Shown piece after piece: positions 1 to 41,102 of a DNA stretch of 41,102 nt. Location of the stretch: positions 1 through 41,102 of the IMG/VR virus record IMGVR_UViG_3300006802_000194, one strand, 5' to 3'. Both the position numbers and the translations under genes were made by a program. This DNA is from a virus. The stretch's first letter is position 1; every line of letters starts with the position of its first letter. The notes under the pieces are model-generated. The model was not told the DNA's origin, searched no databases, and saw nothing but the letters and a program-made list of their open reading frames with translations.

Positions 1-89
1 CAAGCGGCGATTCTCTCTATTGGAATGGTGCGAGCATCTTTACACTTGAGACTTCAGACGTTATTGACTTCATCTATAACGCAGTCTAA
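1..89 (+). CDS. 3' end of a tail-fibre-like protein (partial)
   Basis: An open frame enters from the left edge and stops with TAA at 87-89. Its last residues read SGDSLYWNGASIF and end in DFIYNAV. Too little is present to assign a domain. The Ser/Gly/Asn/aromatic composition and the position directly upstream of other fibre-like genes suggest the C-terminus of a tail fibre or appendage protein. A strong hairpin follows the stop. The gene is inferred from frame openness and context only; its start lies outside the window. Confidence 0.55.
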   Translation, partial: SGDSLYWNGASIFTLETSDVIDFIYNAV

Positions 90-102
90 GACGCCGCCGC
101 TT

Positions 103-137
103 GAGCCCTAGCCGCTCCTAAGCGAGCGGCAGGGCTC
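103..137 (+). terminator. Strong hairpin between fibre genes, possible terminator
   Basis: GAGCCCT (103-109) pairs with AGGGCTC (131-137). Inside it GCCGCTC (111-117) pairs with GAGCGGC (124-130), leaving a six-base loop CTAAGC and one bulged A at 110. That makes 14 Watson-Crick pairs, almost all G-C. No T tract follows, so it may be a factor-assisted terminator, an mRNA 3' end stabiliser or an attenuator rather than a classic intrinsic terminator. It occupies most of the 78-base gap between the partial gene and the next start. Confidence 0.55.
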
Positions 138-167
138 GACCTATCCCCACAGCGCGAGCCCCCGCAC

Positions 168-1619
168 ATGAGCGAGAATCACATGAAGATCAAAGCTAAA
201 CAAATAGACACCACGGGCGGGCTCACGCTACAGGGCGAGACGATTAACCGCCTCACCCACACCGACGCAGACGGCAAGCTAAAAGCGGCCGCTCTGCTCA
301 AGATTGACACAGCAAACGCGCGCCTTGGAATTGGCACCACAACCCCAACCGCAACGCTCGACATTACGGGCGACACGGCGGGCGAGGCGCAAGTGATGAT
401 CAGGCAACACAACGACGATGCAGACGGGCCTGATCTAGTCTTTACGCGCTCGCGAGGGTACGAGGCGAGTAAGAGCACTCTCCAAAGCGGCGACAACGTG
501 GGCCGTGTAAACGCGGAAGCCTGGACAGGGAGCGCCTACACACAGAACGGCACCTATGGATGGACAGCCACCGACACCGCAGGGAATAGCGAGTTTTCGC
601 TAAAAACGCGCGTAAGCGGGACGTTTGCGGATCGCTTCGCGGTAGACAGCACGGGCAAGGTGAAAATCAGCGACGCCTACACGCTACCAGACAGCGACGG
701 CACAAACGGGCAGGTGCTCACGACCAACGGAAGCGGCGCGCTGAGCTTTGCAGACGCAGCGGCGGGTGGCGCGAGCTCCCTTAACGAGCTCAGCGACGTA
801 ACCATCACAAGCCCCGCCGAAGGCCACACGCTTGTGTATGAGAGCGACGTAAGCAAGTTTGTAAACGAGCCTTTGCCTGTTTATAAAACGCAGCTCAGCT
901 CAAGCGGGACGATCACGCTAGATAGACAGGGTGACTATTTTGTAACACTAGACGGGAGCACATCAGTCACAACAACCATCGCAGAATTGAGTTCAGCGAC
1001 GGGTAGCCCGATCAATGGAACAATCACCTTTTATTCACGCGACGCCTTCACAAATTACATAGAGCTCACCAACGCAACAGCGTTTGACAACTATTTCGTG
1101 AGCCGTGACACTTCCATCTTTACGGATTCATCGCCTTACAGGCGCCTCAAGATCGAGAACGGTCAAAAGCTGCGCTTTCGCTTCGCAAACAGCCTCTTTT
1201 ATCATATCGAGGACACACTAGGAGAGGCGAGCGACGTAAACCTAACAAGCCCAACTGACGGACAGGTGTTGAGCTACGACAGCGCGAGCTCAAAATGGAT
1301 CAACGCAAACGCGAGCGGCGGCGGCGGCGTTCCTTCTGTAACTGTGAGCTCACCGAGCACAACACAGACGCTCAGCGCCCCAAGCACATCTGAAGAGGTC
1401 TACATATACACGCCAAGCGCGGCGATCAGCGTTAACCTGGTCGCCGCGGCGACCTGCGGCGCGGGCTTTCGCTACCATATCAAGAACAGAGGAAGCTTCA
1501 CCCTCACCATAGACGCCAACAGCACCGAGACAATAGACGGAAGCCAAACTTACGCGCTAAGCATAGCGGAGAGCGCTGTGACGCTCGTCACCGACGGCTC
1601 AAATTGGTTCATCATTTAA
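168..1619 (+). CDS. Tail fibre or receptor-binding structural protein
   Basis: A 483-residue protein rich in Ser, Thr, Gly, Asn and Ala. Around residues 52-67 it contains LGIGTTTPTATLDI, a motif common in phage and bacterial surface fibre proteins. DGTNGQVLTTNGSGAL, near residue 180, is a segment often found in phage fibres, and a related NLTSPTDGQVLSYDS segment recurs later. These look like repeated beta-structured fibre modules. No C-terminal intramolecular chaperone (peptidase S74-like) motif is evident. The start is uncertain: ATG 168 has only a weak ribosome site, and ATG 183 (MKIKAKQ) is an alternative. It is the first of several consecutive appendage genes. The role in host recognition is inferred from composition and motif, not from a confirmed homologue. 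Confidence 0.7.
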   Translation: MSENHMKIKAKQIDTTGGLTLQGETINRLTHTDADGKLKAAALLKIDTANARLGIGTTTPTATLDITGDTAGEAQVMIRQHNDDADGPDLVFTRSRGYEASKSTLQSGDNVGRVNAEAWTGSAYTQNGTYGWTATDTAGNSEFSLKTRVSGTFADRFAVDSTGKVKISDAYTLPDSDGTNGQVLTTNGSGALSFADAAAGGASSLNELSDVTITSPAEGHTLVYESDVSKFVNEPLPVYKTQLSSSGTITLDRQGDYFVTLDGSTSVTTTIAELSSATGSPINGTITFYSRDAFTNYIELTNATAFDNYFVSRDTSIFTDSSPYRRLKIENGQKLRFRFANSLFYHIEDTLGEASDVNLTSPTDGQVLSYDSASSKWINANASGGGGVPSVTVSSPSTTQTLSAPSTSEEVYIYTPSAAISVNLVAAATCGAGFRYHIKNRGSFTLTIDANSTETIDGSQTYALSIAESAVTLVTDGSNWFII

Positions 1620-1632
1620 AGAGGCTTGAGCG

Positions 1633-2511
1633 ATGACCTATCTAGTGAAAAAAGAGCTCAGCGTTGTAATGATAGAGGCCACGCTTTCCAGCGCGCAGAC
1701 AGCCTCACAAAATGATTATGTGCTCTTTGACACGCTCAGGGCCACGGGCTCACATGGCGTGAGCTTGAACAGCTCCACAGGCGCGATCACACTAGACACA
1801 TCAAAGCACTATCACATTCAGGCTAGTGTAGACGTAGAGAGGGCAACGGCGACCGATTCATGGCGCTTTAACTTTGCAGACAGCAACGGCACAGAATTAA
1901 CACCCGAACAAGGCGCCTTTGACGCGACACACGAACACCAAGCAAAAACCACATCAATAGGCGCCGCCTCGCCTACGAACACGATCATTTATCAGAGCAC
2001 TCAACCACAAAGCGAAATCAGACTAAAAGCATTTACATTAGGAGCATCAAGCACAATCACTACAGACTTTAGCTTGTTGATTTTAGAAGTCACACCCCAA
2101 GACCATAACGACGCACCCGCGCTTTTCCACGCATGGAACAAAGACACCCGCGATCTGACGCTATGGACGGGGGGCACCTTTAGCCTAGACCGCTTCTCAA
2201 ATTGCGGAGGATCTTTCAACACGATAGAGAATAAGCGTTCAATAGTATACGGAGAAATTAGAGCACACGCGGGCAACGGGCAAAGGATAGGCTACACCTT
2301 ATATTTAAACAACACGACCACGGAAAAAGCAGAAGGCCCACAGGTGGGGAGTAATATACAAAGCTCGATTCTATTAGCCGACGATGGGGCGCATGGCGTC
2401 GTGGAGGGCGCGTGTTCGCTCAAAATGGGGGCGGCTGTCTCTACATATACAGACGGCGTGAGCGACTATGAAGAAACTCGAATCTTCGGAATCAGGATAG
2501 ACCACACATGA
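1633..2511 (+). CDS. Phage appendage protein, beta-sandwich-like (putative)
   Basis: A 292-residue protein with no recognised catalytic motif. The N-terminal half alternates polar and hydrophobic residues, and ITLDTSKHYHIQASV followed by WRFNFADSNG resembles the strand pattern of trimeric C1q/TNF-like jelly-roll heads of fibres. The next gene contains a similar pattern (ITLYSGSSYYLEGTV, then WYQFYDS), so the two may share a fold. An AGAGG element lies upstream of the ATG and the gene follows its neighbour by 13 bases. It overlaps the next start by the ATGA quartet, suggesting coupled translation. Most likely a receptor-binding tip or fibre subunit, by inference. Confidence 0.5.
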   Translation: MTYLVKKELSVVMIEATLSSAQTASQNDYVLFDTLRATGSHGVSLNSSTGAITLDTSKHYHIQASVDVERATATDSWRFNFADSNGTELTPEQGAFDATHEHQAKTTSIGAASPTNTIIYQSTQPQSEIRLKAFTLGASSTITTDFSLLILEVTPQDHNDAPALFHAWNKDTRDLTLWTGGTFSLDRFSNCGGSFNTIENKRSIVYGEIRAHAGNGQRIGYTLYLNNTTTEKAEGPQVGSNIQSSILLADDGAHGVVEGACSLKMGAAVSTYTDGVSDYEETRIFGIRIDHT

Positions 2512-3011
2512 GCCATCTCATCACGCGCGGTTTCTTACCGCTAAAATGTGACATCATCACACCCGATGACAAAAACGCCTCTGACTTTATGGTTTATCGA
2601 GTGCCTAGCTCTTTTAATACTGATATTTCGGTCACAGATAATAGCGACACAATCACGCTCTATTCAGGGAGCTCCTACTATTTAGAGGGCACCGTTCAGG
2701 CCGTCATGCCCTACGGGCGCATTTGGTACCAATTTTATGACAGCACCAACGCGACAAGCATCGGGCAAGAAGTCTACACGACAATGTGGAACAGCCCCGC
2801 AGTAAATCCCCGTATCTCGAGAAAGGTAGCTCGCGCCTTGATTTTAGATAGCGACATAAGCGGAGCAAGCCTTGATGTAAAATTAAAAATCAATCAAATA
2901 GAACAGCGCGCAGAATATACAACTCAAACAAATTGGACATTAAGCGCAAGCGGATATTTTAATACCACGTTCGGCACCCCATCCGTGCGAATTTGGCAAC
3001 TACCGAGCTAG
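2508..3011 (+). CDS. Phage appendage protein, probable shorter relative of upstream gene
   Basis: A 167-residue beta-rich protein beginning MSHLITRGFLPL. The strand pattern around ITLYSGSSYYLEGTV and IWYQFYDSTNAT mirrors a segment of the preceding 292-residue protein, and both end in a hydrophobic strand (VRIWQL here). This suggests a duplicated jelly-roll-type domain. The start codon overlaps the upstream stop (ATGA), so translation is probably coupled. No known family is confidently recognised. A fibre head or adhesin role is inferred from neighbourhood. Confidence 0.5.
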   Translation: MSHLITRGFLPLKCDIITPDDKNASDFMVYRVPSSFNTDISVTDNSDTITLYSGSSYYLEGTVQAVMPYGRIWYQFYDSTNATSIGQEVYTTMWNSPAVNPRISRKVARALILDSDISGASLDVKLKINQIEQRAEYTTQTNWTLSASGYFNTTFGTPSVRIWQLPS

Positions 3012-3013
3012 AT

Positions 3014-3268
3014 ATGATCAAGACCCACCGCCGCCAACTCGTAAGCGCTAAGAGCGTATGTATAGAGGCGCCTGACCTTCTCGCCATTATCGGCACGACA
3101 GGACACAGACCCGCCAAAGGTAAAGCAGAGCTCGACCCCGAGCGCCCCGCTCAAGAGGGTGAGGCGGGCTATGTTGATGTGCAGACATACCTGGCCGTAT
3201 TAACGCAGGAGCTTCTCAAATGTCGTTCAGAATTAGCCTCAATAAAAAGACAGCTCTCACAGCCCTAG
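3014..3268 (+). CDS. Small protein of unknown function
   Basis: An 84-residue protein starting MIKTHRRQLV at ATG 3014, two bases after the upstream stop. A TTG seven codons earlier (2993) would also keep the frame, but ATG fits the spacing better. The C-terminal third (VQTYLAVLTQELLKCRSELASIKRQL) has heptad-like leucines and may form a short coiled coil. The end overlaps the start of the next gene by 49 bases. It lies between fibre genes and the lysis-like cluster. I do not recognise the family; it could be a fibre accessory or assembly protein. Confidence 0.5.
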   Translation: MIKTHRRQLVSAKSVCIEAPDLLAIIGTTGHRPAKGKAELDPERPAQEGEAGYVDVQTYLAVLTQELLKCRSELASIKRQLSQP

Positions 3269-3516
3269 CGATAGGCGCCGTGCTCCTGTTTCTTTGGAGC
3301 GTGTATGCACAGCTCACCGAGGGCGCCGCGATAGCGGGCGCCATGCTCACAGCCTGGATAAGAGGGCGCCGCGCCGAGGCTCAGAGCACGGCAGACAACC
3401 ACACCCAAGCGCAAGAGCTCAGCGAGGAGCTCAGCAAGCGCACAGAGGCCGAGAGCACAGAGGCCCACCGCGACGGCACAGAGGAGGCCCGAAAATGGTT
3501 AGATCGACCCTTTTAA
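3220..3516 (+). CDS. Small membrane protein, holin-like candidate
   Basis: A 98-residue protein. A positively charged N-terminus (MSFRISLNKK) precedes a hydrophobic segment at about residues 11-30 (ALTALAIGAVLLFLWSVYA). A second, weaker segment follows (GAAIAGAMLTAWI), and then a highly charged tail rich in Glu, Arg and Thr. AGGAG lies eight bases before the ATG. One or two membrane spans with a charged C-terminus and a place two genes upstream of a wall hydrolase fit a holin or other lysis accessory protein, but the sequence does not prove it. The 3' end overlaps the next gene by 22 bases. Confidence 0.5.
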   Translation: MSFRISLNKKTALTALAIGAVLLFLWSVYAQLTEGAAIAGAMLTAWIRGRRAEAQSTADNHTQAQELSEELSKRTEAESTEAHRDGTEEARKWLDRPF

Positions 3517-3932
3517 CAGCGGCGGCCTTTGGCCTATGGACACAGAGCACGGGCGAGCAGATCAAAGCCCCATGCCCACCGCGCGCGGCCTTTGAAGAGG
3601 GGCCCGTGCGCTTGCCTGAGAAATGCACCGCCCACGCGGCGGGCGTATGGATGAGCCCCGCAGGATGGACAGCGGGCGAGGCGCAACGCCGCGAGCTTGA
3701 CGCGCGCGTAAGCGGGCTACAGCGCGAGCTAGAGGAGGCGAAGCGCCGAGCCGAGCGCGCCGAGACTAGACTAGAGCAGGCGCAAGGGCGTATGATTGAG
3801 GACTTGAGCACACTCAAAACAATATGCACCCCACCGCCCCCGCCTACTTGCCCAACATGGACGGCAAGACTGGAGGGCGCGCTTTTCAGCGCGGCGGCCT
3901 GCTCAGCTTACATGATAGGAAGCCAACGATGA
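3495..3932 (+). CDS. Coiled-coil protein with hydrophobic N-terminus, possible spanin-like
   Basis: The start is ATG 3495, preceded by GAGGAGG with good spacing; upstream codons in this frame are an arginine-rich shadow of the previous gene. The 145-residue product has a mildly hydrophobic N-terminus (MVRSTLLTAAAFGLW). A coiled coil follows at about residues 75-100 (LQRELEEAKRRAERAETRLEQ), then a proline run (TPPPPPTCPTW), and finally a small hydrophobic C-terminal stretch. Location beside a wall hydrolase and the membrane-plus-coil layout resemble inner-membrane spanins, though the N-terminal segment is short for a confident membrane anchor. The stop overlaps the next start in ATGA. Confidence 0.45.
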   Translation: MVRSTLLTAAAFGLWTQSTGEQIKAPCPPRAAFEEGPVRLPEKCTAHAAGVWMSPAGWTAGEAQRRELDARVSGLQRELEEAKRRAERAETRLEQAQGRMIEDLSTLKTICTPPPPPTCPTWTARLEGALFSAAACSAYMIGSQR

Positions 3933-4525
3933 ACGACAACGACCGCCGACAGCTACGCGCAGACCTACTCGACGAGCTCGACAAGATAGAACTAAGCCCA
4001 AACGACCACCAAAGCGCGGCCGACGGGCTCCGCGTTGTCGCCCGAGCGCTTGAGGAATGGCGCCAACACATCGAGGAGCCACGCCGCCGCGTGACCGCTC
4101 ACCCTATCTTAGACCGCTATATTAAGGGCGCGCTAGGGTGGGAATGGATAGACAGCTACCAGAATAGAAAGTTTGCCTGGTGCGGCGCCTTCGCGGCTCA
4201 TTGTTGGATGGACACCACAAGCAACATGATCAGACAGCGGAGCTTTGCAAGCACCTACCGTTTACGAGAGTGGGCCAAAAACACCCCGCGAGAGATCGAC
4301 CTAACCCGAGCCCGCGCGGGTGACTTGGTAATAGTGGGCAAGCGTAAAGCATGGGGCGACCACATCACCATTTTAGAGCGCATCGAAGGCGACACCTTAT
4401 ACACGATAGAGGGCAACGCTTTCGGAGAGCTCGCAGACGGGAGCCGAGGCGAGGGCGTAATAAGGCGACAGCGCGACGCCTCAGAGGTCGCCTTTATCTA
4501 TCGCCCGCTTGAGGTAGACTTATGA
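3929..4525 (+). CDS. CHAP-type peptidoglycan hydrolase (endolysin candidate)
   Basis: A 198-residue protein starting at ATG 3929, inside the upstream stop (ATGA). The C-terminal domain has the hallmarks of a CHAP/NlpC-like cysteine peptidase or amidase: FAWCGAFAAHCW with the probable nucleophile Cys85, then GDLVIVGK and GDHITILE with probable base His145, and EGNA with Asn163 as a possible third residue. The N-terminal 50 residues are helical and charged. Such enzymes cut peptide bonds or amides in peptidoglycan and serve as endolysins or tail-associated hydrolases. No signal peptide is seen, so export would need a holin. Its neighbours are small membrane-like proteins upstream and the portal downstream. 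Confidence 0.75.
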   Translation: MNDNDRRQLRADLLDELDKIELSPNDHQSAADGLRVVARALEEWRQHIEEPRRRVTAHPILDRYIKGALGWEWIDSYQNRKFAWCGAFAAHCWMDTTSNMIRQRSFASTYRLREWAKNTPREIDLTRARAGDLVIVGKRKAWGDHITILERIEGDTLYTIEGNAFGELADGSRGEGVIRRQRDASEVAFIYRPLEVDL

Positions 4526-6036
4526 GCCGCTTTAGCGACGAGAATATCGTAGAGGACACCCTAGAGAGCGCGGGGCTCTATAAGGCCCTTAAAAGCGCCT
4601 CAGAGGGCTCGAAAGCGTATGAGCTGAACCCTTACGACGTTGACACCCTCGCGAGCCAATACAGCACAATAGGAACAACGCACCAAGGAACACAGGGCGG
4701 GCTCAGCTATGACAGCTTACGACAGCTCGCAAGGGTGCCACTTATCAGCGCGATTATTCAAACGAGAATCAATCAGATCGCGGAGTTTGCGCGCCCACAG
4801 CCCGACCGCTACGCGGCGGGCTTTGTGATCAGGCCGAAGAATCAAGACGAAGAGCTAGACGAGCACACCCGCGATCAAATCAACTACCTCCAGGAATGGC
4901 TCTTGACTTGTGGAGCGCAAGAGGTAAGCGGCTTCCAAACGTTTGAAAGCTTCCTTCGACAGCTCACGCGCGATTCACTTGTGTTCGATCAAGCGTGTTT
5001 TGAGATCATCTACGCAAACGGGCGCCCCGTCGCTTTTAAGCCAGTAGACAGCGCCACAATCAGGCGCACAGCTCCAAGCGAGGAGGAGCGGAAGAGCGGG
5101 CGCCGTAACTCAACCCGCTCCGCTTATTGTCAGGTCATCGAGGGCCGCGTCGTCGCAGAGTTTCAAGCGCGCGAAATGGCTTGGGGGATCAGGCGGCCAC
5201 GCTCAGAGCTCAGCGCCCGCGGCTATGGCTTCCCTGAGCTCGAAGAGGCACAGGCGACCGCCGTCGACATCATGCACAGCAAAGCCTACAACAGCGCAAA
5301 CTTCACGCACGGGCTACATTTAAGCGGTATCCTAGCGATCAAGAGCAAGATGAGCCCAGCGCTCTTTAGGGCTTTCAGGCGTGAGTTCTATTCGATGCTA
5401 CAGGGCCCGAACGGCGCCAAGAAAACGCCGATCATACAGCTTGACCCCGAGAGTAAAGAGGACGTTTCGAGCGTAAGCTTGAGCAACAGCAATCGAGACA
5501 TGGAGTTTTCTTCGTGGCTCAATTTTCTGATTAAAGAGGTTTGTGCGCTGTATCAAATGGACCCCGCCGAGCTTGGCTACTTGTTCGGGAACGAGGGCCA
5601 AAGCTCGAGCCTGAACCAGAGCGGCCCGAATGAGCGTATTTTACACAGCCGAGAAAAGGGGCTCAGGCCGCTGCTCAGAGCTATAGAGACTTGGCTTAAT
5701 AGGTGGCTTATTCAGCCCATCGCGCCACACTTGGAGCTCTCTTTTGTGGGCATCGAGAGCGAGAGCGAAGAGCGCCGCATCAAAGCGACCAAGGACAAAG
5801 TAAGCAGCTTTATCACCATCAACGAGGCGCGCCAAGCGTTCGACCTTCCACCGCTCGAGAAGGGCGGCGACATAGTGCTAAATCAGGTCTTTGTGACGGC
5901 ATCAATGGGCCAAGATGGAGCAGAGGGCGAAGTAGACGATTCAGAGCTAGGAGAGACAGGCGCCGAGGACGGCGGCGGCTTAAATCGCTTCTTCGGTAAG
6001 AGCGCAGAAATCTTAGAGCTTGACGAGTTATTTTAG
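4522..6036 (+). CDS. Portal protein
   Basis: A 504-residue protein matching phage portal proteins in length and pattern. Segments include LARVPLISAIIQTRINQIAEFA near residue 75, SFLRQLTRDSLVFDQACFEII, KPVDSATIRR, and YGFPELEEAQATAVDIMHSKAYN leading into the stem and crown. The C-terminus is acidic and glycine-rich. Portals form the dodecameric ring at the capsid vertex through which DNA is packaged and ejected. The start overlaps the upstream stop (ATGA). Terminase genes, often adjacent, are not in the window, and the rest of the head genes begin only 12.7 kb further on. Confidence 0.85.
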   Translation: MSRFSDENIVEDTLESAGLYKALKSASEGSKAYELNPYDVDTLASQYSTIGTTHQGTQGGLSYDSLRQLARVPLISAIIQTRINQIAEFARPQPDRYAAGFVIRPKNQDEELDEHTRDQINYLQEWLLTCGAQEVSGFQTFESFLRQLTRDSLVFDQACFEIIYANGRPVAFKPVDSATIRRTAPSEEERKSGRRNSTRSAYCQVIEGRVVAEFQAREMAWGIRRPRSELSARGYGFPELEEAQATAVDIMHSKAYNSANFTHGLHLSGILAIKSKMSPALFRAFRREFYSMLQGPNGAKKTPIIQLDPESKEDVSSVSLSNSNRDMEFSSWLNFLIKEVCALYQMDPAELGYLFGNEGQSSSLNQSGPNERILHSREKGLRPLLRAIETWLNRWLIQPIAPHLELSFVGIESESEERRIKATKDKVSSFITINEARQAFDLPPLEKGGDIVLNQVFVTASMGQDGAEGEVDDSELGETGAEDGGGLNRFFGKSAEILELDELF

Positions 6037-6049
6037 ATAGAGCCTTGAG

Positions 6050-6113
6050 CACGGCGCCCGCCCGCGGTAGGCTGAAACCCTTTTCACCGACCGCATGAGA
6101 GGGGGGCGCCGTG
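6050..6113 (+). promoter_or_regulatory. Nested leader hairpin covering the ribonucleotide reductase start codon
   Basis: CACGGCGCCC (6050-6059) is perfectly complementary to GGGCGCCGTG (6104-6113), and the latter contains the GTG start codon of the next gene and part of its G-rich ribosome site (6097-6106). Within the loop GCGGT (6064-6068) can pair with ACCGC (6090-6094), and TGAAA (6073-6077) with TTTCA (6082-6086) around a CCCT loop. Closing the outer stem would hide the start codon. A translational switch or an mRNA processing element is inferred. The pairing is seen directly; regulation is not shown. Confidence 0.6.
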
Positions 6114-8096
6114 AGCCTCATAAGCGAGTATGTATTCAAGGCCAAATACGCGCGATTTAACGCGCAAGAGCAACGACGCGAGACATGGAGCGAGGCCGTC
6201 GCCCGTTATATTGAGATGCACCGCCGCCGCTACCCTGACGAGCAAGCACAGCTTGACGAGCTCCAAGAGGCGCTAGAGCGTCGCGAGATTCTACCGAGCA
6301 TGAGAGGGCTTCAATTCGGTGGCGCGGCCATTGAAGAAAAAAACATGAGGCTCTACAACTGCACCACATCACACGCAGACCGCCCGCGATTCTTTGCAGA
6401 AGCGCTTTGGCTACTGCTCGCAGGCTCAGGCGTTGGCTTCTCTGTACAGCGCCACCACACCGCGCGGCTACCTAAGATCGAAGCGCCCGAAGAATCGACC
6501 GTTTACTTTGTTCAAGATTCTATCGAGGGATGGGCCGACGCGACACACGCGCTCATGTGCGCCTATATGGAGGGGGAGCCCCTGCCCATCTTCGACTTCA
6601 CGCTTATCCGACCCGAGGGCGCACCGCTTAGACACGGCGGCCACGCTCCAGGCTCTCGCCCGCTCGAGCAAGCGCTAGACGGCATAGAAAACATCTTAAA
6701 AAGCGCCGTAGGTAGGCGCCTTGAGCCCGTCGAGGTTTTCGACTGTACGATGTACCTAGCAGACTGCACCCGAACAGCAGGGACACGCCGTAGCGCCACG
6801 ATAGCGCTCTTTGACGCGAACGACGAAGCCATGTTGAGCGCCAAGAGCTCGCCTAATTGGTATGAGACACACCCGCAACGGGCGCGCGCAAATATCAGCG
6901 CCGTCATAACACCCGACACCCCGCGCGAGACATTCGAGCGTATCTTTGGCTATACGCGCAGCTATGGGGAGCCTGGCGTGTTGTTCCTAGACAGCCCCGA
7001 GTGGAGCGTAAACCCATGCGCGGAAATTATCATGTGCCCTCTCTACATCACCAAGCCAAACGGCGAGCCCTTGGAGCGATACACGACTTATTTACTCGAC
7101 CCCGCGCGCCGCGCCGCGCTTGAGATGGAGGGCTACAAGTTTAAAAGCGGATGGAGCGCTTGCAACCTCTCGACCGTAAACGTAGGAAGCACAGACACAC
7201 CCGAGGAGCTCAACCGCCGCGCGAAACTAGCGGCGCGCCTGGGCACATATCAAGCGGGCTATACGCAGGCGGGCTATTTAGGCGAGATCACGCGCTTGAT
7301 CATGGAGCGAGAAGCGCTTTTAGGTGTGAGTTTGTGCGGTATGGCAGAGCGCCCCGAGCTCACCACCCACCCCGAAACACTCGAAGCAGCCGCGCGGGCC
7401 GCCGTAGCAGAGAATAAAGAGACGGCCGCCCGTATCGGGATCAGACAGAGCTCAAGAGTGACAACCATCAAGCCCGAGGGTACCGCTTCACTAGTGCTAG
7501 ACACATCGAGCGGCATCCACCCCGCACACGGGCGCCAATATATCAGACGCATCCAAGCAGCAGCACATGAGCCCGTGTTTCAGGCGTTCCAAGCAGCCAA
7601 CCCCGAGAGCGTTGAACCTTCGGCATGGGGCGCAGATTATTGCGCTCTTTTCGCCCTCGAGAGCGAGGGCACAACCCGCGACGAGCTCAGCGCCTTAGAG
7701 CTCCTTGACCGCGCCCGCCTAGCGCTCAAGTCATGGGTCAAGACGGGCACCGCGAGGCCCTCGCGCTTGATAGGCGCAAACCATAACGTGAGCCTCACAG
7801 TAAGCGTGAAGCCCGAAGAGTGGGAAGATGTAGAGGCGTATCTATGGACACACCGCGACGAGCTCAGAGGCGTGAGCTTGTTATCTTACTCTGGCGATTA
7901 TGACTACCCACAGCCGCCGCTTCAAAGCGTGAGCGCAGAAGGCGAGAGCGACGCAGAGCGCGCCGCGTGGGAGACATGGCAAAAGCTCAAAAGCACCGCC
8001 GAGCCCGTAGACTATGACAGCATCATAGAGCACAATGACACGACGCAACCACTAGAGACGGCAGCTTGTGCGGGTGGTATGTGCGAGCTCAAATGA
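6111..8096 (+). CDS. nrdJ: Class II (adenosylcobalamin-dependent) ribonucleotide reductase
   Basis: A 661-residue monomeric-type class II reductase that converts ribonucleotides to deoxyribonucleotides for phage DNA synthesis. Visible family features are YNCTT with Cys84 and SACNLSTVNV with Cys351 (the reducible disulfide pair), NPCAEI with thiyl radical Cys303 and Glu305, and GSGVGFSV in the N-terminal part. The C-terminal tail has CAGGMC, a CX4C redox pair at 653 and 658 as in Lactobacillus-type RTPR. The protein is somewhat shorter than that enzyme, about 740 residues, and carries no intein. Translation starts at GTG 6111 inside a stable hairpin, with GAGAGGGGGG as ribosome site. It lets the phage make dNTPs without oxygen or a second subunit but needs host cobalamin. 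Confidence 0.92.
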   Translation: MSLISEYVFKAKYARFNAQEQRRETWSEAVARYIEMHRRRYPDEQAQLDELQEALERREILPSMRGLQFGGAAIEEKNMRLYNCTTSHADRPRFFAEALWLLLAGSGVGFSVQRHHTARLPKIEAPEESTVYFVQDSIEGWADATHALMCAYMEGEPLPIFDFTLIRPEGAPLRHGGHAPGSRPLEQALDGIENILKSAVGRRLEPVEVFDCTMYLADCTRTAGTRRSATIALFDANDEAMLSAKSSPNWYETHPQRARANISAVITPDTPRETFERIFGYTRSYGEPGVLFLDSPEWSVNPCAEIIMCPLYITKPNGEPLERYTTYLLDPARRAALEMEGYKFKSGWSACNLSTVNVGSTDTPEELNRRAKLAARLGTYQAGYTQAGYLGEITRLIMEREALLGVSLCGMAERPELTTHPETLEAAARAAVAENKETAARIGIRQSSRVTTIKPEGTASLVLDTSSGIHPAHGRQYIRRIQAAAHEPVFQAFQAANPESVEPSAWGADYCALFALESEGTTRDELSALELLDRARLALKSWVKTGTARPSRLIGANHNVSLTVSVKPEEWEDVEAYLWTHRDELRGVSLLSYSGDYDYPQPPLQSVSAEGESDAERAAWETWQKLKSTAEPVDYDSIIEHNDTTQPLETAACAGGMCELK

Positions 8097-8105
8097 GGCC
8101 CTAAA

Positions 8106-10103
8106 ATGAGACAACCCCCGACCATAGACCGCCCCCCGCTATGGGAGGGGCTACAATTCGAGGAGATCGAGCGCCCCAACAACGCGCGCGAGCTCCAAGA
8201 GCTACGTTTTACCCGAGCGCTAGGCTACCCATCAGCCGCCGCCCGAGCGCTTGACCTGCTCAAGCAAGCGGGCGCGGCGCGCTCAGGAGGACGCCCCCTG
8301 GCAGAGCATGAGGGCGAGCGCCTCGCGCGCTTAATCGCCCGCCTTACAGATTTATGGGCCTCATGGACAGACACAGAGCGCGCAACCTTTAGCGACCGCT
8401 ACCTAGACCACAGCAAGCAACCAAACAGCGCGCGCCCGACCACATCGAGACACACCACCACCTACAACCAAACACCGCGCGAGCTCGCGCGCTTGCCCTT
8501 CACCCCGCACCTATACCAAGCGCGCGCGGTACACTTCGCGCTAGAGAGCCCGCGCTGTTTATTGGCGCTCGAAATGGGGCTAGGTAAGACGCTCATAGCG
8601 TTGATTGCGTACCATGCCATGAGAGACAGGCGAGAGCTTCAACGGGCGATCATCAGCGCCCCCAAATCAGCGCACAGCTCATGGGCCGAGCATCTCGCCT
8701 ACAGCGACGCGCCAAGCGTAACCTTGACGGCCGCGGCCCCCGCGAAACGAGAACAGGCATATAAAGCGCTATGGGAAGGCGCCTTGAGCGCCGTCGTAGT
8801 CACACCGCAGACGCTCGCCCGTGATTATGGTTACTTCAAGAAGATACTCACCGCGCACCCCACGCTCTTGATCGCTGACGAGGTACACAAAGCCAAGGCC
8901 CTCGACAGCCAAATAGGGAGGGCCTTCGAGGCGCTTAGCGAGCGCGCCGCGCGCGTGATAGGGCTAACAGGCACACCCGCGCCAACACATATAGATGACT
9001 TTTATTACATCGTAGACAGGATAGCCCCCAACACCTTGGGCGATTTACAAGAGTTTAGCGACCGCTACACCTACAAGCTCTTTGATCAATGGAGCTCAAG
9101 CACGGGCGCCACATATCGAGCGGGCGCCGTAAGGCCCGACCGCCTCGCGGAGCTCTACGACCGCCTCGAGCCCGTCGCCTTTATCCGCACCACGGCAGAC
9201 CCAGACGCCGCGGGCGCGACCTTACCCCCGCGTATAGACCTCGCGCCCTATATCCCAATGGATGACAAACAGCGGGCAATCTTGGAGGCCCTCGCGAGAC
9301 AACAACGCGCGCGAGAGCTCCACCCGCAGGCATACGAAGCCGCGCTAAGAGGCGAGGGCGGCGAGCTCGAGCAGATAGCCGCCGAAGGCGCCACAGCCAC
9401 AGCTCAAGCGCTAGGGATCAGAATCGAGCAACTAGGCATCACACCCGCGATCTTTTCACCTACCTTCGGGGCGCGTTATCCCGATTATGAGGCGCCCAAG
9501 GTGCGAATGATTGCTAACGCCACGATCAGCCACCTGAAAGAACACCCATCGAGCGCCGCTGTGATCTTTTGTGAATACACGGCAGGGCTAGAGGCTATGA
9601 GACAGGCACTAGAGCGCCGAGGGCTCACAGCGCAAGACCTCGCGACATACCAGGGGAGCACAAGCCCCAAGCAACGGCGCAAGCTCACAAAGGCGCTCAA
9701 CGAGGGCGGGCTAAAGGTGCTTTTAGGACAAACCAAAGCACTAGAGACAGGCGCCAACCTACAAGCCCGCGCGACTTTCGTCGCCCACCTCTCGACACCT
9801 TGGAGCCCCGACACCCTAGCGCAGAGCACGGCAAGGGTATACCGCCAAGGACAACGCCACCGCGTGACCGTGCTCAGGCCCTCGAGCTCAGCACTTGAAG
9901 AGGCCAAAAACCGCGCGCTCACTCGTAAGATATTAAACGCCGCACAGCTCACGGGCGCGCTCACGACAGCAGACGCCGCAATCATGGACACAACAGCAGA
10001 CCCGCGAGTGAGAAAAGCACAGAACGAGCTACTTGAGCGCGGCGCCTATAGCTATGGTATAATAAGCGCACTTACAGGCGCCGATTTTAGGGGGATGAGA
10101 TGA
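8106..10103 (+). CDS. SNF2-family DNA helicase/translocase
   Basis: A 665-residue superfamily 2 ATPase. The Walker A-type motif LEMGLGKT lies near residue 155, DEVHK (motif II, DEAH-like) near 258, and LTGTP (motif III) near 287. The C-terminal helicase lobe contains ETGANLQAR and QSTARVYRQGQ (motif VI) near 573-583, which is characteristic of SNF2/Swi2 proteins rather than plain DEAD helicases. The N-terminal 120 residues are a less conserved charged region. Phage SNF2 proteins are thought to remodel or translocate on DNA during replication, recombination or transcription. ATG 8106 follows the reductase by nine bases, and the stop overlaps the next ATG. Confidence 0.88.
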   Translation: MRQPPTIDRPPLWEGLQFEEIERPNNARELQELRFTRALGYPSAAARALDLLKQAGAARSGGRPLAEHEGERLARLIARLTDLWASWTDTERATFSDRYLDHSKQPNSARPTTSRHTTTYNQTPRELARLPFTPHLYQARAVHFALESPRCLLALEMGLGKTLIALIAYHAMRDRRELQRAIISAPKSAHSSWAEHLAYSDAPSVTLTAAAPAKREQAYKALWEGALSAVVVTPQTLARDYGYFKKILTAHPTLLIADEVHKAKALDSQIGRAFEALSERAARVIGLTGTPAPTHIDDFYYIVDRIAPNTLGDLQEFSDRYTYKLFDQWSSSTGATYRAGAVRPDRLAELYDRLEPVAFIRTTADPDAAGATLPPRIDLAPYIPMDDKQRAILEALARQQRARELHPQAYEAALRGEGGELEQIAAEGATATAQALGIRIEQLGITPAIFSPTFGARYPDYEAPKVRMIANATISHLKEHPSSAAVIFCEYTAGLEAMRQALERRGLTAQDLATYQGSTSPKQRRKLTKALNEGGLKVLLGQTKALETGANLQARATFVAHLSTPWSPDTLAQSTARVYRQGQRHRVTVLRPSSSALEEAKNRALTRKILNAAQLTGALTTADAAIMDTTADPRVRKAQNELLERGAYSYGIISALTGADFRGMR

Positions 10104-10780
10104 AGAACAGGCTAAGGCTAACGGGCCCCCGCGCCGATCTGAGCGAGCCCGCGACACAGTTAGAGATTTATCGACAACTACAGAGCCAAGAGGGCCGCGC
10201 GCGCCGCGAGATCAAGATAGGCGAGCAGATTAACGGCTATGTGATTATGGAGCCCCGCGGGCCGATCACGCCCGTTATAGACCTAATCAAAGCGCGCACG
10301 GCGCCACCGAGAGGCGGAGAGCTCGCAGTCATAGACGATCTAAAATCGGACATGATGAAAGCCTATGACCGCCGAGCCGACGCGCTAGGCTTAGAGCTCG
10401 CGGCGCTCTTAGAGGTTGAGGAACTCGAGAAGAGTAAACAGACCTTCAAGCCACCAAAGGCCGCCCAGGCAGCAGCCAAGCGCGGGCTAGAACTCAGGGC
10501 CAAGTACAAGCGCGGCGGGCTCTCGACACGCGAGGCGGGCGAGCAGGGCATAGGTTCAGGCGTACAGAGAGCCGTAAACCTAGCGAGAGGCGACGCGCTC
10601 GATTTAGACACGCTGAAAATGATGCGAGGTTTCTTCGCTCGCCATAAGCGACACAAGGACAACCGCAACGAAAAGGGCGAGCCCGCGGCGGGCATGATCG
10701 CCTGGCTTTTATGGGGAGGCGACCCCGCGCGCGCTTGGGTAAATCAGACGCTTGACGCACTAGAGGACACAGACAAATGA
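10100..10780 (+). CDS. Phage protein with C-terminal RGGxS...FFARH...AWLLWGGD domain
   Basis: A 226-residue protein. The N-terminal half is charged and unrecognised. The C-terminal half has a pattern I recognise from many phage and prophage proteins: KRGLELRAKYKRGGLS, an Ala/Arg segment, LDTLKMMRGFFARHKRHKD, then PAAGMIAWLLWGGDPARAWV. This small domain occurs alone or fused to capsid and polyvalent proteins; its function is not established. The gene overlaps both neighbours by ATGA, so it is co-translated with the helicase and the giant polyvalent protein. A role in virion-associated or DNA-binding complexes is a guess. Confidence 0.6.
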   Translation: MKNRLRLTGPRADLSEPATQLEIYRQLQSQEGRARREIKIGEQINGYVIMEPRGPITPVIDLIKARTAPPRGGELAVIDDLKSDMMKAYDRRADALGLELAALLEVEELEKSKQTFKPPKAAQAAAKRGLELRAKYKRGGLSTREAGEQGIGSGVQRAVNLARGDALDLDTLKMMRGFFARHKRHKDNRNEKGEPAAGMIAWLLWGGDPARAWVNQTLDALEDTDK

Positions 10781-13700
10781 GCTTATTCTTAGACCTATTC
10801 AAAGGCCGTACTCAAAAGTACATCAAGCGCATCCCCAAAGCGGGCGGCGGGTATCGCTACATCTATAAAGAGCACCACAAGGGAGGCGTAGGAGCTCAAG
10901 AGCACATGAAGGAAGGCGCCGCGTTTAAGCTGACCTTCGGAGGGCAAGAGGGCCACTTTCACATAGTAAAGGCTCAGGGCGACAAGATCACGGTCAAACA
11001 TGATGAGCTACACGGGCCTGATCATAAGGGCGTCGAGATGACAAAGGCCGAGCTGAGCGCGCTCCTGACACGCGAGCACCGCCCTGCACTAGAGGCAGAC
11101 GCCAAGAAGAAGCGCGAGCGTGTGGAGCGTATGAAGCGCGAGACACCGCGCCACATAGGGCTAAAGCGAGCTGAGCGACTCGCGAAAGAGGCAGAAGCGC
11201 GCTTAGGTGAGGAGCGCAAGCCCCAAAGATCTGCGGGCTACGCCTCAGACGAATTAGGTCAAAGCAATTATGAAAAACATGGCGGCCTACTTGACCAAGC
11301 AGCCGAGCGCGCAGGCGTTCCCGTTTCAAGAAACAACGTCGGACGGTCAGTTGACGGGCGAATTGTCAGGGATAGTACACCGCAAGTCTCCATTGATAGC
11401 CCCGCAGGTGTACGCAAAATCTTAAAAGATATAACGCGCGCACAAGTCCAATTTATACAGAACCGCGCCATAGAATGGCTCGCCGCTAACTCAGGAGACA
11501 GCCCCGCAGAAATACGGGAACACATAGAGCATATAGCGGGAACAAACCAAGCGCGCGCGGCGCAAAAGTACAAAGACGCGGCGGCTGCGCTCTCTGAGGT
11601 TGCGAGTTTTACAAAAGACAACCGCGGGCGAGCAGACAAACAACAAGGCACGATCAAAGCACTCGAGATTATCGCCGAAGCGCGCAAGATAGGAAAGCAA
11701 CCAACCACACCCGCGCCCGCGCCCGATCAGATCAAACGCGACCTAGAGCCCAAGACTAGCGCGGAGCTCGCGCGCGTGTTCGAGTCCGAGCTGAAAAGAG
11801 TAGGGTTTAAGGGCGTTAAAACATGGATCAAGAACGAGGGAACACCCCGAGAAATCGCAAGAATCTATGTTCAAGGCGAGCAGAGAGGCAGAAGAGGACA
11901 AGGCTATATTGACCTACCTATGAGCGCCGATGCGCTCCCGAGCGGCGGCGCCCTGTTCGCGGATGCTTTTAAGCACCCGATGATAGACCTAAGAAACCTC
12001 CCGCGCTTAACACCGCCACAGGTGGAGGCTCTCATCCAAGCTCAGGCCCGCTTATCTCTGCGCTTAAAGGGCAAGAGCCAAATCATAGCAGACCCGACGG
12101 ATAACAGGCTGATCAAGCTCATGCTCGACTATACACAGCGAGCGACAGCCACCCCGCAAGAGCTCACAAATCTGATCAAGCAAACAGCTGACATGAAACA
12201 GATCAGCCGAGACAGCTTAAACAGGAACCAAACGCTTGAGCATATCAGCGCAGGGCTAAGCCGAGAGTTCGTTTCTCGACCCGAGACACCTACACCCGCA
12301 CCAACGCCAGCACCCACACCAACGCCCGCGCCCGACAACTTCGAGACAATGCCCGAGGGCGAGCGCATCGCCAACAAAGCCCGCGAGGCAATCGAGCGAG
12401 TTAAGGCGCACATCAACGAGCTCAGAGATCAGCACAGCGTCAGCCTATCAGAAGATGAGGCGCTCGAGATCGACGAGCGGATACTAGATGCACAGCTCAC
12501 ACTCAGGAAGCTCGAGCGCGAGGAGCTCAAAGCGCGCCGCGCCGCCGCTAAAGAGCAGGCGCCCAAAGCTCAGCCCATCGAGCCCCCTAAGCCTGAGCCC
12601 GTTAAGGTAGCGCCCGCGCCCGCGCCGAAGCCCATTAAGGTAGCGCCCGCGCCTGAGCCCGTATATGCACACGCTCAAAACACGCGAAGAATAGTAGACC
12701 GCGCGCTTTCCTCAAAGCCGACAGGCGTCGATCTTAACGACGCCCGCGCCGTGCTCCCCAACATAGGCGATCTAAAGCTCATGCTCTCCGAAAAGGAGAG
12801 GCTCAAGCGCGCTAAGACGGAGCTCGCCAGGGAGTTCAACCGCCCTAACTTTCTTGGGCATTTTAACCCCGACGGAGATATTGACCGAGCGCTAGATCAC
12901 TACCTTAATGGGCCTTATGTAGAGATAGAACAAAAGCGCCTAAGAGACATAGAAAAGGGCTTCAAGATCGCTTTAAGGGACGCCCGAGGCGAGGATCTAA
13001 AGCAAGTCAAAGAAGAGATCAGACGCTTTTGGCGCGAATGGGGAGGCGCCTATGTGCGCTTACACGGCGAGCTCGTCACAGAGCGCACACAAGGCGAGGC
13101 GCTCAGGAAAATTAGGCCCCTGATCCAAGAGGGCGCCTTGACACCTCAGATCAACCAGATGCTTGATCGACTCGAGGATATTATTGATCAGAAACCCGTT
13201 ACGAGTAACGACCCCGCACGTTGGATCTTCTTTCAGGAAACCAACAAGGCGACAAGAGACAACCCGCGGCAGACCTTCCGCGAGTATCTAGCAGAGACAG
13301 CGCCCGAGGCCACAACCCCCACACAGGAAGAAGCGCCCAAGACCCCCCGCGAGCAGCTCATAGAGACAGCGCGCGAGGCCACGGCGCCCGCTCCCGAGCC
13401 CGCACCCGCACAGGAAGAAGCGCCTGAAATGGTGGCGTTTGTAGAGCAGGCCCTTCGAGACAGTATAGGTAAGATGAGGCCCGCGCGAATCATCCAAAGG
13501 GGCGAGAAAATCACAAACCCCGCCACCTACGACAACATAGAGACGCGCTACTTCTTCGCCGTCGCGTCTGCTAAATTAGGCCGCCAATTTGTTGACCTTG
13601 GATCACGATTGGACACCCCCGAAACACGGCAAGCTATAACGGACATTTATCGGGCCACTCATACAAAGGGCGCCAACGCGGAACAAGCAAAGGCCCAAGC

Positions 13701-15090
13701 TTACCCGCTCATTTTAGAGCAGATCATAAACACGCTTGAGGGCTTTGATCTAAAAACATGGTTCCAAACCGAGCCCGAAAGCCTAGCGAAGATAGAGCGC
13801 CGTATCGAGACACTCAAGCAGCTCAAAGCAAAGGCTCAAACCCCCCGCGAGGCCACGGCGCCCGCGCCTGAGCCCGTGCAAGAGCAACAACCCGCGCCCG
13901 ATAACTTCGAGACAATGCCGAAAGACGAGTTTCTTGAGCACCCACAAGTGAAAGGAATAATAGGCGGCGAGCGTGGCGAGGTTTTCCGCGCACTAAATGC
14001 GGCACCGAGAGAGATCACCGTGAGGCTCCATCAGATAGTGCTAGACAACTACAAAGAGCATAAAACAACAGGCTTTCCCGAAGATACCACGGTCGCAATC
14101 TTACAAGCATACAAACACCCCGAGGAAATGGCGGCCAAGGATAAAAAGCTCAAAGAGCGACAAGCCGCGCTCGCGGGCCTAGATGAGCGGCTACCCCTAG
14201 CAGGGATTAAGGCGAGCGATCTTTCACTAGCAGACGCCCAGGCTTCTTACCGCGGCGTTTCTTGGAGCGGTAAAGAGCGAGGAGAGCAAGAGCTCCTTGA
14301 GTTTAAAGACATCTTAGACCGACTAGAAGAGACAGGACGCCAATATATCGAGGCGGGCGCACATGAGGGCGACGTTTCAAGCGTAATCTCTTACCACGCT
14401 CAGAAGATACTAGACGCCAAGCGCGCACAGATCGCCGCGCGAGGCCGTACCATGAGCGCCATGATAACAGGCCGCGGAAACTTCCCCGTCAGAAGCCAAA
14501 AAAAGAAGATGGACACCTACGACAAGCGCCTAAGCGAGTTTGTGGCCGCCGTGGACAAGGCGAAAAAACAGCTCAAGAAGCTAGACCCCAACAGCAGACA
14601 CGCGCAACGCATCGAGCAGGGAAGCGGCGTTGACGCATACCAGGCGAAGCTAGATAAGCTCGTCGCACTACAAGCCGAATACAAGAAGCTAAGAGCCAAA
14701 GCGCGCAAAGAAGGCAAAGAGCCCGAGCTTGTCATCCCTCAATATCTGCTCACAAATAACAACGCCCAAATCAAGCGAGTGAGAGAGCAGATCGAGAACG
14801 AAAAGCAAAGAGAGCAACAGCTAGATACCGCCGACAAGCTCAAGGACTACACAATGCCTGACGGCAACGAGCTACAAGTGGACAGAGATCAAAAGGACAA
14901 CCGCCTAAAGCTCCACTTTTGGGAAAAACCCGACAAGGACACCATCGCCAAACTCAAGAGGAGCGGCTATAAATGGAGCCGCTATAATGAAGCATGGCAG
15001 AGACAGCTCACAACGAACGCACTCAAAGAGCTCCCTTCACTCTTAAACAATCTAGGCGCCGTAGAGGCGATAGAAGAGGCCGACGCGTAG
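10777..15090 (+). CDS. Giant multidomain polyvalent-type protein A
   Basis: A 1437-residue modular protein. Residues 1-147 form a domain (KGRTQKYIKRIPKAGGGYRY, GHFHIV, ITVKHDELHG) shared with the next gene. Helical or mixed modules follow, separated by Pro/Ala linkers such as PTPAPTPAPTPTPAP and KVAPAPAPKPIKVAPAPEP. The octapeptide PDNFETMP occurs at residues 519 and 1041 directly after such linkers. The C-terminal domain near 1377-1430 (GYKWSRYNEAWQRQLT) matches a small domain seen in many phage and plasmid proteins. This architecture fits the polyvalent proteins described by Iyer, Aravind and colleagues, thought to be delivered with DNA to act early in the host. No active site was identified with confidence. 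It overlaps the upstream gene by ATGA. Confidence 0.7.
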   Translation: MSLFLDLFKGRTQKYIKRIPKAGGGYRYIYKEHHKGGVGAQEHMKEGAAFKLTFGGQEGHFHIVKAQGDKITVKHDELHGPDHKGVEMTKAELSALLTREHRPALEADAKKKRERVERMKRETPRHIGLKRAERLAKEAEARLGEERKPQRSAGYASDELGQSNYEKHGGLLDQAAERAGVPVSRNNVGRSVDGRIVRDSTPQVSIDSPAGVRKILKDITRAQVQFIQNRAIEWLAANSGDSPAEIREHIEHIAGTNQARAAQKYKDAAAALSEVASFTKDNRGRADKQQGTIKALEIIAEARKIGKQPTTPAPAPDQIKRDLEPKTSAELARVFESELKRVGFKGVKTWIKNEGTPREIARIYVQGEQRGRRGQGYIDLPMSADALPSGGALFADAFKHPMIDLRNLPRLTPPQVEALIQAQARLSLRLKGKSQIIADPTDNRLIKLMLDYTQRATATPQELTNLIKQTADMKQISRDSLNRNQTLEHISAGLSREFVSRPETPTPAPTPAPTPTPAPDNFETMPEGERIANKAREAIERVKAHINELRDQHSVSLSEDEALEIDERILDAQLTLRKLEREELKARRAAAKEQAPKAQPIEPPKPEPVKVAPAPAPKPIKVAPAPEPVYAHAQNTRRIVDRALSSKPTGVDLNDARAVLPNIGDLKLMLSEKERLKRAKTELAREFNRPNFLGHFNPDGDIDRALDHYLNGPYVEIEQKRLRDIEKGFKIALRDARGEDLKQVKEEIRRFWREWGGAYVRLHGELVTERTQGEALRKIRPLIQEGALTPQINQMLDRLEDIIDQKPVTSNDPARWIFFQETNKATRDNPRQTFREYLAETAPEATTPTQEEAPKTPREQLIETAREATAPAPEPAPAQEEAPEMVAFVEQALRDSIGKMRPARIIQRGEKITNPATYDNIETRYFFAVASAKLGRQFVDLGSRLDTPETRQAITDIYRATHTKGANAEQAKAQAYPLILEQIINTLEGFDLKTWFQTEPESLAKIERRIETLKQLKAKAQTPREATAPAPEPVQEQQPAPDNFETMPKDEFLEHPQVKGIIGGERGEVFRALNAAPREITVRLHQIVLDNYKEHKTTGFPEDTTVAILQAYKHPEEMAAKDKKLKERQAALAGLDERLPLAGIKASDLSLADAQASYRGVSWSGKERGEQELLEFKDILDRLEETGRQYIEAGAHEGDVSSVISYHAQKILDAKRAQIAARGRTMSAMITGRGNFPVRSQKKKMDTYDKRLSEFVAAVDKAKKQLKKLDPNSRHAQRIEQGSGVDAYQAKLDKLVALQAEYKKLRAKARKEGKEPELVIPQYLLTNNNAQIKRVREQIENEKQREQQLDTADKLKDYTMPDGNELQVDRDQKDNRLKLHFWEKPDKDTIAKLKRSGYKWSRYNEAWQRQLTTNALKELPSLLNNLGAVEAIEEADA
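10795..11217 (+). repeat. Direct repeat copy 1: N-terminal domain of polyvalent protein A
   Basis: These 423 bases align without a gap to 15141-15563. Hand alignment gives 40 mismatches, about 90.5 percent identity. The repeat codes for residues 7-147 of protein A and 6-146 of protein B and ends exactly before their sequences diverge. A duplication or gene conversion is implied. Pieces of this size are also substrates for homologous recombination that would delete the intervening gene. Confidence 0.9.
12331..12357 (+). repeat. PDNFETMP motif, copy 1
   Basis: Codes for PDNFETMPE at residues 519-527 of polyvalent protein A, immediately after the Pro/Ala/Thr linker. It begins a new helical module (GERIANKAREAIERV). 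One of four copies in the two adjacent giant genes. Confidence 0.8.
13897..13920 (+). repeat. PDNFETMP motif, copy 2
   Basis: Codes for PDNFETMP followed by KDEF at residues 1041-1048 of polyvalent protein A, after the linker EPVQEQQPA. The aspartate codon differs from that in copy 1 (GAT here, GAC there). Confidence 0.8.
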
Positions 15091-15125
15091 CTGCCCAACC
15101 CGAAACACACACAGGAGCCCCCTGC

Positions 15126-18100
15126 ATGAGCCCGTTAAACCTATTCAAAGGCCGTACTCAAAAGTATATCAAGCGCATCCCCAAAGCGGGCGGCGGGTAT
15201 CGCTACATCTATAAAGAGCACCACAAGGGAGGCGTGGGCGCCGTGGAGCACATGAAGGAAGGCGCCGCTTTTAAGCTGACCTTCGGAGGACAAGAGGGCC
15301 ACTTTCACATCATAGCCACCCAGGGCGACAAGATCACGGTCAAGCATGATGAGCTACACGGGCCCGATCATAAGGGCGTCGAGATGACAAAGGCTGAGCT
15401 GAGCGAGCTCTTGACGCGAGAGCACCGCCCCGCGCTAGAAGCCGACGCTAAGAAAAAGCGCGAGCGGGTAGAGCGCATGAAGCGCGAGACACCCCGCCAC
15501 ATAGGGCTAAAGCAGGCTGAGCGCCAAGCGAAAGAGGCTGAAGCCCGCTTAGGTGAGGAGCGCCCCGACAACTTCGAGACAATGCCTGAGAGTGAAGGCG
15601 AGAGCCCGACAAGCCCCGCGCAGAGCGTCGAGGACATAGACGCACAGCTAGAGGCGAACGAGCCTAAGCTAAGCGAGCTCAGCAATCTTCAATTTAGACT
15701 CAAGCAAGCGCGCAAGGCCCCGCCACCAAAAGCAGGCAAACGAGCCAAGCCCCCCGAGGACTTATTCAGCGGGCTAGGAGCAAGCCGCGAGGCCGCCGTA
15801 AAGCAGGGCTTTCAGCTCAGGAAACCCACCGAGGCAGAGGCCCGCTTGATCGAAGAGCAGCAAGCGATCTTTGACGCGCCCCCAGACGCTAAGCCTAAGC
15901 CCTCGCCCGAGCTCGCGGCGATACGCGACCAATATCGCGAAGCTTTCCCCGAAGGGCCCGCAAAGCCCTTTAAAGAGCTCTTTATGACGGGAGTGATTCT
16001 TGAGCCGTACACGCTAAAGCACACACAAGCCACCCGCGCCGACATAGACACGGGAAAACTAGCAGAGCGTCTTTCTCGTTGGGAAGGGCGAAGCGCAAAG
16101 CGCGCCCAAAAAGAGGCCGCTGAGATCAGAGCGCTCTATATAGACAAAATGAGAGAAATAGAGCTCTACGCCGCCGACGCTTTAGAGCACAGCACCACAG
16201 ACGAGCAACGCGCCGAGATAAATAAATTAATCCAAGGAGCGAGAACAAAAGCCCGAGACTATATCGAGCGCTTTACAAGTGGCCGTGAGGAGGGTAAGCG
16301 CAACAACGCCGACAATCTACAAGCCTTCCTGAAAGTAGACCTGAACATCACCCGCGCGCTCAGAGAGCTTAGGAGCAAGCACCTTGAGCAGTCAAGCAAG
16401 GAAGCCCAACGCCAAGAGCGGGCGATCTTAGACCAAAACGCCGAGCTCAGAGATCGAAAGGACGAGATCGAGGCACAAGCGCGCCAACCCGCGCCCGACA
16501 ACTTCGAGACAATGCCTGAGAGCGATGACTACACACAGCAAGGTGTCGCGCTCAGCTCAAAGGCCCGCGCGGAGCTCGCGAGGGCAACGGGCGCCGCTAT
16601 GCGGGCGGGCGACCGCGATAAGGTGAGAGAGCTCACCGAGCGCGCCGACCGCGACAACGTACACACGGGCGATGAAAAGATAGACGCGCTCTTTAACTTT
16701 TACTTTGTGGAGGGCACACGCAAAGACCTACCAGACGGCGGCCGCACAGTAGAGCACTCAGGGCGCCTTAATGGAGCAGATGAGCAAGCCCTAGAGGACG
16801 CAGTTAAGCGCGGCGTTTTAAACGTACAGACAGCGCCAAACGGCGCAAAGGTCTACAGCCTGAGCGGCGAGCGCGCGGCCCGCTCCCTAGACAGCAATAT
16901 GACCTTGGTCACAAACAAAGGCGCGTACACCTTCAACTATGCCGATTTTAGCGCGCCAAACGCGCATGAGGGCTACCCACCCGAACAGCTCGCAGAGGAC
17001 TTGATTAAAGAAAATGATGACCTACCGCCGCCGAAAGACCCCGCGCGAGTCAACGCGATACTTGACGAGCTCAAGGGCTTGATCAAGGAAAACCCCGCAC
17101 TAGCTAAAGATCCCCGTATCGCGGCGCTCTTAGGAACACCCGAAGGGAAAGAGCCGCCTAAGCGCGAAGGGCGCGAGGCCACGCTATTTGTGACAGGGAT
17201 CGCGGGCTTAGACCCTAACCAAAAAGCGCGCTATAAGCTCATTGAAGCGGGCGATGCTATCGCCTCACATGACCCGATAGCCTTCTCAAAGCGCCGCGAC
17301 TACCCCGAAGGCGTACAAGAGCGCGCATACCACAGCGCCAAAAACGAGCAGCTCAAGGTGATAGCCAACGCGGGCGCAAAGTTTAACCCAGCATACCTTG
17401 TGAACACGAACCCCGACGCCACCAACGGCCCGCCCATCCTCACACCCGAGGGCCACGCGCTAGGTGGAAACTCGCGCGTGATGAGCTTACAGCGTGTTTA
17501 TAATCAAAACCCCGAAGGGGCTAAGCGGTATAAAGAGGAGCTCAAAGCACAGGCCGCCTCTTTCGGCTTCACCGCCGAGGACATCGACGCGCTAGAGGCG
17601 CCCATGCTCGTCAGAGTGTACGACCCACAAGACGACAGCACCGAGGAGCTCAGGAAGCTAGTCAGAGCGATGAACGAGAGCAAAACGGCGGGCATGGAGG
17701 GCCGCACCGAGGGCCGCGCGCTCGCCTCAAAGCTCAGCGACAACACGCTAAAGACGATTAAGCGGGTGCTAGACAAAGCCCCGAAAGACTACAGCCTAAA
17801 CAGATTCTTGACCAAGCCCTCAAAAGGCTTAGACGAGCTTGTGGGCGCCCTCTTCCGTGATGGGATCATTACACCTGAGAGCGCGCCTAAGCTCTTGAGG
17901 GTATCAGACGGCACACTAAACCCACAGGGCCGCGACCTTGTTCAGAAAATCTTAGTGGGGCACGTTGTGAGAGATGATCGCATTTTAGCGGCGCTTGACT
18001 ACCAGACTTATGAAAACTTAACCGTCGTGCTAGGCAAGCTCGCGGCGGCAGGGCTCAACGAGACACAGCGCAGCGCGCTAGAGGACGCTGTGGCGCTCTA

Positions 18101-18548
18101 TAACTACGCCACCCAAAAAGACACGCTCAAAGCCCGCGACAGCCTGAAAGAGCGCGATGATGCTATGAGATTCATCTTAGAAGAGGAGCAAGAGCTGTTC
18201 AGCGGAGCGAGCGCCGAGGGCCTCGACATGGAAGGGCTCAAGAGCCGTACCCTAGCCAACCCGCTCGCGCGCGGATTTCTACAAATGATGGTACTCGCGC
18301 CAAGCTCGAAAAAGCTAGAAAACGCCTTCGACAGCTTCATCGAGCTCACAGAGAAGAAAGAGCAAATAGATATGTTCGCCGCGGGCCCTATGGAGTACGA
18401 AACCGCAATCAATCAGCTGATCAAAGAGCTAGGCGACAAAGAAAAGCTAGATGTGCGCCCGTATGGACAGACTAAAAAGAGCATCGACCTAGAAACAGCG
18501 CTCTTTAAGCACCTACTTCGCAAGGCCCGAGCCCGTGCCCTATCCTAA
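15126..18548 (+). CDS. Giant polyvalent-type protein B with DdrB/ParB-like nuclease-fold domain
   Basis: A 1140-residue protein starting at ATG 15126, with AGGAG upstream; the longer frame from 14994 overlaps gene A in an arginine-rich shadow. Residues 1-146 duplicate the N-terminus of protein A. PDNFETMP occurs at 147 and 457. At about 690-800 lies a ParB-like domain of the DdrB type, with YLVNTNPDATNGPPILTPEG followed by GGNSRVMSL and then LVRVYDPQDDS. In polyvalent proteins this fold is linked to DNA binding, nuclease or NTP-dependent modification activity, but the activity here is untested. The remaining C-terminal third is helical. The last 14 bases overlap the next gene. I consider the ParB-like call good and any specific function uncertain. 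Confidence 0.75.
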   Translation: MSPLNLFKGRTQKYIKRIPKAGGGYRYIYKEHHKGGVGAVEHMKEGAAFKLTFGGQEGHFHIIATQGDKITVKHDELHGPDHKGVEMTKAELSELLTREHRPALEADAKKKRERVERMKRETPRHIGLKQAERQAKEAEARLGEERPDNFETMPESEGESPTSPAQSVEDIDAQLEANEPKLSELSNLQFRLKQARKAPPPKAGKRAKPPEDLFSGLGASREAAVKQGFQLRKPTEAEARLIEEQQAIFDAPPDAKPKPSPELAAIRDQYREAFPEGPAKPFKELFMTGVILEPYTLKHTQATRADIDTGKLAERLSRWEGRSAKRAQKEAAEIRALYIDKMREIELYAADALEHSTTDEQRAEINKLIQGARTKARDYIERFTSGREEGKRNNADNLQAFLKVDLNITRALRELRSKHLEQSSKEAQRQERAILDQNAELRDRKDEIEAQARQPAPDNFETMPESDDYTQQGVALSSKARAELARATGAAMRAGDRDKVRELTERADRDNVHTGDEKIDALFNFYFVEGTRKDLPDGGRTVEHSGRLNGADEQALEDAVKRGVLNVQTAPNGAKVYSLSGERAARSLDSNMTLVTNKGAYTFNYADFSAPNAHEGYPPEQLAEDLIKENDDLPPPKDPARVNAILDELKGLIKENPALAKDPRIAALLGTPEGKEPPKREGREATLFVTGIAGLDPNQKARYKLIEAGDAIASHDPIAFSKRRDYPEGVQERAYHSAKNEQLKVIANAGAKFNPAYLVNTNPDATNGPPILTPEGHALGGNSRVMSLQRVYNQNPEGAKRYKEELKAQAASFGFTAEDIDALEAPMLVRVYDPQDDSTEELRKLVRAMNESKTAGMEGRTEGRALASKLSDNTLKTIKRVLDKAPKDYSLNRFLTKPSKGLDELVGALFRDGIITPESAPKLLRVSDGTLNPQGRDLVQKILVGHVVRDDRILAALDYQTYENLTVVLGKLAAAGLNETQRSALEDAVALYNYATQKDTLKARDSLKERDDAMRFILEEEQELFSGASAEGLDMEGLKSRTLANPLARGFLQMMVLAPSSKKLENAFDSFIELTEKKEQIDMFAAGPMEYETAINQLIKELGDKEKLDVRPYGQTKKSIDLETALFKHLLRKARARALS
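15141..15563 (+). repeat. Direct repeat copy 2: N-terminal domain of polyvalent protein B
   Basis: Partner of 10795-11217, same length with no indel and 40 mismatches by hand alignment. It ends one codon before the first PDNFETMP motif of protein B. Confidence 0.9.
15564..15590 (+). repeat. PDNFETMP motif, copy 3
   Basis: Codes for PDNFETMPE at residues 147-155 of polyvalent protein B, directly after the duplicated N-terminal domain. Followed by an acidic Ser-rich linker (SEGESPTSPAQS). Confidence 0.8.
16494..16520 (+). repeat. PDNFETMP motif, copy 4
   Basis: Codes for PDNFETMPE at residues 457-465 of polyvalent protein B, after the sequence EAQARQPA and before SDDYTQQG. Copies 3 and 4 share the extension PES. 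Confidence 0.8.
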
Positions 18549-18786
18549 CGAACACGCCGCCCGACAACTTGAGCCCGAAGGCTTCGCGCGCTATAGCTCG
18601 CAAGACATAGCCGAGGGCTTACGCTTGATCTTTGGTATAACACCAGGCGGAGAGCTCAAGCTACAATCCATCCGAGCAGATCGAGCCCGTTTCACACCCG
18701 CGCAGTTTAAAGCATGGCTCAAGCGCCGAGGCTATCAAGCCGACATAGAACCCGCCACAGGAAGAGGCCCCCGTGCTAGTGACTGA
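18535..18786 (+). CDS. Small conserved phage domain protein (YPNEHAAR motif)
   Basis: An 83-residue protein from GTG 18535, overlapping the end of polyvalent protein B by 14 bases. The order of motifs is PYPNEHAARQLEPEGFARY, then GITPGGELKLQSIRADRARFTPAQFKAWLKRRGY. I recognise this combination (Y/PNEHAAR, a G-I/V-x-P segment, a Q-x-I-R strand and an FT-x-x-x-AxxWL helix) from many phage proteins, either alone or fused to head or protease-like proteins. Its role is unknown; it may bind nucleic acid or virion proteins. It overlaps the head morphogenesis gene by 14 bases, consistent with coupled expression. Confidence 0.6.
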   Translation: MPYPNEHAARQLEPEGFARYSSQDIAEGLRLIFGITPGGELKLQSIRADRARFTPAQFKAWLKRRGYQADIEPATGRGPRASD

Positions 18787-19816
18787 AGCCCAAGCAATCA
18801 CAAGCGAGGCAATCCGCGACCACTTCGACGCGCTCAGCGTGGAGCTCTTAGGCGCCCGCGCCGCAGGGCTACCCCGCGAGCGTATCGAGGAGCTCATTCA
18901 GCGAGGGCGCTTGAGCATAGACGCGCTCACAGGGCTAGACATGGGCGACCTATCCGAGCCCCTCAACCCTGTACTCTTCATGCGACTACTAGGCACCCCA
19001 TACGCGGAGGCAGACCCGCAGACCCGCGCACAAATGAGAACATGGGCGCTTGATAAATGGGCGCGCGAGCTCCAAAGCCCGCTGAGCGCCCGCATAGAGC
19101 AAGACACGGGCGCCATAGACACGACCCCGCCACCGTTCAGCATAGACCGCCCGCCACCACCCGAGGAAACGAGCTACACACCGACCCCGCGCCCGTTCCC
19201 CTCTTGGCTCAATCAAGCAGAGCAAGCGGGCCTTGTTAGCGCGTATGAGCACACGGGCCGCTTTATCAGAGGGCTAGGAAACACCCTCATAGACGAAGCG
19301 CGCGGGATCATAGCGGAAGAATGGGCAGGCGAGAGGCTACTAGCCACACCCGACCCCGCCAGACGAGACGAAGCGCTCAAGATACTACGCGAGGAAATAG
19401 CCACAGCCACCCTCACCCGAGACACGGCCCAAACCGCCGCCCGACGTATTAGACAGAGAACAGGCGACCTCGCCCGCAACTTTGAGCGGATAGCCGAGAC
19501 AGAACTACAGGCGGCACATAACGACGGGATGCTTTATCAGGCGGCCTACCTTGACGGCGACGAGGCCCGCGTGGCTCGTATCCCCGAGAGCGCCGCTTGT
19601 CGCCATTGTTTGAGGCTCTTTATAGGCCCCGAAGGCCGCCCCGTTATCTTCAAGATTGACGAGCTCGCCGCCAACGGCACCAACGTAGGACGCAAGGCGG
19701 CCGACTATCTACCCACCGCTTATCCCCTGCATCCAAATTGCCGCTGTGATACTATACCCATCAGAGCAGGACAGGCCGCGACCCGCGAGGGCCGCTTGAT
19801 AAAGGAGCCCGTATGA
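18773..19816 (+). CDS. MuF-like/SPP1 gp7-like head morphogenesis protein
   Basis: A 347-residue minor head protein starting at GTG 18773. The C-terminal domain has the family signature: a helix with RIAETELQAAHNDGMLYQAAYLDG, a cysteine pair in ESAACRHCLRLF, and the closing YPLHPNCRCDTIPI. Proteins of this family sit inside the procapsid near the portal and help assembly or are ejected with DNA. The middle contains a proline-rich linker (TTPPPFSIDRPPPPEET) of the type separating N-terminal effector and C-terminal domains. It overlaps the next gene by ATGA. It marks the return to head genes after the metabolic and polyvalent block. Confidence 0.85.
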   Translation: MLVTEAQAITSEAIRDHFDALSVELLGARAAGLPRERIEELIQRGRLSIDALTGLDMGDLSEPLNPVLFMRLLGTPYAEADPQTRAQMRTWALDKWARELQSPLSARIEQDTGAIDTTPPPFSIDRPPPPEETSYTPTPRPFPSWLNQAEQAGLVSAYEHTGRFIRGLGNTLIDEARGIIAEEWAGERLLATPDPARRDEALKILREEIATATLTRDTAQTAARRIRQRTGDLARNFERIAETELQAAHNDGMLYQAAYLDGDEARVARIPESAACRHCLRLFIGPEGRPVIFKIDELAANGTNVGRKAADYLPTAYPLHPNCRCDTIPIRAGQAATREGRLIKEPV

Positions 19817-20520
19817 GGACACTAGGCCGCTTTAATCTCGTCAAAGCAGAGGCAAACCCCGACCAACCAAACACCGCGCGCATCCAGGGCGTTATCTCTA
19901 CAGATGACACCGACCTCCAAGGGGAGAGCGTCGCGCAAGGCGGGCTTGACTTCGACTACTTCCTTAAAAAAGGGTGGCTCAACTACGATCACAAGGCAGG
20001 GATCGAGAACATTCTAGGCTATCCGCTCAAAGTAGAGCGCAACGGGAACAAGACACATTTAACGGGCGTCTTGTTGCTAGATAAACCGCTGGCGCGCGAG
20101 ATATACGACACCGCGCAGAGCCTCGCCAAAGCAGGCGCCCCGCGCTCGCTAGGCTTTAGCGTAGAGGGCCACGTTATCGAGCGCGACCGCAACGACCCCA
20201 AACGCATCACCCGCGCGAAGGTCATAAACGTCGCAATCACCCCAAGCCCGATCAACCCGCAAACACAGCTCGAGCTCCTCAAGAGCCTGGTGGGCTACCA
20301 AACACCAAGCGCCACGGGCCCAGGGCTCGCGGCTCTCGTACCCCAACAACTAGACCCCGTTTTAAGCTCAGCAGACAGCCGCGCTCTGAATGGCTTGTAT
20401 GATGAACGGCTCGCTAGTACAATAAAGGGGCTTTATGCACAATTCCCGAGCGTCGATCTCAAGGACATACTTGACGCCGCCCACACCATCACACAGCAAA
20501 CAGGAGAGGCCCGCCAATGA
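19813..20520 (+). CDS. Prohead maturation protease (HK97/U35-like)
   Basis: A 235-residue serine protease that trims scaffold and capsid proteins during head maturation. Probable catalytic residues are His60 in GWLNYDHKAG and Ser116 in RSLGFSVEGH. NVAITPSPINPQTQ near residue 140 matches the strand that closes the active site in this family. The C-terminal 75 residues lie outside the protease core and contain VGYQTP (160-165) and LAALVPQQLDPVLSS (172-186), closely matching the N-terminus of the major capsid protein. That tail may be a self-cleavage region or a docking segment. ATG overlaps the upstream stop and the gene is followed by a probable scaffold gene. Confidence 0.85.
   Translation: MRTLGRFNLVKAEANPDQPNTARIQGVISTDDTDLQGESVAQGGLDFDYFLKKGWLNYDHKAGIENILGYPLKVERNGNKTHLTGVLLLDKPLAREIYDTAQSLAKAGAPRSLGFSVEGHVIERDRNDPKRITRAKVINVAITPSPINPQTQLELLKSLVGYQTPSATGPGLAALVPQQLDPVLSSADSRALNGLYDERLASTIKGLYAQFPSVDLKDILDAAHTITQQTGEARQ
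20290..20370 (+). repeat. Capsid-like segment in the protease tail
   Basis: Codes for VGYQTP and, after a short insert, LAALVPQQLDPVLSS. The same order of motifs occurs in the major capsid protein (21152-21247). Codons differ between the two genes (for example CTCGTACCCCAACAA here, CTCGTCCCGCAGCAG there), so the similarity is kept at protein level rather than being a recent DNA copy. Confidence 0.8.
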
Positions 20521-21089
20521 ATCGCGCCGACCTTATTGATATGCTCATGGACGCGGGCGTAAGTCTCGCAGACGCGGAGCGCCGCGCAGATGAGCAAATG
20601 AATGACCTAAACCAACGCGAGACGCTCGCTAAGAGCCTCGATGCGCTCAACGAGATCGCAGAGCGCCAGGCAGAGGCCGAGGCCCTCGAGGCCGCGCGCA
20701 TCGCAGAGGCTCACGCCGACGGCGAGGCGTCTTTCGCGGAGCTCATCGCCCCCGCGCTCGACGCTATGCTCTCAGAGACACGCGCACAAAATGAGGCTCT
20801 CTGTAAGGGCCTCACGGGCGCGCTCGAGCTTCTCAAGGGCCTCAAGAGCGAGCTCAAGGAGCTCAAGGCCCGCCCCGTCGCACAGCCTACGGCGCAGCCT
20901 CTCGCGAAGAGCGTTGACTATATCCCCGCACCAAGCGAGGCAGCGCCAACCTCCGACGCGCGCGACGAGTTAATCAAAGCCCTCACCTCACCATCTAACA
21001 GCGAGCGCGCTTCTGAGATGCTTCAGGCCGCCGCACTACTCGAGAGCGGCGCAAACCCCGCAGACATTCGGGCCCGTTTCGGCCTTTAA
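20517..21089 (+). CDS. Probable scaffolding or capsid assembly protein
   Basis: A 190-residue, highly charged, alanine- and glutamate-rich protein predicted by eye to be mostly helix (RADEQMNDLNQRETLAKSLDALNEIAERQAEAEALEAARIAEAHADG). A long Leu/Lys helix (ALELLKGLKSELKELKARP) is followed by a proline-containing linker and a short helical C-terminus. Position between prohead protease and major capsid protein, size and composition are typical of scaffolds, which are removed during maturation. No sequence signature proves it. ATG overlaps the protease stop (ATGA). Confidence 0.6.
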   Translation: MNRADLIDMLMDAGVSLADAERRADEQMNDLNQRETLAKSLDALNEIAERQAEAEALEAARIAEAHADGEASFAELIAPALDAMLSETRAQNEALCKGLTGALELLKGLKSELKELKARPVAQPTAQPLAKSVDYIPAPSEAAPTSDARDELIKALTSPSNSERASEMLQAAALLESGANPADIRARFGL

Positions 21090-21109
21090 TTAGGAGAAAG
21101 CAAAAGCAT

Positions 21110-22495
21110 ATGAACACGCAAGCACTCGTCAATGAGCTCAAGAAGGGCTCCGTAGGCTATCAGACTCCACTCGTCCCACAGGGCGGCTCACAGGTGGCCT
21201 CTAACCTCTCGCCACTCGTCCCGCAGCAGCTCGAGGCGACTCTTTCAACCGCGACCTCAAGCATGGCTGATCTCAAGCTATGGCCTATGATGCAAAAGGT
21301 CATGGCTCAGAATACCGTGGTTGAGTTTAATCGCGTCCTGAGCCACGGCGCCGAGCACTCTCCCTTTATCGGTGAGGGTGGCTTAGCTCCGCTCAACCGT
21401 GCGACCTACGAGAAGGTGGCCACTCAGATCAAGTACCTCGCAGAGCGCCGCGAGATTACCGACCAGGCTAATCTTGTCACCCTCAACGGCCCAAGCCCTG
21501 ACGCGCTCGCAGAGGAGACAACCCGCGGCACCGAGGCGCTTTTACGCCGCGTGGAAAAAGAGCTCTTCCACGGTGACAGCTCAGTCAATGATAACGCATG
21601 GGACGGGATCATCAAGCAGATCAAGGACGGCGGCAACACCTCCGACCTTCGCGGTAAGGCTGTCACGCCTGACTATCTCCAAGAGGTCTTAGGCTCACTC
21701 TACAGCGCGCCGTTCTATGGCATGGCGTCACATATCCTTGTGACTCCCCGCGTCCTCTCTGAGCTCATCAAGCAGACCGTCTCATACGGGCGCCATGATC
21801 AGATCATGCTGAACAACGGCCGCGTAGACTTCGGCTCTAATCAGATCAGCATCAGCTCGCCTTATGGTATGGTTCCCGTCGTGGCTTGCCCCTTCATGGA
21901 GCGCCATGACCGCGTGGCACCCGCGGCGGCATCAAGCGCCGTCTACGAGGGCTCTGTCGTTACTCCAACCATCAGCGTCGCGGCGGCGGCGGGACAGAAC
22001 GCGGCTTCTAAGTTCGTCGCGGCTGACGCGGGCGTCTACACCTACCGAATCGTTCCAGTCGGCCCGAACGGCGTGGGCGTTCCTGTAGACACCGTGGGCG
22101 TATCCGTTGCCGCGGGCGATCAGGTCACGTTCACCATCGCGAACAGCGACGGCCGCGCGACCGTTGACCATTACCGCATTTACAGGAGCGCACCCGACGC
22201 AGCAAGCGCAGACGGCGCGCTTCTCGTTGGCGAAATCCGTAACGCTAACGGCTCAACCGCGTTCGTGGACAATAACGACAACATCGCGGGCGGCTCTGAT
22301 ATTCTCTTGGTCAACAACAGCGCTGATCACATGGTTTACTATCAGATGCTCTCGCTCATCCGTCGCCCTCTCGCTCAGGTGCGCTCGACCTTCCCGTTCA
22401 TGCTCATGATGTTCGGGGCCCCCGCGGTCAAGCTCCCCTCTAAGATGTGGGCGATTCGTAACGCAGGGATCAACCCCGCGCAGGGCCTCCCATAA
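21110..22495 (+). CDS. Major capsid protein, HK97 fold
   Basis: A 461-residue capsid subunit. The N-arm contains VGYQTP (15-20) and LSPLVPQQL (33-41), the latter corresponding to the LVP segment that opens the HK97 core. FIGEGG, the spine region ATQIKYLAERREITDQ, and EETTRGTEALLRRVEKELFHGD follow. At about 283-403 there is a beta-rich insertion (YTYRIVPVGPNG, VDHYRIYRSAPD) resembling a fibronectin III or Ig-like domain. The C-terminal RRPLAQVRSTFPFMLMMFGAP returns to the core. A strong ribosome site (TAGGAGAAAG) precedes the ATG. Codon use differs from neighbours: no ATA isoleucine codon was seen, in line with very high expression. Confidence 0.88.
   Translation: MNTQALVNELKKGSVGYQTPLVPQGGSQVASNLSPLVPQQLEATLSTATSSMADLKLWPMMQKVMAQNTVVEFNRVLSHGAEHSPFIGEGGLAPLNRATYEKVATQIKYLAERREITDQANLVTLNGPSPDALAEETTRGTEALLRRVEKELFHGDSSVNDNAWDGIIKQIKDGGNTSDLRGKAVTPDYLQEVLGSLYSAPFYGMASHILVTPRVLSELIKQTVSYGRHDQIMLNNGRVDFGSNQISISSPYGMVPVVACPFMERHDRVAPAAASSAVYEGSVVTPTISVAAAAGQNAASKFVAADAGVYTYRIVPVGPNGVGVPVDTVGVSVAAGDQVTFTIANSDGRATVDHYRIYRSAPDAASADGALLVGEIRNANGSTAFVDNNDNIAGGSDILLVNNSADHMVYYQMLSLIRRPLAQVRSTFPFMLMMFGAPAVKLPSKMWAIRNAGINPAQGLP
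21152..21247 (+). repeat. Capsid N-arm segment shared with the prohead protease
   Basis: Codes for residues 15-46 of the capsid protein, VGYQTP through LSPLVPQQLEATLS. See 20290-20370 for the partner segment. The preceding residues also resemble each other (NELKKGS here, LELLKSL in the protease). Confidence 0.8.
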
Positions 22496-22528
22496 GGCGC
22501 CCGCTTAGCTCTCTAAGAAAGGTCTAAA

Positions 22529-22807
22529 ATGTACCGCTCAAAGCGTTTCCGAAACGGTCAAATCTCTATCGCGGGCGAGCTCGCCACGATTGAAGAATAC
22601 CAAATCACTAGCGCCTTGAGCGACGCACAAAAGGCCCATCTTGAGAGCTCGCCCGCGTGGATGCTCATCGAAGAGCCCACGCGGGAACCATCCCCCCGCG
22701 CCACCTCTGAGGAGGAGGCGCCCGAGCCTGTTAAGCAGGCCGAGGCCCTGGAAGAGAAGCCCAAGCCCAAGAGGCGCGGGCGCCCTCGCAAAAAGGCCGC
22801 CGAATAA
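22529..22807 (+). CDS. Small head-associated protein with AT-hook-like basic tail
   Basis: A 92-residue protein. The first 50 residues (RSKRFRNGQISIAGELATIEEY, then SALSDAQKAHLESSPAWMLIEE) look like a compact conserved domain seen in small proteins next to phage capsid genes. A glutamate- and proline-rich linker leads to KPKPKRRGRPRKKAAE, with RRGRPRKK matching the AT-hook consensus for the DNA minor groove. An AAAGG element lies before the ATG. A capsid-vertex or internal DNA-contact role is inferred from position and tail. TAATG overlap with the next gene. Confidence 0.55.
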   Translation: MYRSKRFRNGQISIAGELATIEEYQITSALSDAQKAHLESSPAWMLIEEPTREPSPRATSEEEAPEPVKQAEALEEKPKPKRRGRPRKKAAE

Positions 22808-23751
22808 TGAGCGCGCTAGGGCTCAGAGGCTACGGGCCCGAGTGGCTCAAGCAGACCTACCTGCTAGGCGTCGATCTTACGCTTGACGATGGTAGCCCAT
22901 ACCCTGACGAGCTCTTTACAACGGCCCTCGATCAAAGTGAGCGCGCGATAGCTTCTGAGCTTGGCTTGACCTTACAGCCGCAGACCTACCAAGAGCGCCA
23001 CGACCGCGAGCCCGACGGCGTGAGCGGGTGGTGGCCTATCAGGTCACGACAGCGCCCGCTTTTAGCCGTCGATAAGCTCTCTATCGTTTACGGTCGAAGC
23101 ACAACGCGCTCAGAGCTCCCGCCTGAATGGGCTATCATCACCGAGCAAGACGCGGGACAGATTCACATAGTACCCACGACAGAGGGCGCAAGCTCTTACC
23201 TGGTCGCGGGCGGTATGCCTGTCATCTTAGGGCTAGGTGGCCTCTCACAAGCGTTCTATGTGCCCGCATATTTTGAGCTCACCTATCAAGCGGGCTTCCC
23301 CCTCTACACAGGCGCCGCGACAATCGCCCAAGGGCAGAGCTCAACAAGTATCAGCCTACCCGCAACACTCGAGCGCCCATACACGGCGACCACAAGCGCG
23401 GGCAGTATCAGCGCGCGGCTCTATGATTCTATCGAGATCAGCCTAGACAGCCCCGCGCAGGCAGACACGCCTTTAACTTGGCAGGTGGACACAATGCCCC
23501 CCGAGCTAATCAGGGCTATAGCGCTCAAGAGCTCTAATGTGGTGCTTAATATCGCGGGCGACCTAATCGCGGGCGCAGGTATCGCGCAATTATCTACGAG
23601 CATGGACGGCTTGAGCCAGTCTATCGCGACAACGGCGAGCGCGACAAATGCGGGCTATGGCGCGAGAATCTTACAGTATGAGCGCGAGCTAAAAGAGCTC
23701 ATGGGCACACTCAAAGCGACATATAGGGCGCTCAACTTCGCCGCGCTCTGA
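22807..23751 (+). CDS. Head-tail adaptor (neck) protein
   Basis: A 314-residue protein at the first neck position after the capsid genes. The N-terminal part (LTLDDGSPYPDELFTTALDQSERAIASELGL) resembles head completion/adaptor proteins that bind below the portal. YFELTYQAGFP and later PPELIRAIALKSSNVVLNIAGDLIAGAG also fit adaptor proteins of contractile-tailed phages. The C-terminus is a helix (ILQYERELKELMGTLKATYR). The assignment rests on order, size and this pattern. The stop is followed by GGAGG for the next gene. Confidence 0.65.
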   Translation: MSALGLRGYGPEWLKQTYLLGVDLTLDDGSPYPDELFTTALDQSERAIASELGLTLQPQTYQERHDREPDGVSGWWPIRSRQRPLLAVDKLSIVYGRSTTRSELPPEWAIITEQDAGQIHIVPTTEGASSYLVAGGMPVILGLGGLSQAFYVPAYFELTYQAGFPLYTGAATIAQGQSSTSISLPATLERPYTATTSAGSISARLYDSIEISLDSPAQADTPLTWQVDTMPPELIRAIALKSSNVVLNIAGDLIAGAGIAQLSTSMDGLSQSIATTASATNAGYGARILQYERELKELMGTLKATYRALNFAAL

Positions 23752-23761
23752 GGAGGCCCCC

Positions 23762-24583
23762 ATGATTCTCGCAGGACGCGCGCCCGTAAAGCTTCAACCT
23801 CGCGCAGATTTTAAGCCCGAAGAGTTTAGAAAGCGCATCTTCTCACACGGCCTTAATGTCAGGTGGGAACAGGCCGCAGAGTGCCCTTGTAACCAACCCG
23901 CGCAGAGCGGCGGCTTTAGCGCGACGTTAAGCGGCGCGCAACACGGCGAGCGCAGGCGCTCAGATTGCCCCGCTTGCGACGGGCGCGGCTATATCTACCA
24001 CAGCCGCCAAACGATCAAGGCGATAGTCACAGGCGCCCGCAAGACAGATGAGCGATTCAGCCAAGTAGGGGGCTCAGAATACCCCGAGGCCACAGTAGGT
24101 TTCACGCTATTACCTGAGCACCTAGCGGGCGCCTTTGATCGCTTCACTTTATTAGACAGCGAAATCGTTTATCGACAAACGCTTACGCGAGGCACGGGCA
24201 CAATAGACACGCCAAGGTATCCCATCATTCAGCGAACGCACGACTTGACGCCCGCCCCGCTGACCTTTGGCGTGAGATATTGCATGACCTCAGATATAGA
24301 GGGCAACGTAGACCCAAGCGCCCACAAGCGCACCGAGGGCGAGCACTTCACAGTAACAAGCCTGGGCGCGCTCGAGTGGATAGACAGCCCACCCGCAGAG
24401 GGCGCGCGATATAGCCTCGAGTATTACACTCACCCCGCCTATATTGTACAAAGCACCCCGCACAGCATAAGAGACAGTTACATCAATTTTAAGGCCCCCG
24501 CGCCCTATCATGTCACGCTCCCGATATACGCCGAAGCGCGCCTAGAGTTTTATGGAGCTCCCGAGGTAGCGGCCGATGTTTAA
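23762..24583 (+). CDS. Neck protein with Cys-rich zinc-ribbon-like motif
   Basis: A 273-residue protein. Near the N-terminus it carries WEQAAECPCNQP (Cys41, Cys43) and, 26 residues later, DCPACDGRGYIYHSRQTIKAIVTGA (Cys69, Cys72). I have seen this combination in neck or connector proteins of tailed phages; the second pair resembles the CxxCxGxG element that binds zinc. The remainder is beta-rich. GGAGG precedes the ATG with good spacing. It lies between the adaptor and a tail-completion-like gene, fitting a head-tail joining role. The 3' end overlaps the next gene by eight bases. Confidence 0.65.
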   Translation: MILAGRAPVKLQPRADFKPEEFRKRIFSHGLNVRWEQAAECPCNQPAQSGGFSATLSGAQHGERRRSDCPACDGRGYIYHSRQTIKAIVTGARKTDERFSQVGGSEYPEATVGFTLLPEHLAGAFDRFTLLDSEIVYRQTLTRGTGTIDTPRYPIIQRTHDLTPAPLTFGVRYCMTSDIEGNVDPSAHKRTEGEHFTVTSLGALEWIDSPPAEGARYSLEYYTHPAYIVQSTPHSIRDSYINFKAPAPYHVTLPIYAEARLEFYGAPEVAADV

Positions 24584-25283
24584 CGCGCAGACCGCGGGCC
24601 TAGACCCTAAGAGCAGAGAAGCCAGAGCGTATCGAATAGCAGAGGCGCTTGTGGCCGCTTGGAGAGCCGAGGCGGGCGCAAAGCTCAAGCGCACAGCGAG
24701 CCTATACAAGAAGGCGATCACCCTTAGACAAGTCTCGCCGAATCATGTGATTATCAGCCTAAGCGGCGCCGTTCCCCTCATGCTCGAGTTAGGTGTTGCC
24801 CCGCATGATATGAGGCGGTATCTACTCAAGACACGGCGCCCCAACGCTTCACCGATCCGCAAAGTGAAGAAGGGCCCGCGCAAGGGCGAGCCTTACCGCT
24901 ATATTATGTTCAGGCGCACAGCCGAGGACATAGAGAGCTACGGTGGCGGCGCGGGCGCCGTTAGACAAGCCCGCAGCCTGAGCCCCTCAACGTCTCAAAC
25001 AAACGGGCGCCTAGCTTATGGCTCACGCTACAACAGCGCAAGCGCGCACTTCCTGAATAAAAGCGGCGTTAGGAGCGTGAGCGGCGCGCTTGAGGGGATG
25101 GTAAGACTGGAAGGTGGCGCGAGCACCGCGAGCAATAAAGGCAGCCGCTCGACTTATGCGACATGGCGCACAGTCTCGACACTACGCCCCGAAGCGTGGA
25201 AACACCCAGGCTTTAAGGCGCTCATGTTACACCGCAAAATCATTCAAGACGCGGCGCAGATAGCCGAGGCGGCGGGAGTTTAA
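24576..25283 (+). CDS. Tail completion/neck protein (HK97 gp10-like)
   Basis: A 235-residue basic protein. AVPLMLELGVAPHDMRRYLL near residue 65 and the C-terminal YATWRTVSTLRPEAWKHPGFKAL are typical of minor tail or neck proteins of the HK97 gp10 group, where a WxHPG-like motif closes the domain. These proteins help terminate the tail and join it to the head. Start overlaps the upstream stop and the next gene begins one base after its TAA. Confidence 0.7.
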   Translation: MFNAQTAGLDPKSREARAYRIAEALVAAWRAEAGAKLKRTASLYKKAITLRQVSPNHVIISLSGAVPLMLELGVAPHDMRRYLLKTRRPNASPIRKVKKGPRKGEPYRYIMFRRTAEDIESYGGGAGAVRQARSLSPSTSQTNGRLAYGSRYNSASAHFLNKSGVRSVSGALEGMVRLEGGASTASNKGSRSTYATWRTVSTLRPEAWKHPGFKALMLHRKIIQDAAQIAEAAGV

Positions 25284-25284
25284 C

Positions 25285-25884
25285 ATGATGCACTACCACG
25301 CGCTAAGCGTCATCAGAGCCGCCCTGAATTACTACCTGAGCCCCGAAGGTTTAGCCTCTTGGTTAGAGCTCTTTAGTGTCACCGCGCATGATACGGACAG
25401 CCTAACCACAATTCACGCGGAGCTTAGCGCCAAACCCCCACAGCTCAGAGCCTACGCGCTCGCGGGCAACGCCGAGCCGCCGCTTGTGGTAGCTCAGCTA
25501 GGTGACTATCGAGTAACAGACCGACCGCTAGGACATACAGCGGGAGGCGCGGAGGCCACGATCTCAAGCCAAGCGATCAGGCTTGAGATCATAGCCAAGG
25601 GCGCCGACGAAGCAGAGGCGCTCGCTTTCACGGTCTACGCCGCGCTCAGACAGGCCCGCGCCGACTTCCTAGCCAATGGCTATCTATCCATGAGCGTAGA
25701 CAACATCACCGAGCTAGAGCCCCATGAGGCCCTAGCCGCTGAAGAGCTTGGCATGTATATCAGGCGCATAAACGCCGCCGCCCAGATACAAGATCATATC
25801 GCGAGGCTAGGTGAATGGGATAGCACACTAGGCACCTTGACCGCTCAGCTCAGGCGCCACGGTGGCGCGATTGACCCACTCTAG
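25285..25884 (+). CDS. Tail terminator-like protein
   Basis: A 199-residue protein beginning at the first of two adjacent ATG codons (25285, 25288). An alpha/beta pattern with ISSQAIRLEIIAKGADEAEALAFTVYAALRQAR and a mid-protein strand, together with position between the gp10-like gene and the sheath, fits a tail terminator or sheath terminator that caps the tube at the neck. No catalytic motif. The call is mainly from synteny. Confidence 0.55.
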   Translation: MMHYHALSVIRAALNYYLSPEGLASWLELFSVTAHDTDSLTTIHAELSAKPPQLRAYALAGNAEPPLVVAQLGDYRVTDRPLGHTAGGAEATISSQAIRLEIIAKGADEAEALAFTVYAALRQARADFLANGYLSMSVDNITELEPHEALAAEELGMYIRRINAAAQIQDHIARLGEWDSTLGTLTAQLRRHGGAIDPL

Positions 25885-25904
25885 CCAAGCCCAACAAAAC
25901 AAGA

Positions 25905-25930
25905 TAAAATAGAGCCAACCAAGGAGGCCG
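25905..25930 (+). promoter_or_regulatory. AT-rich leader with strong ribosome site before the sheath gene
   Basis: The 49-base gap before the sheath gene is unusually AT-rich for this region. TAAAAT at 25905-25910 matches five of six positions of a sigma-70 -10 box, but no convincing -35 element lies 16-18 bases upstream. AAGGAGG follows seven bases before the ATG and is one of the best Shine-Dalgarno sequences in the window. A late promoter is possible; the ribosome site is firm. Confidence 0.4.
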
Positions 25931-25933
25931 ATC

Positions 25934-27574
25934 ATGCCGAGCTTTATCACACAAAGCGGATTCCCCCGCACCGCGCGCCCCGCTATTTACGCCCGTATTG
26001 ACGCGAGCGCCCTCGCAGGCGGCGCGCTCGATTCAGGCGCCCTCGCTATCGTAGGCGACTTTCCGAGCTTCCCGAGCTCTGAGCCCGTAGCTTTCAGCTC
26101 ACGGCGCGCTATGGCCGCCTTTGACGCGACAGACCGCGACCTTGCACAGCTCGCGGCGCTCGCCTTCTCACCTAGTGATGACGAGAACGCCAACCGAGGC
26201 GCCGCGCAGGTGGCTATGATTAACGCTCGAGAGGGCGCCGTCGCGGCCACCCTTGCACACGGGCCCATCACATTGACAAGCTCAGTATATGGGCCCCGGG
26301 GCAACCGCCTCCAGGGTACGCTCACAATCAACGGCGACACCCACGCGCTCAGCCTTAATCGAAACGGGCTCACAGAGGCGTACAGCGTAGAGAGCACCCC
26401 GCTCTTTAGCATCACCAACAACACGGGCGCCTCTATCGAGTACGAGCTAGAGACGGGCACCTTCACGCTTTTAGACGCGGGCGCGCTCACGCTCCTCTCA
26501 GTCACAAGCGCAGAGGCCCCAACCGCCCGCGCGCTCGTTGGCCTCATTGATCAGCTCGAGAACATTAGCGCGACACTCATCGACCCCATTAACGCGCCCC
26601 TCTCTGAGCTCGACTACTTGAGCGGGACAATCGCAGACGGCGCAACGGGCGAGCTCAAGGCGCCCGCGTTCCGCCTCATGCGCGAGCTCAGCGTGAGCGG
26701 CCTAGTGAGCGCAGAGCTCGACAATTCAAGCACCGCGGCGAGCTTTAGCGCGAGCACCGAGACAGCGACAGGCGGCGCCCAGGGCTCTGTTTTAGATTAC
26801 GAGGCGGCCTTACAATCTATCGAGGCGCTCAGCTATCAGCTCGTTGTTCTGTTCAGCTTGAGCGCGGCCGACCAAAGCAAGCTAGGAGCGCACCTAGACG
26901 CCGCCGCCCGCGCGGGCTACGAGCGCCAAGCCTACACGGCGATAGATTCCACAAGCGCCCTGAGCGCTGTTAAGACACGCGCCGCGAGCCTTAACGCTCC
27001 TGATATTGCCCTGACGGCCCAGTCTATCACCATCTACAGCCCAACGGGCGAGCGTGTGACCTTAGACAGCCGCTACACCGCGCTTATGTTCGCCGCGATG
27101 CAGGCAGGAAGCGACACCGCCGAGCCTTTAACACGCAAGCGCCCCCGCGTTATCTCATTCTCACAAGCGTGGAACACCCACGCCGACGCGGAAGAGGCGC
27201 TTAGATCAGGCGTGATCTTTATGAGCTCCGACACTATCGGCGCGCGTATCGAGCGCGGCATCACGACTTGGCTCGAGGACAATAACCCCATTTACAGCGA
27301 AATCAGCGCTTACGAGAGCTTACTTGTGAGCGTGAGAGACATTAGACAGGCGCTAAATGATCAAATCGGGCGCCCCGCCCGCTCGTCACAGCTCACCCTT
27401 ATAGAGAGCCGAGTAAACGCGCGCTTAAATGCTCAGGTGCTAGACGGCACGATTAAAGCGTTCGCAAACGTCACACTCGAGGACTTAGGCGATCAGGTCG
27501 CCGTGAGTTATGACGCCGCGCCCGTAGAGCCCCTCAACTTCATTACCTTGACCGCCGTCGCGCGGCGCATCTAA
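25934..27574 (+). CDS. Tail sheath protein
   Basis: A 546-residue protein with the expected size and place for the contractile sheath. The N-terminus SFITQSGFPRTARPAIYARID and AIVGDFPSFPSSEPVAF match the beta-rich start of sheath subunits. The C-terminal domain shows ISFSQAWNTHADAEEALRSGVIFMSS, then RIERGITTWLEDNNPIYSEISAYESLLVSVRDIRQAL and a long final strand region, as in the conserved sheath core that contacts the tube. The middle is an exposed variable domain. It defines the phage as contractile-tailed. Downstream is the tube gene after a 12-base gap. Confidence 0.85.
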   Translation: MPSFITQSGFPRTARPAIYARIDASALAGGALDSGALAIVGDFPSFPSSEPVAFSSRRAMAAFDATDRDLAQLAALAFSPSDDENANRGAAQVAMINAREGAVAATLAHGPITLTSSVYGPRGNRLQGTLTINGDTHALSLNRNGLTEAYSVESTPLFSITNNTGASIEYELETGTFTLLDAGALTLLSVTSAEAPTARALVGLIDQLENISATLIDPINAPLSELDYLSGTIADGATGELKAPAFRLMRELSVSGLVSAELDNSSTAASFSASTETATGGAQGSVLDYEAALQSIEALSYQLVVLFSLSAADQSKLGAHLDAAARAGYERQAYTAIDSTSALSAVKTRAASLNAPDIALTAQSITIYSPTGERVTLDSRYTALMFAAMQAGSDTAEPLTRKRPRVISFSQAWNTHADAEEALRSGVIFMSSDTIGARIERGITTWLEDNNPIYSEISAYESLLVSVRDIRQALNDQIGRPARSSQLTLIESRVNARLNAQVLDGTIKAFANVTLEDLGDQVAVSYDAAPVEPLNFITLTAVARRI

Positions 27575-27586
27575 GGAGCCCTTAAA

Positions 27587-28015
27587 ATGCCACAGTATAA
27601 AGCGATCAGCGGCGCGGCCTGTAAAGTCTACCTCTCAGCCACAGGGCAGGAAATCGGATGGGCGACAGGCGTAGACGTTAGCGAGAACATCACACAACAG
27701 CGTGTTGACGTAATAGGCGACATCGACAGCGCCGAAATCGTACCAGTAAGGCGCACCGCCACCATGAGCGTCGCGGCGATTAAGATTCAGCGTCAACCGC
27801 TAGAGGCGGCGGGCGTATGGCACAGCGGCGACACCGACGATTTACTAAACAGCGCCGCGCTCGACTTCGCTGTGATTGATGACAACACGGGCGACCCGCT
27901 CCTGACTTTGGAGGGGTGTAAGCCTACTACGCGCTCGTTTAGGGTTGATTCTCAGAGCCTTTTCACCGAAAACCTAAGCTTTGAGGTGAGGCGCATCATC
28001 TACCCAACCAACTAA
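27587..28015 (+). CDS. Tail tube protein
   Basis: A 142-residue protein immediately after the sheath. It is mostly beta strands (CKVYLSATGQEIGWATGVDVSENI, then RVDVIGDIDSAEIVPVRRTATMSV and NLSFEVRRI), with the size of hexameric inner-tube subunits of contractile tails. The tube is the channel for DNA and its length is set by the tape measure protein. AAGGAG lies upstream of the ATG. Confidence 0.8.
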   Translation: MPQYKAISGAACKVYLSATGQEIGWATGVDVSENITQQRVDVIGDIDSAEIVPVRRTATMSVAAIKIQRQPLEAAGVWHSGDTDDLLNSAALDFAVIDDNTGDPLLTLEGCKPTTRSFRVDSQSLFTENLSFEVRRIIYPTN

Positions 28016-28035
28016 GCGCCCCCGTGAGGTGACAC

Positions 28036-28485
28036 ATGAAGCTCAGCGAAATCAAAGAAGGGCGCCTTAAACCCGACACGGGCGGCCCCACCACGACCAA
28101 CGCCGAGCGGGTGATTCATCTCACATACGAGGCCCAGGGCAAGAGCCACAAGGCCACATTCACCGCGCGGGTATTGGATATGAGCGCGCGTATCTCAAGA
28201 GATCGCGCGCTTGCTATGCTGAGCGCCCCCACGCGCTTCGATGACTTACCCACGGCCGCGAGGCTTAGAATCTTCGCGCTCGCCACCCTCGCCCACGCGC
28301 TCATTGACGCGCCCGCATGGGTTGAGGAGTGGATAGGACTAGATGACGAGCTCTTATTCTCTTTATACGAGGAGGTAGCGGCCCATGAGGCCGCTTTCTT
28401 TCGCGGCGACATGGAAGAGGGCACAGCTCAGGAGGAGCGCCCCCGCGTTCAGCTTAGGGCGCTTGATACCGCCCCCCGCTCTTGA
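28036..28485 (+). CDS. Tail assembly chaperone, upstream ORF (gpG-like)
   Basis: A 149-residue protein between tube and tape measure, the usual place of the tail assembly chaperone that coats the tape measure during tail assembly. It is helical with an acidic C-terminal half (DDELLFSLYEEVAAHEAAFFRGDMEEG). GAGGTGA, an excellent ribosome site, precedes ATG 28036. The next open frame, shifted by +1, overlaps the last 100 bases, and CCCC slip candidates lie in the overlap, so a longer fused product is expected, as in phages using programmed frameshifting. Confidence 0.75.
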   Translation: MKLSEIKEGRLKPDTGGPTTTNAERVIHLTYEAQGKSHKATFTARVLDMSARISRDRALAMLSAPTRFDDLPTAARLRIFALATLAHALIDAPAWVEEWIGLDDELLFSLYEEVAAHEAAFFRGDMEEGTAQEERPRVQLRALDTAPRS

Positions 28486-28690
28486 GCCGTGCCCTTTAGA
28501 CCCCACACGACCCAACGCGCACCCCGCACAGGTCTTAGAGCTCGCGCTGTTATCTCTCGACGAGGACGCCTTTAACGCCGCCCGACCGACTCAACATGAT
28601 ACGCTACAAGCAGACGCGCCCGCTAAAACGGGCGTCGCATGGATAGACGAACAGGAGGCCGCGCGCTATGGCTCAGAGCGTACAAATTGA
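28385..28690 (+). CDS. Tail assembly chaperone, downstream ORF (gpT-like extension)
   Basis: This frame is +1 relative to the upstream chaperone. The part beyond the overlap codes for LEPCPLDPTRPNAHPAQVLELALLSLDEDAFNAA and ends at 28690. It is most likely read as a C-terminal extension after frameshifting near 28441-28479. Independent initiation is an alternative: ATG 28385 has AGGAGGT at 28370-28376 with an eight-base gap. The first 30 residues of that version are arginine-rich and look like a shadow of the upstream frame, which favours frameshifting. The coordinates given are those of the independently initiated form; the fused product would start at 28036. It overlaps the tape measure start. 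Confidence 0.6.
   Translation: MRPLSFAATWKRAQLRRSAPAFSLGRLIPPPALEPCPLDPTRPNAHPAQVLELALLSLDEDAFNAARPTQHDTLQADAPAKTGVAWIDEQEAARYGSERTN
28430..28479 (+). other. Probable programmed +1 (or -2) ribosomal frameshift region
   Basis: AGGAGGAG (28430-28437) lies three to five bases before the in-frame codon CCC (28441-28443), which is followed by another C. A second run, GCCCCCCGC (28471-28479), sits four bases before the upstream frame's TGA at 28483. A tRNA-Pro slipping from CCC to the overlapping CCC would enter the downstream frame at either site. The arrangement of a Shine-Dalgarno-like element close to a slippery P-site codon recalls the +1 shift site of the prfB gene. Not demonstrated. Confidence 0.55.
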
Positions 28691-30188
28691 CGTAAGAGTG
28701 GGAGATGATCAGCTCACACAACGGCTAAAAGAGCAGATCAGACTAGCAGAACAACTACAGCGCACACTCAACGCGCCAAGACCCGCGGGCGCCCAAATGG
28801 GAGCAGGCGCCCCGATGGGAGCAGGCGCCCCTGGGGGCATCCAACAAGACGCGCGAGGCTACTACAGAGACGCGCGCGGGCGCTACGCTTCCCCTGAAAT
28901 GCTCGCGCCGTATGGCCTACAACAACCAAACCAAGCAGATAAGGAAGAGCAAGAGCGCCGCGCGCGAAATAAAAGACGCATGGCCGCCGCTCAAAGCTTT
29001 TTAACCCAAACAAGCGCGGGCGGGATGCTTCAAAGCATAGGTGGCGCCGTCGAAAATATCCCTTTTGTCGGCCCCATAGCGAGCGCTTATCTAGGGATCA
29101 AAGGGCGCTCTCTACAAATGCGCGAGCAAATGGCAGGACAGGCCGCAGGGCTCGAACAACTAGAGGCCCGCATGATGGGCGCCATAGACACGACAGACGC
29201 ACAGGCCGCAGGCGAGGCGCTCACCAGGGAGCTCCAACCGCTAGGCTTTGGCCCCCAAGAGGCGCGGGCGCTAGGGCTCCAAGTGGCGACGGCCTACGGG
29301 CGCGGGCTATCTAGTCAACAGCTACAAGCCCAAGCGCTCGAGTTAGGAGCCGCCGAGCGCGCAGGCATCCCCGCGGCTATGCTCGCTCAATTTGCGGGCG
29401 CGCTCACAGAGGCGGGAGGCGGCGACTTTAGCGCGACTATGGAGCTCACGAAAGAGGTCAGGAACCTAGCAGAGCAAGGGCTAGATCTAAGGGGCTCAGG
29501 CGTTCAAGCGTTTCTTAGCGGCGTGAGCGGCCTAGCCTCGAGCCTAAGCGGGCAGGGCTTGAGCGTGAACGTGCGACAGCTCAGCGACACAATGAGAGGA
29601 ATCAGCCGAGTAACAGGGCGCACAGGACAGCGCCCGCTCCAGATCACACAAGCCCTTTCAGGCGCCGCAGGTGGCGCGCGCGCTGCTTTTCAAGGCCAAT
29701 TCAGCGGGCTCGTAACGTCAGCCATTCAAGCGGAAGCGTTCAGCCAAGCAGACAGCCCACTAGAGGCGATGAGAATCATGGAGGACATACAGCGCGACCC
29801 CGCACGGGTGCAGGAGATCACGCGCCGAACCTTCGGGACAGAGGGCGCCGCGCTAGGACTCGCAAGTATTGGGGGCATAGGCACACGCGAAGCAGAGAAG
29901 CTCGCCGCCGCGCCTACCCTCAGAGCCACGGGCGCCGAAGCAGCGCGCTTGACAGCGGAGCAGCTCAGCCAAGGGCTCACAATCAGCGCGGCACAAGCAC
30001 AACAACAACAGACGCTAATTGACCCACTCAGGACAGCAGAAGCCACCAAAGAGCTACAAACGCTGATCGAAACGAGCACCACACTACAAAAGTCAGTCTT
30101 ACAGTTGACCGATAACGCCCAAGCGCTACAAGCGCTTACAAAGGGCCTGGCAACCGCGCTCGATTATGCTTCCAGGTGGGTACCGTGA
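28668..30188 (+). CDS. Tape measure protein (short)
   Basis: A 506-residue protein directly after the chaperones, with AGGAGG nine bases before ATG 28668. It starts with a coiled-coil-like helix (DDQLTQRLKEQIRLAEQLQRTL), then a Gly/Ala/Met-rich low-complexity stretch with repeated MGAGAP units. A long helical body follows with small hydrophobic runs (IGGAVENIPFVGPIASAYLG) suited to membrane passage during DNA ejection. At roughly 1.5 angstroms per residue it would set a tail near 75 nm. No wall-hydrolase domain is seen. The position and helical, Ala/Gln-rich composition support the call. Confidence 0.72.
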   Translation: MAQSVQIDVRVGDDQLTQRLKEQIRLAEQLQRTLNAPRPAGAQMGAGAPMGAGAPGGIQQDARGYYRDARGRYASPEMLAPYGLQQPNQADKEEQERRARNKRRMAAAQSFLTQTSAGGMLQSIGGAVENIPFVGPIASAYLGIKGRSLQMREQMAGQAAGLEQLEARMMGAIDTTDAQAAGEALTRELQPLGFGPQEARALGLQVATAYGRGLSSQQLQAQALELGAAERAGIPAAMLAQFAGALTEAGGGDFSATMELTKEVRNLAEQGLDLRGSGVQAFLSGVSGLASSLSGQGLSVNVRQLSDTMRGISRVTGRTGQRPLQITQALSGAAGGARAAFQGQFSGLVTSAIQAEAFSQADSPLEAMRIMEDIQRDPARVQEITRRTFGTEGAALGLASIGGIGTREAEKLAAAPTLRATGAEAARLTAEQLSQGLTISAAQAQQQQTLIDPLRTAEATKELQTLIETSTTLQKSVLQLTDNAQALQALTKGLATALDYASRWVP

Positions 30189-31558
30189 AAGCCTACTACT
30201 ATACAGACACCGAGCGCCGCGAGCTCACGCACTATTTAACGGCGATCAGCATTGAGAGCTCAGTAAACGCCCCATACCACCGCGCAAGCCTGAGCCTCAA
30301 AAGCACACCCGAGCTCGAGCGCTTACTATTACCACAGACGCCACAGGGCACCGCGGGCCTTGACCTTTGGATACTAGTAACCGAGGAGCTAGACGCCCAA
30401 GAGCGCGCGCTATTCATAGGCCCCGCCCAAGAAATCAGCCGCACACTCAGGGCCACAGAATCAGCCGCGCTCACGACCGACACGCTCACACTAACAGCGA
30501 GCTCACCACTAGCACACATGATGAGCTCAGCGATCTATTTGAGCGGCCGCCCGCAAGAGATCGACGGGCACATAAACACGCTCAAGACATGGGGCGGGAC
30601 AATGCGCGAGCTCTTTCGCGCGCCGTTCCAAAATAACAACGTAGGCGCAGTCTTTCAGCGCATCTATAACAAGCTCGCGCCGCCGTATCGCTTCCCCACG
30701 TTATTGGGCGCCGACCTCTCACAAATACCAGTTATTTACAGCGCCGAGCGCGCCCAACAATACACACCCACACAAGCGCCCCTCTTTCGCTCGATTCACG
30801 GCCTAGCCGTCAACGTAGTCTCACAAGCGACAAACACAAGCGGCAGCCCCTGGCAGATTCTCGCGGGCGCCTTCGACGTCGACCCGAACCTTGTTGAGCT
30901 CTTCTATACGCTCGAGCCCGCAACAAAAGGCCCCCTATCGCAGAAGATAGGCGCAACGCCCGCAATCGTTTACAGATTTAAGCCCTATATCTTCGGACAA
31001 ATAAGCGCGCCCGCAGGCGTAAACGCAGCCAACGAACAGACCCAAGACGCAGCCAAGACCCCGCACAAGATGACGGCCAATGAGATCATTTATCTCAGCA
31101 CGACACAGAGCGATCAAGACCGCATAAACGCCGCATATGTAGACACGCCCTTGACCATATCGCGAGGCGTCGAGAGCTTCGGGCTACTCGCAAACCCCGC
31201 GCTCAATCGCGAGGATATAAACCGCGCAGGGCTCCGAATGTATCGCGCAAATTGGCCCTTTTTCCCACCACGCGGGACAGCCGAAAACATGGCGCCGCAT
31301 ACGCGCTACTTAGTAGCCATAGCCTCGACAATCACAGGACAGGCGCACCAATACGCGAGGGCGCAAGCCTCAACAGCTTACCGCCCCGACCTACGCGCGG
31401 GCCTATGGCTCAAGCTCCAAATCACAGAGCGCCGCGCGCTTGTGGCTTATATCGAGACAATCAGCCATAACCTCAGCATGAGCGGCGCCACGCTCACAAG
31501 GCGTTCACAGCTCACCCTAGCGCGCGCCTTTTACATCGAGGAGGGCAGCGACGCATGA
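30185..31558 (+). CDS. Baseplate hub protein (gp27-like)
   Basis: Best start is GTG 30185, overlapping the tape measure stop (GTGA) with AGGTGG just upstream; the GTG at 30176 lies too close to that site. The 457-residue product begins MKAYYYTDTERRELTHYL. Segments PWQILAGAFDVDPNLVELFYTLEP and the C-terminal YRPDLRAGLWLKLQITERRALVAYIETISHNL and LTRRSQLTLARAFY are typical of hub or tail-tip proteins of the T4 gp27/Mu gp44 type, which connect the tube to the spike. It is followed by a probable spike gene. Confidence 0.65.
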   Translation: MKAYYYTDTERRELTHYLTAISIESSVNAPYHRASLSLKSTPELERLLLPQTPQGTAGLDLWILVTEELDAQERALFIGPAQEISRTLRATESAALTTDTLTLTASSPLAHMMSSAIYLSGRPQEIDGHINTLKTWGGTMRELFRAPFQNNNVGAVFQRIYNKLAPPYRFPTLLGADLSQIPVIYSAERAQQYTPTQAPLFRSIHGLAVNVVSQATNTSGSPWQILAGAFDVDPNLVELFYTLEPATKGPLSQKIGATPAIVYRFKPYIFGQISAPAGVNAANEQTQDAAKTPHKMTANEIIYLSTTQSDQDRINAAYVDTPLTISRGVESFGLLANPALNREDINRAGLRMYRANWPFFPPRGTAENMAPHTRYLVAIASTITGQAHQYARAQASTAYRPDLRAGLWLKLQITERRALVAYIETISHNLSMSGATLTRRSQLTLARAFYIEEGSDA

Positions 31559-32316
31559 AAAGGAAAGTCTCACTAAGGACAGGCCCCGCGCTCTCAATCA
31601 TGCAGGTGGTCAGGCGTTATCAAGTAGAAGGGGAGCCTGCTTATGACCTGATAGACACGGGCGGGCGCTTTTATGAGGCCGCCGAAGCGCTCACACTAGG
31701 TACAGGCGCCGAGCTCGCGCTTGACTACCCGCTTGACAGCGACGTTCTAGTGCTCACACAGGGCTATGGCCCCCCGTACATTTTAGGCGGCTTCTCATCA
31801 GTCCCCCGAGCAGACAACGCCGAGCCTGACAGCGCGGGAGAATATCAAAGCGCCCTAGCGCTAGGAGACGCCCAGATAAGTAAAGGCGCCACACGTTTAA
31901 TCATCACCGAAGCGGGCGCATATATTGGCCCCGTGCTCAGAGCACAAGGGCGCCTAGAGGTAAGCAACGGCGCAGAGCCCACACAGAGCGCCGCCGTAGC
32001 CGAGCCCACGCGCGACACCTTACAAGACCACACCGACAGGCTAGACGAGCTCAAGAGCGCCGTAGATAAACTGCTACAGATCGCAGAGCTCACAGCGGCC
32101 ACAGCACTAACCACCACCGCCACAGAAGCCACAGCGGCGGCGGCCGCCGCAACCCAGGCGGGCGACCTGATCACGGCGGCGCAAAAGACCGACGAGGCCG
32201 CACGGGCCACAAGCTTGGCCGCCGAGGCCCCCGAGCTCACCACTACGCACCAAATCGGGACACCAAGCCCCCCGCCTGATATAATACTGAGCGAGCTTCT
32301 AAAACTTGAGAGATGA
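31555..32316 (+). CDS. Baseplate spike-like protein
   Basis: A 253-residue protein after the hub. The N-terminal 110 residues are beta-rich (ALSIMQVVRRYQVEGEPAYDLIDTGG, DVLVLTQGYGPPYILGGF) and compatible with an OB fold as in puncturing spikes. ATRLIITEAGAYIGPV continues the strand pattern. The last 100 residues are an Ala/Thr-rich helical stretch (TATEATAAAAAATQAGDLITAAQKTDEAA), which is unusual for a spike tip and may be a trimeric coil. Overlap ATGA with the hub gene. The call depends on order and fold pattern. Confidence 0.5.
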   Translation: MKRKVSLRTGPALSIMQVVRRYQVEGEPAYDLIDTGGRFYEAAEALTLGTGAELALDYPLDSDVLVLTQGYGPPYILGGFSSVPRADNAEPDSAGEYQSALALGDAQISKGATRLIITEAGAYIGPVLRAQGRLEVSNGAEPTQSAAVAEPTRDTLQDHTDRLDELKSAVDKLLQIAELTAATALTTTATEATAAAAAATQAGDLITAAQKTDEAARATSLAAEAPELTTTHQIGTPSPPPDIILSELLKLER

Positions 32317-32319
32317 CCC

Positions 32320-33933
32320 ATGATCAAAGGCATAGACCTAACAAACGGATTTATTGCCGACTTGGTGCGGGTAAACGTGCGCTATGTGCTCGAATGGCGA
32401 CGAAATGGCGAGATTCACCGCGCCATAGGTCTACCGCTACCGCCGCAGGCGCTACGCATCTCCCAGGACACACCCGCGCTTATCACTCACACCATAGGCG
32501 GCGGCGTAATTCGGGAGCTCAGCCCGAGCTATATTAAGACAATCACGCTAGACGGATCGGCGGGATACGACGCCCGCAGCGCATACAACCGAGAGGGCGC
32601 TTTTATCTTCGCCAACGGGCCCGCAATCCTAAACGAGTTTCGAGCGTTCCTAGAGCTCTACCAAGACGCGGCACACGACGCGCCCACCGACTACGCACAA
32701 CGCGCGAACATATCGGCGGGCCTAATCCACCAAAACGAGCTAGTTTTTCGAGCGCTAGACGAGGACACACACGCCCGCGTCGAAGTGGAGAGCCTAGCAA
32801 TCAGCAGAGATGCACAAAGCACCCACACAGCCCCCGCGTGGAGCTTGACGCTCAAAGCATACGACACGGCGCCCACATACGCGCGGCCCTTTGACGCATA
32901 CCAAAGCGCGCTAGAGAGCCTCACAAACGCAATAAACCAAGCAGCCGCCGCCGTCGCGCTTGTTGGCGCCGCGCTTGAGGGCTTCAATACCTTGGGCCGC
33001 TTAGCGCTCGCGCCACTTGAGGCGCTCGCAAACATTAGCCGCGCCGCGCTCACGATCACAGACGCCGCGCGAAATCTAGTAGACATACCGAGCGACATAA
33101 TCAGCAGAGCGGCGGGCGCCGCGCTCAATACGCGCACAGCTTTCACGCGCTTAATAGATGACGTTGAGCGCTTCCCCGCCGAAACGGGCGCCGCTTGGGA
33201 AGCGCTAAAAACGGCGATCTTAGGCGCCGACGAAGCACAAGAGCAAGCAGAGCGCGCGCTAGGCGTGTTAGGACGCCCGATAGAGCCCTATACACCCGAG
33301 GCGCCCGCGCTCACAGCCTCAGAGCTGACACCAGACCTAGAAGAGACAAGCGCGGGCTCGACAGCAAGCGCCGCCGAGCTCTATAGACTCCGCTTAGGTG
33401 AGGACTTAATGCACCTCGCGCGGCGCCTGTATGGCGACGCCACCAGATGGACAGAGCTCGCAGAGCTGAACGGGTGGCTTGACGCCTTCACCCTACCCAA
33501 CGGGCGCACAGCTCGAGCGGGCGACCCGCTACTTATACCCACCGAGCTAGAGCCGCAGGCCGCCCGCTCATCACTAGGTAAAGACCTAGCACTAGATAAC
33601 AGCGGCGACCTAATCCTAAGCGGCGCAGACCTCAAGACCATAAGCGGCCCGCGCAATCTCTCCCAAGCGCTTAGGCTCAGAGTACAAACCACCCGCGGCG
33701 AGCTCACACACGCGCCGACGTATGGCCTACCGCGTTTAATAGGGCGCAAGCTCACAGCCTCGAGCGCGGGCTACATCAGCGCCCATATACGCGAACAGCT
33801 CACCCTAGACCCTAGAATCGAGCGCTTGAGCCGCTTGGAGCTCACCGATATAGATAACGGGCTGAACATAGACGCCGAGGCAATCGCCACGACGGGCGCG
33901 CTCATATCCCCACAGATCACCCGAGGGCTTTGA
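32320..33933 (+). CDS. Baseplate protein: N-terminal tube-initiator-like part, LysM domain and gp25-like C-terminus
   Basis: A 537-residue composite protein. The first 190 residues are beta-rich and fit a tube or hub contact domain. A helical segment rich in Ala follows. At about 351-408 lies a LysM domain (YRLRLGEDLMHLARRLYGDATRWTELAELNGW ... GDPLLIP), a peptidoglycan-binding or protein-interaction module common in baseplates. Residues 415-537 (LALDNSGDLILSGADLKTISGPRNLSQALRLRVQTTRGEL) match the gp25/GPW-like wedge domain that initiates the sheath. In many phages these are separate genes. Short gap to the upstream gene, one base before the next ATG. Confidence 0.72.
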   Translation: MIKGIDLTNGFIADLVRVNVRYVLEWRRNGEIHRAIGLPLPPQALRISQDTPALITHTIGGGVIRELSPSYIKTITLDGSAGYDARSAYNREGAFIFANGPAILNEFRAFLELYQDAAHDAPTDYAQRANISAGLIHQNELVFRALDEDTHARVEVESLAISRDAQSTHTAPAWSLTLKAYDTAPTYARPFDAYQSALESLTNAINQAAAAVALVGAALEGFNTLGRLALAPLEALANISRAALTITDAARNLVDIPSDIISRAAGAALNTRTAFTRLIDDVERFPAETGAAWEALKTAILGADEAQEQAERALGVLGRPIEPYTPEAPALTASELTPDLEETSAGSTASAAELYRLRLGEDLMHLARRLYGDATRWTELAELNGWLDAFTLPNGRTARAGDPLLIPTELEPQAARSSLGKDLALDNSGDLILSGADLKTISGPRNLSQALRLRVQTTRGELTHAPTYGLPRLIGRKLTASSAGYISAHIREQLTLDPRIERLSRLELTDIDNGLNIDAEAIATTGALISPQITRGL

Positions 33934-33934
33934 A

Positions 33935-35332
33935 ATGCCATACACACCGAGGACACGCGCCGAGCTTGCCGAAATCGCGCTAGGCGCAATCATAGCCCGC
34001 TCTGGGCTCGATGATACAGCGGAGGGCTCAGTCATTCACACCCTCGCCCAAGCTATGGGCGCTCTTAGCGCGAGCTCAGAGCGTCAGATTGAGCTTGTAA
34101 GGGCGGCTTATGACTTTCGCAACGCCACGGGCGCCGAGCTTGACGAGCGCTTAGGGGAGTTTCCACCCGATACGCTCAGCCGCCACCCCGCAACACTAGC
34201 GCGCGGAGTATTAACGGCGCGCTTTGAGGCGCTCACCGCCCAAAAAACAATCAGCGCGGGATCATCTTTCGGGAGCTCCACAGATGACGCGCTCGTATAC
34301 ATCACCACGGCAGACCACACGGCGCAAATAGGCGACACATCGCTAGAGCTCAACATAGAAGCGAGCCAAGCGGGCACGGGTGGCAATATCGGCGCGGGTA
34401 TCATCGACACCATACTAAGCGCGCCGTCGTGGGTCGCGTCCGTCGAAAACCAAGAGCCCATAGCAGGCGGCCTCGATGAAGAGACAGACGCGGCGCTAAA
34501 ACGGCGCGGGCTGCTATATCTCGCCTCGCTCGCTCGCTCACAACCCCAGGCGCTCGAGAGCCTCGCCTATAACCACGCAAGCACGGCGGGCCGTGTTATC
34601 CTCGCGGCACTATGGGAAAGCCCGCACACGCTAGGCTATTCAGAGCTCTATATAGACGACGGTACGGGCCAACTAGACACACACACCGAAATAGGCCCCG
34701 TTTACCAAGGAACGGCGGGCGCTACAGGCGTCACAAAGCTCTATTTTCAGGCGCCCGCTGTGCAATCGCCCGTTGTGCTCACAGACGCAAGCGGCAGCTT
34801 TGCACCATTAAGCCCCGCGCTCTATATCGCGCAACCTGAGCGCGGAATCATCCACATTGAAGCGGGCGCAATCCCCGCGGGCGTCGGTTATAAGCTCGCC
34901 CCTTATCGTGTTTATACTGGTCTAATCCAAGAACTACAGAGCGCGATAGAGGGCGACACTTCCAACCCCGCGAGCTCACAAGGTTGGAGAGCGGCAGGCA
35001 CCCGAGTAAGAGTACAGCCCGCGGCGCCGTATAGGCTCGACTTTGACCTCGCGCTAGTAGTGCAGACGGGCTACGACCTCGACAGCGTGGCCGCCGAAAT
35101 CGAGCAAGCGCTAATCGAGCTCACATACTCGCTCACCATAGGCGCGCCGCTCTATGTGAGCCATATAATCAACACAATCATCGAGACAGAAGGCGCTTTA
35201 AACGCGCATCTATATATCGCGGGCACAGGAAGCAACCCCGACCCCGAGCCCCTCGCGGATATATACCCGCCCACTAACAACGTGATAAGATTAGGCACGG
35301 TGCAAATAGTGCCAGCATCAGAGGAGACTTGA
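33935..35332 (+). CDS. Baseplate J-like wedge protein (gp47/gp6-like)
   Basis: A 465-residue protein. The N-terminal helix region (RAELAEIALGAIIARSGLDDTAEGSVIHTLAQAMG) and ATGAELDERLGEF are family markers of baseplate J proteins. TLARGVLTARFEALTAQKTISAGSSF, then GTGGNIGAGIIDTILSAPSWVASVENQEPIAGGLDEETDAALKRRGLLYL, is the characteristic central segment. These proteins dimerise to form the iris of the contractile baseplate. The start is the ATG one base after the upstream stop. Position after the gp25-like domain matches other phages. Confidence 0.88.
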   Translation: MPYTPRTRAELAEIALGAIIARSGLDDTAEGSVIHTLAQAMGALSASSERQIELVRAAYDFRNATGAELDERLGEFPPDTLSRHPATLARGVLTARFEALTAQKTISAGSSFGSSTDDALVYITTADHTAQIGDTSLELNIEASQAGTGGNIGAGIIDTILSAPSWVASVENQEPIAGGLDEETDAALKRRGLLYLASLARSQPQALESLAYNHASTAGRVILAALWESPHTLGYSELYIDDGTGQLDTHTEIGPVYQGTAGATGVTKLYFQAPAVQSPVVLTDASGSFAPLSPALYIAQPERGIIHIEAGAIPAGVGYKLAPYRVYTGLIQELQSAIEGDTSNPASSQGWRAAGTRVRVQPAAPYRLDFDLALVVQTGYDLDSVAAEIEQALIELTYSLTIGAPLYVSHIINTIIETEGALNAHLYIAGTGSNPDPEPLADIYPPTNNVIRLGTVQIVPASEET

Positions 35333-35336
35333 GCAC

Positions 35337-36887
35337 ATGGACAGCGTTAGACTTCAAGCCCTAGAGCGCGCCGAGCTCAATGACCTTTTAGCACTCCAAG
35401 GGCTCACCTATGAGCACATCAGGCGCGCGCTTGGTCACTTGCTAGGCTCACCCAACCACACGGGCGACACAGGCGAGGGCGGGCTAATCAGCAAACCCGC
35501 GCTGACATATAACAGCACAGCGGGCACCCTCGCGCTCAGCTCCTTCTCTTATCTTGAGCTCACACGCGGCGGCGCAACAATCACAGCAGGGCAAACAGCC
35601 ACACCCGAGACGCGCTTAATACGCTTCGACAGCGGCGCAAGTGGGCACACGAACCACCCGATAGACATTAGCGCGCACAGCACCGCAAACACATACATGA
35701 GCGTATGGGCGCGCTTTACCTCGATCAACGAGGACATAGACGCCCGCCGAGCCTGGAGCGTGACACAGAGCACAGAGATAAGCATCACCATCCCCACACG
35801 CGAGCGTGAGCGGGTGGAGTTTACCGTGCGACTGACCGCAGACGGACGCCCAACCGATTCAGGCGCGAGCCGTTGGGTAGCGCTCTTTGACTATTTTATC
35901 AGCTCAGGCGGCGCGCTAAATGTCACGACCTACCACCACGGACTAGGCGCCGCCGACGATGAAATAGAGGCGCTTTATAGCGTACCCGCCGATAAGATCG
36001 ACATGAGCGAGGAGCTCGACGAGATCACCACGGCGCAGGGCGCAAGCTATGGGCTCACCCAACAGCTCAGCCACATTAGAGCGCTCTTGTATCGCATCCA
36101 ACACCAAGGGGCAATCGACACCACGACCGCCCCAAACTCCTCACGATGGAGCTCTACAACAGTCAAAAGCTTGAGGCAGCTAGACATAGAACTAGCTAAC
36201 ACGATCAACGACCTCGAAGCCGTCGAGGTAAGGGCTACCACGCTCGAAAACCGCACCGCGGGCCAAATCTTCAGCGCCGATTTTCAATTACACGCACAAA
36301 TCACGCTAGACCCGAACACGCTTTTAGCAACCACAAAAAGCCACACATGGAGCTCAAGCCCAGACCCTAACGCGCTGCTCTTTAGCTTGTTGTTCGATTA
36401 CACACGCGCACCTACCGAAACGGGCACCTTTGACGGGCTTAATGCCTTCAATTCAATAGGAAGCTTCTTAGACGTTCTCGCGCGCCCCGTGCTCAGCTTC
36501 AACCTGCTCAACCCGTTTAATATCGCATGGATATTAAGCGCAGATGTTAGAGCACTAGGCTACGACGCAGACACGGACGCCTTTAATAATTTGAGTGAGC
36601 CAAACTATGCCTATAGCGACGTAGTGGCATGGCGCCCGATCATCGAAAACCCCGCAGACCCTACCACGGGCGCGACCTACGAAAACGCCGTAATGAGGCT
36701 AGGCGACCGAGCATACACGGCGGCGGGCGGTACGACCATGACACAGCAAAACAGCACGAAAATGGAGCTCAATCTAGGCGGCCAAGGTTATAGACCTTAT
36801 TCCTTGAATATGTCGGCAAACGCCGCGGGCAATTATGTATTCCACTTTATTTTCTCGCTCAGGCTCAGCAATAGGGGGAGCTTCTAA
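35337..36887 (+). CDS. Baseplate or tail-fibre attachment protein, unrecognised family
   Basis: A 516-residue protein starting MDSVRLQALERAELNDLLALQGL with GAGGAG upstream. The first 50 residues are helical and may dock to the wedge; the rest is beta-rich with repeated Thr/Ser strands (TITAGQTATPETRLIRFDSGASGH; ITIPTRERERVEFTVRL). Coil-like helices appear near residues 250-310 (YGLTQQLSHIRALLYRIQHQ, LANTINDLEAVEVRATTLENR), as in trimeric fibre shafts. No enzyme signature is evident. Synteny after the J-like wedge suggests an outer baseplate or fibre-root protein. TAATG overlap with the next gene. Confidence 0.5.
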   Translation: MDSVRLQALERAELNDLLALQGLTYEHIRRALGHLLGSPNHTGDTGEGGLISKPALTYNSTAGTLALSSFSYLELTRGGATITAGQTATPETRLIRFDSGASGHTNHPIDISAHSTANTYMSVWARFTSINEDIDARRAWSVTQSTEISITIPTRERERVEFTVRLTADGRPTDSGASRWVALFDYFISSGGALNVTTYHHGLGAADDEIEALYSVPADKIDMSEELDEITTAQGASYGLTQQLSHIRALLYRIQHQGAIDTTTAPNSSRWSSTTVKSLRQLDIELANTINDLEAVEVRATTLENRTAGQIFSADFQLHAQITLDPNTLLATTKSHTWSSSPDPNALLFSLLFDYTRAPTETGTFDGLNAFNSIGSFLDVLARPVLSFNLLNPFNIAWILSADVRALGYDADTDAFNNLSEPNYAYSDVVAWRPIIENPADPTTGATYENAVMRLGDRAYTAAGGTTMTQQNSTKMELNLGGQGYRPYSLNMSANAAGNYVFHFIFSLRLSNRGSF

Positions 36888-37996
36888 TGATCACCGCACA
36901 CGCAGGCTTTAGCGCTTCACCTATCACCAACCCGAACCACGAGCTCACAGAAGGGCTCATAGACCTACCTACAAGCGGCGTGAACATCTACGCCGACGCC
37001 GTGGACAGCGCAGACCCGAGCGCGGCCTTTTCTTTCGCTTGGTCTATTCTACACCCACGCACAGGCCAAACGGCGAGCATACCCGCACCCGCGAGCGCAT
37101 CGACCACCCTCGACAATATAGCGGCAGTATGGGGCGACGTTCGCTTGTTCGTCGTAGCCACCAACACAAGCACGGGCGAGAGCTCAGAGGCAGACCCGAG
37201 GCTTGCACCCGCGAGCGCCTTCGCGACGCTACAAATAGAGAGCGAGAGCAAAGCCCTGACATTACCCGCCATAGGCTCGCGCGAATGGTGGCGCAGTTTT
37301 GACGGCCTAGCTCAAGCCGTTGAAGATTTAGAGCTGACAGACCAGGCACTAGACAGCGCGACAATCAACGGCGCGGGCGACCTGATCTTGACCCTTAACG
37401 ACGGCACCATCATCAACGCGGGGCAAGCCCGCGGAGCAGACGGCGCAGACGGAGCAGACGGAGCAGACGGCGTAGACGGCATTTATATTGTAAGCGCCTC
37501 AGTAAACGGCTCAGGTGAGCTATTATTGACCATGAGCGACACGACCGTCATCAACGCGGGCACTATCCCCGACAACGACACAAAGCGCCATATTTACAGC
37601 ACGGGCACGATAAGCCACTACTTCGACGGCACCCTCCACAGCGGGCTAAACCCTAATAAAAGGATATGGATCGCGGGCCCGTGGATCGCACACACAGACA
37701 TAACGCTAAACCTTGCATCAATCACCCTTTACGACGGCGGCCCGCTTAACAATCAAATCACTTTTGACATCACGCTGACCACAGCGGCGGCCTATGCGCT
37801 CAGCGGGAACACTCCGCCAAGCGCGGCCGCCTCTTTCGCCGTCACCCAACCCACAGCGAACGAACCATTAAGTGCCACATCTTCACAGCTCAATTTGACA
37901 GTCACCACAGGCACCCTTTTCGGCTTATGTATGAGCGCACCATCTCAAGGCGCCGCCCAAGGGCTGAACGTAAACATCACAGCAACGGAGCTCTAA
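36887..37996 (+). CDS. Collagen-repeat tail fibre protein
   Basis: A 369-residue protein with an N-terminal beta domain (up to residue 120) and a central coil (DGLAQAVEDLELTDQALDSATI). A short collagen-like run of GAD/GVD triplets follows at residues 183-198, then a C-terminal beta domain. Two similar strand units flank the collagen run: SATINGAGDLILTLNDGTIINAG and SASVNGSGELLLTMSDTTVINAG. The layout fits a trimeric fibre or spike that ends in a receptor-binding head. Shares no obvious sequence with the fibre at 168. Overlaps the upstream stop. Confidence 0.6.
   Translation: MITAHAGFSASPITNPNHELTEGLIDLPTSGVNIYADAVDSADPSAAFSFAWSILHPRTGQTASIPAPASASTTLDNIAAVWGDVRLFVVATNTSTGESSEADPRLAPASAFATLQIESESKALTLPAIGSREWWRSFDGLAQAVEDLELTDQALDSATINGAGDLILTLNDGTIINAGQARGADGADGADGADGVDGIYIVSASVNGSGELLLTMSDTTVINAGTIPDNDTKRHIYSTGTISHYFDGTLHSGLNPNKRIWIAGPWIAHTDITLNLASITLYDGGPLNNQITFDITLTTAAAYALSGNTPPSAAASFAVTQPTANEPLSATSSQLNLTVTTGTLFGLCMSAPSQGAAQGLNVNITATEL
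37433..37480 (+). repeat. Collagen-like GXY triplets
   Basis: Codes for four GAD triplets, one GVD and a final glycine. The DNA shows near-identical 9-base units (GGAGCAGAC with a variable third base in the glycine codon). Collagen-like segments form triple helices in phage fibres; the small repeat can expand or shrink by slippage. Confidence 0.8.
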
Positions 37997-38000
37997 GACT

Positions 38001-38795
38001 ATGAGCGCGGGCTTTGGCGACCAGTACCTAGACGGCTCAGGCTTTGGCGATCCGTACCCGCTCAGCGCGGGCGACTTGTCGGGCTTTGGCGACCCATACG
38101 ACAGCCCGCGCGCCGTTGTCGCGCCCGCATCGCAGACGCTACCACACACAGGCGGCGCGCCTCTTGTGCTCATAGGTGATTTTCCCCTCGAGCTCGCGCC
38201 GTACAAGCTCACCATGAGCGTGGACGGACAGACCCGCGAGCTCTACAGCGGCCGAGCAGGACAGGGCGCACACCTGCACCCGCTCAGAGGCAAGCTGAGA
38301 AGCTACACACCACCGAGCCCCGCGGGCACATATACGCTCACGCTCCTGTATGGGCCGAGCTTTGGGCAATCGTTAGAGCTCACGAACGCGCTAGAGGTAG
38401 CACCCGCGCCCCGCCTAGCTGAGCGCTACGCTCTCGCGCGGCTATTCCCCGCCCTATACGCTACAGGCCCCCGCGATTCACAGAGCCAGGCAATCGACCC
38501 CGCCACCGAGACGCCCACCCGCGGAACACTTGAGCTCATTATCGAAACCGCCGCGCAACTACTGACCAAACACGCCGCGCCCGCAACAGTCACCACGGCG
38601 CCCACGCCACCAAGCGAGGCGCCGCTTATCCCCGTCGAAAGCGTGTTAGGCTTTGCGCCCACAGGCCGCGCTTGGATAGATGGACAGCTCAGAGCCTATA
38701 GCCTGAGCGGCCAAGCCTTACAGCTCACAGACACCACGCGCCAACATATCCCCGAGGGTGCAGAGGTCAAGGCCCATGTATATCGAACAACCTAG
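38001..38795 (+). CDS. Tail/baseplate protein with GFGDPY repeats
   Basis: A 264-residue protein whose N-terminus holds three copies of GFGD(Q/P)Y (38010-38027, 38040-38057, 38082-38099) spaced by short Ser/Gly/Asp linkers. A beta-rich domain follows (PLVLIGDFPLELAPYKLTMSVDGQ, then AGTYTLTLLYGPSFGQSLEL), which looks Ig-like. The C-terminus contains another strand cluster (LIPVESVLGFAPTGRAWIDGQLRAYSL). No family is recognised. The repeats may be a flexible docking or self-association segment. GGAG lies upstream of the ATG. It overlaps the next gene by 20 bases. Confidence 0.5.
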   Translation: MSAGFGDQYLDGSGFGDPYPLSAGDLSGFGDPYDSPRAVVAPASQTLPHTGGAPLVLIGDFPLELAPYKLTMSVDGQTRELYSGRAGQGAHLHPLRGKLRSYTPPSPAGTYTLTLLYGPSFGQSLELTNALEVAPAPRLAERYALARLFPALYATGPRDSQSQAIDPATETPTRGTLELIIETAAQLLTKHAAPATVTTAPTPPSEAPLIPVESVLGFAPTGRAWIDGQLRAYSLSGQALQLTDTTRQHIPEGAEVKAHVYRTT

Positions 38796-39576
38796 CCCGC
38801 TTTACCTGGCACGACAGGCGACACAGATACACGCCGCAGAGGGCGCCGACCTCCAAGCGCTCTCTAATATGTTCGGCCTACCCTGGATAGCCCAAAGCAT
38901 AGACGAGAACACACAGCGCGCTTTTCTTACAGCTACCACTTACAGCGCCAAAGGCTCACCCGCCGCGCTCTTTCGCACTTTAAGGGCGATCTTCCAACGC
39001 CATGAGCGAACATTGACAAGCGCCACCCTCACACCCAACCCGCAAGGCGCCACCATCTCACACCCTGAGCTCACAGACGAGGACGCGGGCGCGTGGGTAG
39101 AGTGGACACCCAACGACGGCACACCCGCCCAAATATACCACGCGAGAGCAGCGCAAACGGGCGCCATACTCACGACCCCCGCGCGCACCACTTGGCACCA
39201 ACAGCCCCCGCTCTCAGGAGCACAAACAACGGGCGTTTTAAAGGTGCTCGCCTTCACCATCAGCGAGCCCGCACCCGCAAACAGCACCGAGGCCGCCCGC
39301 CGCGTGAGCCGCCCTTGTGAAGTGATCATAAACACCACCGCCGACACGCTCGACACGCCGCCGACCTACCTCCGAGAGCTAGACACCCCGCGCATACCGC
39401 CCGAGCCCAACGGTGGCCACATCATGGACTTGTTTGACGGCAACCCAGACACCTCGCGCGGCGATCAAACGCTAGGCCCTTACCCTCTATATTTTCCGAG
39501 CGACGGACAAACGAGCCTATCAAGCACACTCGAAGGGCTATTAGCCGCGGGCGTCAGGCTCAGAATCACGCTATAA
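38776..39576 (+). CDS. Tail protein, possibly wedge/tail protein I-like
   Basis: A 266-residue protein; ATG 38776 with AAGG five bases upstream is preferred over GTG 38758. The N-terminal part (PLYLARQATQIHAAEGADLQALSNMFGLPWI, then RAFLTATTYSAKGSPAALFRTLRAIFQRHE) has the pattern of P2 I-like or DUF2313-like wedge proteins that follow baseplate J genes. The remainder is beta-rich. The last codons include CTATAA, which overlaps a -10-like sequence. The call is from order and helix pattern. Confidence 0.5.
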   Translation: MYIEQPSPLYLARQATQIHAAEGADLQALSNMFGLPWIAQSIDENTQRAFLTATTYSAKGSPAALFRTLRAIFQRHERTLTSATLTPNPQGATISHPELTDEDAGAWVEWTPNDGTPAQIYHARAAQTGAILTTPARTTWHQQPPLSGAQTTGVLKVLAFTISEPAPANSTEAARRVSRPCEVIINTTADTLDTPPTYLRELDTPRIPPEPNGGHIMDLFDGNPDTSRGDQTLGPYPLYFPSDGQTSLSSTLEGLLAAGVRLRITL

Positions 39577-39593
39577 TATAGCGATAAGGAGGG
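39572..39593 (+). promoter_or_regulatory. Perfect -10 hexamer and ribosome site before the membrane-protein cluster
   Basis: TATAAT at 39572-39577 is a perfect match to the sigma-70 -10 consensus and overlaps the upstream stop codon. No good -35 element or extended -10 TG is present, so promoter activity is uncertain. AAGGAGG follows before ATG 39600 and is a strong ribosome site. Confidence 0.35.
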
Positions 39594-39599
39594 CCGCGC

Positions 39600-39929
39600 A
39601 TGATTGAGCTCTTAAACATAGAACCCGCCAAGCCCGAAGCGCTCGCGCTCGCCGCCGTTATCGCGTGGGGCATTATTGAGATCATCAAGCCCGCGCTCAG
39701 GCTGTACGGCATCGAGCCGAAGAGCCCAAAGCATACGCTAATCATTAGAGCGGCCGCGCTCGTCGTGGGCGCTATGGTGGGCACTCCATTATATCCCGCC
39801 CTGAAAAGCGGCTCTGAGGTATGGACAGGCGCTAATATCTTAATAGGCGCCATGCTAGGAGGCTCAGCGGGCGCGCTTAACGCGCTACTTGTGGCACAAA
39901 TCAAGAGGCGACTGAGGGGCAAACAATGA
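39600..39929 (+). CDS. Small three-span membrane protein, holin candidate
   Basis: A 109-residue protein with hydrophobic segments at about 14-34 (ALALAAVIAWGIIEIIKPAL), 47-64 (IIRAAALVVGAMVGTPLY) and 77-99 (ANILIGAMLGGSAGALNALLVAQI). Its C-terminus is basic (KRRLRGKQ). Three spans, small size and basic tail are typical of class I holins, which release the endolysin across the inner membrane. Followed by two single-span coiled-coil proteins in overlapping order, as in lysis cassettes. The wall hydrolase, however, lies far upstream at 3929. Confidence 0.6.
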   Translation: MIELLNIEPAKPEALALAAVIAWGIIEIIKPALRLYGIEPKSPKHTLIIRAAALVVGAMVGTPLYPALKSGSEVWTGANILIGAMLGGSAGALNALLVAQIKRRLRGKQ

Positions 39930-40171
39930 GCGACCGCGTAAATATACCCCCTTGGCTGTCACAAATAGCCACGGCCGCCGCTATCCCGTTGTGGCTTTGG
40001 GTGCTCTCACTCAGCCAAGAGCGCGCGGCTATGAGGCTTCAAATAGCAGCGCTTGAAAAGACACAGGAAGAACACACAAAAGAGCTCAAAGAGGCCGCAA
40101 AAATAGTGGTTTCTATCGGGTGGATCGAAAAGGAGCTCGCAAGACTCGCAAAGGCTCACGACGATGACTGA
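39926..40171 (+). CDS. Membrane-anchored coiled-coil protein, spanin-like
   Basis: An 81-residue protein with an N-terminal membrane segment (IPPWLSQIATAAAIPLWLWVLSL) followed by a charged helix (AAMRLQIAALEKTQEEHTKELKEAAK). This is the layout of inner-membrane spanins (Rz-like), which link inner and outer membrane in the last step of Gram-negative lysis. Not proven: small phage membrane coils of other function look the same. ATGA overlap with the holin candidate and an eight-base overlap with the next gene. Confidence 0.5.
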   Translation: MSDRVNIPPWLSQIATAAAIPLWLWVLSLSQERAAMRLQIAALEKTQEEHTKELKEAAKIVVSIGWIEKELARLAKAHDDD

Positions 40172-40445
40172 TCAAGCTCTTATTTTCGCCTTTGGCGCAA
40201 TCGCGCTCGTTATCCTCGCGGCCTCTTCGGAAGCGCAAGCCCCCCAAGCGCCAACAAAAGAAGCCAGTAAAGCCCTAGACATAGAGCCCGAGCTGACAGC
40301 GGCCGACCGCCTCGCACTCTTCAAGCAGAGCACGAAGAGCTTAAAGCGTATGAAGCAACATATCCGAGTGCTAAAGAGCCAACGCGAAGCGCTCGAGGCG
40401 CAAGCCGAGAGGCTCAAGACCTCCGAGTGTAAAAGCAAAAAATAG
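40164..40445 (+). CDS. Second small membrane or secreted coiled-coil protein
   Basis: A 93-residue protein. A hydrophobic N-terminus (ALIFAFGAIALVILAASSEAQA) could be a signal peptide with an AQA cleavage site or an anchor. A helix rich in Lys, Arg and Glu follows (KSLKRMKQHIRVLKSQREALEAQAERLK). There is no lipobox cysteine in the N-terminal segment, so it is not a typical outer-membrane spanin. It overlaps the previous gene by eight bases and is the last gene of the rightward block. Lysis accessory function is inferred. Confidence 0.5.
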   Translation: MTDQALIFAFGAIALVILAASSEAQAPQAPTKEASKALDIEPELTAADRLALFKQSTKSLKRMKQHIRVLKSQREALEAQAERLKTSECKSKK

Positions 40446-40453
40446 GCGCCCCC

Positions 40454-40473
40454 TAGAGCTCTCTCGAGCTCTA
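40454..40473. terminator. Perfect hairpin at the convergent gene junction
   Basis: TAGAGCTC (40454-40461) pairs perfectly with GAGCTCTA (40466-40473) around a TCTC loop. It lies nine bases after the last plus-strand stop and before the minus-strand tRNA, so it could act on transcripts from both sides. No U tract accompanies it on either strand. Both arms contain GAGCTC, a hexamer that is abundant in the whole window, so chance cannot be excluded. Confidence 0.45.
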
Positions 40474-40504
40474 AAGGACAATGGGCCACCACAGCCCGAA
40501 AGGA

Positions 40505-40578
40505 TAGGCGCGGCAGGGCTTGAACCTGCGGCCGTCCCGTTATGAGCGGGATGCTCTAACCAACTGAGCTACACGCCC
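40505..40578 (-). tRNA. tRNA with anticodon CAU (Met or Ile2)
   Basis: On the minus strand a complete 74-base cloverleaf reads from 40578 to 40505. Its parts are acceptor GGGCGTG with CGCGCCT (two G-U pairs), D arm GCTC/GAGC, anticodon stem TCCCG/CGGGA with loop CTCATAA, variable loop of five bases, and T arm GCAGG/CCTGC with loop TTCAAGC. The discriminator is A and no CCA is encoded. The anticodon is CAU. The pair C4-G69 resembles bacterial Ile2 tRNA, whose C34 becomes lysidine to read AUA, more than elongator Met, but this is not decisive. G1-U72 speaks against an initiator. Confidence 0.92.
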
Positions 40579-40616
40579 GCGCTCACATCATAGACACCTT
40601 GACCGAGCGCGCGCCC
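40579..40616. other. Short gap between tRNA and polymerase gene
   Basis: The 38 bases between the tRNA 5' end and the polymerase stop contain one imperfect hairpin: CGCGCTC (40578-40584, including the first tRNA base) with GAGCGCG (40605-40611) and a 20-base loop. No promoter is evident. The tRNA is probably transcribed together with the polymerase gene and released by processing. Confidence 0.35.
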
Positions 40617-41102
40617 TTAGTCAAGCACCATGAGCCGCCCCGCCTCATCACGCGAGCCCTCGAGGCCCTTACGCCACACGCGAGAAACCCAAGCGTCGGC
40701 GCCTAGCTTAACATCAGGCACCCACGGCGCCGCGTGTTCGACCATGAGCCGCGCGAGCTCGTCAGCCGCTTCGGGCGCCATATCTTCGGGACACTCGCAT
40801 ATAATCTCATCATGCACAAACAACACAGGCCGCACCCCATAGAGCGGGCTATCAGGCACCATGAAGCAGGCGCGCACGACCTCATAGAGCGCGCTCTTCG
40901 CCGCGTCAGCGATCAACCCTTGAAAAAACGTATTAGCGCCGTCAGTAAAGCCGACCCCACCACGGCGGCGCCCGCTCTTTTCTTGGTAGACACCGCCGCG
41001 CTCAATCAAGCTCTCAACGCGCTCAAAATAGCGCCCCATCTCAGGCCAAGTCTTAAACCACTTAGCGCGAAGCTCTTTCGCTTCATCTATAGACATCTCA
41101 AG
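40617..41102 (-). CDS. polA: DNA polymerase I family A, C-terminal part (runs off the window)
   Basis: An open minus-strand frame from the right edge to TAA at 40617-40619. It codes for the C-terminus of a family A polymerase. NTFFQGLIADAAKSALYEVV corresponds to the conserved Q...AAD..K helix near the nucleotide site. VLFVHDEIICECPED contains motif C (HDE), with the catalytic carboxylate Asp. The ending DVKLGADAWVSRVWRKG matches the usual polymerase tail. Motifs A and B and any exonuclease domain lie outside. It indicates that a replication module transcribed leftward begins here, opposite to the structural genes. Confidence 0.88.
   Translation of the reverse strand, partial: LEMSIDEAKELRAKWFKTWPEMGRYFERVESLIERGGVYQEKSGRRRGGVGFTDGANTFFQGLIADAAKSALYEVVRACFMVPDSPLYGVRPVLFVHDEIICECPEDMAPEAADELARLMVEHAAPWVPDVKLGADAWVSRVWRKGLEGSRDEAGRLMVLD

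Follow-up and report, generated by a model that had tools for sequence, protein, structure and literature searches.

Iterated and avoided palindromes

Highly iterated palindromes (HIPs), exemplified by HIP1 of cyanobacteria, occur at 1000-2000 copies per Mb (Elhai 2015, PMC4390886). The opposite phenomenon, avoidance of orthodox Type II restriction sites, is common in phages and strongest in the non-temperate ones (Rusinov et al. 2018, PMC6286503). A third source of unusual word frequencies is codon-context or codon-pair bias combined with an oligonucleotide signature; our search of the codon-pair literature returned nothing specific.

The palindrome GAGCTC is abundant in a viral contig of 41,102 bases, which was analysed over its whole length and is called the window below. 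With HIP1 and its alternates it shares a high observed/expected ratio (O/E) and a high density, and GGCGCC and TGATCA, enriched in some HIP-bearing genomes, are enriched in this phage as well (PMC4390886). It differs from HIP1 by the absence of a unit-level effect and by a strong dependence on codon phase, and no methyltransferase was found in the incomplete window. As in restriction-site avoidance, whole palindromes including CCGG are missing as units from the window, and GAGCTC is likewise missing in some relatives; what departs from that known pattern (PMC6286503) is the high number of palindromes missing from this one genome. The excess resembles a codon-context bias, being bound to reading phase, dependent on AG and on a following A, graded and common to relatives, whereas the strong preference for the word GCTCA/TGAGC sets this case apart.

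A contractile-tailed phage

The window has a G+C content of 58.3% and carries almost all of its genes on the + strand. Predicted products comprise a portal, a head protease, a major head protein, a tail sheath, baseplate proteins, a CHAP-type endolysin, a SNF2-type helicase and a ribonucleotide reductase with weak Pfam matches to B12-dependent class II domains; there is also one tRNA-Met, and a DNA polymerase gene is cut by the right end of the contig. With this gene content, the window belongs to a contractile-tailed phage and is incomplete at least on the right. The features referred to in this work are the following:

4522..6036, + strand, portal protein (PHROG 12, E=4e-49), used as query for finding relatives
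10777..15090, + strand, 1437-aa protein with primase-like C-terminus (PHROG 19458, E=3.5e-18)
14994..18548, + strand, 1184-aa protein with ddrB-like ParB-superfamily domain (PF18763, E=2.6e-16)
21110..22495, + strand, major head protein (PHROG 752, E=5e-64)
22801..23760, no strand, sampled stretch with six GAGCTC starting at 22909, 23113, 23275, 23337, 23529 and 23695
22807..23751, + strand, tail-fibre-family gene with six GAGCTC, four in Glu-Leu phase and two in Ser phase (PHROG 772, E=7e-43)
773..40760, no strand, stretch over which the 129 GAGCTC copies are evenly spread

The domain match of the 1184-aa ddrB-like protein suggests a candidate polyvalent or antirestriction protein.

Abundance and phase of GAGCTC

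GAGCTC is present in 129 copies, compared with 12.9 expected from base composition, which corresponds to an O/E of about 10 and to 3139 copies per Mb. The preliminary description, drawn from the sampled stretch, had counted six copies for roughly 0.3 expected per 960 bases and had extended this density to the entire window; the positions are exact, the whole-window figures agree, and each tenth of the window contains 9-17 copies (chi2/df 0.46), with no clustering detected anywhere along it. Its assignment of four copies to the Glu-Leu phase and two to another is also exact relative to the tail-fibre-family gene, where four copies lie in phase 0 and those at 23337 and 23529 in phase 2 (xxG-AGC-TCx). 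In the window as a whole, about 100 of the 129 copies are in the Glu-Leu phase, so that a single codon phase holds 78% of them, and 22-23 are in the Ser phase. Between the last + strand gene and the tRNA-Met, a pair of GAGCTC ten bases apart forms an inverted-repeat-like stretch at 40456-40471 that may be a terminator.

The excess shrinks as the null model improves. Markov models of the whole window predict 21.8 copies at order 1, 39.9 at order 2 and 120.3 at order 4 (O/E 1.07). When synonymous codons are shuffled with the proteins held fixed, 50 copies are expected against about 124-127 coding copies observed, and shuffles preserving both codons and junction dinucleotides give 65-71. Codon usage accounts for about half of the coding copies, and the earlier view that codon-pair bias does not explain all of them holds as far as codon usage is concerned (124 coding copies against 50-65). 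Phase-specific Markov models predict 69 copies at order 2, 94 at order 3 and 122 at order 4 for 127 observed. The preliminary description had proposed such a Markov comparison as the test by which its claim could fall: order 4 does reproduce the count, but a model built on pentamers takes up a large part of whatever hexamer signal is genuine and its agreement alone is weak evidence, while order 3 still falls short and leaves GAGCTC at rank 35 of 4096.

Codon preference and the GCTCA/TGAGC word

Codon choice in this phage is markedly skewed: GAG represents 76% of Glu codons, CTC 38% of Leu and AGC 60% of Ser, and CTG makes up only 7% of Leu codons. Glu-Leu dipeptides are themselves frequent (154 for 92 expected), Leu is encoded by CTC in two thirds of cases after GAG, AAG or CAG, and a Ser that follows AGC is nearly always TCN. 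Under the null model preserving codons and dinucleotides, the most enriched words are CTGAGC/GCTCAG (108 against 40) and AGCTCA/TGAGCT (137 against 63). The non-palindromic pentamer GCTCA/TGAGC reaches 360 against 192 under the same null and is raised in each reading phase able to contain it. It is also 1.6-1.9-fold up overall in the relatives L002, L008, L013 and L068, and TGAGC is 1.9-fold up in G001, a Deltaproteobacteria metagenome-assembled genome (MAG) that holds another relative, L032. The bias resembles a signature carried at the DNA level by the phage clade, and perhaps by its host group.

Is the palindrome a unit?

Within a given codon phase, a palindrome acting as a unit can be recognized by asking whether its outer G raises the chance of its outer C. 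In the Glu-Leu phase of the window, CTC encodes 100 of the 147 Leu residues that follow GAG (68%) and 56 of the 85 that follow AAG or CAG (66%), and no closing-base effect is present (OR 1.10, p=0.77). The Ser phase gives 23:19 against 20:25 (p=0.39) and the phase-stratified test an OR of 1.31 (p=0.30). Because no closing-base effect exists within codon phase, the driver is AG|CTC and not GAGCTC. Pooling 13 GAGCTC-rich phages, the window included, yields a weak effect at the level of the hexamer (OR 1.33, p=0.014) in a set chosen for its richness. In the GAGCTC-poor relatives L006, L007, L043, L045 and L047, the closing-base OR falls to 0.08 (p=3e-8), and to 0.06 across all phases (p=1e-13); an effect of this strength establishes that the test has power for a hexamer-level effect. 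As for other palindromes, GGCGCC displays a unit-level excess in the window (phase-stratified OR 1.73, p=0.0009) that is not found in relatives. A longer palindrome, TGAGCTCA, was considered as the true unit and rejected, with 8 copies for 6.4 expected.

Relatives and potential hosts

Searches with the portal protein recovered about 20 records that are 62-74% identical and many more in the 45-54% range; a capsid query against viral contigs found no relatives. Most close relatives over-use GAGCTC, 1.2- to 2.4-fold relative to the codon null, and others are poor in it (L006, 1 copy for 11 expected; L007, 2 for 6). The more distant relatives L043, L045, L047, L091, L092, L093 and L101 contain 0-1 copies for 4-13 expected. 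In the five relatives in which the closing-base test was strongly negative, GAGCTC is avoided as a whole hexamer, which is what exposure to a restriction enzyme of such specificity would lead one to expect.

The only named host hint comes from L032, an 11-kb phage contig with a portal 74% identical to that of the window and binned in MAG G001. By composition G001 was rejected as the host, with a G+C of 73% and a weak tetranucleotide correlation with the window (r=0.27). It uses GAGCTC slightly below expectation (0.88), and none of 113 genomes from its phylum attains the window's density of 3.1 per kb, the highest reaching about 1.8. A second genome holding a portal relative, G280, was set aside as well, the window's signature not being strongly present in it. 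The suggestion that GAGCTC reflects a host genome signature is borne out in part: the GCTCA/TGAGC bias is common to the clade and to G001, but the over-use of GAGCTC is not found in G001.

Missing palindromes

The absence of palindromic sites stands out more than the excess of GAGCTC. Of the 64 palindromic hexamers, 29 have no copy in coding DNA, where 1.4 would be expected to be missing and none of 40 shuffles lacked more than 4. A single CCGG is present in 41 kb, where composition predicts 293 copies and codon shuffles about 94, and CCAG/CTGG is down threefold. Given their core tetramers, GCTAGC, AGGCCT, CCTAGG, CGATCG, TCATGA and CTTAAG are wholly or almost wholly lost as units (p between 1e-11 and 4e-6), with an OR of 0 in the unit test for the first four and for CTTAAG. 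Recognition-type palindromes are lost as units beyond what composition and codon usage predict, and this loss fits an extreme case of the restriction-site avoidance already known. The non-palindromic words GCACGC, GCGGAC, GAGACC and GAAGAC are absent too, each with 11-27 copies expected.

Origin of the GAGCTC excess

We consider it quite likely that GAGCTC is common not as a selected palindrome but because codon preference and the clade-wide GCTCA/TGAGC context bias generate it as a by-product. Favoured codons, frequent Glu-Leu dipeptides and the AG-CTC and GCTCA/TGAGC preferences would overlap to spell it. The word preference would itself reflect the DNA signature of the host group, through mutation, repair or translation context. 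GAGCTC could then accumulate in a current host that leaves it unrestricted, the site being tolerated because the phage is not selected to lose it.

An unlikely alternative is that GAGCTC is what remains after a purge: with many other palindromes and CCGG, CCAG and CTGC removed, synonymous codons would be steered towards it. The extent of the purge is in keeping with this idea, but when every absent word is forbidden in the shuffles, the expected count rises from 71 to no more than 72-78, for 127 copies observed. These constrained shuffles refute most of it; an influence of the purge on codon usage, as in the scarcity of CTG, may still be at work. In a very unlikely reading, GAGCTC, GGCGCC, GCGCGC, CGCGCG and TGATCA, the few palindromes still abundant, would owe their retention and in part their gain to host methyltransferases protecting just these sites; were this true, the palindrome spectrum of a phage would read out the restriction-modification set of its host. 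The unit-level excess of GGCGCC, seen in the window but not in relatives, would suit such a reading.

For cyanobacterial HIP1 a process linked to a methyltransferase has been proposed; that such a process creates or maintains GAGCTC as a unit appears highly improbable. Its composition O/E is far above 1, its density exceeds the HIP range (PMC4390886) and the pooled GAGCTC-rich phages show the weak unit effect described above. A HIP would however be the most over-represented word and its outer bases would interact, whereas CTGAGC, AGCTCA and GCTCA, none of them palindromic, lead here when codons and dinucleotides are preserved, one codon phase dominates and the outer bases show no interaction within phase in the window. 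Scans of the incomplete window with PF01555, PF00145 and the PHROGs, the latter alone covering other families, detected no DNA methyltransferase and no methyltransferase-specific PHROG match, and PF01555 and PF00145 had no match in 17 of 18 related records. The remaining record, L003 (46.8 kb), has one PF01555 and one PF00145 gene (L156, L157), alone among the related records searched. The analogy with HIP1 and the idea of protection by methylation, both raised in the preliminary description, accordingly find no support here. Nor does its protein-binding site: a site used by a phage or host protein for binding or packaging is barely credible, since the even distribution that would suit it is accompanied by copies spread through coding sequence and concentrated in one codon phase, by outer bases that do not interact within that phase, by no extended flanking consensus (TGAGCTCA, above) and by loss of GAGCTC in close relatives.

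Implications for phage palindromes

Under the by-product reading, this phage illustrates that a palindrome can reach a tenfold excess while having no function of its own. The closing-base test offers a simple way to separate a functional palindrome from a by-product, and it works in the opposite direction on the relatives. Among phages whose portals are about 50-70% identical to that of the window, GAGCTC is retained in some and purged from others; it is probably a site that host restriction causes to be kept or purged, and the phage of the window keeps it. The pattern of absent palindromes is the likely fingerprint of the restriction enzymes met by this uncultivated phage lineage, and a more useful lead than the excess of GAGCTC.
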